Shown here: positions 1-60,000 of the stretch, one piece after another
How positions within the stretch are numbered: the first letter of the stretch is position 1
Layout of the letters: each line of letters starts with the position of its first letter
Source: Strigamia acuminata
Taxonomy: Eukaryota; Arthropoda; Chilopoda; Geophilomorpha; Linotaeniidae
Reading direction: 5' to 3'
Length of the DNA: 60,000 bases
Assembly (NCBI GenBank): GCA_949358305.1
Contig: OX442314.1
Span: 36,803,211 to 36,863,210, forward strand
Translations under genes and position numbers: made by a program
The notes under the pieces: generated by a model
Told to the model about the DNA's origin: nothing
The model's input: only the letters and a program-made list of their open reading frames with translations
The model's database searches: none

Positions 1-72
1 GACGTTCTCGTCTTGATCACGAGAAAACCCATTTTTTTATTTTTCTATTACTTTGTTTTCTGTTTATTTCAG

Positions 73-146
73 GATGCCTAAACGAAGACAAGAACCCTGT
101 ACAAAGGAAGTCGATCGAAAACGACAAAGACGACCAGAAGAAATAG
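73..146 (+). CDS. Possible last coding exon of a gene that starts outside the window
   Basis: A pyrimidine-rich stretch ending TTTATTTCAG (to 72) looks like a splice acceptor. After it, one frame reads CLNEDKNPVQRKSIEND followed by DKDDQKK-type charged residues and a TAG at 144-146. A hydrophilic, charged tail is plausible for a C-terminus. No upstream exon is visible because the window begins 72 bases earlier, and the stretch is very short, so this may be chance. A second frame from the ATG at 74 encodes a short basic peptide and is equally unproven. Confidence 0.2.
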
Positions 147-2327
147 ATTACCTTGTTTTGAATTATTTTCGATTTTTTTGGATTTTTTTTTATTAAAGAA
201 AGCTGAAAGAATGGATCCTTTTTGCTTGTTTAAAATTTTTTTTAATAGCAAGAGACTTTCTATCAACGCACCATGTCATTAAGTCGGGAACTACGTTTTT
301 ACATATTTACTACATTTGTGTTTTTAATTAGGGTCGGTCGCACCGAATATTACAAAATTTCATTACATCTCAGCACTAATTTAATCTTTGCTGAATTCCA
401 CATCCTGAGGTTCAGTTTAAGGACGTAGACCCAAATGCGACATCATTGTATACAGATGATGTAAACTACGTAATGAAGAGACACGCTATCATTTGACTAC
501 AACCATCAAACATTTTGGTTCTAAAACGTTAGAACACAAGAACATTAAGTAATGTAGGAAGGAGAAAGTAGTTTGCGGAACAACCACAATTGTGGAAACA
601 TGATCAGAACCAATAAACACAAAAGCCACCAAAGGGATAAGCTTTACTTCGCATCTCCAACAACTAAAAGCTTATAGTCAACTGGATAAAGAACAATGAA
701 AAATGTTGATGTATAGTGGTATTGTTTGGCTGTATACCATTGTTATGCGCAATAAAATTCACAGTGTGTTATGAGTTATCTAAATCATCTGGAGTAAATC
801 TTCCCTCCTCTACAAAAAAACCATTACAAATGGCGATCTTCGAATTGGACACAAGCTGGCCCAAAACAAACCAGGTTCCAAAAGACCAAGCGCCAGTGCT
901 CAAATCAAAAACAGGGCACCAACATTGATTGAAGCCAACTAAGGCTACCATAGCAAAGGAAGAGCTCAAAAAGAGAATGAGAAAAGGTTTTGCTTTTATA
1001 TTATACATTTCATTTTTTCATTACTAGTAGGTTGTGTTTATATACAGCAGAGAAAACGGACAAGAGAGCTAGGTTTAAACCTTTCTGCAAACAGAACTGG
1101 AGCCAACCATTGTTTCTCCGAAAATGAGCATGGATGGAGACCAAATACGTTTTGGGCAACCCATCCAAAGTTTTCGAAGTTTCAAAAAACAGATAGACAC
1201 GCAGAAAACTAATAAAGTCCCATTTAAATTTAACCAATGCAATTGAAAGTGAACTAAGCTCAGGAAGGATACAGTTATTGCTATTCTGGCGATTTCATAA
1301 GCAATGGTACCAGCACTACTGCTCCGTACCCAGAGTAAGAAAAATTACTACTATTAATTCAATTAAATAAATGCCTACTCTCATTCTGCTTTTAGTCTGG
1401 ATATATAGTTGTGAATAGTAACAGATCCATAGGAAAAAGAACAGTAGAAGGAACTGGTGATTTTGTACCTCCCTTTTAGAGACCAATTTAACCAGACAAA
1501 TGGAAAAAAGTTTTTATCCAAACATTTTCCCACATGAAGTAATCAACAAACATCAACTTAAACTAAACCATCGGCTCAAAATCCATTCGAAAACCAGTTC
1601 CTTGATCACACGTCGATAAAATTCTTCAAGAATTATAAAAAAAATAACCAAAGGCCTATTATTTACAAGAAAACCATCTTAAGATTGAGAGCAAGGGCAA
1701 GTTTCAGCAAGAGGAAGTTGGAAAAGATGGGCCTGAATAAGATCCAAGAAAACCAGATACGTTCATGTTTTAACACAGCAGTAAGCACACATTTCAGATG
1801 CTCATGACAAATGCGTACTTCAAGACCCATCTGTAAGGTACTCTCAAATCAGCAGGATTGCTTGAAAAGGAGACCCAATATGGGAAAAAAAATTGGTGCA
1901 ACCAAGCAGTCCGATCACAGACATCAAAATTGCATAACAATTAGTAAATGCTACACCCATACAGTAAATGGCGTGCAGGCCTACAATACCAACTATTTTA
2001 GCTTGACCCAGGGGTGACCACGAGAAGGTAGAGAGTTGGATTTTACACCCCCATACTCAAATAACAATCTCGTATTATAACCAAAAGTCGAAAAATTCAA
2101 AAGAATTAATTATCTCTGCAATTTACTAGATTTCGTAGGAGAATTAAATCGAATTAATCTTGATCATAATATGTTAACAAAATGTTTACAATTTGTAAAC
2201 ATTTTTTCCAGAGTTGGATTAAGCCTAAAATGGAGTGAAAACAAGATATATTCACTATAATCAAACGATCGACTGAAAATACAAACCTAATCCAGTTCCA
2301 TAGTCGTGACTCAATATAAATCTGCAT
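147..2327. other. Non-coding AT-rich DNA, no gene recognised
   Basis: Only short open frames occur here and none resembles a known family. Two minus-strand frames (769-1008, with a hydrophobic start, and 1010-1237) are the longest, but they lack convincing splice or start context. No repeats shared with the transposon-rich part of the window were noticed. It is best treated as intergenic or intronic host DNA. Confidence 0.5.
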
Positions 2328-2411
2328 AAATAAAATCAGAGAGGAAACAACGGACGAAAACGACGAGTGAAATAAAATCCGAGCGGAAACAACCGACGAA
2401 AACGACGAGTG
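2328..2411 (+). repeat. Two-copy 42-bp tandem duplication
   Basis: Two adjacent 42-bp units (2328-2369 and 2370-2411) differ at only a few positions. Both contain the string ACGAAAACGACGAGTG. It lies about 600 bp upstream of the LRR gene start. It could be a simple local duplication or part of a promoter region; the sequence does not decide. Confidence 0.85.
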
Positions 2412-2884
2412 AAATCGAATGAACAGCGCAAACATGCGACCGTTGCTATGCCGACGGAAAAGCAACACTATAGTTAATAACAATTATTCACGCCAGAAAG
2501 CGCTGCAACTCTGTGTCAGAGAATTCAAGGGTTAATTTTGCCGACTGATGTCAGTTTTTTTCGTAATAAATTATTTGTAAAAGTGCTGCGTTTATTGTGA
2601 AACCGGAATTGACACAAACAGAATCGATATTATTGTTTACATTGTTTCCAAGTCGTGCTTGTGGCCACCATTTTGATGATGTTGTTTTACACCCCATTGT
2701 CGGGGTTGTGAGACAATTTTGAAAATATGCAAGAATTTCACTCGCATTAACCACATTCATTTTTAAAAAAACCTAATTTAATCAACAAAAATATGATTTC
2801 GACGTCCACATTTTGTCTTACAGTTTGGTAAAACCCACGTAAAAAAGCGTCCAAATTAAAAAATTGAAGAATTCCGTACACAAT

Positions 2885-2944
2885 GTGAGTTTAATCGTTT
2901 TATTTATCTTTTTTTAACTTAAAAACCTCTTTAATTATTTCTAG
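2885..2944 (+). other. Putative 5'UTR intron of the LRR gene
   Basis: A GTGAGT donor at 2885 and a TTATTTCTAG acceptor ending at 2944 bound 60 bp, the same size class as the two coding introns of the gene that starts at 3006. A short leader exon (2945-3005) would then precede the ATG. This is inferred from splice-site context only. Confidence 0.4.
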
Positions 2945-3005
2945 CCATTACCAAAATTGATAATTTCACAAAGGCATAGCGAGTTTTTTAACAAATCCTA
3001 ACGTT

Positions 3006-4514
3006 ATGGACGAAAAACGGAAAAACAGACTTTTAACCTTCAAATTTAGGCTCACCGAAATGGCTTTCAGATGCCTTTTACGAAATCTTAAATTATTCTT
3101 GTCATTGAAAGCTGCAAAAGGAAAATCAAAATTGAACAAATTTCGCAAGAAAATGAAGCCTGAAGTCCCGTTCGAGAGGCATTGTGTGATTGGCTACATC
3201 CAAAGACTTCGTAAGTTATCATCACAGCATTAATCCCTTTAATTTTCACTTTTACACTTTTCCTTCAAATCCAGCCAAGCATCTGATTGAAGAATTATTT
3301 CACCGTCTCACTCGATTCGAGGTCGGAATTGAAGTCCTTCACGTCATACCATTTATTTACGACGGCCAAACAGAAATAAACCTGGATTTTCGAAGCGAAG
3401 AATTCAATTTCCAATTTTTTCTCGAAATTTGCGGCTGCAGATTGAGAGTGAGAGTTTCTTAATTTAATTAATTAATCACACACTAAATCCTACTTATTTT
3501 TCTTCCCATTTTCAGCAATTAAGAACACTACAGGTCCCTAAGAGTTGCTATTTGTCCGCAGCACACTGTGCATCTCTACGAATGGTATCCCCACACATAA
3601 AGAAGCTAAATTTGTATCAAGTGGATGTCGGAGACGATTCGATGCCAATTTTGTCCACACTATGCTTAGAAGAACTCGATTTGACCTCTACGAATGTAAC
3701 AGACCTTGGCCTGAAAAGGTTATGGGGAGAAAAAGCGAAAACGAGACTAAAGTTAAAAGTTTTAAAGATAACAAATTCTCTAGTGAGTTTGTCTACACAC
3801 ATTGAAGCGTTGATCAATTTGCCCATGCTAGAAGATGCTGACTTGTCTTGCACGTTGCTATTTGACATACCGAAGGAGTTTGTCAAGTCAAAGGCCCTTC
3901 GAATAACAACATTGGATTTACAGGATACGTACAGGAACGTGGAAAGATCCCTAGAAATAGTTGCGTGCAATATTCCAACTGTCACTACGATTAGGCTGCA
4001 ATCGGACGGATACACGCCGAAAATGCTGACTCTGATGACTTACGTGGGCAAATTGAATAGTCTTACATTTAAAAATGGTTTATTCTTGGAAAATTTTCGC
4101 CTCACATCTTGCATTAACACCTGTTTTGCTTTATTGCGTGAATTTACCCTCGTCGACTTTTGGAACATTTGGTTCAACGAGGGCGACAGCCACGTTTTTA
4201 CCGTTGTGGCAATGTGTCCTAAATTGCAGAACTTGACGTTTGCTTTTTGCGAGGGACTTACGAACCAAATTGCGATCAAAATGGCCAAGTTGCTGAGGAA
4301 TAGTGAATTGCAATCGGTGACGCTCAATAATTGTAGCCGTTTAGGCGCGTACGGGGTTGTTTCCTTTATGGAGATTGAAGCTGTCCAATTTTGCGAAATC
4401 GTCTTTCCTGTTTCCGGAGTTCAAGACATTAAAGAATGCGATGTGCCATATTTGTTAGAAAAAGCGGAAGATAGAAAAATACAGCTCAAATTTACACCAA
4501 TGCCGACAAATTAA
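3006..4514 (+). CDS. Leucine-rich-repeat protein, three exons
   Basis: The model is exons 3006-3210, 3275-3447 and 3516-4514, with introns of 64 and 68 bp. Both introns have GT...AG ends and the frame is kept across both junctions, giving 458 aa. The N-terminus (residues 1-55) is rich in Lys and Arg. A stretch reading LPKHLIEELFHRLTR (about 68-82) resembles the start of an F-box-like helix but is too short to call. From about residue 150 there are irregular leucine-rich repeats (LEELDLTSTNVTDLGL, ITTLDLQDT). Two of them are of the cysteine-containing type typical of FBXL/AMN1 proteins (LQNLTFAFCEGLTN, LQSVTLNNCSRLG). There is no signal peptide or membrane segment, so a cytosolic or nuclear adaptor role is an inference, for example substrate recognition in ubiquitin ligation. 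The open frame, clean introns and lack of stops suggest a live host gene. A related N-terminal exon lies at 15731. Confidence 0.8.
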
Positions 4515-4907
4515 AGAAAATTATATCGTGTGAAGTGTTTTTTTTTTATGTAAATCTTACATTTCTTTATTAAAAACGCCAAAAAAATGGTTCTTCCCGT
4601 TTCTGATTCATATGCCACAGATCACATAAGAAACTATCACACACATTATTATCGGTAATAATTTTTTTTATTGATTTATAATTTTTAAATATTTCCTTCT
4701 CTTATTCTTATTAATTTTTACATCTTGTGTTATTTTTTTTGGGAGTGGTGTATCTTAATTCTAAAGAACAGGCACGGCGTTACAGCAGCGTTACAGTTCG
4801 AAGGACACGTGGTGCAACTGGTAGTTAACTTACAGAGAGTTATCATTAATTTTTTCTTTCCTAATATTGGTTTAAAATTATCAAAATATTTTTTCAGCAG
4901 ATTCGAT
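4515..4907. other. 3' flank of the LRR gene
   Basis: AT-rich non-coding DNA. An ATTAAA variant poly(A) signal sits near 4568, about 55 bp after the stop codon. Nothing else was recognised before the transposase relic on the opposite strand. Confidence 0.45.
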
Positions 4908-6836
4908 CTATGCTTGGAATGATGCAGATGGCAATTTTAAGTTATGGAAATCGTTGCTGCTGCTTTCGTAGGCTTTCGTCTGATTTTGATCAGTCAGGTT
5001 ACCTTCTGAATATTGAAGAATTTGTTCACAGTGCTCACAGTTTTTATGCCAATTAAATAATCGTTTCAGAAGGTAGCCTGAAATGTAGTACAAAATATTT
5101 TGATGTTCAGTGGTGAATTTCTGAAATCTTATTTTCTGTTGCTGAGCCAAATTGCTCATTTGGGGTTTCATTAAATGACTGCAGCATACATAAAATAAAA
5201 CCTGTGTCAAATGAATGGCTGAAGCAAGGCATTTAGTGATGCTTTTTTAAACAGTTGTTCAAACTGTGAGGATGTTAGTGCATCATTAAATCTTCCACTT
5301 TGCCTTATTATGCTGAAAAATTTTTCCAGCGGGTCTTGATTCAGCTGACGTGTGAAGATCGATTCAAAACACTGTTCTTCTCTTAATTCCGCATGCAAAT
5401 ATAAGATTACAGATACTGTTTGCTTGAATCCCTCAAAACAGTTAAAATTTATTTTTTGCATTTACAATTTTGAGAGATTCAAGCCATTGCATGCACTCCT
5501 GCAAAAATTATATTTGTCCTAAAATATAATTTGTGACCGTCAGGCCAACTGGGGTGACCTACGTCACTGCCACACACCACCATACGGCCCCAAGATCACC
5601 CCCTCATTGGGTGAAGTGATCTAGCCCGGAGGAAGGAGGAAGCTGAGTGGTGTGGGAAGCGGGTGCAGAGAGAGGAGAGAGTGCGGACACCGACCAGGAC
5701 GGTCGTGTGTCTAGAGTTCCAGAGGCGTAGTCATAGAAGAGGAAAAGACGTGTCCCGGCTGTGAGGACTCTGCATTCCCTTCCCATTCACCACAGCGACG
5801 CTCAGTACTATGGTGGAGTCCATAGTGCAGCCTCCATGAGTGGCCACTGCGGGTCGTAGGTAAGTACGACATGAATGTAATGTTGAACCGACTACGTCAC
5901 CCATTGGGCTCACGCCCAGTGTGTGAAGGGTCGGTTGCCAGTGCGGCGTGCCTTCGTGGCACCCCTGCAACGGGTAACGGGATTCCCCATACCCCTAGAC
6001 AACGCAATAAAGGCCAACCAACCAATATTGTGGGAGTCTCCGTTATTATCGTAAGTATGCGTCCCAAACTAGTGTCTGCAGTCCTCTGCTTGCACTAGCG
6101 AAGACCATATCAGTCACAAGTTTTAGTATTAGCTGCTAATTCTTTTGGTTTAATTGTTTTCTTATTTACCTGTTCCAGCTTTTAGTGGCTGTCGCATTAT
6201 CTTGCCAATTTTTGCATGAGAGCTATTGCAGACATCAAAAAGTTTTACACAAACTTTTATGAATTATTGAGCTGTGTGGGATGCAGATTCTGGTGACTTT
6301 CCTATAAATTAAGTTTAAGTGTTATTTTTAATTTTTTATTATTTTAGATTCGTATTCAGTATTACTTTGGGAGATGTAAAACATTACACCAGCATAAACC
6401 AAGTGACTAAGAATCTGAGTGGCAATTTTCACTTTCATTTTTGTGAATGAAGGTGGATTCACATCGGCATTAGTCAATTTAGGTGCTGCTTGTAATGGTG
6501 AGGCCTGATCAATTTCAAAAAATTCTGCTAGAGCACTCCATTTGGCTACTTTTTTGTCACTGTATGTTAAACCACGACATCGAATTTGACAATTTCGAAA
6601 GTTCTTAATCAAAAGCGGCACATCGAACACAGACAATAAATTTTGTCGTTTTCTATTTCAAGGTAAGTCTTTGCTGTTATCACTTGAAATTTATCTTTCA
6701 TCAATTTTAAGTTGTTGGCACCTTGGTCACATACAACTGCTTTTACTGTCAACCCAGATTTTTTTAGCAGGTGCAAAATTTCTAAAATCAGATTTTTTAA
6801 GTGCAAACTGTCAGCACCCTGACGGTTCGCGAGCGT
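4908..6836 (-). pseudogene. P-element/THAP9-like transposase relic
   Basis: Read on the minus strand from 6836, three blocks follow the order of P-superfamily transposases. (1) KAVVCDQGANNLKLMKDKF, the RNase H-like 'cDqg.sN' block. (2) FDVPLLIKNFRN, then APKLTNADVNPPSFTKMKV and ATQILSHLV, matching the family's 'DVPHLIKs.RN ... KMkV..AtQ' block. (3) RQLNQDPLEKFFSIIRQSG and a C-terminal ILYYISGYLL with a Cys pair, the 'QDpLEnFF..iR' and 'ysgYla' blocks. The frame shifts by one base near 6610-6636 and again near 5460, so it cannot encode a full protein. A GT...AG intron (5499-6169, minus strand) has the solo LTR inside it. Removing the LTR and one target-site copy leaves about 80 nt, an ordinary intron. 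The N-terminal THAP domain was not found. No terminal inverted repeats were identified. Confidence 0.8.
5532..6118 (+). mobile_element. Solo LTR inside the P-like transposase intron
   Basis: This is a 587-bp GC-richer block, foreign to its AT-rich surroundings. It begins TGTGAC and ends GTCACA, the inverted TG...CA termini of an LTR. AATAAA lies near 6007, toward the 3' end, suggesting plus orientation. The flanking 4-mers are AATT (left) and AGTT (right), a 4-bp target duplication with one mismatch, so fairly old. No internal retroelement sequence adjoins it, hence a solo LTR left by LTR-LTR recombination. Gypsy-type is likely from the 4-bp duplication, but the family is unknown. Confidence 0.7.
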
Positions 6837-7379
6837 GGGTGTGGATGCAAACGCGAGCGTGGTCGAGAACGCGGGCGTGGAAGCGGGCGTTGAAGCAGAT
6901 GCAGTCAAGCTTCAGCAACACGGACATCGAGTTCACAACAACTTTAAGAACCGATTGTTGTGACAGATGCACCGACGTGATTTCTGAAGGTTGGCATTAT
7001 GACGAATTTAACAGGGTGGGTACCAGGATGGCCCAATATCTTTCCAACATGCCAGACCGTCGTCGAAAATATGATTGATGGTCTCTTCACACTTTAAAGT
7101 TTTTGTTTTCATTGTTTTTCTTTATTTTGTATTCATTGTTGGGTGTTCATTACAGTAGAAACTCGATTATTCGAGGCCTATAAACATTCTGTAATACACA
7201 TAAAAATTGTCCAAAAAGATTAATTAAAAAACGTCTAAAACCTTCAGTAAAACAAGTGTGTTGCAGTGAAGCACCGATTAAATGAACATGAGCGGGCGTG
7301 CCAGCCACTGGTAGCCAATGAGATTTTGTTAATTTGGCGTTTTTTCTCATTATTTTATCCTATTATTTTCTCGGACGCG
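6837..7379. other. Unassigned segment with repeated GCGTG/GCGAG triplet-like DNA
   Basis: The strip at 6830-6900 is GC-rich and repeats GCGAGCGTGG/GCGGGCGT-like words. In the minus frame it gives Ala-Ser-Thr-Pro low complexity fused to the transposase relic. A plus-strand frame continues to a stop at 7078 with a CCDRC motif and a basic end; I do not recognise it. From 7081 on it is AT-rich. The stretch near 7290-7350 (ACTGGTAGCCAATG...) recurs near 14335-14375, so it belongs to a dispersed repeat. Confidence 0.4.
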
Positions 7380-7470
7380 CTCTCCGCCATTCAATTTACA
7401 AGTAATGACGTCGAGAATTCGAGGACAAAGCACATCCGGGTCAAATTTCACTGGCTGAGAGAATAGTACA
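7380..7470 (+). pseudogene. Copia-type RNase H C-terminal fragment
   Basis: A frame ending at 7466 reads SAIQFTSNDVENSRTKHIRV followed by KFHWLRE. This matches the 'N...RTKHIdvr.hfiRe' end of the Ty1/copia RNase H region. It parallels the longer copies at 46.02 and 48.1 kb but is more diverged. Only about 30 codons remain. Confidence 0.6.
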
Positions 7471-7549
7471 ATGCTGACTACTTCGAATTTCGCGGTTATA
7501 CAACCAGGTTTGACTGACTCTGGATCCTCAATTTCTCATCGGACCTTAA

Positions 7550-7870
7550 CCCCTTACATCCGTAATCTGCTAAAATTCTTCACCACAGTATAGGTGTTGG
7601 AAAAACTGGAAAGTTTGTTCAAACAGCTGCGTGTCCCACTGCCCTAATTGCCCTAGCATAAGACATTTTTAATTGCAAGATTTTGTTATAAATTTATTTT
7701 TTTAAAGAATTTGTTATAAATTTTTTTTTTAAAGATTTTGTTATAAATTTTTTTTTTTACATTTTCGTTTAATAATTTTCATTCCTTTAAAGAAGCAAAC
7801 GGAAGTCTAATCAGTGACTTCTGGAACAAGCAATATTTCGAAACGGCTGAACCAGAAATTAACAAGCAAT
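7550..7870 (+). repeat. AT-rich minisatellite block (copy 1)
   Basis: A leader (CTGCTAAAATTCTTCACCAC...) is followed by about four imperfect units of roughly 26 bp built on AAAGATTTTGTTATAAA plus a T-run. The block ends with AAAGAAGCAAACGGAAGTC. The same leader, units and tail occur at 20800-21180, where the array is longer. The two are copies of one dispersed repeat that differ in unit number. Confidence 0.8.
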
Positions 7871-8455
7871 TAACAAGTAATTTTATTCAATTAGACAAAT
7901 GCTTTAAATACTTATTTATCTGAAAGTGCTCTATAATTGACCAATTTGCCCAATCTGTCCGCAATACGTATTCTGATTGTCGCATCGACGCGACAATCCC
8001 TCTTCTGATGGTCAGTGACGACAGAATAGATGTGGTGTGTGGTGCTCCAAGACCAGCAAGCATCCACTGGAATGAGAATGTTCAGTAGTATTTCCAGAGA
8101 TGTGGAATTGGAGCCTGAACAAAAATTTCACATTCAGCATCCGGATTTCAGTGGTCTTTAAAGAATAAACTGTTTTATGGATAAGGTGTTGTGTTCTTCC
8201 AAACTTGTTTAATTGGTGGAATTTGGTTGAACATTTAAAAGGAACAATTTTAGGAGTGTATAAACACTTCAAATATTCTCTCATAATTCTGATACAAATT
8301 CATAAGAGCACAAACAAAGAAAACAAAACATGATCATACAGATCTAGCCAAGGCTTTTGACAGAATCAATCATTCTGTATTGCTTAGAAGTTTTGTTTCG
8401 AGGCTTTAAACTGAAATCCAGTGTGCTCTTGAGGAGCGTCCAGCGCCTCATGTAA
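7790..8455 (+). repeat. Partial copy of the 3.7-kb complex unit (middle part)
   Basis: Matches 11890-12540 and 25770-27060: the GCAAACGGAAGTCTA start, the GATGTGGT...CTCCAAGACCAG stretch, and the GTTGTGTTCTTCC stretch. Near 8341-8410 it encodes DLAKAFDRINHSVLLRS, a recognisable reverse-transcriptase block of LINE-type elements ('DlsKAFDrvnHsiLL'). Only this one RT motif survives, so the parent element cannot be named. Confidence 0.7.
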
Positions 8456-8650
8456 ATGTAAAATGCTACACTTATTAGAATTGAATGCATGTCTTACAGC
8501 TCTGAAATCATATTAGTTTGTATTATTCGGTAAACGCTACACGTATTAGATTTGAATGCAGTCTTACAGCATCCAAAATTATAAAGAAAACTGTAAGAGG
8601 TGGCAGATGCTGCACTCATTAGATTCCCGAATGCAGTCTTTCAGTAAGTA
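8455..8650 (+). repeat. Short satellite array of the complex unit
   Basis: Three imperfect units of about 70-80 bp, each carrying GCTACAC(T/G)..ATTAGA and GAATGCAGTCTTACAG. The same array is found at 13345-13560, 27545-27770 and 51290-51535, always followed by the same downstream sequence in the fuller copies. The function is unknown. Confidence 0.75.
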
Positions 8651-8654
8651 AAGG

Positions 8655-9793
8655 GTCGAGGGCGACCAAGATCTGCCAGTGTCCTCAATCACTGTGCGCA
8701 GGAGGTTGTGCGAAGGCGCATAGAACAACTGCATAGCTGCACCAAAGAATATTCTTTCAGATGTGCACCTTGCAGCAAGGGCTCAATTCGCTGAAGCCAA
8801 TCTGTCCATGTGCAAAGTCCAGTCAGAGACTTTATTACAGAAACACAGTGGACGCTTTAGAGTGAATGTCTGGGGCTAGATGTCACAACGTGGTCTTGGG
8901 CAAATTTGTCGTCTGACAGGCAACCTGACAGCTGCATGAAATGTGGAGATCCTGGAGCCGACTTTGCTGCCAAGCTGCCAACGCCGATTCGGTGATGAAC
9001 CGTGGGCATTTCAGCGTGACAATTGTGTTGGGTCACACAGTGACTGCCACCAAGTCGGTACAACTTGCTTTGCGTGCGCCTTTAGGTGTAGTGAAGTTTG
9101 TCTGCCTCGTGCTTCCCGACACCAAGATAGACATGATCCTCAGACGAGACTTTTGTTTAGCCGTTGAAGTGGCCACCGATCATGCTAAAAGCCAATGGAG
9201 CTTGGCTGGCTCGAGTGAAATACGTAAATTCATGACTTATGAAGATGCCAAAAAAATCGGAATCAATTTTGGTGTTACCAATAGCGCAGGAGGAAATTAA
9301 AAGTTCAGTGAGTCCACCGGTAGGAATTAGTGAGATTTTCCCTAAAAGGATAATCAAGAAGCCTGCTCCGACTAGTGAAATTAATTGTCTACTCCTTGTG
9401 CATCAACCATTAAGAGAAGAAATATTTGATTACCCACATGACGACTCGCAACACCCGCAACACCCAGCCAACATCACCAGGCAGTAGCTGGCGGCGAACC
9501 TGCATGCAGAATTTCTTGATTGGCCGGCGAAGGCAGCAGATCTCAATCCAATTGAGAACATATGGGCCAATTTGAAACATCATCTGCAATTAAAGGTAAT
9601 AATTAATTAAAAATTTTAAAAAAAATTATATGTATATTATATATGTATATTATTTGCAGCCAATTGCAAGCAACCAGGATGAATTGTGGGAGCAAATTCG
9701 CGTGACATGGCTAGAATTAGCAATAAATCAGAACCCTGTCCAAACATTAGACTCCATATGCCCAGACGATCACAAAAAGTCATTACTAATTTA
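8655..9793 (+). pseudogene. Tc1-like transposase relic, copy 1
   Basis: Encodes broken pieces of a Tc1/mariner DDE transposase: SVNVWG, LTGNLTAA, LEPTLLPSCQRRFGDEPWAF, then AADLNPIENIWANLKHHLQ and a C-terminal block ending DDHKKSLL. In the family the 'WPa.spDLNPIEN.W' block carries the third catalytic acid. It is broken by stops and by a foreign retroelement piece (9024-9455). A 64-bp GT...AG intron (9596-9659, phase 0) separates the LNPIEN block from PIASNQDELWEQI. Sister copies lie at 17.4, 18.5, 22.4, 43.3 and 47.0-47.9 kb. Confidence 0.8.
9024..9455 (+). pseudogene. Gypsy-type aspartic protease region inserted in the Tc1 copy
   Basis: A frame through 9300 contains VKFVCLVLPDTKIDMILRRD, matching the 'vlp....diILG.Df' C-terminal half of retropepsins, with the ILG Gly replaced by Arg. 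The catalytic DSG half is absent. The insertion splits the Tc1 sequence between CAGCGTGAC and CACCCAGCC, which are contiguous in other copies. It is a fragment only, ending in stops. Confidence 0.55.
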
Positions 9794-9849
9794 AATGGCC
9801 ACTGGACCGGATATTAATGAAACATATTACACATTTGTATTATTTATTG

Positions 9850-10640
9850 CTTATTTGACGCAGTTTATGTGGATGATATGGTCCTTTTTACGAAAGGATC
9901 ATTGCCCATGAATAGGTAGGACTGTGCCTGTCCTTCGTGAAATTTTTATTATCACAGACCTGGGTCCAGTTACAAAACCTTTAGGCGTTCAATTTGATCT
10001 TGATGGTGGAAAAATCAAAATCCATCAGTGCGATTACAATTGATAAGCTAAGTGAAGCTAAGCTCTTTGCACTAGCCAGTCTGAATATATTGCTGTCCTA
10101 GATGGCGCCAAAGGAAATAGTTTGACTGATGAATGGTTTCATTAATAGGTCCAAAGTGTTTAAGTTGCCTCCTCCAATTATGCATTTGGATTGCCTGTCA
10201 ACTATTTATTTCTCATTCAATGAGATAGAAGGAACAAACACATTGATGTGAAATTTTATTTTATTCGTGATTGGCTCCATGATAAAGTTTTTAGCTTAAA
10301 GAAAATTTCTGCGAATTTTCATCCAGCTGATTTGTTTACAGACATTCTGACATCAACTCGTCTAAAAAATTTCTGCGAGTACTTTTATTCACATTTACGT
10401 TAATTGTTCTTGTTAAGCACCAAGTGTTTATATATTATCCATCTCTTGTTTCCTTTCTTTTTTATATTAATAACTTGGAGAAAGGAGCTGCTGTTGGAAT
10501 AAAATTTGGTGGTTCTTTAAGTTAATTCCATATTAGTCATTTCATCTCTATTACTTATAACTTATAAGTTTTCTAATTTATTTCTGTTACCTATAAGTAA
10601 CTGTTACCTATAAGAAACTCCCGGTAGCCCGCTGGGCCAG
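9850..10640 (+). pseudogene. Copia fragments: RT YVDD block, RNase H end, LTR start
   Basis: VYVDDMVLFTKGSLP is the Ty1/copia RT active-site block (YVDD). DLGPVTKPLGVQFD follows at 9958, the copia 'dlG.~~~~LGi' block. At 10165-10390 an RNase H C-terminus (PPPIMHLDCLS, then the NPADLFT-like end) is present with frameshifts. A purine-rich tract and TGTTGGAATA at 10492 look like a polypurine tract and the start of a copia LTR. Multiple stops make it dead. Confidence 0.7.
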
Positions 10641-11327
10641 TCCAGCACTGGGTTAAACGCTCCAAGATGCAGAACAATAAGCCGGAGTCATACATGGTTT
10701 CCAAGAGCAACATTCGATGCCCGGCGCCCGCAATGTCGTACGTCAACAATTTCCACTGGATAGATGTGCTGAACCGGCTAGTCCCGTTTCAAATCCGACT
10801 CCGGTCCAAATACTGGCACCGATACTACTTCTTTTAGAAGGTGAATCAAGGTGGACGAGACGCCGTTATTCTTATTATCTTAAATTCGACTTATCGTTTT
10901 TCATCTTTCCCGTCCAGTGTGTGTCAACTGTCAACGCCAGGATCAACATGCAGAACGTCACCACTTCCGCGCGGGGCAAAAGTTTGAGCCCTTCTTTAGT
11001 TTTTTAATATTTTTAATTTTTTATTACATTTATATACTATATTATATATATTTTTTATAAAAAAAATATCATACATTTAATTTAATTTCTAATTTTTATT
11101 TTGTTCTCCACCTCCGCCCTGTCTGTGGGATGTACTAAATGTTGAGTGTTAGGAGTTGCTCGTTGCTTGGGCGTCTAACGACGCATTTGAACGCGGTATA
11201 TCGCGCGGTCCGACTCTGCACGAAGCTGTGCATGCTAATGAATGTTTTGTTTATTTATTTAATAGAAATTCGCAAACCACTAAACAATTTGATAACTATC
11301 CGCACAGTAGACAAAACTATTTGAAAA

Positions 11328-11800
11328 TTGCTCTGGCAACTGAAGCTACCGTCTAGGCTTTATTATTCACCGCTTGCCAAGCAACCTATGAGAAAGGGGC
11401 TGAAGCAAATTGATCCTTTCTCATCCCTGTTGTTCAACATGGCAATCAATCCCGCACTAACCTTGCTATCGCAGAGCACGGACGGGAGAGCCTTCTCTCT
11501 TGCCTGGCATTTGCCGTCAATGTTGTCCTGCTATCCCAGCGCGGACTCTATCAGTATCTGAAGCTTGCTGGAATAGATATATCAGTGGGAAACTGCCAGT
11601 CCTTTAGGATCAAGGCAAAAAACGAGTCCTGATTCGAGAAGGACCCGGATGTCTCGTTTGGAGGAGTGAGAATCCCATCTATGGGAGCCGGGGAAGTACA
11701 AGTACAGTAGTGCACTCTAGCCATGAATGTTTCCATCTGGCCTCGGGCACTCGACAGAAACAGGAAAGAGATGACGTTCAAACTCATCCGGGCAATGGGA
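11328..11800 (+). pseudogene. R2/NeSL-like non-LTR RT fragment
   Basis: Frames such as GLKQIDPFSSLLFNMAINPA correspond to the 'vkQGDPLSplLFN..i.p' RT block. It is followed by a degraded 'faDD' region and a stretch matching 25080-25400 and 45000-45350 of the fuller element. Stops and frameshifts are frequent. Confidence 0.65.
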
Positions 11801-13344
11801 AAACACCTTCCGCTCCATTCATCATTTTTAATTGTATGGTTTTCTTATAAGATTTTTTTAAAAAGACTTTTGTTAAATAATTTTTATTTTCTTTAGAAAG
11901 CAAATGGAAGTCTACTCAATGTCTTCTGGAACAAGCAACCAAATGTAATATTTCCACTGACAAAACCAGTTTCATAAGTGCACACAACAATAATAATTCC
12001 ATCAAAGATAATTTCCAGCATTGTGAAAATTTATACAAACAGTAAATGTGGAATTTACATCATAATTTACTTGACTGTTATAGTAAGTATGAAAATTCAA
12101 CTGGCTGATTTCTCTTCTGAACTGTGTTTCGAAGCTATTCAAACTTTCGATCGAATAGATGTGGTCCTCCAAGACCAGGAAGCATCCACAGCAATGGGAA
12201 TGTTCAGTAGTATTTTTAGAAATTAGAGACTGGACAAAAAATTCACAATCGGCATCCGGATTTCATTGGCCTTGAAAAAGTGAACTGTTTTATAAATAAG
12301 ATGTTGTGTTCTTCCAAGCTTGTTTAATTGGCGGAATTTATACAAATACTTCAAATATCCCCTCATAATTGTGAAACATTTATAAGAGCACAAACACAGA
12401 AAAGAAAACATTATCCAGATCTAGCCAAGGCTTTTGACAGAATCAATCATTCAATATGGCTTAGAAGTTGTGTTTCTAGACTTTAAAGTGAAATCCAGTG
12501 TGCTGTGTGCTCATGAGGCGGGTCCAGCGCCTCATGGTCCTCCCCTGACCACTTAACACTCACAAAACCTTAGTGAGAAACCAATATTTGTTTTAATTTT
12601 AGATAGAAGTTAGTGAACCTCCAACTCTGTTGAATTAGTTTATGACGGAGCAGAATGAATTTTAGACCTTTACAAGTATTACTCCAAAAATGACAAGAAG
12701 AAAACGTATACATATGTTTCATTCTTCCACAACCTGACAATGTTGTTAATGGATTCAAATTATTTCATTTTCTCCTAAATCCAAATTTATTATTTTATTT
12801 TGTTTTATTTCCTTTATTTTTATCATTTATAGCCTGGTCAAGCTCACCCCATCCAGACATTCATGAGAATGTTGCCATAAATTGATGCATTCGCGTTCTG
12901 ACCGCCTGTTCTTGTCCATTTTCTCTTTGGAAATAGACTTGGCCATGAAAATGCGATCAGACGTGACTTGTTCTACCAAATTGCTAAGAATATTCACTTT
13001 TCTAAACATTGAAACCATTTTGAATTACAGTACTAACTCATTGTAGCTTTAATTCCTATTTTCTCATGAGGAATTAAGCATTTTAGTAGCTGCATCTAAT
13101 TTGAATTAAACGATTTATTATTTAATTGACGACTAGATTACCAGCAGTTTTTCCAAAAACCCCAGAAAATGCTCTCATGTTTTGACTGCTGGATTAAAAC
13201 TCTGTTATAGTTAATGCGACAGTACGCCTAAAGGAGGAGAAAGAAAGGCAAGACGCAAAAAGACCAAGAACCAGAGATTATGGTTATTAATTTATTTAGA
13301 TTTTTTTTTTATCTTTTGAGATTTCAAATTCGAGATTTGTCTGA

Positions 13345-13560
13345 AATTGGTAAATGTAAAATTCTACACTTATAGACATTTGAATGCAGTCTTACAGTAC
13401 TGAAATCATATTAGTTTGGATTATTTGGTAAATGCTACACTCATTAGATTCGAATGCAGTCTTACAGTATACAAAATTATAAAGAAAACTGTGATTTGGC
13501 AGATGCTGCACTCATTAGATTCCCAAATGTAGTCTTTCAGTAGTCTAACAGTAAGTAAAG
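13345..13560 (+). repeat. Satellite array in unit copy 1
   Basis: Three imperfect units with the GAATGCAGTCTTACAGTA core; the last, diverged unit reads AATGTAGTCTTTCAGTA. It is nearly identical to 27545-27770 and lies immediately upstream of the tail that hosts the LTR element in copy 2. Confidence 0.75.
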
Positions 13561-14384
13561 GCACATACCGGTAATTAAAAATGGCAATTGAAGGGAGAAA
13601 GGGGAATAGCGAATCCCAAAAAACAAAAAATTAACAACAAAAATGACAGAAAAAATAGGAAATGACAAATCAACAATTTCCTAAAACAGTAAATAATTTA
13701 ACAAATAAATTTTTCGTTCTACTAAAAAGATGTCAGTCAAAGAAAAATTAAAAACAAGATAATAGGCCTACGTGTTGTACAAAATGGCGATACCGACAGT
13801 ATGATGCAATTAAAATGGCTACGATGAAAAAACAACGAGAACGGAATTAAATTTGTAATTAATAAACACAGAAAAGAACAAATAGTGAAACAAAATTAAA
13901 CCGAAATTCAAACCATTTTCATAAAGAATCGTGTACGAAACCCGAGAACAGATAAATGAAAGAAAGCGGCGAGCACGAACAAATCACCGACAGGACCCGC
14001 CGAACAGGAAAACAACAACCTTCTTCTCCAACTGTGAAGAATCATTGCGCATGCCCGACTTATTCTCGAACACCACTCAACATCGATACTCTCGAAGATG
14101 TTTATACCGAAACAACATTTAAAATTATTCTTCCTTAAAAACTGAGAATTTAGTGATTTCGTCTGCCGTTTGTTTTTTATTTTTTAATGTTTGGAACAGT
14201 TGACAATTTCTCAACCGATTGAAAACCTTCTCTTGTGTGGCATGTTAGGAAATACTGTTGCCAGGGCCATCGCGCGATTAAAAAGGAAATCAAGTATACC
14301 GGTAGGTGACTAGAAGCACCACATGCGCGAGTGCCAGCAACTGGTAGCCAATGCGATTTTGTTAATTTTACGTTTTTTTCCCCC

Positions 14385-14545
14385 AATTTTGCGTTTTTTT
14401 CAAATTTCGCGTTTTTTTTTTTTTCAATTTCGCAGTTTTTTTTAAATTTTGCTGCATTTTAATTCGCGATTTGTTTTTTGGCAATTTGTTTTCGCAATTT
14501 TTTTTTCTGCGATTCTTTTTTTTGCGATTCCTTTTTACGCGATTA
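14385..14545 (+). repeat. Low-complexity T-rich tract with CGC islands
   Basis: A degenerate run of short words of the form AATTTCGCG plus a T-run and GCGATT plus a T-run. No coding capacity was found. Between here and 14956 only a 72-codon minus-strand frame (14658-14876, charged, unrecognised) stands out. Confidence 0.6.
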
Positions 14546-14956
14546 CCTCCTTTTGAAAGTATTAGCTTTTTCTTGTTCTCCGTGATTATTTACATATAAT
14601 TGTTTGTTAATGTTTACTTTGTTGTTTAGGATTTATTGATTTATTATTCTGTGAACATTAATTTTGTATAGTAGTGCCACGTTGCAATTTTTCTTTGATT
14701 TGGTTTACTGTCTCTTTGCACAGTACATTAATCAATTTCTTTACAACCACATTTAACAATTTCGCTTTTTCATGATAGATATCAGGTCCATTCCATAATT
14801 TTTCCCATGCTGATTTTACTTCTGGCAGCTCTGTTTTAATCGTGTATGTGATTTTGACATCAAAACACCAATGCAAACTATTATTTCATTCATTATAATA
14901 AGTGTATTATTTCATCTTACTTTATTTTCTGGCTCTAATATGGCAAACAAATCATA

Positions 14957-15265
14957 ATGTATCATCTTTTAATTCATTCTACTTTTGTGAAATTTCAGGT
15001 AGACACGGGGTTCGAGTACACCGTGGTCGGCTCCAACATCCTTGCCATCGTTGAGGAACGGTCGAATCAGACGACCCCGAGGTTCCAGCCAGCGATTAAT
15101 TTGTTTTCATATTCACATACACCGATTGACCTGCTGGCCATAGTCATCATGGTAGTTTCTCTAGGTACCAGGACAGCTCGGATGCCCATTGTGGTAAATC
15201 GGGACCTTGGTCCACCCATCTTGGGTCGCGACTCAATCGCACGTTTGGATCTTATACCTGGGTTT
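14957..15265 (+). pseudogene. Gypsy-type aspartic protease fragment
   Basis: FQVDTGFEYTVVGSNIL carries the catalytic D-T-G of retropepsins with the usual 'T.v' follow-up. About 75 residues later GPPILGRDSIARLDL matches the 'ILG.D.l..l.' flap-distal block. Both ends of a retropepsin are therefore present in one open frame (14957-15505). The frame then runs straight into mariner-like sequence, so the domain is severed from any RT. Confidence 0.7.
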
Positions 15266-15700
15266 GTACGTTTTCTTGGTGAACAACATACTAGCCATAC
15301 AACCATCCTGAATGCTGTGAGACGTCTCCAGGAAACTGGAAGTGTTCCGCGGAACAGAAGGATGCAAATGCGAGTACCTATAGCAACAGAGAAAATGGAA
15401 ACGTTTGTTCTTGCATGCGTGTATCAAAATCCTCACACAAGCACTAGGGCTATTGCTAGACAATGTGGGATTAAGCAAATCAACTTTTCATCATATTCTG
15501 GTTAAAAATAAGCTTCATCCTCATCATTTCCACATTCATCTAGCACTTCAACCAGATGATGAAATAGCCAGACTAGACTTTTGCAATTTATTACTTACAA
15601 AATTTGATGAAACTCCAAATTTCATTACCACATTCTGTGGAGTGACGAATATTCGAATATTCGATCTTTCCTTGAATAATCGTTTTAATTTCGCGGAATT
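15266..15700 (+). pseudogene. Mariner/IS630-like transposase N-terminal fragment
   Basis: TTILNAVRRLQETGSVPRNR followed by ATEKMETFVLACVYQNPHTS and TRAIARQCGI is the double helix-turn-helix DNA-binding region of mariner-like transposases. After a frameshift near 15470 the chain continues with STFHHILVKNKLHPHHFH and EIARLDFCNLLL. It stops just before the first catalytic aspartate region. The catalytic domain is missing. Confidence 0.7.
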
Positions 15701-15730
15701 TTAATCATTCATTCTTCCGCCGCTGTCAAC

Positions 15731-16100
15731 ATGCCGTATAGGAAACCAGTTCCAAATCTAGAAAATGTGTGCGTTACTGCGATAATCGCTAATTTTAAAG
15801 AGATGAAATGCAAATTAAATGGTCAACCACCCGCATTTATTAATGCCATTTACCAACAAATGTGCCAGCAATACTCGGTTGGCGACAAATTTTTACCTGC
15901 TGAAATCTTCATCCATTCCGGCAGCAAATCACTACATTTCTCCACGTTTGATGTGCTGCGGGGTCGTTTATTCGACAAAATAAACATTTGTAAATACCTT
16001 GTTGTATTAGACTTGCATGATGAATTCTTTTATGTAGATGCAGGGCGTCTGATCGAACTTTTGTCGAATTTCCCACAACTTGAACATTTTAGGACGGAGG
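15731..16100 (+). CDS. N-terminal exon of an LRR/F-box-like protein, possibly truncated
   Basis: ATG at 15731 opens 123 codons with a protein-like composition (PNLENVCVTAIIANFKEMKC; YLVVLDLHDEFFYVDAGRLI; LLSNFPQLEHFRTEG). The exon ends in GAGG|GTAGGT, a good splice donor in phase 1. The layout (Cys-containing N-terminal helices, then 'L.vLdL' strands) resembles the first part of the gene at 3006. No matching acceptor exon was found downstream before transposon sequence begins. It could be a live gene with a distant exon or a gene fragment cut by insertions. Confidence 0.5.
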
Positions 16101-16104
16101 GTAG

Positions 16105-16723
16105 GTGGTCCGGACAATCACCCAACCACCTGCGTCTACGACCCCAGTAACGAAAAAAACCGTCGAAGAGCCCACTGCCGAATTACTGGACAAACCAGTT
16201 AAAATCGACAAACCAAAAGAAAAAGCTCCGCGTAAGAAAACTACGATTTTGCATCCTCAAAAATCACTCGAGGCCGAAAGGAAAGCCAAACAAGCCAAGA
16301 TCGACCCACTACTAAAACTGTCCTACTACGGACTTAAAATGTCCAAGAAGATTGAAGACGTCATTTCCCGGTTGCACAATAAAGGCCGATCCTTATTTAT
16401 CCGGCTCAAGAAGGCGATCGAGGCTGGACCAGCAGGCGAGAACTTCATTCAACATCAGCGCCTCCTGGGAGCCCATGGACCGCCCGTCACCGCATTGGAA
16501 GCTAGACGAATACACTACACCAGGGCCTCTCGTTCCCTTTTTATCGTCGATTTTGGGTCCACGAGGGAACAGGAAACCCCTTGGAACCAGCCGGGCACGC
16601 ACAGTTCTACATCAACAAAAGCGAGGACTCTGCTGACTTATCCTCGAAATTAAACAGCGCGCCTGTCTTAGATGAACCAAGCTCGACTGACAGAGGATCG
16701 TATGCAGACCAACTGAAGAAGTA
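16105..16723 (+). pseudogene. Gag-like basic protein fragment
   Basis: A Lys-rich frame (KKTVEEPTAELLDKPVKIDK; KIEDVISRLHNKGRSLFIRL) shifts frame near 16600 and ends YADQLKK-stop at about 16723. The lysine-rich, helical composition and its place among retroelement pieces suggest a gag or nucleic-acid-binding retroelement product. No CCHC knuckle is seen and no family is recognised. Confidence 0.35.
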
Positions 16724-17385
16724 ATCACTTGTCTTCAGTTATGTATAATTCTAGTAGAAATGAATAAGTGTATCTTGTTTCTAAAATTATGTTCATAATA
16801 ACGTTTTTATTTTATTTTCACCGGTATAATGGAATTAGAGTTAAATGAAGCAAATTATGATTCATTACTCCATTCATCACCACTTCATTCATCACCACTT
16901 CCTTCATCATCATCATCATCAAATGGTTCAATGGGGGCATACGGAATGCTAATGGTTTGCAGGTGTTGCCTATAATGTTTTTTTTACTTTTATTAAAAAC
17001 TTACTACAGGCACCAAAGAGTGAAGAGGGTCCTGACGATGACTCTGATACCAACACCGTTCCAGGAACTCTAAGAAGCTTTAACGTCGTCTCAATTTATT
17101 GCGACCACCAGCTTCTATGTAAATGTTAGTTAATCCATCTGGATTTTTGGCATTAGAAATGCCACCCAAAGACTGCTTTATTCAAGCAAAGCCATTATTA
17201 AGTGAATAAATCACAAGATACAGATAAAGACCCCCAGAGGCTCACAATCATCGTTTTGAAGGCATCACTTGTTGCATGTTACGAGTCAAAATATATTTGT
17301 TATTTTATAAGATAGATTTAAGGTTTTTGGGGGATCCAATTTAGGTTTTATAAAATTTGATTTGTTTGAGCTGGACACCATTGCT
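16724..17385. other. Non-coding gap with a short CAT/CACC microsatellite
   Basis: AT-rich DNA. At 16868-16922 there is an imperfect TTCATCACCAC repeat running into (CAT)n. Exon-like pieces near 17011-17090 (acceptor-like TACTACAG, then acidic codons) could not be joined to anything. Confidence 0.4.
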
Positions 17386-18300
17386 TTGCCCTCAAACATT
17401 TCAAATTACATCTTCTATCATTGCACTGATAGTCGTATTCCCGGGGTGCTTTCACCAAATCAAGACAAGATATTGCCAATGAGTTAGCTTGCAGCATCAA
17501 AACGGCAAATAGAAGGGCGAGCCGGTGACGCCAGCTAGGTGTTGTCGACCGCCCAGCAGGCAGAGACCGGCAAAAAGAGACAAAATTAACCGAGGCCCTG
17601 TAACAGGCATTCTTCATACAGGTCAAGAGCGACCTCGATCTGCCAGTGTCCTCAAGGACTGTGCGCAGGAGGTTATGCGAAAGCGTGTTGAACGACTGCG
17701 TAGCTGCACAAAAGGATATTCTTGCACCGTGCAGCAAGGGCTCAATTCGCTGAAGCCAATCTGTCCATGTGCAAAGTCCAGTCAGAGGCTTATAACAGAA
17801 ACACAGTGGACGCTTTAGCGTGAATTTCTGAGGCTGGATGACACAACGTGGTTTTGGGCAAATATGTCGTCTGACAGGCAACCCGACAGCTGCATAAAAT
17901 GTGGAGATACTGGAGCTACCAAGCTGCCAACGCCGATTCAGTGATTTCAGCATTTCAGCATGACACGGCGCCGCAACACCCAGCCAATATTACCAGGCAG
18001 TGGCCGGCGGCGAACCTACAGCGAAGGCAGCAGATCTCAATCCAATTGAGAACATATGAGCCAATTTGAAACATCATCTGCAATTAAAGGTAATAATTAA
18101 TTAAAAATTTAAAAAAAAAATTATACAGAGTATGTATATTATATATGTATATTATTTGCAGCCAATTGCAAGCAACCAAGTCGAATTGTGGGAGCAAAGA
18201 AGCTTAACATGGCAAGAATTAGCAATAAATCAGAACCTCGTCCCAACAATAATAGACTCCATATGCCCACACGATTACAAAAAGTCATTACTAATTTAAA
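17386..18300 (+). pseudogene. Tc1-like transposase relic, copy 2, with intron
   Basis: Starts with the helix-turn-helix part (IANELACSIKTANRR, near 17474), missing from copy 1. It then runs through the DDE part to DLNPIENI (near 18040) and the C-terminal block ending near 18300. A 72-bp GT...AG intron (18090-18161, phase 0) lies at the same place as in copy 1. There are stops and small deletions throughout. Confidence 0.75.
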
Positions 18301-18384
18301 TGGGCACTGGATCGGATATTAATGAAACATATTACACATTTGTATTATTTATTGCTTATTTGTATCAATCTCATTTGACGCGGT

Positions 18385-18524
18385 CATCCTAGTTTACGTG
18401 GATGGTATGGTCCTTTTTACGAAATAATCATTGCCCATGGGTAGGTAGGACTGTGCTAGCCCTTCGTGAAATTTTCATGATCACAGACAGCGCAAAGGAA
18501 ATAGTTAGGCTGAATGGTGCACAA
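18385..18524 (+). pseudogene. Copia RT fragment (mutated YVDD)
   Basis: Corresponds to 9860-9960 and 47220-47340. The active-site block reads VYVDGMVLFTK, with the second Asp changed to Gly, followed by an in-frame stop. It sits directly after a Tc1 3' end, as in the other two copies, so the pair moved or was duplicated together. Confidence 0.65.
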
Positions 18525-19070
18525 GAGGATATTCTTTCAGATGTGCACCGTGCAGCAAGGGCTCAATTCGCTGAAACCAATCTGTCAATGTTCGAAGTCC
18601 AATCAGAGACTTATTACAGAAACACAGTGGACGCTTTAGCGTGAATGTCTGGGGCTGGATGTCACAACATGGTCTTGGACAAATTTGACATCTGACAGGC
18701 CACCTGCATTATATGTGAAGGTCCTGGAGCCGACTTTGCTGCCAAGCTGCCTACGCCGATTTGGTGATGAACCGTGGGCATTTCAGCATGATAGGGCGCC
18801 GCAACACCCAGCCAACATCAGGCAGTGGCTGGCGGCGAAGAACCTGCATGCGGAAATTCTTGATTGGCCGGAAAAGACAACAAATCTCAATCCAATTGAG
18901 AACGTATAGGCCCAATGTGAAATATCATCTGCAATCATATGTAGAAAAAACTGTTTGCAGCCAATTGCAAGCAACCAGAATGAATTGTGGGGGCAAATAC
19001 ACGTTACATGGCAAGAAATGGCCTTGAATCAGAACCTCGTCTCAACAATAGTTTGGCTGAATGGTGTCAT
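18525..19070 (+). pseudogene. Tc1-like transposase relic, copy 3
   Basis: Contains LEPTLLPSCLRRFGDEPWAF, then HDRAPQHPANIRQWLAAKNL and NLNPIEN. The catalytic 'qhDnaP.H' and 'DLNPIEN' blocks are visible, the first D of the latter changed to N. In this copy the intron is reduced to a short remnant ending TTTGCAG before CCAATTGC (18961). Confidence 0.75.
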
Positions 19071-19184
19071 TACTGTAATAAATCCAAGGTGTTTATTCGT
19101 TTCTTTTCTCTTCTCTCATTCGTTTCTCTTCTCACAATTTTAAAAAAAGCTCTTTTTGCTGTCGAAAAAAATAATGGAATTAAA

Positions 19185-19305
19185 TTTTTATTACATTATT
19201 GGATAGTCTGTTTAATTTTATTTTATAGTATTACTCACTTCTTGTTGCCTCCTCCAATTATGCAATCGGATTGCTTGTCAACTATTTTGTCAACTATTTT
19301 GTGTT
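19185..19305 (+). pseudogene. Copia RNase H fragment
   Basis: The stretch GTTGCCTCCTCCAATTATG (19245) and the following CLSTI codons match 10165 and 46022. It is cut at 19305, where R2-like 3' sequence begins. Confidence 0.5.
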
Positions 19306-19307
19306 CG

Positions 19308-19670
19308 AGCAGATTGTTGGGGCACATGAGTCGGGTCGCGCTGAACAGGTCCGCCTGGTTAGCGTCCGCCTCGATTACACAATCAGGTAGTGCAAAATAT
19401 TACGGAGTAGTTTTTATTATAATTTATTATATCTCTTTAAAATTTCAGGTGTTTAAATTGCGGCCGAATTGTGCACCCAGAGGAGCATTTACCTGTTACA
19501 TTTGATGAATTCAATGTTGTTCGGAAAGCCCCAACAATATCAGTTTTGTAAATTTTAATTTATGAAATATTTTTTAATTTTAATGTAATTTAATTTTAAT
19601 TTTAATTTTTAGACAGAACATGGACTCTGTCAAACGTGCTCTCTCGATTTTCACCTGTTAAAAGGATATT
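19308..19670 (+). pseudogene. Chimeric exon-like piece: R2-like 3' end fused to a Cys-containing exon pair
   Basis: 19308-19365 matches the R2-like element near 45818-45870 (GGGGCACATGAGTC...). It continues in frame into LVSVRLDYTIR, then a GT...AG intron-like gap to 19449. Next comes CLNCGRIVHPEEHLPVTFDE and a second intron-like gap ending near 19613. The Cys-x2-Cys motif suggests a metal-binding end. The intron-like pieces are also kept in the sister copy at 49.9-50.2 kb, so this spread as DNA and not through a spliced RNA. Confidence 0.5.
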
Positions 19671-20084
19671 TTTTTAAGTTTCCATAGCATTAAACTTTTT
19701 TAGGTTAAATTTAGTTATTTCGTTCGTGTTTGCACATTTTATAACTGCAAACAAACATATTATTCATCTCTTGTTTCCTTTCTCTTTTATGTAATAATAA
19801 GGAGGGAGTAACTGACTTTCTTAAAACTTGAAATCCATCCACCACTCCCAAAACTGTTTTAATTTTAGATAGAAGTTAGTAAAACCATTTTTTTATTTAA
19901 ATATAAATTTGTCTAATGACTACATTTGGAATTTTTAACTCATTGTAGCTTTAATTCCTATTTGTAAGCAGATGAGCTCTCTTCTCATGAGGAATTAAGC
20001 ATTTTTTTTATCAGCATCTAATGGTGAATTAGACGATTTATTATTTAATTTAGACTTTGACCGATATAAAAATTTCACGTCCAT

Positions 20085-20690
20085 TACGACCACAGTTCAA
20101 CAAGCGCTGACTCGAGTGGAGGTGCCTCAGTTCAAGCAGCAGCTCTCAATTTCCCTGTGATGGAAAGGAATAAAGCAATTGTCGACTGGGCAAAAGCCAA
20201 CGAGAAAGAAGCCAACGAGAAAGAGTTAGCCACCTATCTCAAGATGCTTATGAAGCAGTCTGAATCGCCAGAGAAGCCAAAGAGAAAACTTCATGTCACC
20301 GTAGAGAACGATAGTTGGAACCAGCCTTCAACGTCTCGATCCTCTCACTCGAATCAATCTCGCGGTACCAGTGGACATCAGGCACGCCTGATCTGAAAAT
20401 CGGTCGCCGCAACCACTGGCTGAACAACCACGTGTCGTGTACCACTATCCCCGCCAGAACACTTGGCAGTCCAACAGAAGCCAGAGCTCAAATTGGACTG
20501 GACGCGGAAGAGGACGATATTTTGGGCCTAGCAACGCGAAGAAAGGCAGAGCTTCTACCACTGCAAAGGCGGCACCTCCTCCATCCAAGGTGGCCAAGCA
20601 GACACCAGCTTCGACCCCAACCGCCCCCGCTAAGCCGAAGGAAAAGCCAGAGCTCACACAGAGTTGGTTACCCAATCTTTAAAAAAGGCG
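20085..20690 (+). pseudogene. Gag-like fragment with RG-rich tail
   Basis: An open stretch (ALNFPVMERNKAIVDWAKAN, then repeated NEKEA/NEKEL) passes a frameshift near 20400. It continues as NWTGRGRGRYFGPSNAKKGR and an Ala/Pro/Lys tail to a stop at 20682. RG-rich tails replace zinc knuckles in some retroelement Gags. Upstream it adjoins AT-rich sequence shared with the 3.7-kb unit. The family is not recognised. Confidence 0.4.
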
Positions 20691-20799
20691 GCAAAAATGG
20701 AGAAGCGAAATCATTTTCCCGAAAGCACGATTTAGTCGAATTTGTTAAGAAACTTGGTCGTATTTCTACCAAACCGATTCGTACGAACAAAATGACATA

Positions 20800-21180
20800 A
20801 TCTGCTAAAATTCTTCACCACAGTATAGGTGTTGGAAAAACTGGAAAGTTTGTTCAAACAGCTGTGTGTCCCACTGCCCTAATTGCCCTAGCATAACACA
20901 TTTTTAATTGCAAGATTTTGTTATAAATTTTTTTTTTTAAGATTTTGCTATAAAGTTTTTTTTTAAAGATTTTGTTATAAATTTTTTTTTTAAAGATTTG
21001 GCTATAAATTTTTTTTTTAAAGATTTTGTTATAAATTTTTTTTTTAAAGATTTTATTATAAATTTTTTTTTTTAAATCTTTGTTTAATAATTTTCATTCC
21101 TTTAAAGAAGCAAACGAAAGTCTAATCAGTGACTTCTGGAACAAGCAATATCTCGCAACGGCTGAACCAGAAAAGGACGA
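20800..21180 (+). repeat. AT-rich minisatellite block (copy 2)
   Basis: Same leader and tail as 7550-7870, but with about seven units of AAAGATTTTGTTATAAA plus a T-run. Units vary at one position (GTT/GCT). The difference in unit number between the copies shows expansion or contraction after duplication. Confidence 0.8.
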
Positions 21181-21545
21181 TCTACTACCAGTTACCGATC
21201 ATTATGATGCGATGAGTTCTAAACCCCGAGCGGGAAAAACCTTTCCCTGTAATAGACCATATCTGGTCGCAACTTATAGATCGGATTACAACTTCAGCGG
21301 CGCCCGGCATACGATCAGATTGGGCCATTAGATTGTCCTCAACTCAGGACATTTACAACCGACCAAGACAGCAGAGTGATCCATCCGCCGCTAGCCTGAG
21401 ACCTCTACCCGAGGCTTTTCCAGATCACCCAGCGCTGCCACCCGTTATGCCAGACTATTTACCGTCACAATTAGGGAGTGCTGTGGGGTATGGATCAAAC
21501 TCTTTGCATTTCACCGGATAAATTGTACTTGAATCTAAACTAGGG
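21181..21545. other. Unassigned segment between repeat and gypsy piece
   Basis: An open frame (21080-21331) reads NRPYLVATYRSDYNFSGARH, then stops. A second frame to 21521 is Pro/Leu-rich. It could be linker sequence of the gypsy-like element whose integrase follows, but no domain is recognised. Confidence 0.3.
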
Positions 21546-21975
21546 TTGCAAAATAGGTTTTCTGGGAGTCCAAGGCAACTTTTAGAAAAATGTTATACAA
21601 GAGTCATTCCACCTACAGAAGGGCAAATGAGAATGAAGAAAACCTTGCAGCGATTAAAACCGCAAGTACATTGGCCCAAAATGCGTAAAGACGTACAACT
21701 GAGGGTGCTGATATGGGATGCTTGTCAGCGTGCGTAGCCACTTATTCGATTGACATGTGTCAAATAAATGTTAATGTCCAAGCCGCGCCATTCATTCTGC
21801 GCCATTTGTATAGATTACCACGGTCGTAAACCCCGTTCAACAGGTGGCCACTGTTACGTTTGTGTAATTATAGGGGTCCCCACAAAGGCACTGTATTTTG
21901 TAAAAGTGCACCTTATTGGGGTCGCAGAACAAATTTTTGCCTTCAGAGGAAAAAATGACTACGCAAATGGTTAGA
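21546..21975 (+). pseudogene. Gypsy/BEL-type integrase fragment
   Basis: LKPQVHWPKMRKDVQLRVLI followed by WDACQRA matches the integrase zinc-binding region ('~~~WpkM..dv...v..C..Cq'), with the first Cys of the pair lost. After a stop, YHGRKPRSTGGHCYVCVIIG and VPTKALYF match the first catalytic part ('D..GPlp.S..G..yilv~~D~~sk'), with the second Asp changed to Gly. Decayed and truncated. Confidence 0.6.
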
Positions 21976-22399
21976 TGGCATCGACATCAGGTGCAATGAT
22001 GCAGAAAAACCGCTGAACACCTTAGCTTTGCCCTCAAACATTTCAAATTACAGCTTCTATCATTGCACTCTGATAGTCACATTCCCGAGGTGCTGATAAG
22101 TCGCTGGGATTTATCAGTATTCCACGCAAGCCTCAACTGGAACATCCCGCATCAATCAGAAGATCCCTGTTTGCGTTCTGTCTAGTTCTTCCTGAAGAAG
22201 ATTTTCTCCTGTTTATTGCTTAATTTGCGTGTTTATATTGATTGTTAAACGCTTTTTCCACATGTGGTATTTGTTTATTTAGAGTTCAATTATTTAGGCG
22301 CCCACGTTTCATCGCCAATCACTTCGTCGCCTAAATTGTCTTCATCGTATTACAAGTGTTGGGCGCAGGATATTCAGTTTTTGTTACTTGAAAAAAAAA
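21976..22399. other. Gap with repeat scraps
   Basis: 22020-22095 matches the start of Tc1 copy 2 (GCCCTCAAACATTTC). Near 22291-22335 there is an 8-bp inverted pair, TTTAGGCG...CGCCTAAA. No coding sequence was recognised. Confidence 0.4.
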
Positions 22400-22715
22400 T
22401 TAAGTATTGCCAATGAGTTAGCTTGCAGCATCAAAACGGTAAATAGATGGGCGAACCGGCGGCGCCAGCTAGATGTTGTCTACCGCCAAGACAACTGATT
22501 CAGAAGATGAACAAATCCTCAGAGGCCGTGAACAGCCATACTCCAGTTCCACACAGATCAGGAGGAACACCTCGATCTGCCCATGTATTCAAGGACTGTG
22601 CGCAATAGGTTGTGCGAAGGCAGGTTGAACGGCTGCATAGCTGCACGAAAGTATATTCTTTCAGATGGGCACCGTGCAGCAAAGACTCAATTCGCTGAAG
22701 CTAAGCTGCAGCGGG
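22400..22715 (+). pseudogene. Tc1-like transposase relic, copy 4 (N-terminal part)
   Basis: ATTGCCAATGAGTTAGCTTG starts the helix-turn-helix region as in copies at 17472 and 43375. It continues to the YILSDGHRAAKTQFAEAK block, then loses similarity. The DDE part is missing. Confidence 0.65.
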
Positions 22716-22939
22716 GCTTGCATAATGTGGTCTTCTCTACGATGAGAGTTCGATGGGTGTTGGCTGCAATGGTCAGGTCCATGTGCGACGACCAGTCAGA
22801 GACAGATTTGATAATCGATTCGGCATTCATTTGGACAAAAGTAAGATTTGATTGTGAAGACCAGCACCTCATTCAACAGCGTCCAGAGCCCCCTCACTCA
22901 CCATGCTCTCGGTGCTCAAACTCTGTCAGCAATGGTGCA

Positions 22940-23090
22940 CCAATCACAAGGTGTCCCACAAACGAATGGGATATCGACCAAATGGACGAAGTGACAGCTT
23001 TTCTGCAAGGACAACCGAAGGAAGAAATTTATATGAAACACCCAGAAGGACTTGGACACCAACTCACTTGTCATTGACAAAGTTATATTG
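22940..23090 (+). pseudogene. Copia RT fragment (upstream block)
   Basis: WDIDQMDEVTAFLQGQPKEE and IYMKHPEGL match the copia RT block 'l~QmDvktAFLnGdl.EeiYm.qPeGf'. Only about 35 codons are preserved. It comes from a different part of the RT than the YVDD pieces elsewhere in the window. Confidence 0.75.
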
Positions 23091-23149
23091 TATACAAAAT
23101 AAGTACAGTATATGCTTTTTTAAAAAACCAAGCAGACTATCCTGTAGCA

Positions 23150-23590
23150 AAGTAGGGATGACGAATCCAATGGTGTAATCAAATTTCATGACAGACACGC
23201 AACAATGCACTTTTCATTCGCTAACTCGTTAACTGGTTGAGATAGAGCAAAATTCTCAATTACAAAGTGGTAGAGCAGCATCAAATTAGTACTAACCAAC
23301 TGATCTTAGTCATCTCAAGTTAAAGTTTTTCAATTTAAAATAAAAACAAATCAGCTGAAATAAAGCCAGCCATTGTGGTAAAAAAATTAAATTTCTACTG
23401 CAAAAGTACTGAATTTCTTCAATAATGTATTCAAATTTGCATTATTATGCAAGTAAACAAGAAAAACCACTGTATTTTTTTAATGACTAAATTATTTTAT
23501 TTTCTAAGAATAAAAATTTTCATTTTGCTGATTTTTTTTTAAGAAAGCAGTAAACCTAAGGTGACTAAGTTAAGTATATATTGTCGCCTG
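23150..23590 (+). mobile_element. Truncated copy of the long-hairpin MITE
   Basis: Homologous to the inner left arm and central part of 57651-58417. Shared stretches include TCAAATTAGTACTA, AATCAGCTGAAATAAAG and TGCATTATTATGCAAGTAAA. The ACAGGGTGTCC ends are absent. It is more diverged than the 57.7-kb copy and lies between copia and R2-like scraps. Confidence 0.75.
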
Positions 23591-24099
23591 AAGAAGTACA
23601 GACCCTACACGATCGCCTCTGAGGCTCTCCAGTCCAAGACAACGTGTCTTGAACAAGGGCAACCTTTGCCACAGCCCTTTCTCGTGAGTGACGTTAGTCT
23701 CGGTGAAATGGTCGCAGCTATTAATGAGGTCGTTTGCACAGTTCGGCTGGCCAAAATTTTATATCAAAAACTAATTTACTCCTTTTTGATCTGAAGGGTG
23801 TCCTGCTGGTTGCCTTCTTCACGCTTATCATGACAGCAGACGAACCGTAGGGTACCAGATAGAGAAGTGAAAGCGAAAATGTTCAAACTCGTGGTCTTGG
23901 ACATAAAATGTGGAGACTTTGCTACCAAGCCGCCAACGTCGATTGGAGATGAAGGTGCGTGCATCATCGCAATCTCGTCTTTAGTGTTCGTTTTTATCCG
24001 ACTACTTTTCCCACGTTTGCTAGCCGACCAAGCCCGTCAAGTGTAGTTTCTAGTTGTTCACGCTGTGCAACGCTAGCACCGACTACGTTCTCAACGACG
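23591..24099 (+). pseudogene. R2/NeSL-like fragment (5' part of RT) and flank
   Basis: Near 23645-23850 the frame CLEQGQPLPQPFLVSDVSLG with GEMVAA, followed after a shift by GVLLVAFFTLIM, aligns with LEQGQPMPMLDMVGAASPGE ... DVLLAAFFTLII in the fuller copy at 44.2-44.4 kb. A few Tc1 scraps follow at 23900-23950. No intact frame remains. Confidence 0.6.
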
Positions 24100-24949
24100 A
24101 GGCACACATGGTTAAACGCTCCAAGATGCACTTCGACCCGGATAATGAGTCATACATGGTTTCCAAGGGCGAATCTCCGAAATTCGTCCTTAGGCAAATT
24201 CGCCGTTAGGACGGGTACCTTTAATTTTATACTTTTTGTTTCTAGCAGGCGATTTCGTGTAGCACCAAAGCGGCCGGGTGTTGCTCGCCTCGTGGAGAGA
24301 CACTAACACCGTAAACGCGGTGCCCGAGCGCGTCTCACCTTGGACAAGGTCTCACTTAGCATCAGTTGCAGCAAGGTGGACATCCGATGCCCGGCGCCCG
24401 CATTGTCGTACGCCACCAATTTCCACTAGAGAGATGTGCTGAACCGGCTAGAGATGCCGTTATTCTTATTATCTTAAATTTAACTTATCGTTTTTCATCT
24501 TTCCCTTCCAGTGTGTGGCAACGCCAGGATCAACATGCACGACGTCACCACTTCCGCGCGGGGCAGCGTCCGAAAGATTCAGCCCTTCTTTAGTTTTTTT
24601 AATATTTTTAATTTTTTATTACATTTATATATATATTTTTTTTATAAAAAAATCTCATACATTTAATTTAATTTCTAATTTTTATTTCGTTCTCCACCTC
24701 CACCTTGTCTGTGGGATGGACTAAACGTTGAGTGTTAAGCGTTGGACGTTGCTTAGGAGTCTAACGACGCATTTGAACGCGCGGAATATCGCGCGGTCCG
24801 ACACTGTACGAATCGGTGCAAAATGTTAATGAATGTTTTCTTTATTTATTTATTTAATAGAAATTCGCAAACCACTAAACAATTTGATTTAATAGAAATT
24901 CGCAAACCACAAAACAATTTGATAACTATTCACACGTTAGACAAAACTA

Positions 24950-25560
24950 TTTGAAAATTGCGCTGGCAACTGAAGCTACCGTCTCGGCGACATTATTCAC
25001 CGCTTGCAAAGCAACCTATCAGAAAGGGACTGAAGCAAATTGATCCTCTAGCAGAGCTCAGACGGGAGAGCCCTCTCTCTTGCCTGGCATTTGCCGGCAA
25101 TGTTGTCCTGCTATCCCAGCTCATGCTGGCGACTCTATCAGTATCTGAAGCTTGCTGGAATAGATATATCAGTGGGAAAGTGCCAGTCCTTTGGGATCAA
25201 GGCGAAAAACAAGTCATGGTTTATGAAGGACCCGGAGGTCTCGTTTGGACGAGTGAGAATCCAATCTATGGGAGCCGGGGAGGTTGTTCACTCTAGCCAT
25301 GAATGTCTCAATCTGGCCTCGGACACTAGACAGAAACAGGAAAGAGATAACGTTCAAACTTGTCCGGGCAATGGGAAGAGCACGTCTCAAACCCACACAG
25401 AAAGTCTTACTCCTAAGAGGGTGTTGTCCTGCCAAACTCTTAAACGAGCAAAGTATGGGCTCACCCGAAGGCGAAGACTCTGGACGGGCTAGACTTGATC
25501 ATCCCCATAGATGCCAAGAGTTGGTTGAACTCAACCAGAAGCGCTTTCTTCTGTACATTT
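24950..25560 (+). pseudogene. R2/NeSL-like RT fragment in unit copy 2
   Basis: Shares KCQSFGIKAKNKSWFMKDPE and MGRARLKPTQK with the fuller element (KCQSFG...; FRRARLKPMQK, at 45.1-45.35 kb). This is the post-active-site thumb region of the RT. Stops interrupt it. The C-terminal endonuclease is absent here. Confidence 0.65.
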
Positions 25561-26026
25561 GGCACAGGCACAGTATGTGTCGACTGTGGGCCAAACACCT
25601 CATATTCCTCATACCAACAGATCCAATTTTTGATGATACTTTATCATCAGAAGAAGACCACCAGAACCAGAAATGTTGCAATGAAGGAAAACACCTTCCG
25701 CTCCATTCATCATTTTTAATTGTATGGCTTTCTTATAAGTTTTTTTTGTTAAATAATTTTTATTTTCTTTAGAAAGCAAATGGAAGTCTACTCAATGGCT
25801 TCTGGAACAAGCAACCAAATGTGATATTTCCACTGACAAAACCAATTTGATAAGTTATTTACAACTAAACCGCATAACCGCAACAATGATAATTTCATGG
25901 AAGATAATTTGCAGCATTGTGAAGTTAAATTTACAAACAGTAAATGTGGAGTTTACATCATATAGTAAGTATGAAAATTCAACTGGCTGATTTCTCTTCT
26001 GAACTGTGTTTCGAAGCTGTTCCAAC

Positions 26027-26641
26027 TGTGAGTGTTCGGACGGACGCCACGTGGTCTGGGGAGGACCGCGAGGCGCTGGACGCAACACACACGATGAATA
26101 ATCCCACGAAATACACAAAAGACACAAGTTTAGGTTTTGGTTATTGCTTTATTGTTGTCTAGGGGTATGATATGGTGTCTCAAGGTGTATTTCCGGTTTT
26201 GCCGCTATTCCTGATTCGACCACGTGTCACGGCAATCGGTAGATCGCCATGGCACGCGAGATCGGTTATTGCAGTTTGTGCCGCGTCGTCGCAACGTTAT
26301 TTAGAAACGTGCGGCGAACACGGCGTGTTGGACGCTCAGGTCCCGACTGGCGACAGCATTGCTGCGTCTGTCCTTCGGGTCTCTCCTACGATCGGCATTG
26401 CGAAGAAGGTCGGAACACGATCGTTCACCAGGGTCAAGAATCAACTGTCGGGCTACTGCGGGGCCCACCACTTCCGGAAGGGGCACTTCCGGTTCCCAAT
26501 TGGCCGGAGCCAATGACCAACAGCTCCACCTGGTGCGGGGGACCGCGCCAGGTCGCGCACGAGAAACACACGAGATGCGCGAGAGCTGGGAAACGCCGTG
26601 CATTGCAGTGAAGTGACAGACTGTGTGGGCAGCCGGTCACA
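26027..26641 (-). mobile_element. Solo LTR, 615 bp
   Basis: A GC-rich block beginning TGTGAGTGTT and ending CCGGTCACA (inverted TGTGA/TCACA), flanked by perfect 4-bp duplications CAAC (26023-26026 and 26642-26645). The uninterrupted site is seen in copy 1 at about 12137-12141. AATAAA occurs on the minus strand (about 26140), hinting at minus orientation. The minus-strand start TGTGACCG resembles that of the 5532 LTR, but the bodies differ. Confidence 0.8.
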
Positions 26642-27544
26642 CAACTTTCGATCGAATAGATGTGGTCCTCCAAAACCGGGAAGCATCCACAGCAATGGGA
26701 ATGTTTAGTAGTATTTCAGAAATTGGAGACTGGACAAAGAATTCACAATCGGCATCCGGATTTCATTGGCCTTGAAAAAGTGAACTGTTTTATAAATAAG
26801 GTGTTGTGTTCTTCTAAGCTTGTTTAATTGGTGGAATTTATACAAACACTTCAAATATCCCCTCATAATTGTGAAACATTTATAAGAGCACAACAAACAA
26901 AGAATTAAAGAAGACATGATTATACAAATCTAGCCAATGCTTTTGGTTTTGACAGAATCAATCATTCAATATTGCTTAGAAGTTGTGTTTCTAGACCTTA
27001 AAGTGAAATCCAGTGTGCTCTGTGTGCTCATGAGGAGGGTCCAGCGCCTCATGGTCCTCCCCTGACCACTTAATACTCTCAAAACTTTAGTGTGAAACCA
27101 ATATTTTTTTAAATTTTAGATAGAAGTTAGTGAAACCAATTTTTTATACAAATATTAATTTGTCTACACAATTGAAACCATTTTGAATTACGGTACTAAC
27201 TCATTGTAGCTTTTAATTCCTATTTGTAAGCTAATGGGTATTAAGGAGCTATTATATCATGAGGAATTAAGCATTTTAGTAGCTGCATCTAATTTGAATT
27301 AGACGATTTATTATTTAATTGACGACTAGATTACCAGCAGTTTTTCCAAAAACCTAAAAGTACAGAAAATGCTCTCATGTTTTGACTGCTGGATTAAAAC
27401 TCTGTTATAGTTAATGCGAAAGTACGCCTAAAAGAAGAGAAAGAAAGGCAAGACGCAAAAAGACCAAGAACCAGAGATTATGGTTATTAATTTATTTAGA
27501 TTTTTTTTTTATCTTTAGAGATTTCAATTTCGAGATTTGTCTGA

Positions 27545-27770
27545 AATTGGTAAATGTAAAATTCTACACTTATAGACATTTGAATGCAGTCTTACAGTAC
27601 GTACTGAAATCATATTAGTTTGTATTATTTGGTAAATGCTACACTCAATTGATTCGAATGCAGTCTTACAGTACCCAAAATTATAAAGAAAACTATGATT
27701 TGGCAGATGCTGCACTCATTAGATTCCCAAATGTAGTCTTTCAGTAGTCTAACAGTAAGTAAAGGCACAT
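27545..27770 (+). repeat. Satellite array in unit copy 2
   Basis: Three units with GAATGCAGTCTTACAGTA cores (the third diverged), near-identical to 13345-13560. It sits 65 bp from the left end of the LTR element. Confidence 0.75.
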
Positions 27771-28133
27771 ACCGGTAATTAAAAATGGCAATTGAAGGGA
27801 GAAAGAGGAATAGCGAATCCCAAAAAACAAAAAATTGCGGCGATCCGGGTTTTTACTTATTAAATTATGTAAATTTAACAAGCAATCGTCGGTGAGATGC
27901 CGTACAGGACTTCTACTCTGTGGCTAAATGGTTGTCTAGGGGAATGATTTTTACACGAAGAGTAAAAGGAAAAATTAGATTGTTTTAATCGTTCTAAATA
28001 CACTTGATAGATGCAAAGGGGAAATAATAATAGTAATGTAATGACTGGGTCGATCTGGCTTCTCTTTGTACTTGGACACTCACAGTTGACCGTTGGCTCC
28101 AAAATGGCGTCGATGGCGTCGTGTGAGCGCGGG

Positions 28134-28346
28134 ATTTTAGCGGAGTAAACTCGACGCTAAAATACGTTGCTAAAATATACTAAAAATCCTCGCGGAGCAA
28201 GCTCGACACGAGAACACGTCTTGCACACAGCGGTTTGATTATTACGGAGCAAGCTCGACGTAACAATCCGTCTTAACACAGTTCGCTTTGCGGAGTTAAA
28301 CTCGACACAAAGCCTTCAAATTGACAGAGCAAGCTCAATGTCAATT
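28134..28346 (-). promoter_or_regulatory. Array of five hairpins with a shared tip and differing stems (3' LTR)
   Basis: On the plus strand each unit reads stem, GAGY, (T)AA, RCTC, GA, stem'. H1 28134-28163: ATTTTAGCG/CGCTAAAAT, 9 of 9 pairs. H2 28189-28212: CTCGCG/CACGAG, 5 of 6. H3 28237-28268: GATTATTACG/CGTAACAATC, 9 of 10. H4 28285-28313: GCTTTGCG/CACAAAGC, 7 of 8. H5 28319-28346: AATTGACA/TGTCAATT, 8 of 8 (bulge AA, not GA). The stems differ in sequence between units but pair in each. In sense RNA, H2, H3 and H5 expose GAGCUUGCUC, a G(CUUG)C tetraloop, known to be unusually stable. Structure is therefore what seems conserved. Role unknown: RNA stability, packaging, termination or protein binding are options. 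Confidence 0.8.
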
Positions 28347-28761
28347 CACACACAGAAATGGCTTAAATTACGTGTAGTAATTCAAGCAGAAGGGCGCTAT
28401 TCTGTACAGTTGGTACAGACCAGCAATGAATCTCGATTCTTCCAATATCACAGATCACACTTAGCGAGTTTGGGCATAAGTTTGACACGGTTGTGAAAGG
28501 TTTGGAAGCAGGATCAAGAATGCGGGAAGAGTGGGCCAAAACCGTTTGGCTCACTTCTAAATCTGCTCAGAAAAGCTGCGCAGATGACGAGTTGCATGAA
28601 GATCACACACGGCCGCCTTCGGGTCGTGTGCAACAATCGAGCCGGGCACGCGCGAGGGGAAGGGATGCTCCGCCCAGGCACACGCCTAGCAGCATCATCA
28701 AAGCAATGCACGCTGCAGCGCGATTGGTTGACGCTGTTGCTGGGCCAAAACTTGCTGCAAA

Positions 28762-28789
28762 ACACAATATTATTTGGGTAATATTGTGT
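28762..28789. promoter_or_regulatory. 11-bp perfect inverted repeat in the LTR
   Basis: ACACAATATTA and TAATATTGTGT around a 6-nt centre (TTTGGG). The twin in the other LTR is at 40523-40550. It lies in the 5' third of the LTR in sense orientation, where U3 control elements would be. Role not known. Confidence 0.7.
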
Positions 28790-28924
28790 CTTGTTTTATA
28801 TTTTATTAATGTATGTTTTATTTCAACTTACATTGAAACAAAACATATACGCTTGTTGAATATGTTTATAAGACAATTTGGAAATATGGTGCGCACTCAA
28901 ATAGGAATATTTGAGGTCACCACA

Positions 28925-28941
28925 CTTCCCCCCCTTTTAAG
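28925..28941 (-). promoter_or_regulatory. Polypurine tract
   Basis: On the minus strand AAAAGGGGGGGAAG directly abuts the start of the 3' LTR (TGTGG). This is the expected position and composition of the plus-strand primer of an LTR element. Confidence 0.9.
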
Positions 28942-29097
28942 AAAGAATCTTATTCTTTTCCAAAAAGAGACAGGTAAGTATAGGAATAAATACACAAGGT
29001 TTCAAAGTAAAATGGAACAGGATATATATTTATTCTTTTTTATTACAATATAAAAATAAAAAAGGAATTATTTTTAATGAACGGGCGTGTTCCCTAA

Positions 29098-31933
29098 TTA
29101 TTTCGGCAACATGTCCGTCGAATGATCGTTTGGATCTTTGTGCTCCGTGACGGTGCACAAAGGTCGGCCGGCGTTTGGTCCTGACCGGAAGCCAGGGTTG
29201 ATGTGGAGCCACACTTGCTTGATGCGGTCCACACCATCCCTTCGTCCAAAACCCATCTCGAAATACTCCTGCGGGTCTTGAGGCGTAATTCGAGCGAACA
29301 CCAGGCGTTGATGTAGGATCCACGGCTGCTGTTCCTTGATGTGGTTTTCCAGCCACGCGAGGACTCGGTTGCATAAATCCTCGCTGTTCTGGAGAATCGT
29401 TTTCGTCGCGCTCGTTATGTAGCAAAAAGCGTATAATGAGCGCAAACGTTGATAGGCGGTGAGGTGGGTGGCCATACTCGATCCCCTATCTCTCGGCGGC
29501 GAATCCTTTGGAGGAGGCGGCGGTGGCGGCGACTTTTTGCAGATCGAGAGGGATCTGGATCTGCGCAAAGCCGGGGTGCGCGTCTTTGGTCTGGCACCGC
29601 TGGCCACAGGCACGACGAACTCGCGATCGTCGCTGTCGAGCCATTCCATCGGAGACGAGATGTTGCAACTCGGTGCCTCGGTTGCACGGGAAACACTCGA
29701 CGTTGCCGTGATGGCAGCGTGGAGTGGAGCTGCGGATGACGGTGGTGCGCCAGCGGGACGGGCGGTAGCTCGTTCTGCTGCGCGTCGCTGCTTCAGCGCA
29801 GCCCATTCCTGCCGTAGTCGAATGGCGGATCCAGCCGGAGTTTCGCCAGTCGCCTCGGCTTGTTGCGTCAATTCGGCGAGCATCGTTGGAGGATCGGGGC
29901 GAACTGACTCCCAATCGTCCAGCAAGGCTCGTGGAAGCCCTAACGGCACGGTCCACAATCGAGTGGCGGCCGCCAGAGCAATCTGTGGGTCGGGAAAGAC
30001 TCCTTGGAACAGGATTCGAAGAAGTCCCTCCGACAATTTCCTGTTCATTTTCTGCAGCGTCCGTTGCAGTTGCTTGTCGGACTTGCACGACGCAAGCTCT
30101 CGGGCAAGCCATTGCCATTCCTTCTCTCCTTCGCGGATCTGAGCGAGTTGGTATTCGTCCAGATGCGCGAGGTACATCGTTTGGGCTGTCTCGGGAAACG
30201 ATGAGAATCGCCTCCAGAGATCAGCGCACTCCTGTGCGGGAAATGGTTCTTGAGAGACGTATCCCTCAAAACGGATGACCGATGTCACTTGTGGCACGGG
30301 CACCGATGGGTCTGGTCGCATGTCGCTGGTGACTGGACGGCAAGCGAACGGCAAAGAGGTGTTGACGTCTCCTTGACCGGCTTGCAATGCGGCGATGCGT
30401 CGATCTTCTTTCGCTATCTCGTCCGACCAGTCAATTCGGCCGGAGGAGGAAGCGCTAGGCTGTGAAGCGTTGGACCTTTCTTCACGCGATGAGAGAGAAC
30501 TCCTCGTGGAAGATTGGCGCGATTGCACTCGAGGTCGGCTTCGGGATGTGGGTCTCGACACGGACTTCGAATGTCTTTTTGGCGGCGTCGACTCGCGTCG
30601 GTGATGCGAGCGATGACGAGCCTTCTGGAGTGGAGGTAACCCTCCAATGGCGCCTTCCCCCGACGACTGTGTTGGGGAGGAGCGACGGCCACTGTAGGGC
30701 GACCTCGATGATCGTGACCTCGACGTGGAGCGCGGTGGCACCACGTGGATGGTGGAAGCGACCTGTACCCGGGGCTCAGGCTCTGGATACGGGTTTGGCA
30801 CGAAATCAGCATGGAAACATCCGCCCATGGCTAGCTGATGCATTTCCGATTGGCATGTCGGCACCCAACGTTTCTTTCCGTCCGTTGTTACACGGAAAGA
30901 TTCGTGGTAGAGGCGTACAACCTCGGCCTTGGTTTGGTCCAAGCGTTGGAAAATGTCCTCCAAAATCTGTCGACGCTCCCACGCAGGAGCGTTGAAGTAA
31001 CGGCGATGGTCTCGCGTTTCTTGATTGATCACTGTGAAGGCGAAGTCGAGCAACACGTTTCGCAGTGGTCCGAAGGTGTCGCGCTTCATTGCCCACTCGA
31101 GGGCGTCGCGATGACCGAATCCATCGATTAAATAGGCGATCCGAAACTTCGTTCCCCATCGCTTGTTTAAGGCCTTGGAGAATTTATGTCGGGCCGCCCA
31201 AAACGTCAGTCTTCCTTTAGACTTTATGATTTCTGGCGGCAATGCATGTCGCCAGACACCAGGAGCTGTTGGAACATCGGGGTGCAGTTCGAGATGCGTC
31301 TCCCGAAGCTGGATGATCTGTAAAATATTCGAAGAAATAATTAAAATCCATTTTTTCGTTAAAATTAATTATTTCCGAATTTTCAGTGAATAAAATCACG
31401 GGTGAGATTTCATTCGACAGTTTAGATTCGTTAAATTTTTCAAAATGTTTGAAAAATCGTGAAAAACGTTGTTTCCGACGGCTATGTTTCAGTGTTTGGA
31501 GCGTTACCATAGCAACGCCTCAAAAATGAGACACAGCGCCATCTGATGATAAAAATGGCGGCGCCTTCTTGCGAAGGCGTTACCAACGAACTTTTCGCTT
31601 TTTCCGAGTGAAAATGCACTTTTAATTACTTTTCATGACTGAAAGGTAATTTTATTTTAATTTATTTACCCGGTCGTGTCTCTGTGCACGAGTTTCGCCG
31701 TTTGGATCGGCGAATAGGCCTCCTCGTAGTCGGGGCTGAGACGGCGTGACTGGCAAACGGGCAGCAGCGTCGGCCAGAGCGGCTTGAGCTTCGGCGGACG
31801 CTTCGGCGGACTCTTCGGTGACATCCACAGATTTATTCGAAGTATTTGCGGAACCAAGCAGCGTCGAATTTGTTTCTAATTCGAGGCTGTTGGCGCCGGC
31901 TTCGCTTCCTTCTTTCGGTTCTCCTTCTTCCAT
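29098..31933 (-). CDS. Third ORF of the gypsy-type element: spliced Arg/Ser-rich protein, not envelope
   Basis: Exon 1 is 31933-31670 (ATG, 88 codons, acidic, starting MEEGEPKEG). A GTAAAT donor at 31669 and a TTTTACAG acceptor ending 31318 bound a 352-nt intron. Exon 2 is 31317-29098 (739 codons plus stop). Both boundaries are phase 0, giving about 827 aa. The long downstream frame has no early ATG; its first apparent start is a TTG, so splicing is the natural reading. Exon 2 begins with a globular-looking Trp-rich region (FWAARHKFSKALNKRWGTKF). Then come Arg/Ser dipeptide tracts (STSRSRSSRSPYSGRRSS), a helical middle, a poly-Pro tract, and a final Trp-containing domain (ENHIKEQQPWILHQRL). 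There is no signal peptide or membrane anchor, so it is not an Env. An RNA-binding or splicing/transport accessory role is a guess from the RS tracts. Confidence 0.75.
31318..31669 (-). other. Predicted intron in the third ORF
   Basis: 352 nt with GT...AG ends, separating two phase-0 exons. It contains stops in all continuing frames. The splice would be on the element's own RNA, so full-length genomic RNA must avoid it or the splice must be partial. Confidence 0.65.
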
Positions 31934-32140
31934 TTGAACGACTAATCCAAATGGAAAAGAAAAACGAAAATTAATTTATTAGTTTTTCCTTGGAAAATTC
32001 CAAAGAAAAAACTACTTACAATTGAAGATTCGGGAGAATTAATCCAACGGTTTCTCTTTTGGTTTTGGGGATGAGCACTTAACACACGTGTGAGATCGAA
32101 GTGAACTCAGACGCGAAGTGATCAGTTCAAATACCGGAAG

Positions 32141-35100
32141 TTACGTTTGGGTAACGTCGCGGTTAGTGACGTCATCCAATCTTACTGTTTGATTGGTTTG
32201 AGTACGGCTTGGGGAATTGCTCCTTACGTCATACGGCTGATCCCTGGATCTCGAGGTTAGCGAGGGGAGAAGACACATGTTGTTCTTTCTTCTCGGTTTA
32301 CGAGTCCGAAGATTATATCTCTTTGTCGGCGAGGGATTTATTGTATTTAAATCGCCGTCTTCATTGTCATCGGAGACTGAGTCAGATGAGTCTTTTATTT
32401 CAGATGTTTTTTGTTTCTTTTCTAAAAACACCTTTTTATTTAATTTTTTAGCAATTTCAAGCTTTTTGAAACTGTCACGAAGTTCAACGTCGTTATTCAC
32501 GAGGTCTGACTTCATTTGTGGTTTGGATGAATTATCGACAGGTATTTTCTTTAATTCATCGTCATCTAACGTATTAATTATATTTTCCGTCTCTTGACCG
32601 ACTTCTTCGCCTTCTAACCATACTTCCTGGTCGAAACTCGGGAAATACGGAGTTAATTCTGACGAATGGACAGCTGGAAATATTTCGTTATTCTCTAGCT
32701 TTCTCAATTCTACGGATCCTCCCTGTAATACTTTGGTTATTACATAAGGTCCTGTTCTTTTATCAGCGATGCCAGCTGCAATGCCGCGGGCAGCGCTCGA
32801 CAAAACATGAGAATCTCTCCAAACTAAATCGTTTAATTTAAAATTGGAGAACTTCTCACCTTCTTTTTTAAGATTAACTCGTCTACGCAAATCTAACACG
32901 TGTGACATCATGTGCTGATATGTTTCGGCGATAACGGCTTCTAATTTTTGCACGTATAAATGTGGGTTTTTTGGATCTACGACCAAAATTCCTTCAGGTA
33001 TTCTTGGATCCCAAGGTACTCTGAGTTCGCGAAAAAAGTTAAGAAATGCGGGAGAGAAGTCTCTTCCTCTCGTCACCGTAGTTCTCAAACTAAATGCAAA
33101 TTCACGCAAATATTCGTCCCATTTGGAATGAACAGATGAATAAATTGCAACCAAATATTTGATGTCACGGTTAACCCTTTCAACCGGGTTAGCTTGTGGG
33201 TGATACGTTGAAGTTGGTGTTGGAACCATCTTGAACTTTTCACAAAATTTTTTAAAGACTTGGGCACGAAATTGCGGGCCGTTGTCAGAAATAATTTTAC
33301 GAGGGAATCCCATGCTCATGGAAAGGTGATAAATGCAATTTGCTACTTTTCCAGCAGTGGGGTTACACATTGGATATAATTCTGGCCAATGAGTTGCCAC
33401 GTCAAGTATGACTAAAATATGTGTGTTGTTTTTGCGCGTCCGAGGTTTCGGGCCGGTCAAATCAACACTTAGGCAGTCAAATGGGCTGTAAGGACCCATT
33501 TGCGCTGCTTCAATTTGTCCTTTCGTTCGAGGCTTGCAAGCTTGACAACGCTCGCAATGTCGAATGAATCTCGTAATGTCCGATTTCATGCCTTTCCAGG
33601 TATAAATTCGGCGTGCTCGATAAAGAGTCCTTGCAATTCCTGGGTGGCCAGAAAGTGGGTGGCCATGCATTAGCCAAATAATTTTATACTTCAATGTCTG
33701 AGGTACAAAAACTTTGAGTGCTCTCCCATCCTCCCCCAATTCATCAGACATTGTGGGATGAAATTGCATTAATAAGTCATCTTCAATTAAGAAGGTGGTT
33801 GCGTGTTTTCTATATTGTTTCTTCTGTAGTCGCGTTGTGACGTCAGGCGGAAATTGATTACAATTTAAAAAATTACGCATCAATTGGCAAACTTTATCTT
33901 CTTTTTGGGCCTTGATTATGTCTTCCCTTGTGGGGGGTTCACAATCAAGACGCTCTACAATTTTGGCGACAAATGCTTTTATTAAAACATTTGACGAAGG
34001 AACTTGGAATCTCCTTGAAATTTGCGCTCTTATGACGTCATCTGATTCCTCAGAGGGGTCATAAATTTTAGTCCAATAATTGACGAATTCGTGATCTTCC
34101 TTTTCCTCCAGCGTGGAGACAGGAAGCTCATGAAATTTTCCCATTTTCCAATTTCGTTGTGGTGATGGACAGTAAGATAATAATTCATCATTATCTCCAT
34201 CATCTTCAGGATTTTCCGGTTTATCAATCGGTGATCTGGATAAAGCATCCGCTAAAACATTTAGTGGACCTTTAATATATTGTATTTCGAAAGAGTAGCG
34301 CATTAGCTCCATTTGCCAACGCGCTAACCTTCCGGCAGGTTCGTCTAACTGCATCAACCATTTTAATGCTTGATGGTCAGTCCTTACTATGAATGTTGTA
34401 AATTCCAAGTAATGTCGAAATTTACGTAATGCCCAGATTACCGCTAGGCACTCCAATTCTGTGGCGCTGTAATTTATCTCAGCAGGTTGCAAACTTCTGC
34501 TGGCATAAACACAAGGCACTTCGATATTTTGATCATCGATTTCCCTCATTTGCATAAGCGCGGCGCCAAGTCCTTTTCTGCTGGCGTCGGTATGCACAAT
34601 AAATGGTTCTGTCAAATCAGGCATGGCCATTGTTTCTGCATTCGTCAAAGCATCTTTTATTTGATCAAAAGCTTCTTGATGAATTTCTGACCAAATAAAT
34701 TCCACATCCTTTTTGAGCAAAGGACGTAGAGGTTCCGTCATGACTGCCAGATTCTTGAGTAATCGGTGAAAAAAGTTCACCATTCCCAAAAATCTTTGCA
34801 ACTCTTTCAAATTTGAAGGAGCTGGCATTTCTTTAATGGCGGCGACTTTTTTAGGGTCGACACTAACTCCGTGAACACTTAACTTGTAGCCAAGAAAAGT
34901 TAATTCTTTTCTGCCAAATTTTGATTTTTCTGGATGAACATGAAGATTTGCATTTTCAAGTTTACTCAGAATTTCTTCCAGATGCATCATGTGTTCTTCA
35001 AAATTTTTTGATATTATAATTATATCATCGAGGTATGCCCATGCGAATTTTCGATAGGCGTCCCCCAAAATCTTTTCTATCAACTTTTGGAAAGTTGACG

Positions 35101-36616
35101 GCGCATTTACGAGACCAAAGGGCATGACTCGAAATTGTAGTCGACCCAAAGGGCTCCAAAACGCAGTTTTAGCACGGTCGTTCGGATGAACCTCTATCTG
35201 CCAATAGCCTTTTGACAAATCTATCGTTGTGACCCATTCAAATCTTCCGAGTTCTCGCAAGATTTCCTCAATGCTGGGCATTTGAGGAGGGTCGTATAAT
35301 GTATGTGCGTTGAGTGGTCTAAAATCAATGCAGAGTCTCGGATCACAATCCGGACGCATCACTAGAACTATTCGCATCCCATAGTCTCCAGTGGCTTGTT
35401 CAACGTACCCATTATCCAACATATCTTGACAGATTTGACGGATAATTTCACGTTTCTGTGGATTTACGCTTTTAAACGGAACTCTAATTGGAACCTTAGT
35501 GTCCAGTTTAATTTCATGCCTAACGAGGTGTGTTCTACCTGGTCGGCGAGATAAAATCTTTTCATGTTTCTTTAATACTTTTTCAAGCATTAAATTATTT
35601 TCCATTGACAAATTAGCGTCGCTAACAAGTCTTTGTACTATATTTTCTTCATCGGCAACTTTAGCTTGACATGCAGTGGCGGAACCAGCTTTCATGTGAT
35701 TTGCTTTAATAAAGTCGCGTTTCATGATTTCTTCGGGTGGATCAAGGAACTCTTGATAACGATCAAGAATCGCTTGAGGAACAAAAGGTAAATCTTCTTT
35801 CAAAGACTTGACAAAATTCCAAGACATGGTCTTAGGATTTGGTTGAATATTGAGTCGATTCATGAAATCACATCCTAATAAAATAATAGGATATTTATTT
35901 CTTAAAATTATGAATGGATGACTTAACATCCCGTGTGTCCACGCAAAAGAAAGTAGGAGAGTTTTTTCAGGGACTACATCTTCTGAAGCAGTCGTAACTC
36001 TCACATCCGGTCCAATTGGTCGAATTTCATCTTCCAGTTTCAGCGAAATTACTACGGAGTAGGCCATGAAGCTTCGATTAGCTCCAGAGTCTAACATTCC
36101 TGTTATCATACCGTTTGCCGTCTGCAATCGAATTGTCGGCAAATCATTGCTGTTTGGTATGTCCGCGTACTTGCATTTAAAACGTCGCGGTGGCTTAATT
36201 TCTATCGGCGGATCCAATGGTAATTCGTCCAATAAATCATTAGTGACTAACGTTGTAGCCATTAATTTTTCAATACATTCATCAAGACCAGGTAAATCAA
36301 TTTTATCTGATCCTTCAGTGATTTCAGGTGTTGGCCTAGTTTTTTCATCAAGTAAAGTAACAGCATCTTTTATTTTAGATTCCCAATCAACTTTTATTTG
36401 TTGAACTTTTTCTTTAAAAAATTCTTCAGTGATGTTTTTATTTTGCAGCACAAGCCTTAAACTGGAAACATCAATTTTTGGAAATATTAAATTATTTTCT
36501 AATTCTAATTTAATCTGAGTATTCAAAAATTCATCTAAAATTTGAGATGGTGTTAGTTCATTTTCCGAGGCGGTAGGCGTCGCATCCACTAGACCGTCTG
36601 GATGCGCGCTTACAAG
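32141..36616 (-). CDS. pol: Pol polyprotein: protease, RT, RNase H, integrase
   Basis: Open for 1,491 codons in the -1 frame relative to gag, starting at the slip site. An ATG is not needed; the first apparent start (36589) is a GTG. Domains in order: aspartic protease with LDSGANRSF and ILLGCDF; RT with IDFRPLNA, FGLVNAPSTFQK and the active site AYLDDIIIIS; RNase H with HTDAS, ATELECL, RTDHQA and ADALSR; integrase with the HHCC zinc finger (GHPGIARTLYRARRI...CERCQACK), catalytic D-D-E (SVDLTGPK, IISDNGPQF, NPVERVNRD) and a GPY motif (KRTGPYVITKVL). A charged tail of about 190 residues with RYNLRTRKPRRK follows, possibly chromatin- or nucleus-targeting. No stop or missing catalytic residue was seen. 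Confidence 0.95.
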   Translation of the reverse strand, partial: LVSAHPDGLVDATPTASENELTPSQILDEFLNTQIKLELENNLIFPKIDVSSLRLVLQNKNITEEFFKEKVQQIKVDWESKIKDAVTLLDEKTRPTPEITEGSDKIDLPGLDECIEKLMATTLVTNDLLDELPLDPPIEIKPPRRFKCKYADIPNSNDLPTIRLQTANGMITGMLDSGANRSFMAYSVVISLKLEDEIRPIGPDVRVTTASEDVVPEKTLLLSFAWTHGMLSHPFIILRNKYPIILLGCDFMNRLNIQPNPKTMSWNFVKSLKEDLPFVPQAILDRYQEFLDPPEEIMKRDFIKANHMKAGSATACQAKVADEENIVQRLVSDANLSMENNLMLEKVLKKHEKILSRRPGRTHLVRHEIKLDTKVPIRVPFKSVNPQKREIIRQICQDMLDNGYVEQATGDYGMRIVLVMRPDCDPRLCIDFRPLNAHTLYDPPQMPSIEEILRELGRFEWVTTIDLSKGYWQIEVHPNDRAKTAFWSPLGRLQFRVMPFGLVNAPSTFQKLIEKILGDAYRKFAWAYLDDIIIISKNFEEHMMHLEEILSKLENANLHVHPEKSKFGRKELTFLGYKLSVHGVSVDPKKVAAIKEMPAPSNLKELQRFLGMVNFFHRLLKNLAVMTEPLRPLLKKDVEFIWSEIHQEAFDQIKDALTNAETMAMPDLTEPFIVHTDASRKGLGAALMQMREIDDQNIEVPCVYASRSLQPAEINYSATELECLAVIWALRKFRHYLEFTTFIVRTDHQALKWLMQLDEPAGRLARWQMELMRYSFEIQYIKGPLNVLADALSRSPIDKPENPEDDGDNDELLSYCPSPQRNWKMGKFHELPVSTLEEKEDHEFVNYWTKIYDPSEESDDVIRAQISRRFQVPSSNVLIKAFVAKIVERLDCEPPTREDIIKAQKEDKVCQLMRNFLNCNQFPPDVTTRLQKKQYRKHATTFLIEDDLLMQFHPTMSDELGEDGRALKVFVPQTLKYKIIWLMHGHPLSGHPGIARTLYRARRIYTWKGMKSDITRFIRHCERCQACKPRTKGQIEAAQMGPYSPFDCLSVDLTGPKPRTRKNNTHILVILDVATHWPELYPMCNPTAGKVANCIYHLSMSMGFPRKIISDNGPQFRAQVFKKFCEKFKMVPTPTSTYHPQANPVERVNRDIKYLVAIYSSVHSKWDEYLREFAFSLRTTVTRGRDFSPAFLNFFRELRVPWDPRIPEGILVVDPKNPHLYVQKLEAVIAETYQHMMSHVLDLRRRVNLKKEGEKFSNFKLNDLVWRDSHVLSSAARGIAAGIADKRTGPYVITKVLQGGSVELRKLENNEIFPAVHSSELTPYFPSFDQEVWLEGEEVGQETENIINTLDDDELKKIPVDNSSKPQMKSDLVNNDVELRDSFKKLEIAKKLNKKVFLEKKQKTSEIKDSSDSVSDDNEDGDLNTINPSPTKRYNLRTRKPRRKNNMCLLPSLTSRSRDQPYDVRSNSPSRTQTNQTVRLDDVTNRDVTQT

Positions 36617-36622
36617 TTTTTT
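36581..36622 (-). promoter_or_regulatory. Programmed -1 frameshift signal between gag and pol
   Basis: On the minus strand gag ends CTA AAA AAC TTG TAA. The heptamer A_AAA_AAC (36622-36616) is in the zero frame and is a classical slippery site. A 9-nt spacer follows, then a perfect 8-bp stem, CGCATCCA (36606-36599) with TGGATGCG (36588-36581), around a 10-nt loop. The loop contains CGGT, which can pair with ACCG a few bases downstream (a possible pseudoknot). The -1 frame leads straight into pol without a stop. Confidence 0.85.
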
Positions 36623-39504
36623 AGAAGTTCGCCGATTGATTTCATCGATTTTTCGAACTCCTCAATGATCTTGTCTTTGCTCGATTTTCTGTCAGGACAT
36701 TCTTTAGCCCAATGTCCCAATTTTTTACAAATATTACACGGGTCAGTAGCAGGCGATTTCGCGACTTTTGGTGAAGGCGAACTTGAACGTTTAGCTTCGT
36801 CCTTTTTAGGGGTCGGCGACTTCGATCTACTGAGCGCGTCTGTTTTTGGCGAACCAAAAGTAACGTTTTTAGGCGCCATCTTTGGTCCAAATTTTCGAGC
36901 TACTGCGTTATTACGGGCTAATAAAGCAGCTGCAGCCTTGCTTTCTGGTTCCGAGTCAGATTTCTCTGGTTCAGAAGCAGTTTCCATTTCTGTCACTTCG
37001 GCTAAGTGAGCTTTAGGGGTTGGATGTGGATTTTTCCCATCCGATCCCTTTTTAGATTCCTTAGCAGTCTCTGCCAAAAAATCTCCTCGTTTTGGGGGTT
37101 GCAAAAGAGGGGTATTAGCAAAACGTGTATCTTTAGCTAATTCCTTTCTCCGTTGCTGTCGCTTAGCGTACGCAACTTTTTCATCAGCTGGTAGATAAGC
37201 TTTATAATTTTCGTCAATCCTTATTTGATTGGCTCGCATAAATTTGGCTAATTCAGCGAAACCACCCGGATAAGGTGCTCGTACTGAAAGTAGAACATTT
37301 TTTGAATAATCTGTCAATCCACGTCGGAATTGACGATCAATGGCTGCATCTCCCATCGTATAAGGGAGAGTGACCAATAAATCCTCAGTCCTTCTTAAAT
37401 AAGAGCGAAGACTTTCGCCTTTATTTTGAGAAAGATTATCCCACATTTGTAATAAGTCTTCGCTTGACTCTCCATACTCAGTCATGAATTCTTCTACAAA
37501 GTGGTTCCAATTTTGAAATTGTTTTGAATAAAACCATTTCTCAGCTCGGTCTATAAGAGCTTTAGGTACTACTCTTTTCAAAGCAGTGTGACATGCAATG
37601 CCATTCAACCTTGAAATTCGTAAAACTTCATCTAAAAGAGTGGATCCAGCTTCCCATTCTCCATCGAATAAAGCGGGTTTGATGTGATCCCATCTAATAG
37701 TTCTTTCGTCAACTAGATCGTGTGTCCAGTTGATTGCAGTATATTGGGCAATTTTCTGTCGTAATGCGATGTCAGCATTATCGGCAGTAGCGTCAGATCG
37801 ATCGGAAGATCGACGATCAGCTAATAATCGATCAATTTCTTCAGCAGTGTAATAATGAGTATTACGCCGAGAAGAGTGGCCTCGATGTCGACGTCGATGA
37901 GATCGATGTCGATTATCGCGTTCTTGTTGCGCATTCACATCAGAATCCGACCTTGAATCAGATTGTGAATTTGAAGGCGTGTTAAAATGTGGTGTTTCAG
38001 GTGGGTCGGGTGGGTCGCCGTCATCGTCTGGCGGTCGACGTCCACCTCCAGGTGGTCCATCTCCGTGTCCATCTGGATTTCCTCCATCTGGTGGATTTCT
38101 TCTATACTGACCCCCACCTGGCGGGCTTTCATGTCCGTCGGGTGGTTCGCGTGCTGGATTCGTGTCTCGTCGACTTCTTTTTGACGAGTCTTGCTGTTGA
38201 GCCAGTGGTATCGTTCGAGTAACATGAATACCAGTTTCATGCCGTCTATTTCGATCGTCTACCATCCCCAACAGTCGGTCACTGTTGTGAAAAATAGGAT
38301 TTCGATTACCAGGAAGTGGATTGCGATCAGCTCTCCTTTCCTCGGAATCTGAAGGACGTTTTCTTTTTGAGCGATGGCGGCGACGCGAACGTTGGTCGTC
38401 ATCACTCGATAATCCAGATTGGCTACTTAACTCTGAAACAACAGAAATTGTTATTGTTTCGGGAGTCAAAATAGGGACAGTTGGCGCAGCCATTTCTGGT
38501 TGCACCAATTGGTCAGTATAATTCCTTGCTTGCAAACGATCTTTCATTTCTGCAAGCTCTTCTTGAGCGCGCAACAAATCAGCTCGGAGAATTTCATTCT
38601 CATTTATTTGATTTTGCGATTCTTCTGGTTGTAATCGCTTAGCAGGGTCGCCAGACTTGACTTGTCCGCTCGTACTGGGTTGATCCAGCGAGTGGAAAAT
38701 CTCATCTTCACGCTTAGCTATTTTGCTCTCGCGAGTACGCTGTGTTTTAGCACGTGTGTCTAATTCAGCAGCATATCTCACTAATTGATTATGATTGCGT
38801 TGGTAGTGGTCTGCCAAATCAATCAATTCTTTATTTTTCTGCTCCAACTTACTTTTGGTAAGTTCGAGCTGTCTTCGCGCCTCTTGGTGTGAGCGAATTG
38901 AAAGTTCATTTCTAGTATTCATTTTAGAAAGATCTTCCACTTCACCTTTTAATCTGTATTCTCTAGCTTTTTGGGCTAGAAATTCCTCATTTTGTCGATT
39001 GAGTTCCATGTGTTGGAGCTCAACCTCCGCTTTTTGTTGTTGAAGCTCAGCTTCTTTTCGTTCCATTTCAAATTGTAAATTTGAAACGGCACGATCAGTG
39101 TGAAGTCGTATCATGGCGCGATGAATCTCTTCCACCGTCATGTCGTCCGTTATTTGGGCGCCATCCTGGCGTGCTTGATTTCTCAAAGCATCCAGCATGG
39201 TCATGCGAGGATGTGATTCGTGAGACGATTCACTTTCCATTTCACGTAACGTATTTTCCACTTCCTCCAGTGGAAGTGGCGGGAGTTCTTGGTCGTTAGA
39301 ACTCGCACTTGAAGCGCTTAATGCTCTAGCAACTTCATTTTCAGCATCCTTAAGTTGTTTCGGATCTGGAACTGGTGTTATTTCTTCAGAAATAATTTTC
39401 TCCATAAGCATTTCAGGCTCGAGAGCCGGCAAAACCGTCGCTGCTCGTTTCTGAGTGCTTGGTCGACCTCGCTGTCGTTTTACAATTTGCATTGGCGTCG
39501 CCAT
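36610..39504 (-). CDS. gag: Gag polyprotein of the gypsy-type element
   Basis: 964 aa from the ATG at 39504, the first ATG after the primer site, about 72 nt downstream of it. Residues about 130-270 form a long Glu/Lys/Gln-rich coiled coil. About 370-570 is low complexity (Arg/Ser, then Pro/Gly/Asp). A capsid-like helical region follows (about 590-760; e.g. WNHFVEEFMTEYGESSEDLL, RSYLRRTEDLLVTL, FRRGLTDYSKNVLL). Near the C-terminus is one zinc knuckle, CNICKKLGHWAKEC (C-x2-C-x4-H-x4-C), flanked by basic Ser/Pro sequence. At 964 aa it is much longer than a usual gypsy Gag, the extra length being the N-terminal coiled coil and the disordered middle. Confidence 0.93.
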   Translation of the reverse strand: MATPMQIVKRQRGRPSTQKRAATVLPALEPEMLMEKIISEEITPVPDPKQLKDAENEVARALSASSASSNDQELPPLPLEEVENTLREMESESSHESHPRMTMLDALRNQARQDGAQITDDMTVEEIHRAMIRLHTDRAVSNLQFEMERKEAELQQQKAEVELQHMELNRQNEEFLAQKAREYRLKGEVEDLSKMNTRNELSIRSHQEARRQLELTKSKLEQKNKELIDLADHYQRNHNQLVRYAAELDTRAKTQRTRESKIAKREDEIFHSLDQPSTSGQVKSGDPAKRLQPEESQNQINENEILRADLLRAQEELAEMKDRLQARNYTDQLVQPEMAAPTVPILTPETITISVVSELSSQSGLSSDDDQRSRRRHRSKRKRPSDSEERRADRNPLPGNRNPIFHNSDRLLGMVDDRNRRHETGIHVTRTIPLAQQQDSSKRSRRDTNPAREPPDGHESPPGGGQYRRNPPDGGNPDGHGDGPPGGGRRPPDDDGDPPDPPETPHFNTPSNSQSDSRSDSDVNAQQERDNRHRSHRRRHRGHSSRRNTHYYTAEEIDRLLADRRSSDRSDATADNADIALRQKIAQYTAINWTHDLVDERTIRWDHIKPALFDGEWEAGSTLLDEVLRISRLNGIACHTALKRVVPKALIDRAEKWFYSKQFQNWNHFVEEFMTEYGESSEDLLQMWDNLSQNKGESLRSYLRRTEDLLVTLPYTMGDAAIDRQFRRGLTDYSKNVLLSVRAPYPGGFAELAKFMRANQIRIDENYKAYLPADEKVAYAKRQQRRKELAKDTRFANTPLLQPPKRGDFLAETAKESKKGSDGKNPHPTPKAHLAEVTEMETASEPEKSDSEPESKAAAALLARNNAVARKFGPKMAPKNVTFGSPKTDALSRSKSPTPKKDEAKRSSSPSPKVAKSPATDPCNICKKLGHWAKECPDRKSSKDKIIEEFEKSMKSIGELLKNL

Positions 39505-39576
39505 TTTGTCAAATTGAAAAAGAACAATGGAAATAATGGATCTTTTTGCAAAAATCGGATTTTAACAATCAAAACA

Positions 39577-39594
39577 ATCCCGGACGGGCCCCCA
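39577..39594 (-). promoter_or_regulatory. Primer-binding site, tRNA-Pro type
   Basis: Minus strand TGGGGGCCCGTCCGGGAT starts 2 nt inside the 5' LTR. It differs at one base from the well-known retroviral tRNA-Pro site (T to C at position 8). An 18-nt match at the right place leaves little doubt that it is the minus-strand primer site. Confidence 0.9.
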
Positions 39595-39596
39595 AG

Positions 39597-40685
39597 TGCG
39601 GCGATCCGGGTTTTTACTTATTAAATTATGTAAATTTAACAAGCAATCGTCGGTGAGATGCCGTACAGGACTTCTACTCTGTGGCTAAATGGTTGTCTAG
39701 GGGAATGATTTTTACACGAAGAGTAAAAGGAAAAATTAGATTGTTTTAATCGTTCTAAATACACTTGATAGATGCAAAGGGGAAATAATAATAGTAATGT
39801 AATGACTGGGTCGATCTGGCTTCTCTTTGTACTTGGACACTCACAGTTGACCGTTGGCTCCAAAATGGCGTCGATGGCGTCGTGTGAGCGCGGGATTTTA
39901 GCGGAGTAAACTCGACGCTAAAATACGTTGCTAAAATATACTAAAAATCCTCGCGGAGCAAGCTCGACACGAGAACACGTCTTGCACACAGCGGTTTGAT
40001 TATTACGGAGCAAGCTCGACGTAACAATCCGTCTTAACACAGTTCGCTTTGCGGAGTTAAACTCGACACAAAGCCTTCAAATTGACAGAGCAAGCTCAAT
40101 GTCAATTCACACACAGAAATGGCTTAAATTACGTGTAGTAATTCAAGCAGAAGGGCGCTATTCTGTACAGTTGGTACAGACCAGCAATGAATCTCGATTC
40201 TTCCAATATCACAGATCACACTTAGCGAGTTTGGGCATAAGTTTGACACGGTTGTGAAAGGTTTGGAAGCAGGATCAAGAATGCGGGAAGAGTGGGCCAA
40301 AACCGTTTGGCTCACTTCTAAATCTGCTCAGAAAAGCTGCGCAGATGACGAGTTGCATGAAGATCACACACGGCCGCCTTCGGGTCGTGTGCAACAATCG
40401 AGCCGGGCACGCGCGAGGGGAAGGGATGCTCCGCCCAGGCACACGCCTAGCAGCATCATCAAAGCAATGCACGCTGCAGCGCGATTGGTTGACGCTGTTG
40501 CTGGGCCAAAACTTGCTGCAAAACACAATATTATTTGGGTAATATTGTGTCTTGTTTTATATTTTATTAATGTATGTTTTATTTCAACTTACATTGAAAC
40601 AAAACATATACGCTTGTTGAATATGTTTATAAGACAATTTGGAAATATGGTGCGCACTCAAATAGGAATATTTGAGGTCACCACA
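39597..40685 (-). repeat. 5' LTR of the gypsy-type element
   Basis: 1,089 bp, same length as 27836-28924 at an offset of 11,761. No mismatch was noticed in any compared block. It contains the second copies of the hairpin array and of the 11-bp palindrome. Confidence 0.95.
39895..40107 (-). promoter_or_regulatory. Array of five hairpins (5' LTR copy)
   Basis: Same five units as 28134-28346. In sense orientation they lie downstream of the middle of the LTR, so they may fall within the transcribed R/U5 leader and be present at the 5' end of the RNA. No clear TATA box was found, so the start of transcription is not fixed. Confidence 0.75.
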
Positions 40686-41025
40686 AAATTAACAACAAAA
40701 ATGACAGAAAAAATAGGAAATGACAAATCAACAATTTTCTAAAACAGTAAATAATTTAACAAATGAATTTTTCGTTCTACTGAAAATATGTCGATAAAAT
40801 TTAGTCAAAGAAAAACTAAAAACAAGATAATAGGCCTACGTGTTGTACAAAATGGCGATACCGACAGTATGATGCAATTAAAATGGCTACGATGAAAAAA
40901 CAACGAGAACGCAATTAAATTCGTAATTAATAAACACAGAAGATAACAAATAGTGAAACAAAATTAAACCGAAATTCAAACCATTTTCATAAAGAATCGT
41001 GTATGAAACCCGAGAACTAATAAAT

Positions 41026-42581
41026 AGGGGGTTTCATTAATTAAGCAATTTTGTAATTTTGCAACTTTAGCAATTTTGCACTTTTGGATTTATCACATGA
41101 TATCAGTTCCACCAATCATGTGCATAATTGCAAAAACACAAAACAGAAAAAATACACAATCACAAAATCAAAGGTAGTTTTGCTATTTTGGCAAAAATGG
41201 CAGCAGCCAAACTCAATCCAAGTGGCCATCACAAATTGTGATTAATAATTAGTTTCAAAAACAATCTCATAATTTTGCAATTTTGCAATTATTTAAATAG
41301 TCACGTGACTTCCTATCCACCATATTAGGTTATAGTTATATCCAACCAATTTTAAAATGTGATGCAAAAAAACTAGTTCTTATTTGTGTGATGGAACAAA
41401 ATATTTTTTAATAAGGTGCATTTTAATAAATACTAGCTGTTCACCCACAAAGCCAAAGCCATAGATCAGACAAATGTATACAACCAAATCATAAAATAAA
41501 TTTTTGCAAAACTAAACCAAACCCATAATAATGCAACCCAAACCCAAACCACACCAAACCAAAACCAATGCCAATCTGGCCAATACCCAAACACAATCAA
41601 ACCCAAAAGTTAACCTAAACCCAACGCCAATCCAGCCAATTCAATTTTGGCCCAAACCACTGCAACCTGCTATTTTGTCCTCCTTTATTATTCAACCACT
41701 TTTTCCAACTTTTTCTTATAAATCAACCCAAAAAAGATCGTTTTTTCCAAAATTTAAAGTCAACGGTTAATCCAATCAAAAAGTTATCTGTACCATCGTT
41801 TTAAGCGGGATTTTCTTCTCTGGAAACCTGTTTTAAACATTTCATTCGGTTAATTTTACGAATTTTTGGTTTTGTCATGGTCGAATCTCGAATCCAAATT
41901 CTGCACCAAATTTCCAAATTTTCCCATTCGGTCCCCCGCTAAGATGGCCCGAATCGGCACTTTTCCTCGCCCGAATCAAAAAATAAAAAATACAGGCTTG
42001 TGCAGAATTGTCTCCTCTTCAAAATGAGCTTGGTTCCATAATTTTCCGAGCTCATCTTGACATAGAAAACAATAAAAAACGATACGCGACGAACATTTCC
42101 GCCTGAATTTCCATTCGGGCACCCGCTAAAATCGCCCTGAATCGCCCTGAATCGGTACTTTTTTTTACCCGAATCGAAGTATTGAGTTTCCTAGCTGTTA
42201 TACAGTCATGGATGCATCAGCATTTTGATGATATACAAGGATACAAGTTGGCCACTTAGATAGAGCTTGGATGCCTCCATTTTGTTTTGAGTTTCACAAG
42301 CCTCAAAATCACTTCTTATCAAAATCACAAAAACTACCTTTTAGATGTTTTTGGGATTTTGTGTTTTTACTCTTTTGTGCTTTAGTGAATGTGAATGTGA
42401 TTGGTAGAACAGATATCACATGACAATACTCAAAAATCACAAAATTGTCCAGATCACACAATTGCAAAATTGACTGGGTTAATTCAATGTAAACTCATTT
42501 TTGGAGGCATCAAAAAATAATGATTTTGTGATTAATGCAAAATCACAAAATTGCAAAATCATTCATATAATGAAACCCCCT
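41026..42581. mobile_element. 1.56-kb non-autonomous DNA transposon with AGGGGGTTTCATTA ends
   Basis: 14-bp perfect terminal inverted repeats (AGGGGGTTTCATTA ... TAATGAAACCCCCT), flanked by AAT on both sides (41023-41025, 42582-42584). Copies 1 and 3 of the host unit (near 13955 and 51930) show the uninterrupted ATAAATGAA site. Next to the ends are further subterminal repeats rich in GCAATTTTG and CAAAATTGC. The only open frame (41531-41770) is an Asn/Pro/Gln/Thr-rich low-complexity run, not a transposase. The superfamily is undecided: a 3-bp duplication with a GGG-start end recalls PIF/Harbinger, but AAT is not its usual TWA. Confidence 0.85.
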
Positions 42582-42950
42582 AATGAAGGGAAGCGGCGAA
42601 CACGAACAAATCACCGACACGACGAACAGAAAAACAACAACCTTCTTCTCCAACTGTGAAGAATCATTGCGCATGCTCGACTTACTCTCGGACACCATTC
42701 AACATCGATACTCTCGAAGATGTTTAAACCGAGACAACATTTAAAAGTATTCTACCATAAAACCTATGAGAATTTAGTGATTTCATGTGCGATTTATCTT
42801 GTATTTTTAATATTTTAAATATTTGACAATTTTTCAACCATTTGGCTGTGTTGGTACATTTAACCTTGGCAGGAAAGGAAATACTAATGTCAGCGCCATC
42901 GCGCGGTTAACTAGGAAATCAACTTTAAATGACTAGAACCACCACATTTG

Positions 42951-43339
42951 CTAAGTATGTTGGTTTGTGAATAAAATTAAAAGAAGCGAATAAAAAAATT
43001 GTAAGAGCAGAACAAAAGGAATAAAATTATCTTTTACAATTTATGATATAAAAATTTAACTAAAGACTTATAGTGTTGTGATTGGGTTTTATCAGGTAAT
43101 TAAAAAAAATTCGAATACTTCGTTTTCGTTAAGGTTTTAATTTATGTTTATTTGTTGTGCCTAAGTCACCATTGAATAAACGGGTGATTTGACACACACC
43201 ATTAAAATTTGGCAGATTAAAGTTGAATGTTTTCATTTAAAATTGCAATTTCGAAGTTAAAAGTTGAATATGATTAAAAACATTCGACATAGAAAGACAA
43301 TCAATTGCTTAACACTCAAATAATCTCATACAAAAACCG
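42951..43339. other. AT-rich gap, nothing recognised
   Basis: Follows the end of unit copy 2 and precedes a Tc1 fragment. Short A/T runs only; no open frame of note. Confidence 0.5.
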
Positions 43340-43575
43340 TATTCCCAGGGTGTTTTCACCAAATCAAGACAAGATATTGCCAATGAGTTAACTTGCAACA
43401 TCAAAACTGTAAATAGATGGGCGAGCCGGTGGTGCCGGCTAGGTGTTGTCGACCGCCAAGCAGGCGGTGGCCGGCAAAAAAAGACAACTGATGCAGAAGA
43501 TGAACAAATTCTAACAGAGGCCCTGGAACAAGCATTCTCCAGTTTCACACAGGTCAAGAGCGACCTCGATCAGGC
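43340..43575 (+). pseudogene. Tc1-like transposase N-terminal fragment, copy 5
   Basis: Matches 17436-17650: IANELTCNIKTVNRWASR-type helix-turn-helix codons, then a linker. Similarity stops at 43575 (GACCTCGATC), exactly where the R2-like element begins. This marks the insertion or fusion point. Confidence 0.65.
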
Positions 43576-43576
43576 A

Positions 43577-46020
43577 GTGACCTCAAAGTTTCGACGAAAG
43601 GAATCCTATCGCCACGAGCCCTGCCGTCAGCAGGATTCGCGACGAGAGGAATCCGACAGCCACGAGCCCTGCCGCGATTCCCATCGTCAGGATTCGCGAC
43701 GAGAGGAATCCGACCGCCACAAACCCCGCCGCCAGGATTCGCGACAAGAGGAATCAGATCCGAATGAAAAGCCCGTTGTGGAATACCGTTCCTTCCATCA
43801 ACGCTCCTCAACGAGCAAAGCGGTACCCGTCTCGTCAAAAGCGTCTCCCAATCCTCTAACTGCGCAACGTCAACAACCGTCGTCCACCATCACCCGTGCG
43901 AGCCAGCTGTCAGATCATCGATCAGTATCTACTCCTTCATTGGCCACCGCAACGTTGAATTTCATTCCGTCAGAATCAGATGTTCTACTTCCAGTGTCAA
44001 TTCCCCTCGCAATTCCCGCAACGTCGACAAGTTTTTTGCCGTGGGAACCAACAACGTCTCAAACACCGATTATAATCGTGACACCATTCAAGAGACTCGA
44101 TAATGTATCCAACTCGGAGGCGCAGGAGGTTGTGCGAAAGCGCACCGGAGGAGTGAAAGGAATCACAGCAGAACCATATAAGCCACCCCAAGCAAACGTA
44201 CGGGTGCTATACAATCAGCTCTGGGGCTCCCCGGTAGAGGACACTCTGAACCTTGAACAAGGACAACCAATGCCAATGCTCGATATGGTAGGTGCCGCTA
44301 GTCCCGGTGAAGTGGTCGAAACGCTAGCGAAAGTCCGCTTAAGATGTGCGGCTGGGCCAGACCGCGTAAACAAAGCAAACCTGCTCCTCTTTGATCCTAA
44401 AGACGTACTACTCGCTGCCTTTTTTACGCTCATCATCGCAGCTGGAATATGTCCGAAGGTTGTGAAACAGAATCAGACGGTACTGATTCCAAAGACAGGC
44501 AAAGACACTACTCGGGCAGTGAACTGGCGTCCTATCACCACAGGGCCACTAACACTCCGAATCCTAACGAATATCATAAGACGAAGGTTGTCGAAGAACA
44601 TCCCACTGCACGAAAGTCAGAAAGAATTTGTTATTGAGCCAGGGTGTAGCCTAAACGCATATCTGTTGAAGGAAGCCTTGACCACCGCCAAAAAGTCTGT
44701 AGACTGGCCGGCATGCTGGTCGACATGAGTAAGGCGTTTGATACCGTGCCGCACACGTTGCTGGATAAGAGCCTTCGGGCCAATGGGGTGCCAGAGATAC
44801 TGATCAAATTCGTTATGGACACCTATAGCAGATCAGAAACCGAGATTGACTCCGATGGCGCGCCCGTAAGGATGTCCATCATGAGGGAGGTCAAGCAGGG
44901 AGATTCCCTGTCACGTCTGCTCTTCAATCTGCGATTAATCCTGTGCTGACACATCTGTCAAAGTGCATGGATGAATTCCAGCTGGGGGCAGGTTGTCTAC
45001 TCTCTCGCCTAAAATTTGCTGACGATATCGTCCTCCTCGCCTTTAACGCTGCGGGCCTGCAACGCATGATGGAGGTGTTGGAGCTGTACCTGAAGCAGGC
45101 TGGAATGGAGATATTGGTAGAAAATGTCAGTCCTTCGGCATTGTAGCGTCAGGCAAAACCTGGTTCATGGAAGATCCGAAAGCCATGTTGGGTGAGGTGA
45201 ACATCACCTCCACGACTGCCAGAGACGTAGTTCGCTATGTCGGCATCGACGTCTCCATATGGACTCGCGCCTCTTCAGATGGAGGCTTAAAAGTGAAGAC
45301 CCTAGAGTACGTTCGGGCGTTCAGAAGAGCTCGTCTCAAACCGATGCAGAAAGGCCCCGCATGTATACAGCCTGCCGCCAGTGTCGGGTGCAAAAAAAGT
45401 CCATTGGACATATTCTGGGAAGCTGCCCCAGCACTAAACCCCAGAGAATTGCGAGACATGACACCATCAGGGACGCCCTGAGTGAGACTGCCATGAAGGC
45501 TGGACTCTTGGTTGCGAAGGAGCAGGAAGTCGCGGTGGGTGACGAACGTTACCGTCCTGATTTAATTATCATCTCGGGGACCCAGTCATTCATCGTTGAC
45601 GTAACTGTACGCTACGAGTGGGGCTCGTCTTTGGCTGACGCGGATGCTGAGAAGATTGTGAAATACAATCACATCTGCCCGGCTATCGACTTGCTCTTCC
45701 CGGGCACCCTTTGCGCCGTTTTGCGCCGAGGTCCTTCTGATAGTGGTGGGCTCATTGGGGACGATCCCAAAGAAAACCGTGGAACATCTTCGGTCGGTGG
45801 GGTTGTGTGTGAGCAGACTGTTGGGGCACATGAGTCAGGTCGCAGTAAACAGGTCCACCTGGTTAGCGTCCGACTTCATGGACGGCAGCGGAGGTGTTCG
45901 GGGATGCACGGGCCTAGCTTGCGGCGGTCCCCAGACTGTTCTGACGGTTTCTCGAGATGATACAGTCACCTAAATCACCGGAAATGTCAGGTGGACTTTT
46001 TAGTCGCAAGACCTGAATAA
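43577..46020 (+). pseudogene. R2/NeSL-like non-LTR retrotransposon (RT plus restriction-like endonuclease), broken
   Basis: The fullest copy in the window. The first frame (43577-44728) has a repetitive RREESDRH/HEPCR N-terminus, then a linker and RT blocks (AGPDRVNKANLL, QTVLIPKTGKD, NWRPITTGPLTLRILTNIIR). After frameshifts it continues with DMSKAFDTVPHTLLDKSL, VKQGDSLSRLLFN, LKFADDIVLLAF (active site FADD) and FRRARLKPMQK. The C-terminus has a zinc motif (CRQCRVQKKSIGHILGSCP) and a PD-(D/E)xK endonuclease core (RYRPDLIIISG ... FIVDVTVRYE). RT followed by this endonuclease defines the R2/NeSL/Cre group, not APE-type LINEs. At least four frame breaks make it dead. A 3' UTR of about 60 bp ends near 46020. 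Confidence 0.8.
43596..43765 (+). repeat. Coding minisatellite in the R2-like N-terminus
   Basis: About four imperfect units of roughly 45 bp containing AGGATTCGCGACGAGAGGAA, encoding (D)SRREESDRHEPCR-like repeats. It lies in the open N-terminal part, before the RT. Confidence 0.75.
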
Positions 46021-46898
46021 AGTTGCCTCCTCCAATTTTGCATTCGGATTGCCTGTCAACTATTTATTCCTCATCCAATGAGATAGAAAATAGAAGGAAC
46101 AAACACATTGATGTGAAATTTTATTTTATTCGTGATTGGCTCCATGATAAAGTTTTTAGCTTAAAGAAAGTTTCTACGGATTTTAATCCAGCTGATTTGT
46201 TTACAGCGTTTATAACGTTTTTGTTTTATTTTCACCAGTCTAAAAGGAGAATGTTCTACTCATTAAATTTCGCATGGAATATTTATGAGAACATTGGCTT
46301 TTTTGCGTGGAATATTTTTAAATAATCACAACGGAGGAACCGGTATGATAAGACTCTTGTCGCCAATTTTGTGAAATTTATGTTATTGGCATTAATAGCA
46401 TTTCTCATTTACCATTTTATAGATTTGTTTATCGACAACTTGCCAACACAGAACGAAAGCAAGATACCAGTAGGTAAGTAAATTAAATAATTACAAGTAC
46501 CAACTCGTCTGAAATTTTTGTGAGAGTACTTTTATTCAAATTTACGTTACTTGTTCTTGATAAGCATCAAGTGTTTATATATTATCCATCTCATGTTTCT
46601 TTTCTCCTTTATGGAATATCTTGGAGAAAGGGAGGCTGTTGGAATAATTTGGTTGTTCTCCAAGTTAATACCATATTAGTCATTTTATCTCTATTACTTA
46701 TAAGTTTTCTTATTTATTTATGTTACCTACAAGTAACTGTATTTTGCTTTTCCTCTATGCTGGCACCAGATGACAACTACGTATATATTGCTTACTTTTA
46801 TTATCCATGCATGATGTTCAAGTGTAATTACACCATGCAATAAATTGAGGCTTTCAGTTTGCTTCTAAATCTACAGCCATTTTTAGAGTTCCACAACA
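46021..46898 (+). pseudogene. Copia RNase H end and 3' LTR
   Basis: One open frame (46023-46325) gives PPPILHSDCLSTIYSSSNEI, NRRNKHIDVKFYFIRDWLHD and KVSTDFNPADLFT. This is the copia RNase H C-terminus ('rsKHIdi.yhfiRe ... NpADlfTK'). Further down, a purine tract (GGAGAAAGGGAGG) precedes TGTTGGAATA (46637); CCACAACA ends at 46898. A 262-bp LTR with TGTTGG...CAACA ends fits copia. Insertions separate the parts. Confidence 0.65.
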
Positions 46899-47024
46899 TT
46901 TCATGTAATGCAAGGCGTCAGGTGCACCGCAAACGACGTTTTGACAATTTTGGACAGAACCGGTTATTTTTTCAAAATTTCCGGTTCTGTGATTTTTTTC
47001 ATCCGGTTTCCCTGCACGGAAACC
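46899..47024. other. Short segment with a 10-bp inverted repeat
   Basis: ACAGAACCGG (46954-46963) pairs perfectly with CCGGTTCTGT (46981-46990) around a 17-nt AT-rich centre. The segment lies between copia LTR and Tc1 scraps and is not found elsewhere in the window. Confidence 0.5.
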
Positions 47025-47214
47025 CCAGCAAATTCGCGTCACATGGCAAAAATTAGCAATAAATCAGAACCTCGTCCAAAAAATAATAGACTCCATATGC
47101 CCACACGATAACAAAAAGTAATTACTAATTTAAATGGGCACTGGACCGGATATTAATGAAACATATTACACATTTGTATTATTTATTGCTTATTTATATC
47201 AATCTCATTTGACG
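47025..47214 (+). pseudogene. Tc1-like transposase C-terminal scrap
   Basis: Matches 9690-9850 (ATTCGCGT(C/G)ACATGGC..., SICP-DDHKK block, then the 3' flank GGCACTGGACCGGATATTAA). It is followed by the copia YVDD block, as in the other copies. Confidence 0.65.
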
Positions 47215-47349
47215 CGGTCATCCTAGTTTATGTGGATGATGTGGTCCTTTTCACGAAAGGATCATTGCCCATGGATAAGTAGAACTGTGCTTGCCCTTCG
47301 TGAAATTTTCATGATCATAGACAGTGCAAAAGAAATAGTTAGGCTGAAT
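47215..47349 (+). pseudogene. Copia RT fragment (YVDD)
   Basis: VYVDDVVLFTKGSLPMDK then a stop. The active-site YVDD is intact here, unlike at 18.39 kb. Continues with ALREIFMIIDSAKEIVRL-like codons shared with 18470-18520. Confidence 0.7.
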
Positions 47350-47890
47350 AGTGCACAAAAGGATATTCTTTCAGATGTGCACCGTGCAGCAAGGGCTCGC
47401 TGAAACTAATCTGTTCATGTGCGAAGTCCAGTCAAAGACTTATTACAGAAACACAGTGGACGCTTTAGCGTGAATGTCTGGGGCTGGATGTCACAACGTG
47501 GTCTTGGACAAATTTGTCATCTGACAGGCCCCCTGACAGCTGAATTATATGTGAAGGTCCTGGAGCCGACTTTGCTGCCAAGCTGCCAACTCTGATTCGG
47601 TGATGAACCGTGGGCATTTCAGCATGACACGGCGCCGCAACATCCAGCCAACATCAGGCAGTGGCTGGCGGCGAAGAACCTGCATGCGGAATTTCTTGAT
47701 TGGCCTGCAAAGGCAGCAGATCTCAATCCAATTAATAACATTTGGGCCAATTTGAAACATCATCTGCAATCATATGTAGAAAAAACTGTTTGCAGCCAAT
47801 TGCAAGCAACCAGGATGAATTGTGGGGGCAAATACACGTTACATGGAAAGAAATGGCCTTGAATCAGAACCTCGTCTTAACAATAGTTTG
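47350..47890 (+). pseudogene. Tc1-like transposase relic, copy 6
   Basis: Colinear with 18525-19070 including the shortened intron remnant before CCAATTGCAAGC (47796). Blocks seen: LEPTLLPSCQL, ADLNPINNIWANLKHHLQ (Glu of the DLNPIEN block changed to Asn), then ELWGQIHVTWKEMAL. Downstream to 48080 the sequence is AT-rich and matches 19085-19245. Confidence 0.7.
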
Positions 47891-48080
47891 GGTGAATGGG
47901 TTCATTACTATAACAGATCCAAGGTGTTTATTCGTTTCTTTTCTCTTCTCTCATTCGTTTCTCTTCTCACAATTTTAAAAAAAGCTATTTTTGCTAATAA
48001 ATATTGTATTTATTTTATTCTGTCAAAAAAAATAATGGAATTAAATTTTTATTACATTATTGGATAGTCTGTTTAATTTA

Positions 48081-48260
48081 ATTTTATAGTATTACTCACT
48101 TCTTTTTGCCTGTCAACTATTTATTTCTCATCCAATGAGATAGAAGGAACAAACACATTGATGTGAAATTTTATTTTATTCGTGATTGGCTCCTTGATAA
48201 AGATTTTAGCTTAAAGAAAGTTTCTACGAATATTAATCCAGCTGATTTGTTTACAGAGAT
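48081..48260 (+). pseudogene. Copia RNase H fragment split by a solo LTR
   Basis: KFYFIRDWLLDKDFSLKKVS followed by NINPADLFTE. It continues at 49248 (TCTGACACCAACTCG), as at 10345 where the two parts are contiguous. This confirms that the LTR landed inside it. Confidence 0.7.
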
Positions 48261-49243
48261 TGTCATGAACCGGTTGTTTCTGATATTTGAAACCGCGTTT
48301 GAAAGGCGCGCCAGTTACGATACAAGAGAGCCTGGTCCCGAATAAGGGCCCGGCAACGTTAAGCAGCCTGAAGTGTGGCGGCAAGCTCAACCCCTTACTC
48401 GATCATGTTACGAATTATTACCGAGTTTGTTGGAATCTTAAAAGTAGAAGAAATAATGCTCACGAGCGGACTTAACAACGCTGACGTGGCTTATGCTAAT
48501 CTGGCAGGGACCCCTAATGGCGGAGCGGCCAGACCGAGCAAGCGCGCACTAATCGCGCGCAAAAGACGAAATAAACAACTCATTAGCTACTTGAATCTAA
48601 CTTCTAGTCCTTCGGCACGTATCAGCGGCATAAAACACAAAAGAACATCGAAAGGAAAGGAAACAAAGATGACACGCGGAATTTAGACACGCGATATGAT
48701 AATGTAAATCCTCAAACACGCAGAGTTAACTTGCATGGAGTTACTGCGAATTAACACAGGAAAAGTCGCCAAATGCACAATGGCCAGTTAAGGCACTTAC
48801 GATAGCTCATGGTCTTACGCCTTCTGATCAGACTTGGCTGAAACAGCTCTGAAGTGAACTTGGGCCAAGTCTATCACAGAAAACGAGGGGAAAACCATGA
48901 GTCAAGCACGTGTAAGCCAATCAGGCGCGCTCGTGAATAATCATCGCGATGAGTCAGTCGCGAGTGACTAAATATTTAAATTAGATAGGATAAACTAAAC
49001 GAAATTAGGAGGGGTAACAGTGGGAAATACTCAACATAGACCAGTCTGATGTGACCAAATTGAGCCACACCAGACCAGGTCAAGGGATAAACATAAATAG
49101 GAAATGAAGGTAGGACAAAACTCAAATTATATTTAGGCTTAGGATTTATTAGGAGTTTTAAACAATGGAACACACGGGATACGCGTAAACAAAACACAAC
49201 AATTTGGTGAGAAATACAAGCGCGTAAATGCCGGGCCGTGACA
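48261..49243. mobile_element. Solo LTR, 983 bp
   Basis: Begins TGTCATGAACC and ends GGGCCGTGACA (inverted TGTCA/TGACA), with a perfect 4-bp duplication AGAT (48257-48260, 49244-49247). The empty site is seen in the related copia copy near 10340. No internal sequence adjoins it. Orientation is unclear. Its sequence is unlike the other LTRs of the window, so it is another family. Confidence 0.8.
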
Positions 49244-49800
49244 AGATTCTGACACCAACTCGTCTGAAATTTTTGTGACTTTGAGACTTTGCAGAGCTAA
49301 GAGAGCTCAGTTCAGACCCAACTCCTACTTGGGCCAGCAAGTATATTTCATGGCCTGGGTTACCTATATGATATTTGATTCACTTTCTATAGTAATTTAA
49401 CTTAGGATTTTTCTTCTTCTTTCAAATTTAAGCCTACTTTAAGCCTATTTAACATAGTTTATTTTCAGGCATTTATATAAGAACTTAATTGATTTTCTAG
49501 TGTTTCTAATTGTGCTTTAATTACCCATTACTTAGATCAAATCAATCTTTGTAAATATTTAAGTTTAACATTTAAGTTAATTCATTTGTATTTCCTTTTA
49601 TTAAGTGTTTCTTTAATAAAACATTTAACTTTGATTTTATAAAAGGTTTCCTATTTATGTTTACTTTTATTCACATTTAAGTTAATTGTTCTTGTTAAGC
49701 ATCAAGTGTTTATATATTATCCATCTCTTGTTTCCTTCTAAATCTACGGCCATTTTTTGAGTTCCACAACATTTCATGTAATGCAGGGTGTCAGGTTGGG
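49244..49800 (+). pseudogene. Copia 3' end scraps and AT-rich DNA
   Basis: 49248-49280 continues the split copia piece; 49300-49650 is AT-rich with nothing recognised. 49665-49790 matches 10395-10450 and the LTR end at 46860-46920 (GAGTTCCACAACA, then CATGTAATGCAGGGTGTCAGG). Confidence 0.5.
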
Positions 49801-50245
49801 ATACTTATTACAATCGAATGAGGGCCATTGCCTCAAACACTCAATTCTCTTTGAACGAGCTTAACAACTTTAGACAACACCTTGAATTTTTGTGAGATTT
49901 TGTTGGCGAAAAGAGATTCCGCCTTGATTACACAATCAGGTAATGCAAAATATTACAAAGTAGTTTTTATTATAATTTATTATATTTCTTTAAAATTTCA
50001 GGTGTTTAAATTGCGGCTGAATTGTGCACCCAGAGGAGCATTTACCTGGAACATTTGATGAATTCAATGTCGTTCCAAAGGCTAAGTGCCCGACCTGCCC
50101 CAACTTTATCACTTTTGTAAGTTTTAATTGATGAAATATTTTTTAATTTTAATGTATTTTAATTTTAATTTTTAGACAAAAACATGGACTCTGTCAAACG
50201 TGCTCTCTCTATTTTCACCTGTTAAAAGGATATTTTTATAAGTTT
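49801..50245 (+). pseudogene. Exon-like Cys-containing piece, second copy
   Basis: Reads YYNRMRAIASNTQFSLNELN before a stop, then RLDYTIR and a GT...AG intron-like gap (about 49940-50001). CLNCG then a stop, IVHPEEHLPGTFDEFN, KAKCPTCPNFITF and a second intron-like gap follow, then KNMDSVKRALSIFTC. It matches 19360-19665 including both intron-like gaps. Two CxxC motifs suggest a zinc-binding protein. A copia gag-like origin is possible for the YYNRMRAI part ('l..l.~~~~~L.~~'). Confidence 0.45.
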
Positions 50246-50334
50246 CCATAGCATTAATCTTTTTTAGTTAAATTTAGTTATTTTGTTCGTGTTTGCACAT
50301 TTTATAAGTGCAAACACACGCGAGTTCGGCCTAA

Positions 50335-50800
50335 TTTAGCCCGAATTGCCGTACGCGCACTATCGCGCATTTCTGCACGTCGTTTCGAGCGCGTGCGATA
50401 CAAGCTTCCCGCACTTGACCAGGGCCAAGTGTGCATTCTTGCGCTACACACCCGCCCCCCGCCCCACGCCAGCGTGCACTCGCGGTACGGTCATGTAATC
50501 GAAGGAACCGAAGGACCATCGCCGAACGCGAGAAAACCCTGACCGTATGCGAGCGCGCCATGACCGAACGCGAGCGCACCGTGACCGTACGCGAACAGGT
50601 CCTGACCATGCAAGCACCCGCCAGACGAGCCAGAGGCCGAGCACCCGCCAGACGATGCAGAGGCCGAGCACGACCAGCACCCGCCGGACCAATACGCGCA
50701 CCCGCCGGACAAAGACGAGGCCAAGGCCGAGGCGAAGTACCCGCCGCAGTACCCGAAAGCATACCAACCTCCAATAGCCCGGTGCTAGATCCGCCCCTGG
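50335..50800. other. GC-rich island with 21-bp heptad-coding repeats
   Basis: Much richer in G+C than its flanks. At 50514-50605 about four 21-bp units (CTGACCGTATGCGAGCGCGCC and relatives) encode a heptad pattern ERE(K/R)T(L/V)T. After that, a different frame reads HPPDEPEAEHPPDDAEAEHD and AKYPPQYPKAY, Pro/Asp/Glu-rich with G/C third positions. One frame (50431-50832) and the opposite strand are both open because of the composition. A fragment of a repetitive structural protein gene is possible. Confidence 0.4.
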
Positions 50801-50985
50801 ATTTTCGTATACTTTGGCTGAGGAAACGCTAACATTACCAAAAATTGAGTGTTGTACTTTTTGCATGAACATTGTTGGTCCGAATAAAGAGTTCTCAAGT
50901 CTCAACCCTATTCTTTATGCGGTAAGGTATTTGTTTGAACTCGTTTATTACAAGCCCCAATAGCCCGGTGCTAGATCCGCCCCTG
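50771..50985 (-). repeat. 29-bp direct repeat resembling an hAT-type transposon end
   Basis: Identical 29-mers at 50771-50799 and 50957-50985. On the minus strand both begin CAGGGGCGGATCTAGCACC. CAGGGGCGG is a common start of hAT-superfamily elements. No matching opposite end was found, so these may be two right ends or a local duplication. Confidence 0.5.
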
Positions 50986-51044
50986 ATTATTACCTAAAAT
51001 CACAATCGGCAATACAACCACATCTAGAATAACTGCTTCAGTGT

Positions 51045-51230
51045 GAACTTTCAGCATGACCATGGTCAAATTTTCTCGTCTGACAGACCCCGTAAGTTAT
51101 CTCAACTGCATGTGGAGATCTTGGAGACAGCATTGCTGCAAAGTGCCCAATGATGGTTCAGTAATGAACTTTGGGTCTTCCAGCATGACAGAACCCCACA
51201 AGCCACAACATCACCATACTTGTGCTTTGT
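51045..51230 (+). pseudogene. Tc1-like transposase scrap
   Basis: LTDPVSYLNCMWRSWRQHCC and MNFGSSSMTEPHKPQ align with the LTGNLTAA...LEPTLLP and FQHDRAPQH region of the other copies. It is more diverged than they are. Confidence 0.5.
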
Positions 51231-51284
51231 ATCACCTTTAATTTATAACCGGGTTTTTGTTCAGCCGTAACTGTAATTTGGATT

Positions 51285-52200
51285 TATAGTTTGAATGCAG
51301 TCTTACAGTTCTGAAATCATACTAGTTTGTATTATTCGGTAAATGCTACACTCATTAGATTTGAATGCAGTCTTACAGTACTGAAATCATATTAGTTTGT
51401 ATTAGTTGGTAAATGCTACACTCATAAGATTCGAATGCAGTCTTATAGTACCCAAAATTATAAAGAAAACTATGATTTGGGAGATGCTGCACTCATTAGA
51501 TTCCCGAATGCAGTCTTTCAGTAAGTAGTCACATACCGGTAATTATAAAATGGCAATCGAAGGGAGAAAACGGAATAGATTACCCCAAAAAACAAAAAAA
51601 TTGACAAACAAAATATAGGAAATGACAAATCAACAATTTCCTAAAACACTAAATAATTTCACAAATAAATTTTGCGTTCTACTAAAAAGATGTCGATAGA
51701 ATTTGGTCAAAGAAAAACTAAAAACAAAACAAGATAATAGGCCTACGTGTTGTGCAAAATGGCGATACCGACAGTATGATGCAATTAAAATGGCTACGAC
51801 GAAAAGACAACGAGAAAGCAATTAAATTCGTAATAAATAAATAAGAAGAGAACAAATAGTGAAACAAATTAAACCGAAATTCAAACCATTTTCATAAAGA
51901 ATCGTGTATAAAATCCGAGAAGTAATAAATGAAGAGAAGCAGCGAGCACGAACAAACCACCGACACGACGAACAGTAAAACAACAACCTTCTTCTGCAAC
52001 TGTGAAGAATCATTGCGCATGCCCGACTTACTCTCGAACACCACTCAACATTGATACTCTCGAAGATGTTTATACCGAAACAACACTTAAAATTATTATA
52101 CCTTAAAAACCATGAGAATTTAGTGATTTCAAGAAGAATTTATCTTTTATTTTTAATGTTTGGAATAGTTGACAATTTCTCAACAGATTGAAACCGACTT
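51285..52200 (+). repeat. 3.7-kb complex unit, partial copy 3 (satellite and tail)
   Basis: Four satellite units (51290-51535) then the tail, colinear with 13560-14200. It shares GGCCTACGTGTTGT and GCGCATGCCCGACTTACTCT. It provides a second empty site for the AGGGGGTTTC element (ATAAATGAAGAG near 51926). It marks the right edge of the transposon-rich zone. Confidence 0.75.
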
Positions 52201-54325
52201 GCGCGTAAAACTGTTATTAAAATCTGACTGAAAATGTATCCAGTGGGCGGGGATCGACGCAGACGTGGTACGGATTACGCCATAAAAAATGATTCTGATC
52301 CGGGCTCAGCCCCCGAAAGGACAAAAGTGCGGCGACAAGAACAAATTTGTGGCCCTTTAATTCGCTGCTGTGGGGAGGATCGGGCCGGGAGGGGCCGCGA
52401 ACCCTACAGTGATTTCGACAATGACACGACACAATTCTTGTGAATTTCAACTCAATGCAAACTCTTTTGACAACCAATCTGTCGCCGCTTGAGTAACAAC
52501 TCAATTTTGCTTTTTCATTTCCACTGCCTGCGTAAAATGCGAATAAAAAATTACATTATTTAAAATATAAACAAATGTTGTTTCTAATCTGTGGAACAAG
52601 TGTTTAGGTCCCTTTCTCTGTCTCCACCTGCCCCCCGTTGCGCCCCCTGGTGGATGCGATGGGCTTTTCATCAATGAACTAATCCCGTCAACGGCAGAAC
52701 CGAGAACCACAACAACTAAGAAGCTTTATGCAATCCGATTAAAACCTCGAATACAATGTTCGACGGGTTGCACGCATAGAACCGCTAATAATCAAGTTAA
52801 TTAGAAGTGAAAATCGCTGTTTTTAGTATTTACGTTCAGCATAAACACGTTTGTTTACGCTGGGTTACGGAGAATATCCTTTCTGTGCATTATTCATGTA
52901 AAAACAACTTATTTCATTTACCTCCGACTCCCTAGTGTTAGAAAAATTAAAATTACGGTTTGAAATTATCCTTTTGCTAGTTTGCATAATAAAAAACGTC
53001 AGTTTTTAAAAATTATCTATTCAACTTTCGTATGTAAATGTAACTCACAAAGCTGTGTTTTTAATTTCTTCTTTTTTATTAGCAGCAATAAAAAAATATA
53101 CAAATTGTGTGTCGTTAGCACTAATTTATGGGCGCACCGCCTAGCGGAGGAATACACGAGAGTGGGGGAGCCCAGGCCTAAACACAGACTCACAGGGTGG
53201 CCAGAAGGTCCTTGGACGACGAAGGGAAAGGACCATCACAGAGTTGCTGCTTGAAAATAACACATAACACAATTCCAAGGACTAGGTGTGACAGTTAAAG
53301 GTATGAAAAGCTTTTTAATTTCTAAAATATTGATAAGACTGGAGAAAATCTTAAGAAATCTTATTAGTTTTGCATTTTTCTCTTTATTTTTTAAATGTTA
53401 AAACGAGTTTAAAGACATTTATGCGATTATAAAACGTAAAACTAAAAGAAAAAGTTACAATTTTCGCCATCTAAATGTTGAAAATTGGATTTATATCCAT
53501 TTTACCAATTAATTTAGTGGTTTAGACATTTTTCACATCTCATCCAAGTATGTCTGGTATGAAAACCGAGCCAGGGGCGTTCGTTGCACACCTGTAATGA
53601 CGAGGGGTGACTAGGACCTTTTGACACCACCTCAAATTCTTTTCACCAGCACTGTTTGTGCCATTCTCTTCTTCACCGCTCCGCTCAACCGTCCCTCAAC
53701 ACGAAAACAAATCCATTTATTCACTGCTCTTATCAACAAAAACTGAAATTATCCAATTACCACATTCTTCGAGGGTCACAAGTCACATAACTGACAACCA
53801 AATGCCAAACCTTCTATTCACTGCGTCCTTGATTCACTCTGAGGCCCACTTGGGGTCTCCTTTTCCTCCTCGCAGACCGCATGGCAGCTATTTTGTCCCG
53901 AGGCAATGCAATACCAGCATAAAACGCGGGTGGGGGCCTGGGGGGGGGCAAGCAAAGTGAATCTTAAGCTGGAAAAAGAAACAACTCCATTTAGAAATTA
54001 ATATAAACGTTTTGCAACGGCACGTAACCTGTTTAAAAACTTTAATTTCGATAATTAACATTCATTTAACATTCAATTAACATTCAGTATAAATTTATGA
54101 AAACAAAATTCTGTATTTTTAATTGAAAGGAAACAATTTCTTGATTTGAATTAAAAAACGAAAACTGAGCCCTGAGCAGTACAGTCCTTTAGCTAGCATC
54201 CATCATACCCTAATATGGAGAACACTTGAACGAGTTCATGGCCAAGACTAATTTTTTATTTATACATATTTTTTTTTTTTTTTTTTACCTTGAAGATTTT
54301 AGAGCGAGTTTCACACCGACGAACA
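52201..54325. other. Host-like intergenic DNA, no gene recognised
   Basis: Mostly single-copy-looking sequence. Short frames (52234-52443, 53658-53960) have no recognisable motif. A poly-T tract (54265-54286) directly precedes the HLH gene. Confidence 0.45.
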
Positions 54326-56665
54326 ATGACTGCTGAAAAGGGACCCGCCAAGCCCGCTCCGTGTCTTTCCCAGAGACTTCGTCCGCACTCTAGAAGCCAA
54401 CGGACTCGTCGACACCGGTTGTTGTGTTCCAGGGAATACAAACGTCTCGGCGCAATGGTACCTGCGATTGCCACCAAACCCAAGGTCTCGAAGGTAAAAA
54501 TTTACAAATTCAAATCGTAGTTTGTAAAATAAATCAAAAAACACTATTCACAGGTGACAGTTATCGAAGAAACGATTAAATACATCGACGAATTGCATTC
54601 TGCGCTTTTATTACGTCTGCAAACTAAAGGGCTTCCACAAGAACTTAAAGGTATGGAAAATAATGAGGGATTTGAACCGTCATTAGTAGATATTTATGCA
54701 AAATGAAATTCGTTTTATGCGCATAAAATATGCACAAAAAATTCCATTTTATGCAAAATAAACATAAAAATATGCAAAATAAAAAAAATTATTCGAGTGA
54801 AATCAGGTGTTAAATAACAACGCAATGCCATTTCAAAGTGTTGTTGATGTAAATGAATTATAATTAGTAATTAAAATTCATTTTTTCTACGTATCGTTAT
54901 AAAAAGACATAAATCGCGGTTTTTTCCCGGAAAGATGTCGATTTATGCATTTATTTACCGATTTATGCATTTATTTACCGATTTTCGCAAAATATGCAAT
55001 TTAAGCCAATTTCGGATTTTTATTCAATATAAATATATTCTACGCATATACATCCGGGGTCTAGTCATTAGCACCTGACATTGCGAGCTGTCAAAGCTGT
55101 GACTCAACCGCTCACTCTCACCCTCGACTCTTCCCCTTTAATTCTAATTATTCCTCCGAATACAATTGATATGGAGGAATAAAAAACTGCTGATATTTTT
55201 TCACATGTGTAAAATAATTCCCATCACTTTAAAAAAAAAAACTGGAATGATGGTCATTCATGAGTCACGCAACTAATCCAGTGGGGTGGCATTCATCACG
55301 TTTCCCAACAGACAGTTTACGGATCCCAAGTTCACAGAAAGGCTTATTCCTAATCGCCATTGCGAGTGAGGTCAAGAGAAAGGTCGAACTTTGACAAGAC
55401 ATGTTTTACACATTATAATTACATTCCCCACACAACAAAACCCTTAATTAAGCGATCCAAACAGATTTAATTATCCCGCTTACATAATTCCAAGTATTCA
55501 GCCGGATTTGCATCAAATAAAACAAAAAAAATATATTCTCCCAACATTCTAAAAATATTTCCTGCTGAAGCGCGGTTGAAAAGCACCATATGCACGTGTG
55601 ACACACTGCGGGCACCGCACCGCATGCATGTGCAGCTGTGCTCCGTTCCCACGCACCAACACGGCATGGTTCTTTTCATCCCGTTCTGCCATTCAGCGAG
55701 TTCAGGTTGCGGTAGTTCCGTTGATTTTTCATAACACACACCTCACAACCTTCCACAATATCTCGTGTTGCCACGACGACCTGCCAAGAGACCAGCACGA
55801 CGATTTCTTTTAATGGCAACCCACAAAGCTCCCGTGGAAAAGTCGGTGGTAAAGCTGTTATTGTCCGTCGTTCATCAGATAAGTCCCCTTCTCGACTGCC
55901 GCTTGCCAGTCACGTGGCCACGTTCCCACCGCGCAGTGGCATATGCTGTTATAATGGCTCCCTCCGATCGAACCCCGGCTTGTTTAAATTGTATTTGAGG
56001 GAACATTAAGCGGTGCAATCTGCCGCCATTTATCGATCCCTCGAGATCAGTCGCCACTCGTGTTACAACCAATCGAATTAAGGGTTATTTTCCCGCATAA
56101 ATCTATCAATTTGTTGGTGAGTTATTGACGTTCTGGTCAAATGGCAGTTTGGGAAAAAATAGAAATTTAAAAGTTATGGGCGCAGAATGTTGGAAAAGAA
56201 TGGGAAGTTAATTGGAAGTGCAATTTTGGAAATTGGAAATACAATGAGACCCAGAACAAGTTTTCCAATAGAAACTCCCCCCACCGGAAGCCATATTGTG
56301 CGCAAGCCATGGGAATCTATCAGGTGAAGACGTGGGAAAATTCAATGGCGTGAAAGATTAGGCATAATGGGATTGTTTGTTCGAGCACAGATGTGAAAAT
56401 ATCGTTTTTGATTTTCGATTTTTTTTTTTTTTAAGGTTTGATTAATACGCAAGATGTGCAACACTTGAGCCAGACACAGCTGCGTGATATCATGCAGCAC
56501 ATGATGCCCGGTAAACAGTCCAGTTCGTTTTATCCTCCGACACCTCCGACACCGGTTTGTCAACGAAGCAGACGTGCGGCTTCGTTCCATCGGAAGAAAG
56601 TCAAGAGATTCCACTGCCTCGAATCGTATACTAAACAACATATAACAAAACAAAATTGGAAATGA
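54326..56665 (+). CDS. Helix-loop-helix protein, three exons
   Basis: Exons 54326-54493, 54554-54650 and 56436-56665 (introns of 60 and 1,785 bp, all GT...AG, phases 0 and 1) encode 164 aa. The ATG at 54326 is the first in the frame. Residues about 25-45 are basic (RSQRTRRHRLLCSREYKRL). Helix 1 (REYKRLGAMVP), a loop with KPKVSK, and helix 2 (VTVIEETIKYIDELHSALL) follow the HLH pattern. The KVSKV..I...I.YI..L signature is nearest to Id/Emc-type and Myc-family HLHs. The basic region lacks the usual E-box-reading ER..R pattern, so a dominant-negative or atypical bHLH is likely. The C-terminal exon has a Pro/Thr tract (PPTPPTP) and a basic tail. A nuclear regulator is inferred. Confidence 0.75.
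54651..56435 (+). other. Long second intron of the HLH gene
   Basis: 1,785 bp. 54680-54985 has dispersed ATGCA/TTATGC words (TTTATGCAAAATAAA, and TTTATGCATTTATTTACCGA in tandem). A 62-codon frame at 55815-55998 is not supported. The acceptor is a long T-run followed by AAG. Confidence 0.6.
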
Positions 56666-56862
56666 AATATTAAATGATTTAATACGTGTAAGATATTTTT
56701 TTTTAATTGTGGATTTTGTAGTTTTATATATTGTAATGGATAAACAAAAATGATTTGGATAATAGCTTTTATAATTTTTATTATTTTTTAGTTTTGTGAA
56801 TTAAAAATGTAATATTAACAAGCAAAAGTATAATTCTTTTAAACAGCACACACTTTTATATG

Positions 56863-57595
56863 TACCGTATTTTAGCGATTAAGAGTAATCCTCGTTTTGT
56901 AGCCGCCCTCGAATAGTAGCCGCGCCTAAGAGAGGGGGTTTAAAATAAGAAACGCCCTCAAATAGTAACCGCGGCTATTATTCGAGGGCTTTTGTAACCA
57001 AACAGGAAACGGTTAATGAAACATTCGTCGATGATGATGGTTGTTTAGATAGAATTTTTTTTTAAAAAAAAAGTGAAATTTCAATGGAAAAAATTAAAAT
57101 TTCACTGAAAAATAAAATTTTAATGATAAAAGTGAAAATTTAATCAAAAAAGTAAAATTGTAATCAAAAAACTGAAATTGCAATGGAAAAAAGTGAAATT
57201 GCAATGGAAAAAAGTGAAAATTCAATGGGCGAATGTAAATTTTCGATGGAAAAAAGTAAAATTTCATTGGAAAAAAGTGAAATTTTAATGGAAAAAAGTG
57301 AAATTTCAATGAAAAAAAGTGAAATTTCAATGAAAAAAAGTGAAATTTTAATGGAAAAAAGTGAAATTTCAATGGAAAAAAGTGAAATTTTAATGGGAAA
57401 ATGTGAAATTTCAATGGAAAAAAGGAAAATTTCAATGGGAGAATGTAAATTTTTAATGGAAAAAGGTAAAATTTCAATGAAAAAATTTCAATCAAAATAT
57501 GGTAAACAATCATGATTAGAGCCGCCCTCGATTAAGAGCCGCAGCTCAGAGTGCCCGTTTTGAAAAAGAGCCGCGGCTCTTATTTGGTAGAATAC

Positions 57596-57599
<4 letters not shown>
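56863..57599. mobile_element. 737-bp non-autonomous TIR element carrying a minisatellite
   Basis: The ends TACCGTATTTTAGCGATTAA (left) and, on the other strand, TACCGTATTCTACCAAATAA (right) form imperfect inverted repeats; TA at both edges fits a Tc1/mariner/pogo-type duplication. Subterminal words built on GCCGCCCTCGA and GCCGCGGCT recur at both ends and can form hairpins. The core is the 21-bp array. No transposase frame was found. Confidence 0.65.
57070..57490. repeat. 21-bp minisatellite open in both strands
   Basis: About 20 imperfect units of AATGGAAAAAAGTGAAATTTC. Because 21 is a multiple of three, the plus strand reads (MEKSEIS)n and the minus strand (FPLKFHF)n, both open for over 100 codons. 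This is a by-product of the repeat, not evidence of a gene. Confidence 0.9.

Positions 57600-57650
<51 letters not shown>
57600..57650. repeat. (TA)n microsatellite
   Basis: About 25 TA dinucleotides between two mobile elements. A shorter TA run (58418-58434) lies beyond the second. The hairpin MITE probably inserted at a TA within one longer tract. Confidence 0.95.
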
Positions 57651-57654
<4 letters not shown>

Positions 57655-58417
57655 GGTGTCCTAAAAGTCTGGTTCCCTCCAAATATTTCCTGAGCAATTG
57701 CATCTAGGCCAACTTTGATGAAGCGATTGTATAGGAAGTTGGGTGAAAGCAATCCAATGACATCATCAAATTTGACCTTGAAGGCCATTTTCAAGGTCAT
57801 TCACTTGCTAACTTCTAAACCAATCAGGTTAGAGCAAAAAAGTAAATTACAAAGTTGTAGAGCACCATCAAATTAGTACTATCCAATTTATCTTAGTCAT
57901 CTTAAGTTAAATGTTTTCTTTTTAAAAAGGAGACAAATCAGCTGAAATAAAGTCAGCCATTGTGACAAAACTTAAATTTCTATTAGAAAAATACTGAATT
58001 ACTTAAATAAACGTATTCAAATGTGCATTATTATGCAAGTAAACAAGAAAAACCACTGCTTTTTGTTAATGCCTCAATAATTATTTTATCACAAGAATAA
58101 AAAATTTCACTTTGCAGATTTTTTTTCTGATTTGCCTCCTTTTTAAAAAGAAAAAATTTGACTTAAGATGACTAAGATGAATTGGATAGTACTAATTTGA
58201 TGGTGCTCTACAACTTTGTCATTGACTTTTTTGCTCTAACCTGATTGGTTTAGAAGTTAGCAAGTGAATGACCTTGAAAATGACCTTCAAGGTAAAATTT
58301 GATGACGTCATTGGATTGCTCTCACCCAACTTCGTATACGATCGCTTCATCAAAATTAACCTAGATGCAATTGCTCAGGAAATATTTGGAGGGAACCAGA
58401 CTTTTAGGACACCCTGT
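57651..58417. mobile_element. 767-bp long-hairpin mariner-type MITE
   Basis: Ends ACAGGGTGTCC...GGACACCCTGT, a typical mariner-family terminus, within TA repeats. The arms (about 57651-57945 and 58124-58417) are inverted copies that differ at only a small fraction of positions; the first 58 bp match perfectly. The centre includes TGCATTATTATGCAAGTAAA. A transcript through it would fold into a dsRNA of nearly 300 bp. A truncated relative is at 23150-23590. Confidence 0.88.
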
Positions 58418-60000
58418 ATATATATATATATATATACACATATACTGTATACCGTTTATATAAAATGAATGTCCATGAATCATTATATGATTAAAGTCAA
58501 GAATTCATTCGGGGTTGAACGAACAGACGGTTCCACGAGTAATCACACGCGTTCCACGTGCACGATTGGCTGCGTCGTGTTCGCTGAAGTGCCGTACGTT
58601 CCATTCGTGCTTTTAACGCCACGTGGCTTCGATAATGGCGTCAACATAACTGATGCCAACAACTCTCCCCACGATTAAAATACGACTTTAAGCCTTGAGA
58701 TGCGAGTTTTTTCCATTCAAATCCGAATTTACTTTAAACAAGGGGCTAAACCGAGTACCCTCGAACAAATACCTTGTAGAACCCCCCCCCCCCCTTTTCA
58801 CACACGAATTACGGCTGGCAATACATTTCGAGTTGCCTCATCCCTCATTCGAATTCTCCGTCACGAATTCTCCGGGTTGAACTCTGAACCCGAGTCTCTA
58901 AATTTGGCCACAACAGAGGCGAGGCGACGTTGTTGTGACAACTCGGATAAATGCGCAGAAAAACGTCTCGTAAACCGACAGTTTATGACTAGAAAAGAGC
59001 GGAAACGAGTGCAAGGGTTGACTCGAGACGAAATCCAGACGACCACATTCCACATAAACAAATTTGATCCATTTAAAGACGACAAAACGAATTTTTCTTC
59101 CGCTCTGACCTCGTCTAGGACGAATTTGGAGCTGCGATGACCGAGGAAAAAGTCGCAATAACTGGTGCACAAATTAGGTGTTGTTCAGCCCCAGATGGCG
59201 CCTCTCCCATTGGCACCCATTGCATATAGAGCCAACAACCTAAATGACCTTCTCACATGATATTAACCCGTCCACATATGGAATTCCATGTTTATATCCC
59301 TCTGGGGATCAACAAATTGTAAGAAACAAATAATAAAGACTTTTACAGACCAAATTAACGCAAGTAATAAATAATTTAGAAAGTGAAATCTTTCGATTAT
59401 CATAAACGAATGGACCTGGAATGTAATGTTGGGCCTGGCAGTGTGTTAGACGGGCGTGTTCGTCGTTTCCCTTTTCGGTTTTGCTCTATTGGAGGTGGTG
59501 GGTTTCATTGAACTCGCTGTGTATAAGACGACGCGCCCGAGTTTGTGCCTTAAATCAGCGCTGACGCTCAAATACGGCGCGTGGCAACTCCCCTCGGCCA
59601 CGTGCGGGTTATTGGCGCCCATTTGCATGGACGCAGCATCCGTCTAAACGGCGTCTCCAATCGCCTAGATGGGGATTCTTTCGACTTCATGAATACATAT
59701 TGCTTCGGAAGGCGGGGGTTCGAGATAACCTCGGACATTTATCGTTTTCACCTTTATACCGCCCGTTTGTTTGAATTATTTACACGATGCTCATTGCTCA
59801 AAGTTGAAAAGCAGTAATGACCGTTCTAAGTGCTACTACAGGCGTTTTTTATTATGTTTCAAGTCGTTACAATTTTTTTTTTGGTGAAGATGCTTTTTAG
59901 ATGCTATTTTCAGGTGCCGATGAGGGGGGAGGCAAGGGGTAATGCGCCGGGCCCCCCGATTAACAAGGAGCTCAAAAAATAAATTTTTTTTTAGATAAAA
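58418..60000. other. Host-like DNA, no gene recognised
   Basis: Contains a C-run (58783-58795). A 146-codon frame (58700-59140) begins at a non-standard or weak start and has no domain; it may include a real exon (charged stretch RKERKRVQGLTRDEIQ). A TATA-like GTATAAG at 59521 is followed by GC-rich sequence. No confident gene. Confidence 0.4.

Follow-up and report, generated by a model that had tools for sequence, protein, structure and literature searches.

The window (the whole 60,000-nucleotide stretch of Strigamia acuminata DNA analysed here) contains a Ty3/gypsy-type LTR element on the minus strand (27836..40685), identified by its LTR pair, its gag and pol domains and its ends. The 5' LTR (39597..40685) and the 1089-bp 3' LTR (27836..28924; TGTGG...CCGCA) agree at 99.908% of 1092 aligned bases, their ends have the TG...CA form, and a short target repeat, the 4-bp AAAT, flanks the element at 27832-27835 and 40686-40689. 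Pfam domains define a gag open frame (36610..39561; Retrotrans_gag with a CCHC knuckle) and a pol open frame (32141..36661), in which reverse transcriptase, RNase H and integrase follow one another in the Ty3/gypsy order. A purine tract is present, together with the primer-site-like sequence TGGGGGCCCGTCCGGGAT, a candidate primer site that would be of the tRNA-Pro type. Because gag and pol lie on the minus strand, this strand was taken as the sense RNA, and all features of the element given below are on it. The closest relatives of pol are generic ones, at 32-45% identity among the best 120 of 2364 matches. Between pol and the 3' LTR there is a third open frame of 756 codons (29098..31368), rich in arginine and serine, which is a possible accessory protein without supporting homology: no Pfam family was found in it and no homologue among 7993 candidates scored, and two single-sequence structure models of its ends were of low confidence (mean pLDDT 48 and 54).

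The flanks of the element (7500-27800 and 40680-52200) are made of many repeated blocks that are about 78-97% alike. The element was inserted into one of these blocks, and a copy of that block (13056-13957) continues across the insertion point. The left flank also holds a 31-nt inverted repeat (26051-26081 and 27039-27069; 90% complementary, 957 nt apart) and a pair of 35-bp tandem repeats that are 94% alike (24849-24918). Within the first 170 bases of the LTR, a simple inverted repeat, ACACAATATT...AATATTGTGT (28762-28789), adjoins a stretch rich in AATAAA and TATAAAA that may act as the promoter.

Five hairpins lie within 28133-28348, at the place in the 3' LTR where an earlier sequence-only reading of this DNA had put them, and they recur in the 5' LTR (39894..40109), as found with a covariance model of the hairpin unit. 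We numbered them in the order opposite to that of the earlier reading. H1 (28317..28348; its fifth) has a AAUUGACA stem, a UU bulge and the tip GAG CUUG CUC; H2 (28283..28315; its fourth) has a GCUUUGUG stem, a UC bulge and GAG U(UUA)A CUC; H3 (28237..28268; its third) and H4 (28185..28216; its second) have GAUUGUUACG and UUCUCGUG stems, respectively, each with a UC bulge and GAG CUUG CUC; and H5 (28133..28164; its first) has a AUUUUAGCG stem, a UC bulge and GAG UUUA CUC. The scores of H1 to H5 in the covariance model were 39.2, 35.7, 44.2, 41.8 and 46.3 bits. On the minus strand, all ten units (five per LTR) were matched by the model with E < 1e-6, and four further matches each had E of 0.06 or worse. 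On the sense strand the units follow the plan stem - U Y - GAG - Y N U R - CUC - stem, with a loop of five bases in one unit (H2) and the loop closed by a C-G or a U-A pair. The shared tip plan that had been proposed is right in general, except that H1 has CAA instead of CGA after the tip; three tips are indeed G(CUUG)C in the sense RNA, and the remaining two are UUUA and U(UUA)A.

The outer stems differ from unit to unit, but each pairs with itself, as had been noticed. With G.U allowed, 8 of 8 positions were paired between the own arms of all five units, compared with 5.05 on average and at most 7 in the 20 swapped arm combinations, and the chance of 8/8 pairing was 0.0008 per unit. The single mismatches had been described as G opposite A in H4 and H2; on the plus strand these are in reality C opposite A, and a third mismatch, A opposite C, occurs in H3. 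Read as sense RNA, each of the three is a G.U pair. Folding, one of the checks proposed with the earlier reading, gave a z-score of -3.09 on the minus strand (none of 200 shuffles as good) and of -2.47 on the plus strand (3 of 200 as good), with H5 predicted to be more stable in the antisense RNA (-11.5 against -10.2 in the sense RNA).

COX1 of the same genome, on contig C157, is read in the invertebrate mitochondrial code. Among its best 120 relatives it is closest to Mecistocephalus marmoratus (87%), ahead of a horseshoe crab (Tachypleus) and Bothropolys (86%), Mecistocephalus and Bothropolys being centipedes; this marks the host as an arthropod and probably a centipede. A search of the genome (237.5 Mb in 157 contigs) found the core motif at 383 places, compared with 1 in the reversed control, and a few of the 383 may fall outside LTRs. 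An Rfam scan of 27800-29000 found no family above its gathering score; the one match, rliB, was on the other strand and had E 0.37 and 18.8 bits against a threshold of 40. Directly 5' of the array there is an ordinary hairpin without the shared tip, H0 (28362..28386), and a candidate closing stem around H1-H5 (28120..28354) would pair UGUGUG (28349-28354) with CACACG (28120-28125). Directly after the array, the sequence at 28099-28118, which is part of a conserved block, is CGCCATCGACGCCATTTTGG and resembles YY1/Pho-type sites.

To compare copies of the LTR, we started from 271-276 candidate copies given by a first look at the genome. From the genome searches and 20 further stretches we took in 69 loci, L010 and L032 being places already taken, and used 66 LTR copies with both array flanks, which came to 54 distinct arrays after identical ones were merged. 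These copies were picked by similarity or list order, not randomly, and include both LTRs of several elements. Two LTR pieces that miss part of the left flank (L086 and L087) were excluded from the 66; each has four intact, paired hairpins. Units were chosen by alignment position and core, without a pairing filter. The pairing count omits five core-mismatched units (H2 and H5 of L056, H4 of L057, H3 of L058 and H1 of L084), an omission that may slightly favour pairing, and also H1 and H2 of both arrays with seven hairpins (see below).

Across the copies, the head was far more constant than its surroundings. The minor-allele fraction was 0.008 in GAG and in CUC and 0.004 at the loop U in position 3 and at the first bulge base, compared with 0.10 in the spacers and 0.05 in the stems. 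The head is partly variable, with fractions of 0.26 at the second bulge base and 0.12 at the second loop base; the loop types are CUUG, CGUG, UUUA and UCUA, in which position 2 varies and position 3 is nearly always U.

In the outer stems of the 54 arrays, 1927 of the 2088 cells were Watson-Crick pairs, 151 were G.U, 5 were A.C and 5 were other combinations. G.U was seen at 17 of the 45 pairs and A.C at 5, each A.C cell in one array alone, and some G.U pairs are persistent (H3 pair 6 in 46 of 53 arrays, H4 pair 7 in 40 of 53). On the tree, 28 changes from Watson-Crick to G.U were inferred compared with 5 to A.C (binomial P 3e-5), and on a second tree built from all columns the numbers were 31 and 5 (P 6e-6). 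The same trend of G.U over A.C holds in H0 (466 Watson-Crick, 60 G.U, 1 A.C and 3 other cells among 530), where 53 of the 60 G.U cells are one fixed G.U pair, and in the candidate closing stem, where 24 of 26 changed cells remain paired, all through one-sided Watson-Crick/G.U changes, and no compensatory change was found among the 26.

The covariation test across family copies, also proposed with the earlier reading, showed that the stems co-vary above the tree-based null: the covariation sum was 2.24 compared with 0.35 (sd 0.17), and none of 300 null values was as high. Both partners of a pair had changed in 26 pair-by-branch cases compared with 3.1 expected (maximum 8 in 500), and on the second tree in 21 compared with 1.5 expected (maximum 5); the tree nulls are simple parsimony placements that ignore recombination. 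Two-sided replacement was found in 7 of the 45 pairs and was confined to H1 (pairs 4 and 6 and the loop-closing pair), H2 (pair 8 and the loop-closing pair) and H5 (pairs 1 and 4), while H3 and H4 vary solely through G.U or rare losses. H5 also preserves stepwise intermediates, with 5' arms ending in AGCG, GGCG and GGCA opposite 3' arms CGCU, CGCC and UGCC. The number of further pair types, 24, was not above the null (26.3). In a small alignment, A1, made of 15 of 39 distinct units selected by a pairing filter of at least 6 of 8, which biases its 98.3% paired positions, two of five covariation measures were not above shuffles. Finally, the RNAalifold consensus of 52 arrays was -77.6 kcal/mol in the sense and -48.0 kcal/mol in the antisense orientation, and 60 column shuffles of the sense alignment gave a mean of -31.9 and a best value of -47.4 kcal/mol. 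Compensatory changes beyond the tree null and tolerance of G.U on one strand, which together mark a conserved structured RNA, were both found, and pairing is kept while the stem sequence changes not just across units, as first noticed, but also across copies.

The copies further indicate how such arrays may grow. H3, H4 and H5 stand at 52-bp steps (direct repeat D2), a spacing that suggests an old tandem duplication. Although these three look like old tandem copies, neither outcome that would have refuted the earlier reading came about: stem changes do co-vary, and the array did not turn out to be the debris of one decaying repeat. For three of the six allele pairs tested (H1xH4, H1xH5 and H2xH5) all four combinations of alleles exist, which shows that hairpin alleles have been reshuffled by recombination. 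Because of this reshuffling, independent events among the 26 double changes are fewer, about 7 by our estimate. In 51 loci (52 arrays) there were 262 model matches, five per array except for four arrays: seven each in L021 (C1:8946673) and L024 (C1:8967953), and four each in L056 and L057. The loci of the two arrays of seven lie about 21 kb apart and may be the two LTRs of a single element. In each of these arrays, one unit like H1 and one like H2 precede the standard array, and both arrays are apparently the product of recombination between two arrays. At another locus, L031, the distance between two LTRs of the family is only about 1.4 kb (C1:26530411 and 26531796).

A second repeat, here named family B, carries units with the same hairpin head as the main LTR and with different stems. 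Two model matches each were found in four of its eight loci (L039, L041, L044 and L045). Four of these eight matches have a single mismatch, with C facing A in the fourth pair below the head, and the remaining four have more mismatches or an insert; a further copy, L042, has one degenerate unit that was missed by the model. A variant of the pattern that main-family stems do not match occurs at 4 places, all of them in family B. Within the stretches compared, BLAST found no similarity between family B and the main LTR, gag, pol or the third frame. In local alignment to the 3' part of the main LTR, 5 of 7 copies scored above the best of 100 shuffles (L043 84 against 48, L040 86 against 41, L044 65 against 42, L042 52 against 39 and L039 50 against 47) and L041 and L045 did not, and in the 5' part just L045 exceeded the shuffles (40 against 38). 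At its end L042 has CCCGGATCGCAACA, and the main LTR has CCCGGATCGCCGCA there. We read family B as a deeply diverged LTR family, in which case the hairpin head seems to predate the family split while stems and unit number changed. Several family B copies likewise have CGCCATTTT after their hairpins.

The place of the array in the transcript was estimated from a candidate poly(A) signal, ATTAAA (27984..27989), which is part of a conserved block after the variable stretch downstream of the array; AATAAA occurs at about the matching place in four family B copies (L039, L041, L042 and L043). Since the array is upstream of this likely signal, the full-length RNA would carry it at its 3' end. The array would then probably belong to R or U3, and its earlier assignment to the R/U5 leader is not supported by this position; both transcript start and transcript end are predicted here from the DNA. 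If transcription starts upstream of the array, the array would sit at both ends of the RNA.

The preference for G.U in exactly the strand that encodes gag and pol indicates that the stems have been selected as base pairs in the transcript of the element. A DNA palindrome has no reason to prefer G.T, because every G.T on one strand appears as A.C on its complement. The strand asymmetry thus implies structure in the sense RNA and points to selection acting on the element's own sense RNA, and not on DNA sites or decaying repeats. We therefore consider it probable that the array acts as RNA, within the sense transcript of the retrotransposon, with multivalent protein binding as its likely mechanism. 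The suggestion of an array of binding sites is likely to hold at the level of RNA; at the level of DNA it does not fit pairing that tolerates G.U and hardly A.C in the gag-pol strand.

A head that hardly varies, carried on stems of free sequence, fits a hairpin recognised by a protein. The head would be the recognised part and the stem a spacer that needs only to be double-stranded, and several weak sites in a row would give avidity, as operator hairpins do for a phage coat protein. Most likely the array would bind several copies of a putative protein ligand and so serve packaging, or else export and stability. The user would likely be a protein that handles full-length RNA. It might be the element's Gag, in packaging or dimerisation, or an export or stability factor, either of the host or encoded by the Arg/Ser-rich third frame; we rank the two about equally, and each is a tentative assignment. 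In its evolutionary form, the proposal is that an arthropod Ty3/gypsy lineage has acquired a row of like-headed hairpins and kept it over a deep split of LTR families, as a multivalent operator in which recombination would change the number of hairpins and a single RNA-binding protein dedicated to this task, from the element or the host, would read the heads. We give this proposal a little less than an even chance.

A narrower version, in which the array is read by the protein of the third frame in an export system like those of Rev or Rex, is rather unlikely. The 756-codon Arg/Ser-rich frame between pol and the 3' LTR would be a suitable source of such a reader, and export elements in LTRs are described for other retroelements in the available portions of PMC3434621 and PMC11379458, but the frame has no Pfam domain, no homologue and poor structure models. 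We regard as somewhat less probable still that the array acts mainly in RNA processing, by juxtaposing the poly(A) signal and the cleavage site, by suppressing the 5' poly(A) site or by assisting strand transfer in R. Its location upstream of the candidate ATTAAA would suit such a role, and a comparable second role is attributed to the HTLV-1 RxRE in the accessible text of PMC3434621; RNA processing, however, would not require five similar heads in which the loop U and the bulge U hardly vary. Juxtaposition at the poly(A) site may instead be a second role of the array.

Two further explanations were rejected. An array acting as DNA, either as palindromic protein-binding sites or as a cruciform-forming insulator (the structural insulator of the earlier reading), would account for a nearly palindromic tip repeated at 52-bp steps for three units, yet DNA predicts no preference between the 151 G.U and 5 A.C cells of the gag-pol strand, and a DNA binding site could do without eight outer base pairs whose sequence changes, so that we hold it to be very improbable. 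Equally improbable is an origin by mutation without selection, in which template switching during reverse transcription perfects palindromes and the copies then decay: recombination is evident, both in the reshuffled alleles and in the recombinant look of the seven-hairpin arrays, but palindrome correction would erase G.U, which persists at high frequency, and neither the A.C cells, each in one array alone, nor the stepwise intermediates in H5 fit such a process.

In summary, the preferred reading remains a row of protein-binding hairpins in the sense RNA. If it is true, the operator array would add a new type to the LTR cis-elements, one similar to phage coat operators and unlike a single folded domain. 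It would also represent a modular LTR RNA domain that DNA sequence alone suffices to recognise, through covariation and through wobble tolerance on one strand. The nearly fixed head on a free stem would be a ready bait for finding the protein, the differences in unit number between copies offer a route to how arrays grow, and should Gag or a host export factor prove to be the ligand, direct tests of packaging or RNA handling would become feasible for invertebrate Ty3/gypsy elements.

Some features of the array have counterparts in known systems. In a CUUG tetraloop, C1 and G4 pair; likewise, three of the five tips here are G(CUUG)C, and C-G alternates with U-A at the closing pair, although the loops of the array also include CGUG, UUUA and UCUA. 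The Drosophila gypsy insulator is an array of Su(Hw) DNA sites outside the LTR. The present array resembles it as a repeated array of (here candidate) sites within a Ty3/gypsy element, and differs from it in lying inside the LTR and in what is conserved, which is not a site repeated at the DNA level but pairing as gag-pol-sense RNA.

Other parallels are LTR-encoded structured RNAs that the transcripts of the element carry, such as the RxRE of HTLV-1/2 and the RcRE of HERV-K, and the available portions of PMC3434621 and PMC11379458 describe RxRE-1 as spanning U3/R with four stem loops in one folded domain of 255 nt. The array is likewise a structured RNA encoded in an LTR, its transcript being predicted. 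Unlike RxRE-1 as described there, it is a row of hairpins with the same tip and free stem sequence, and, unlike in RxRE and RcRE, its protein and any export role are predictions. Residual conservation in long retroviral R regions has been linked to stem-loops by Benachenhou et al. 2013 (PMC3601003), and the array differs from these, as far as the accessible text presents them, in having a repeated common head. Ty1 RNA structures have been studied for dimerisation and packaging, with kissing loops at the 5' end of the RNA (PMC5454406, in its available part), while the array consists of repeated same-tip hairpins in the LTR. The literature on LTR hairpins that we consulted, chiefly outside subscription journals and partly available, contained no repeated array of same-tip hairpins. 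The earlier statement that no LTR feature like this had been described thus stands for the same-tip array within that literature and does not extend to structured LTR RNAs in general (PMC3601003, PMC3434621). In conclusion, judged by the accessible text of these sources, stem-loops in long R regions and LTR export elements are already known (PMC3601003, PMC3434621, PMC11379458), and what appears to be new is the repeated form with the same tip.
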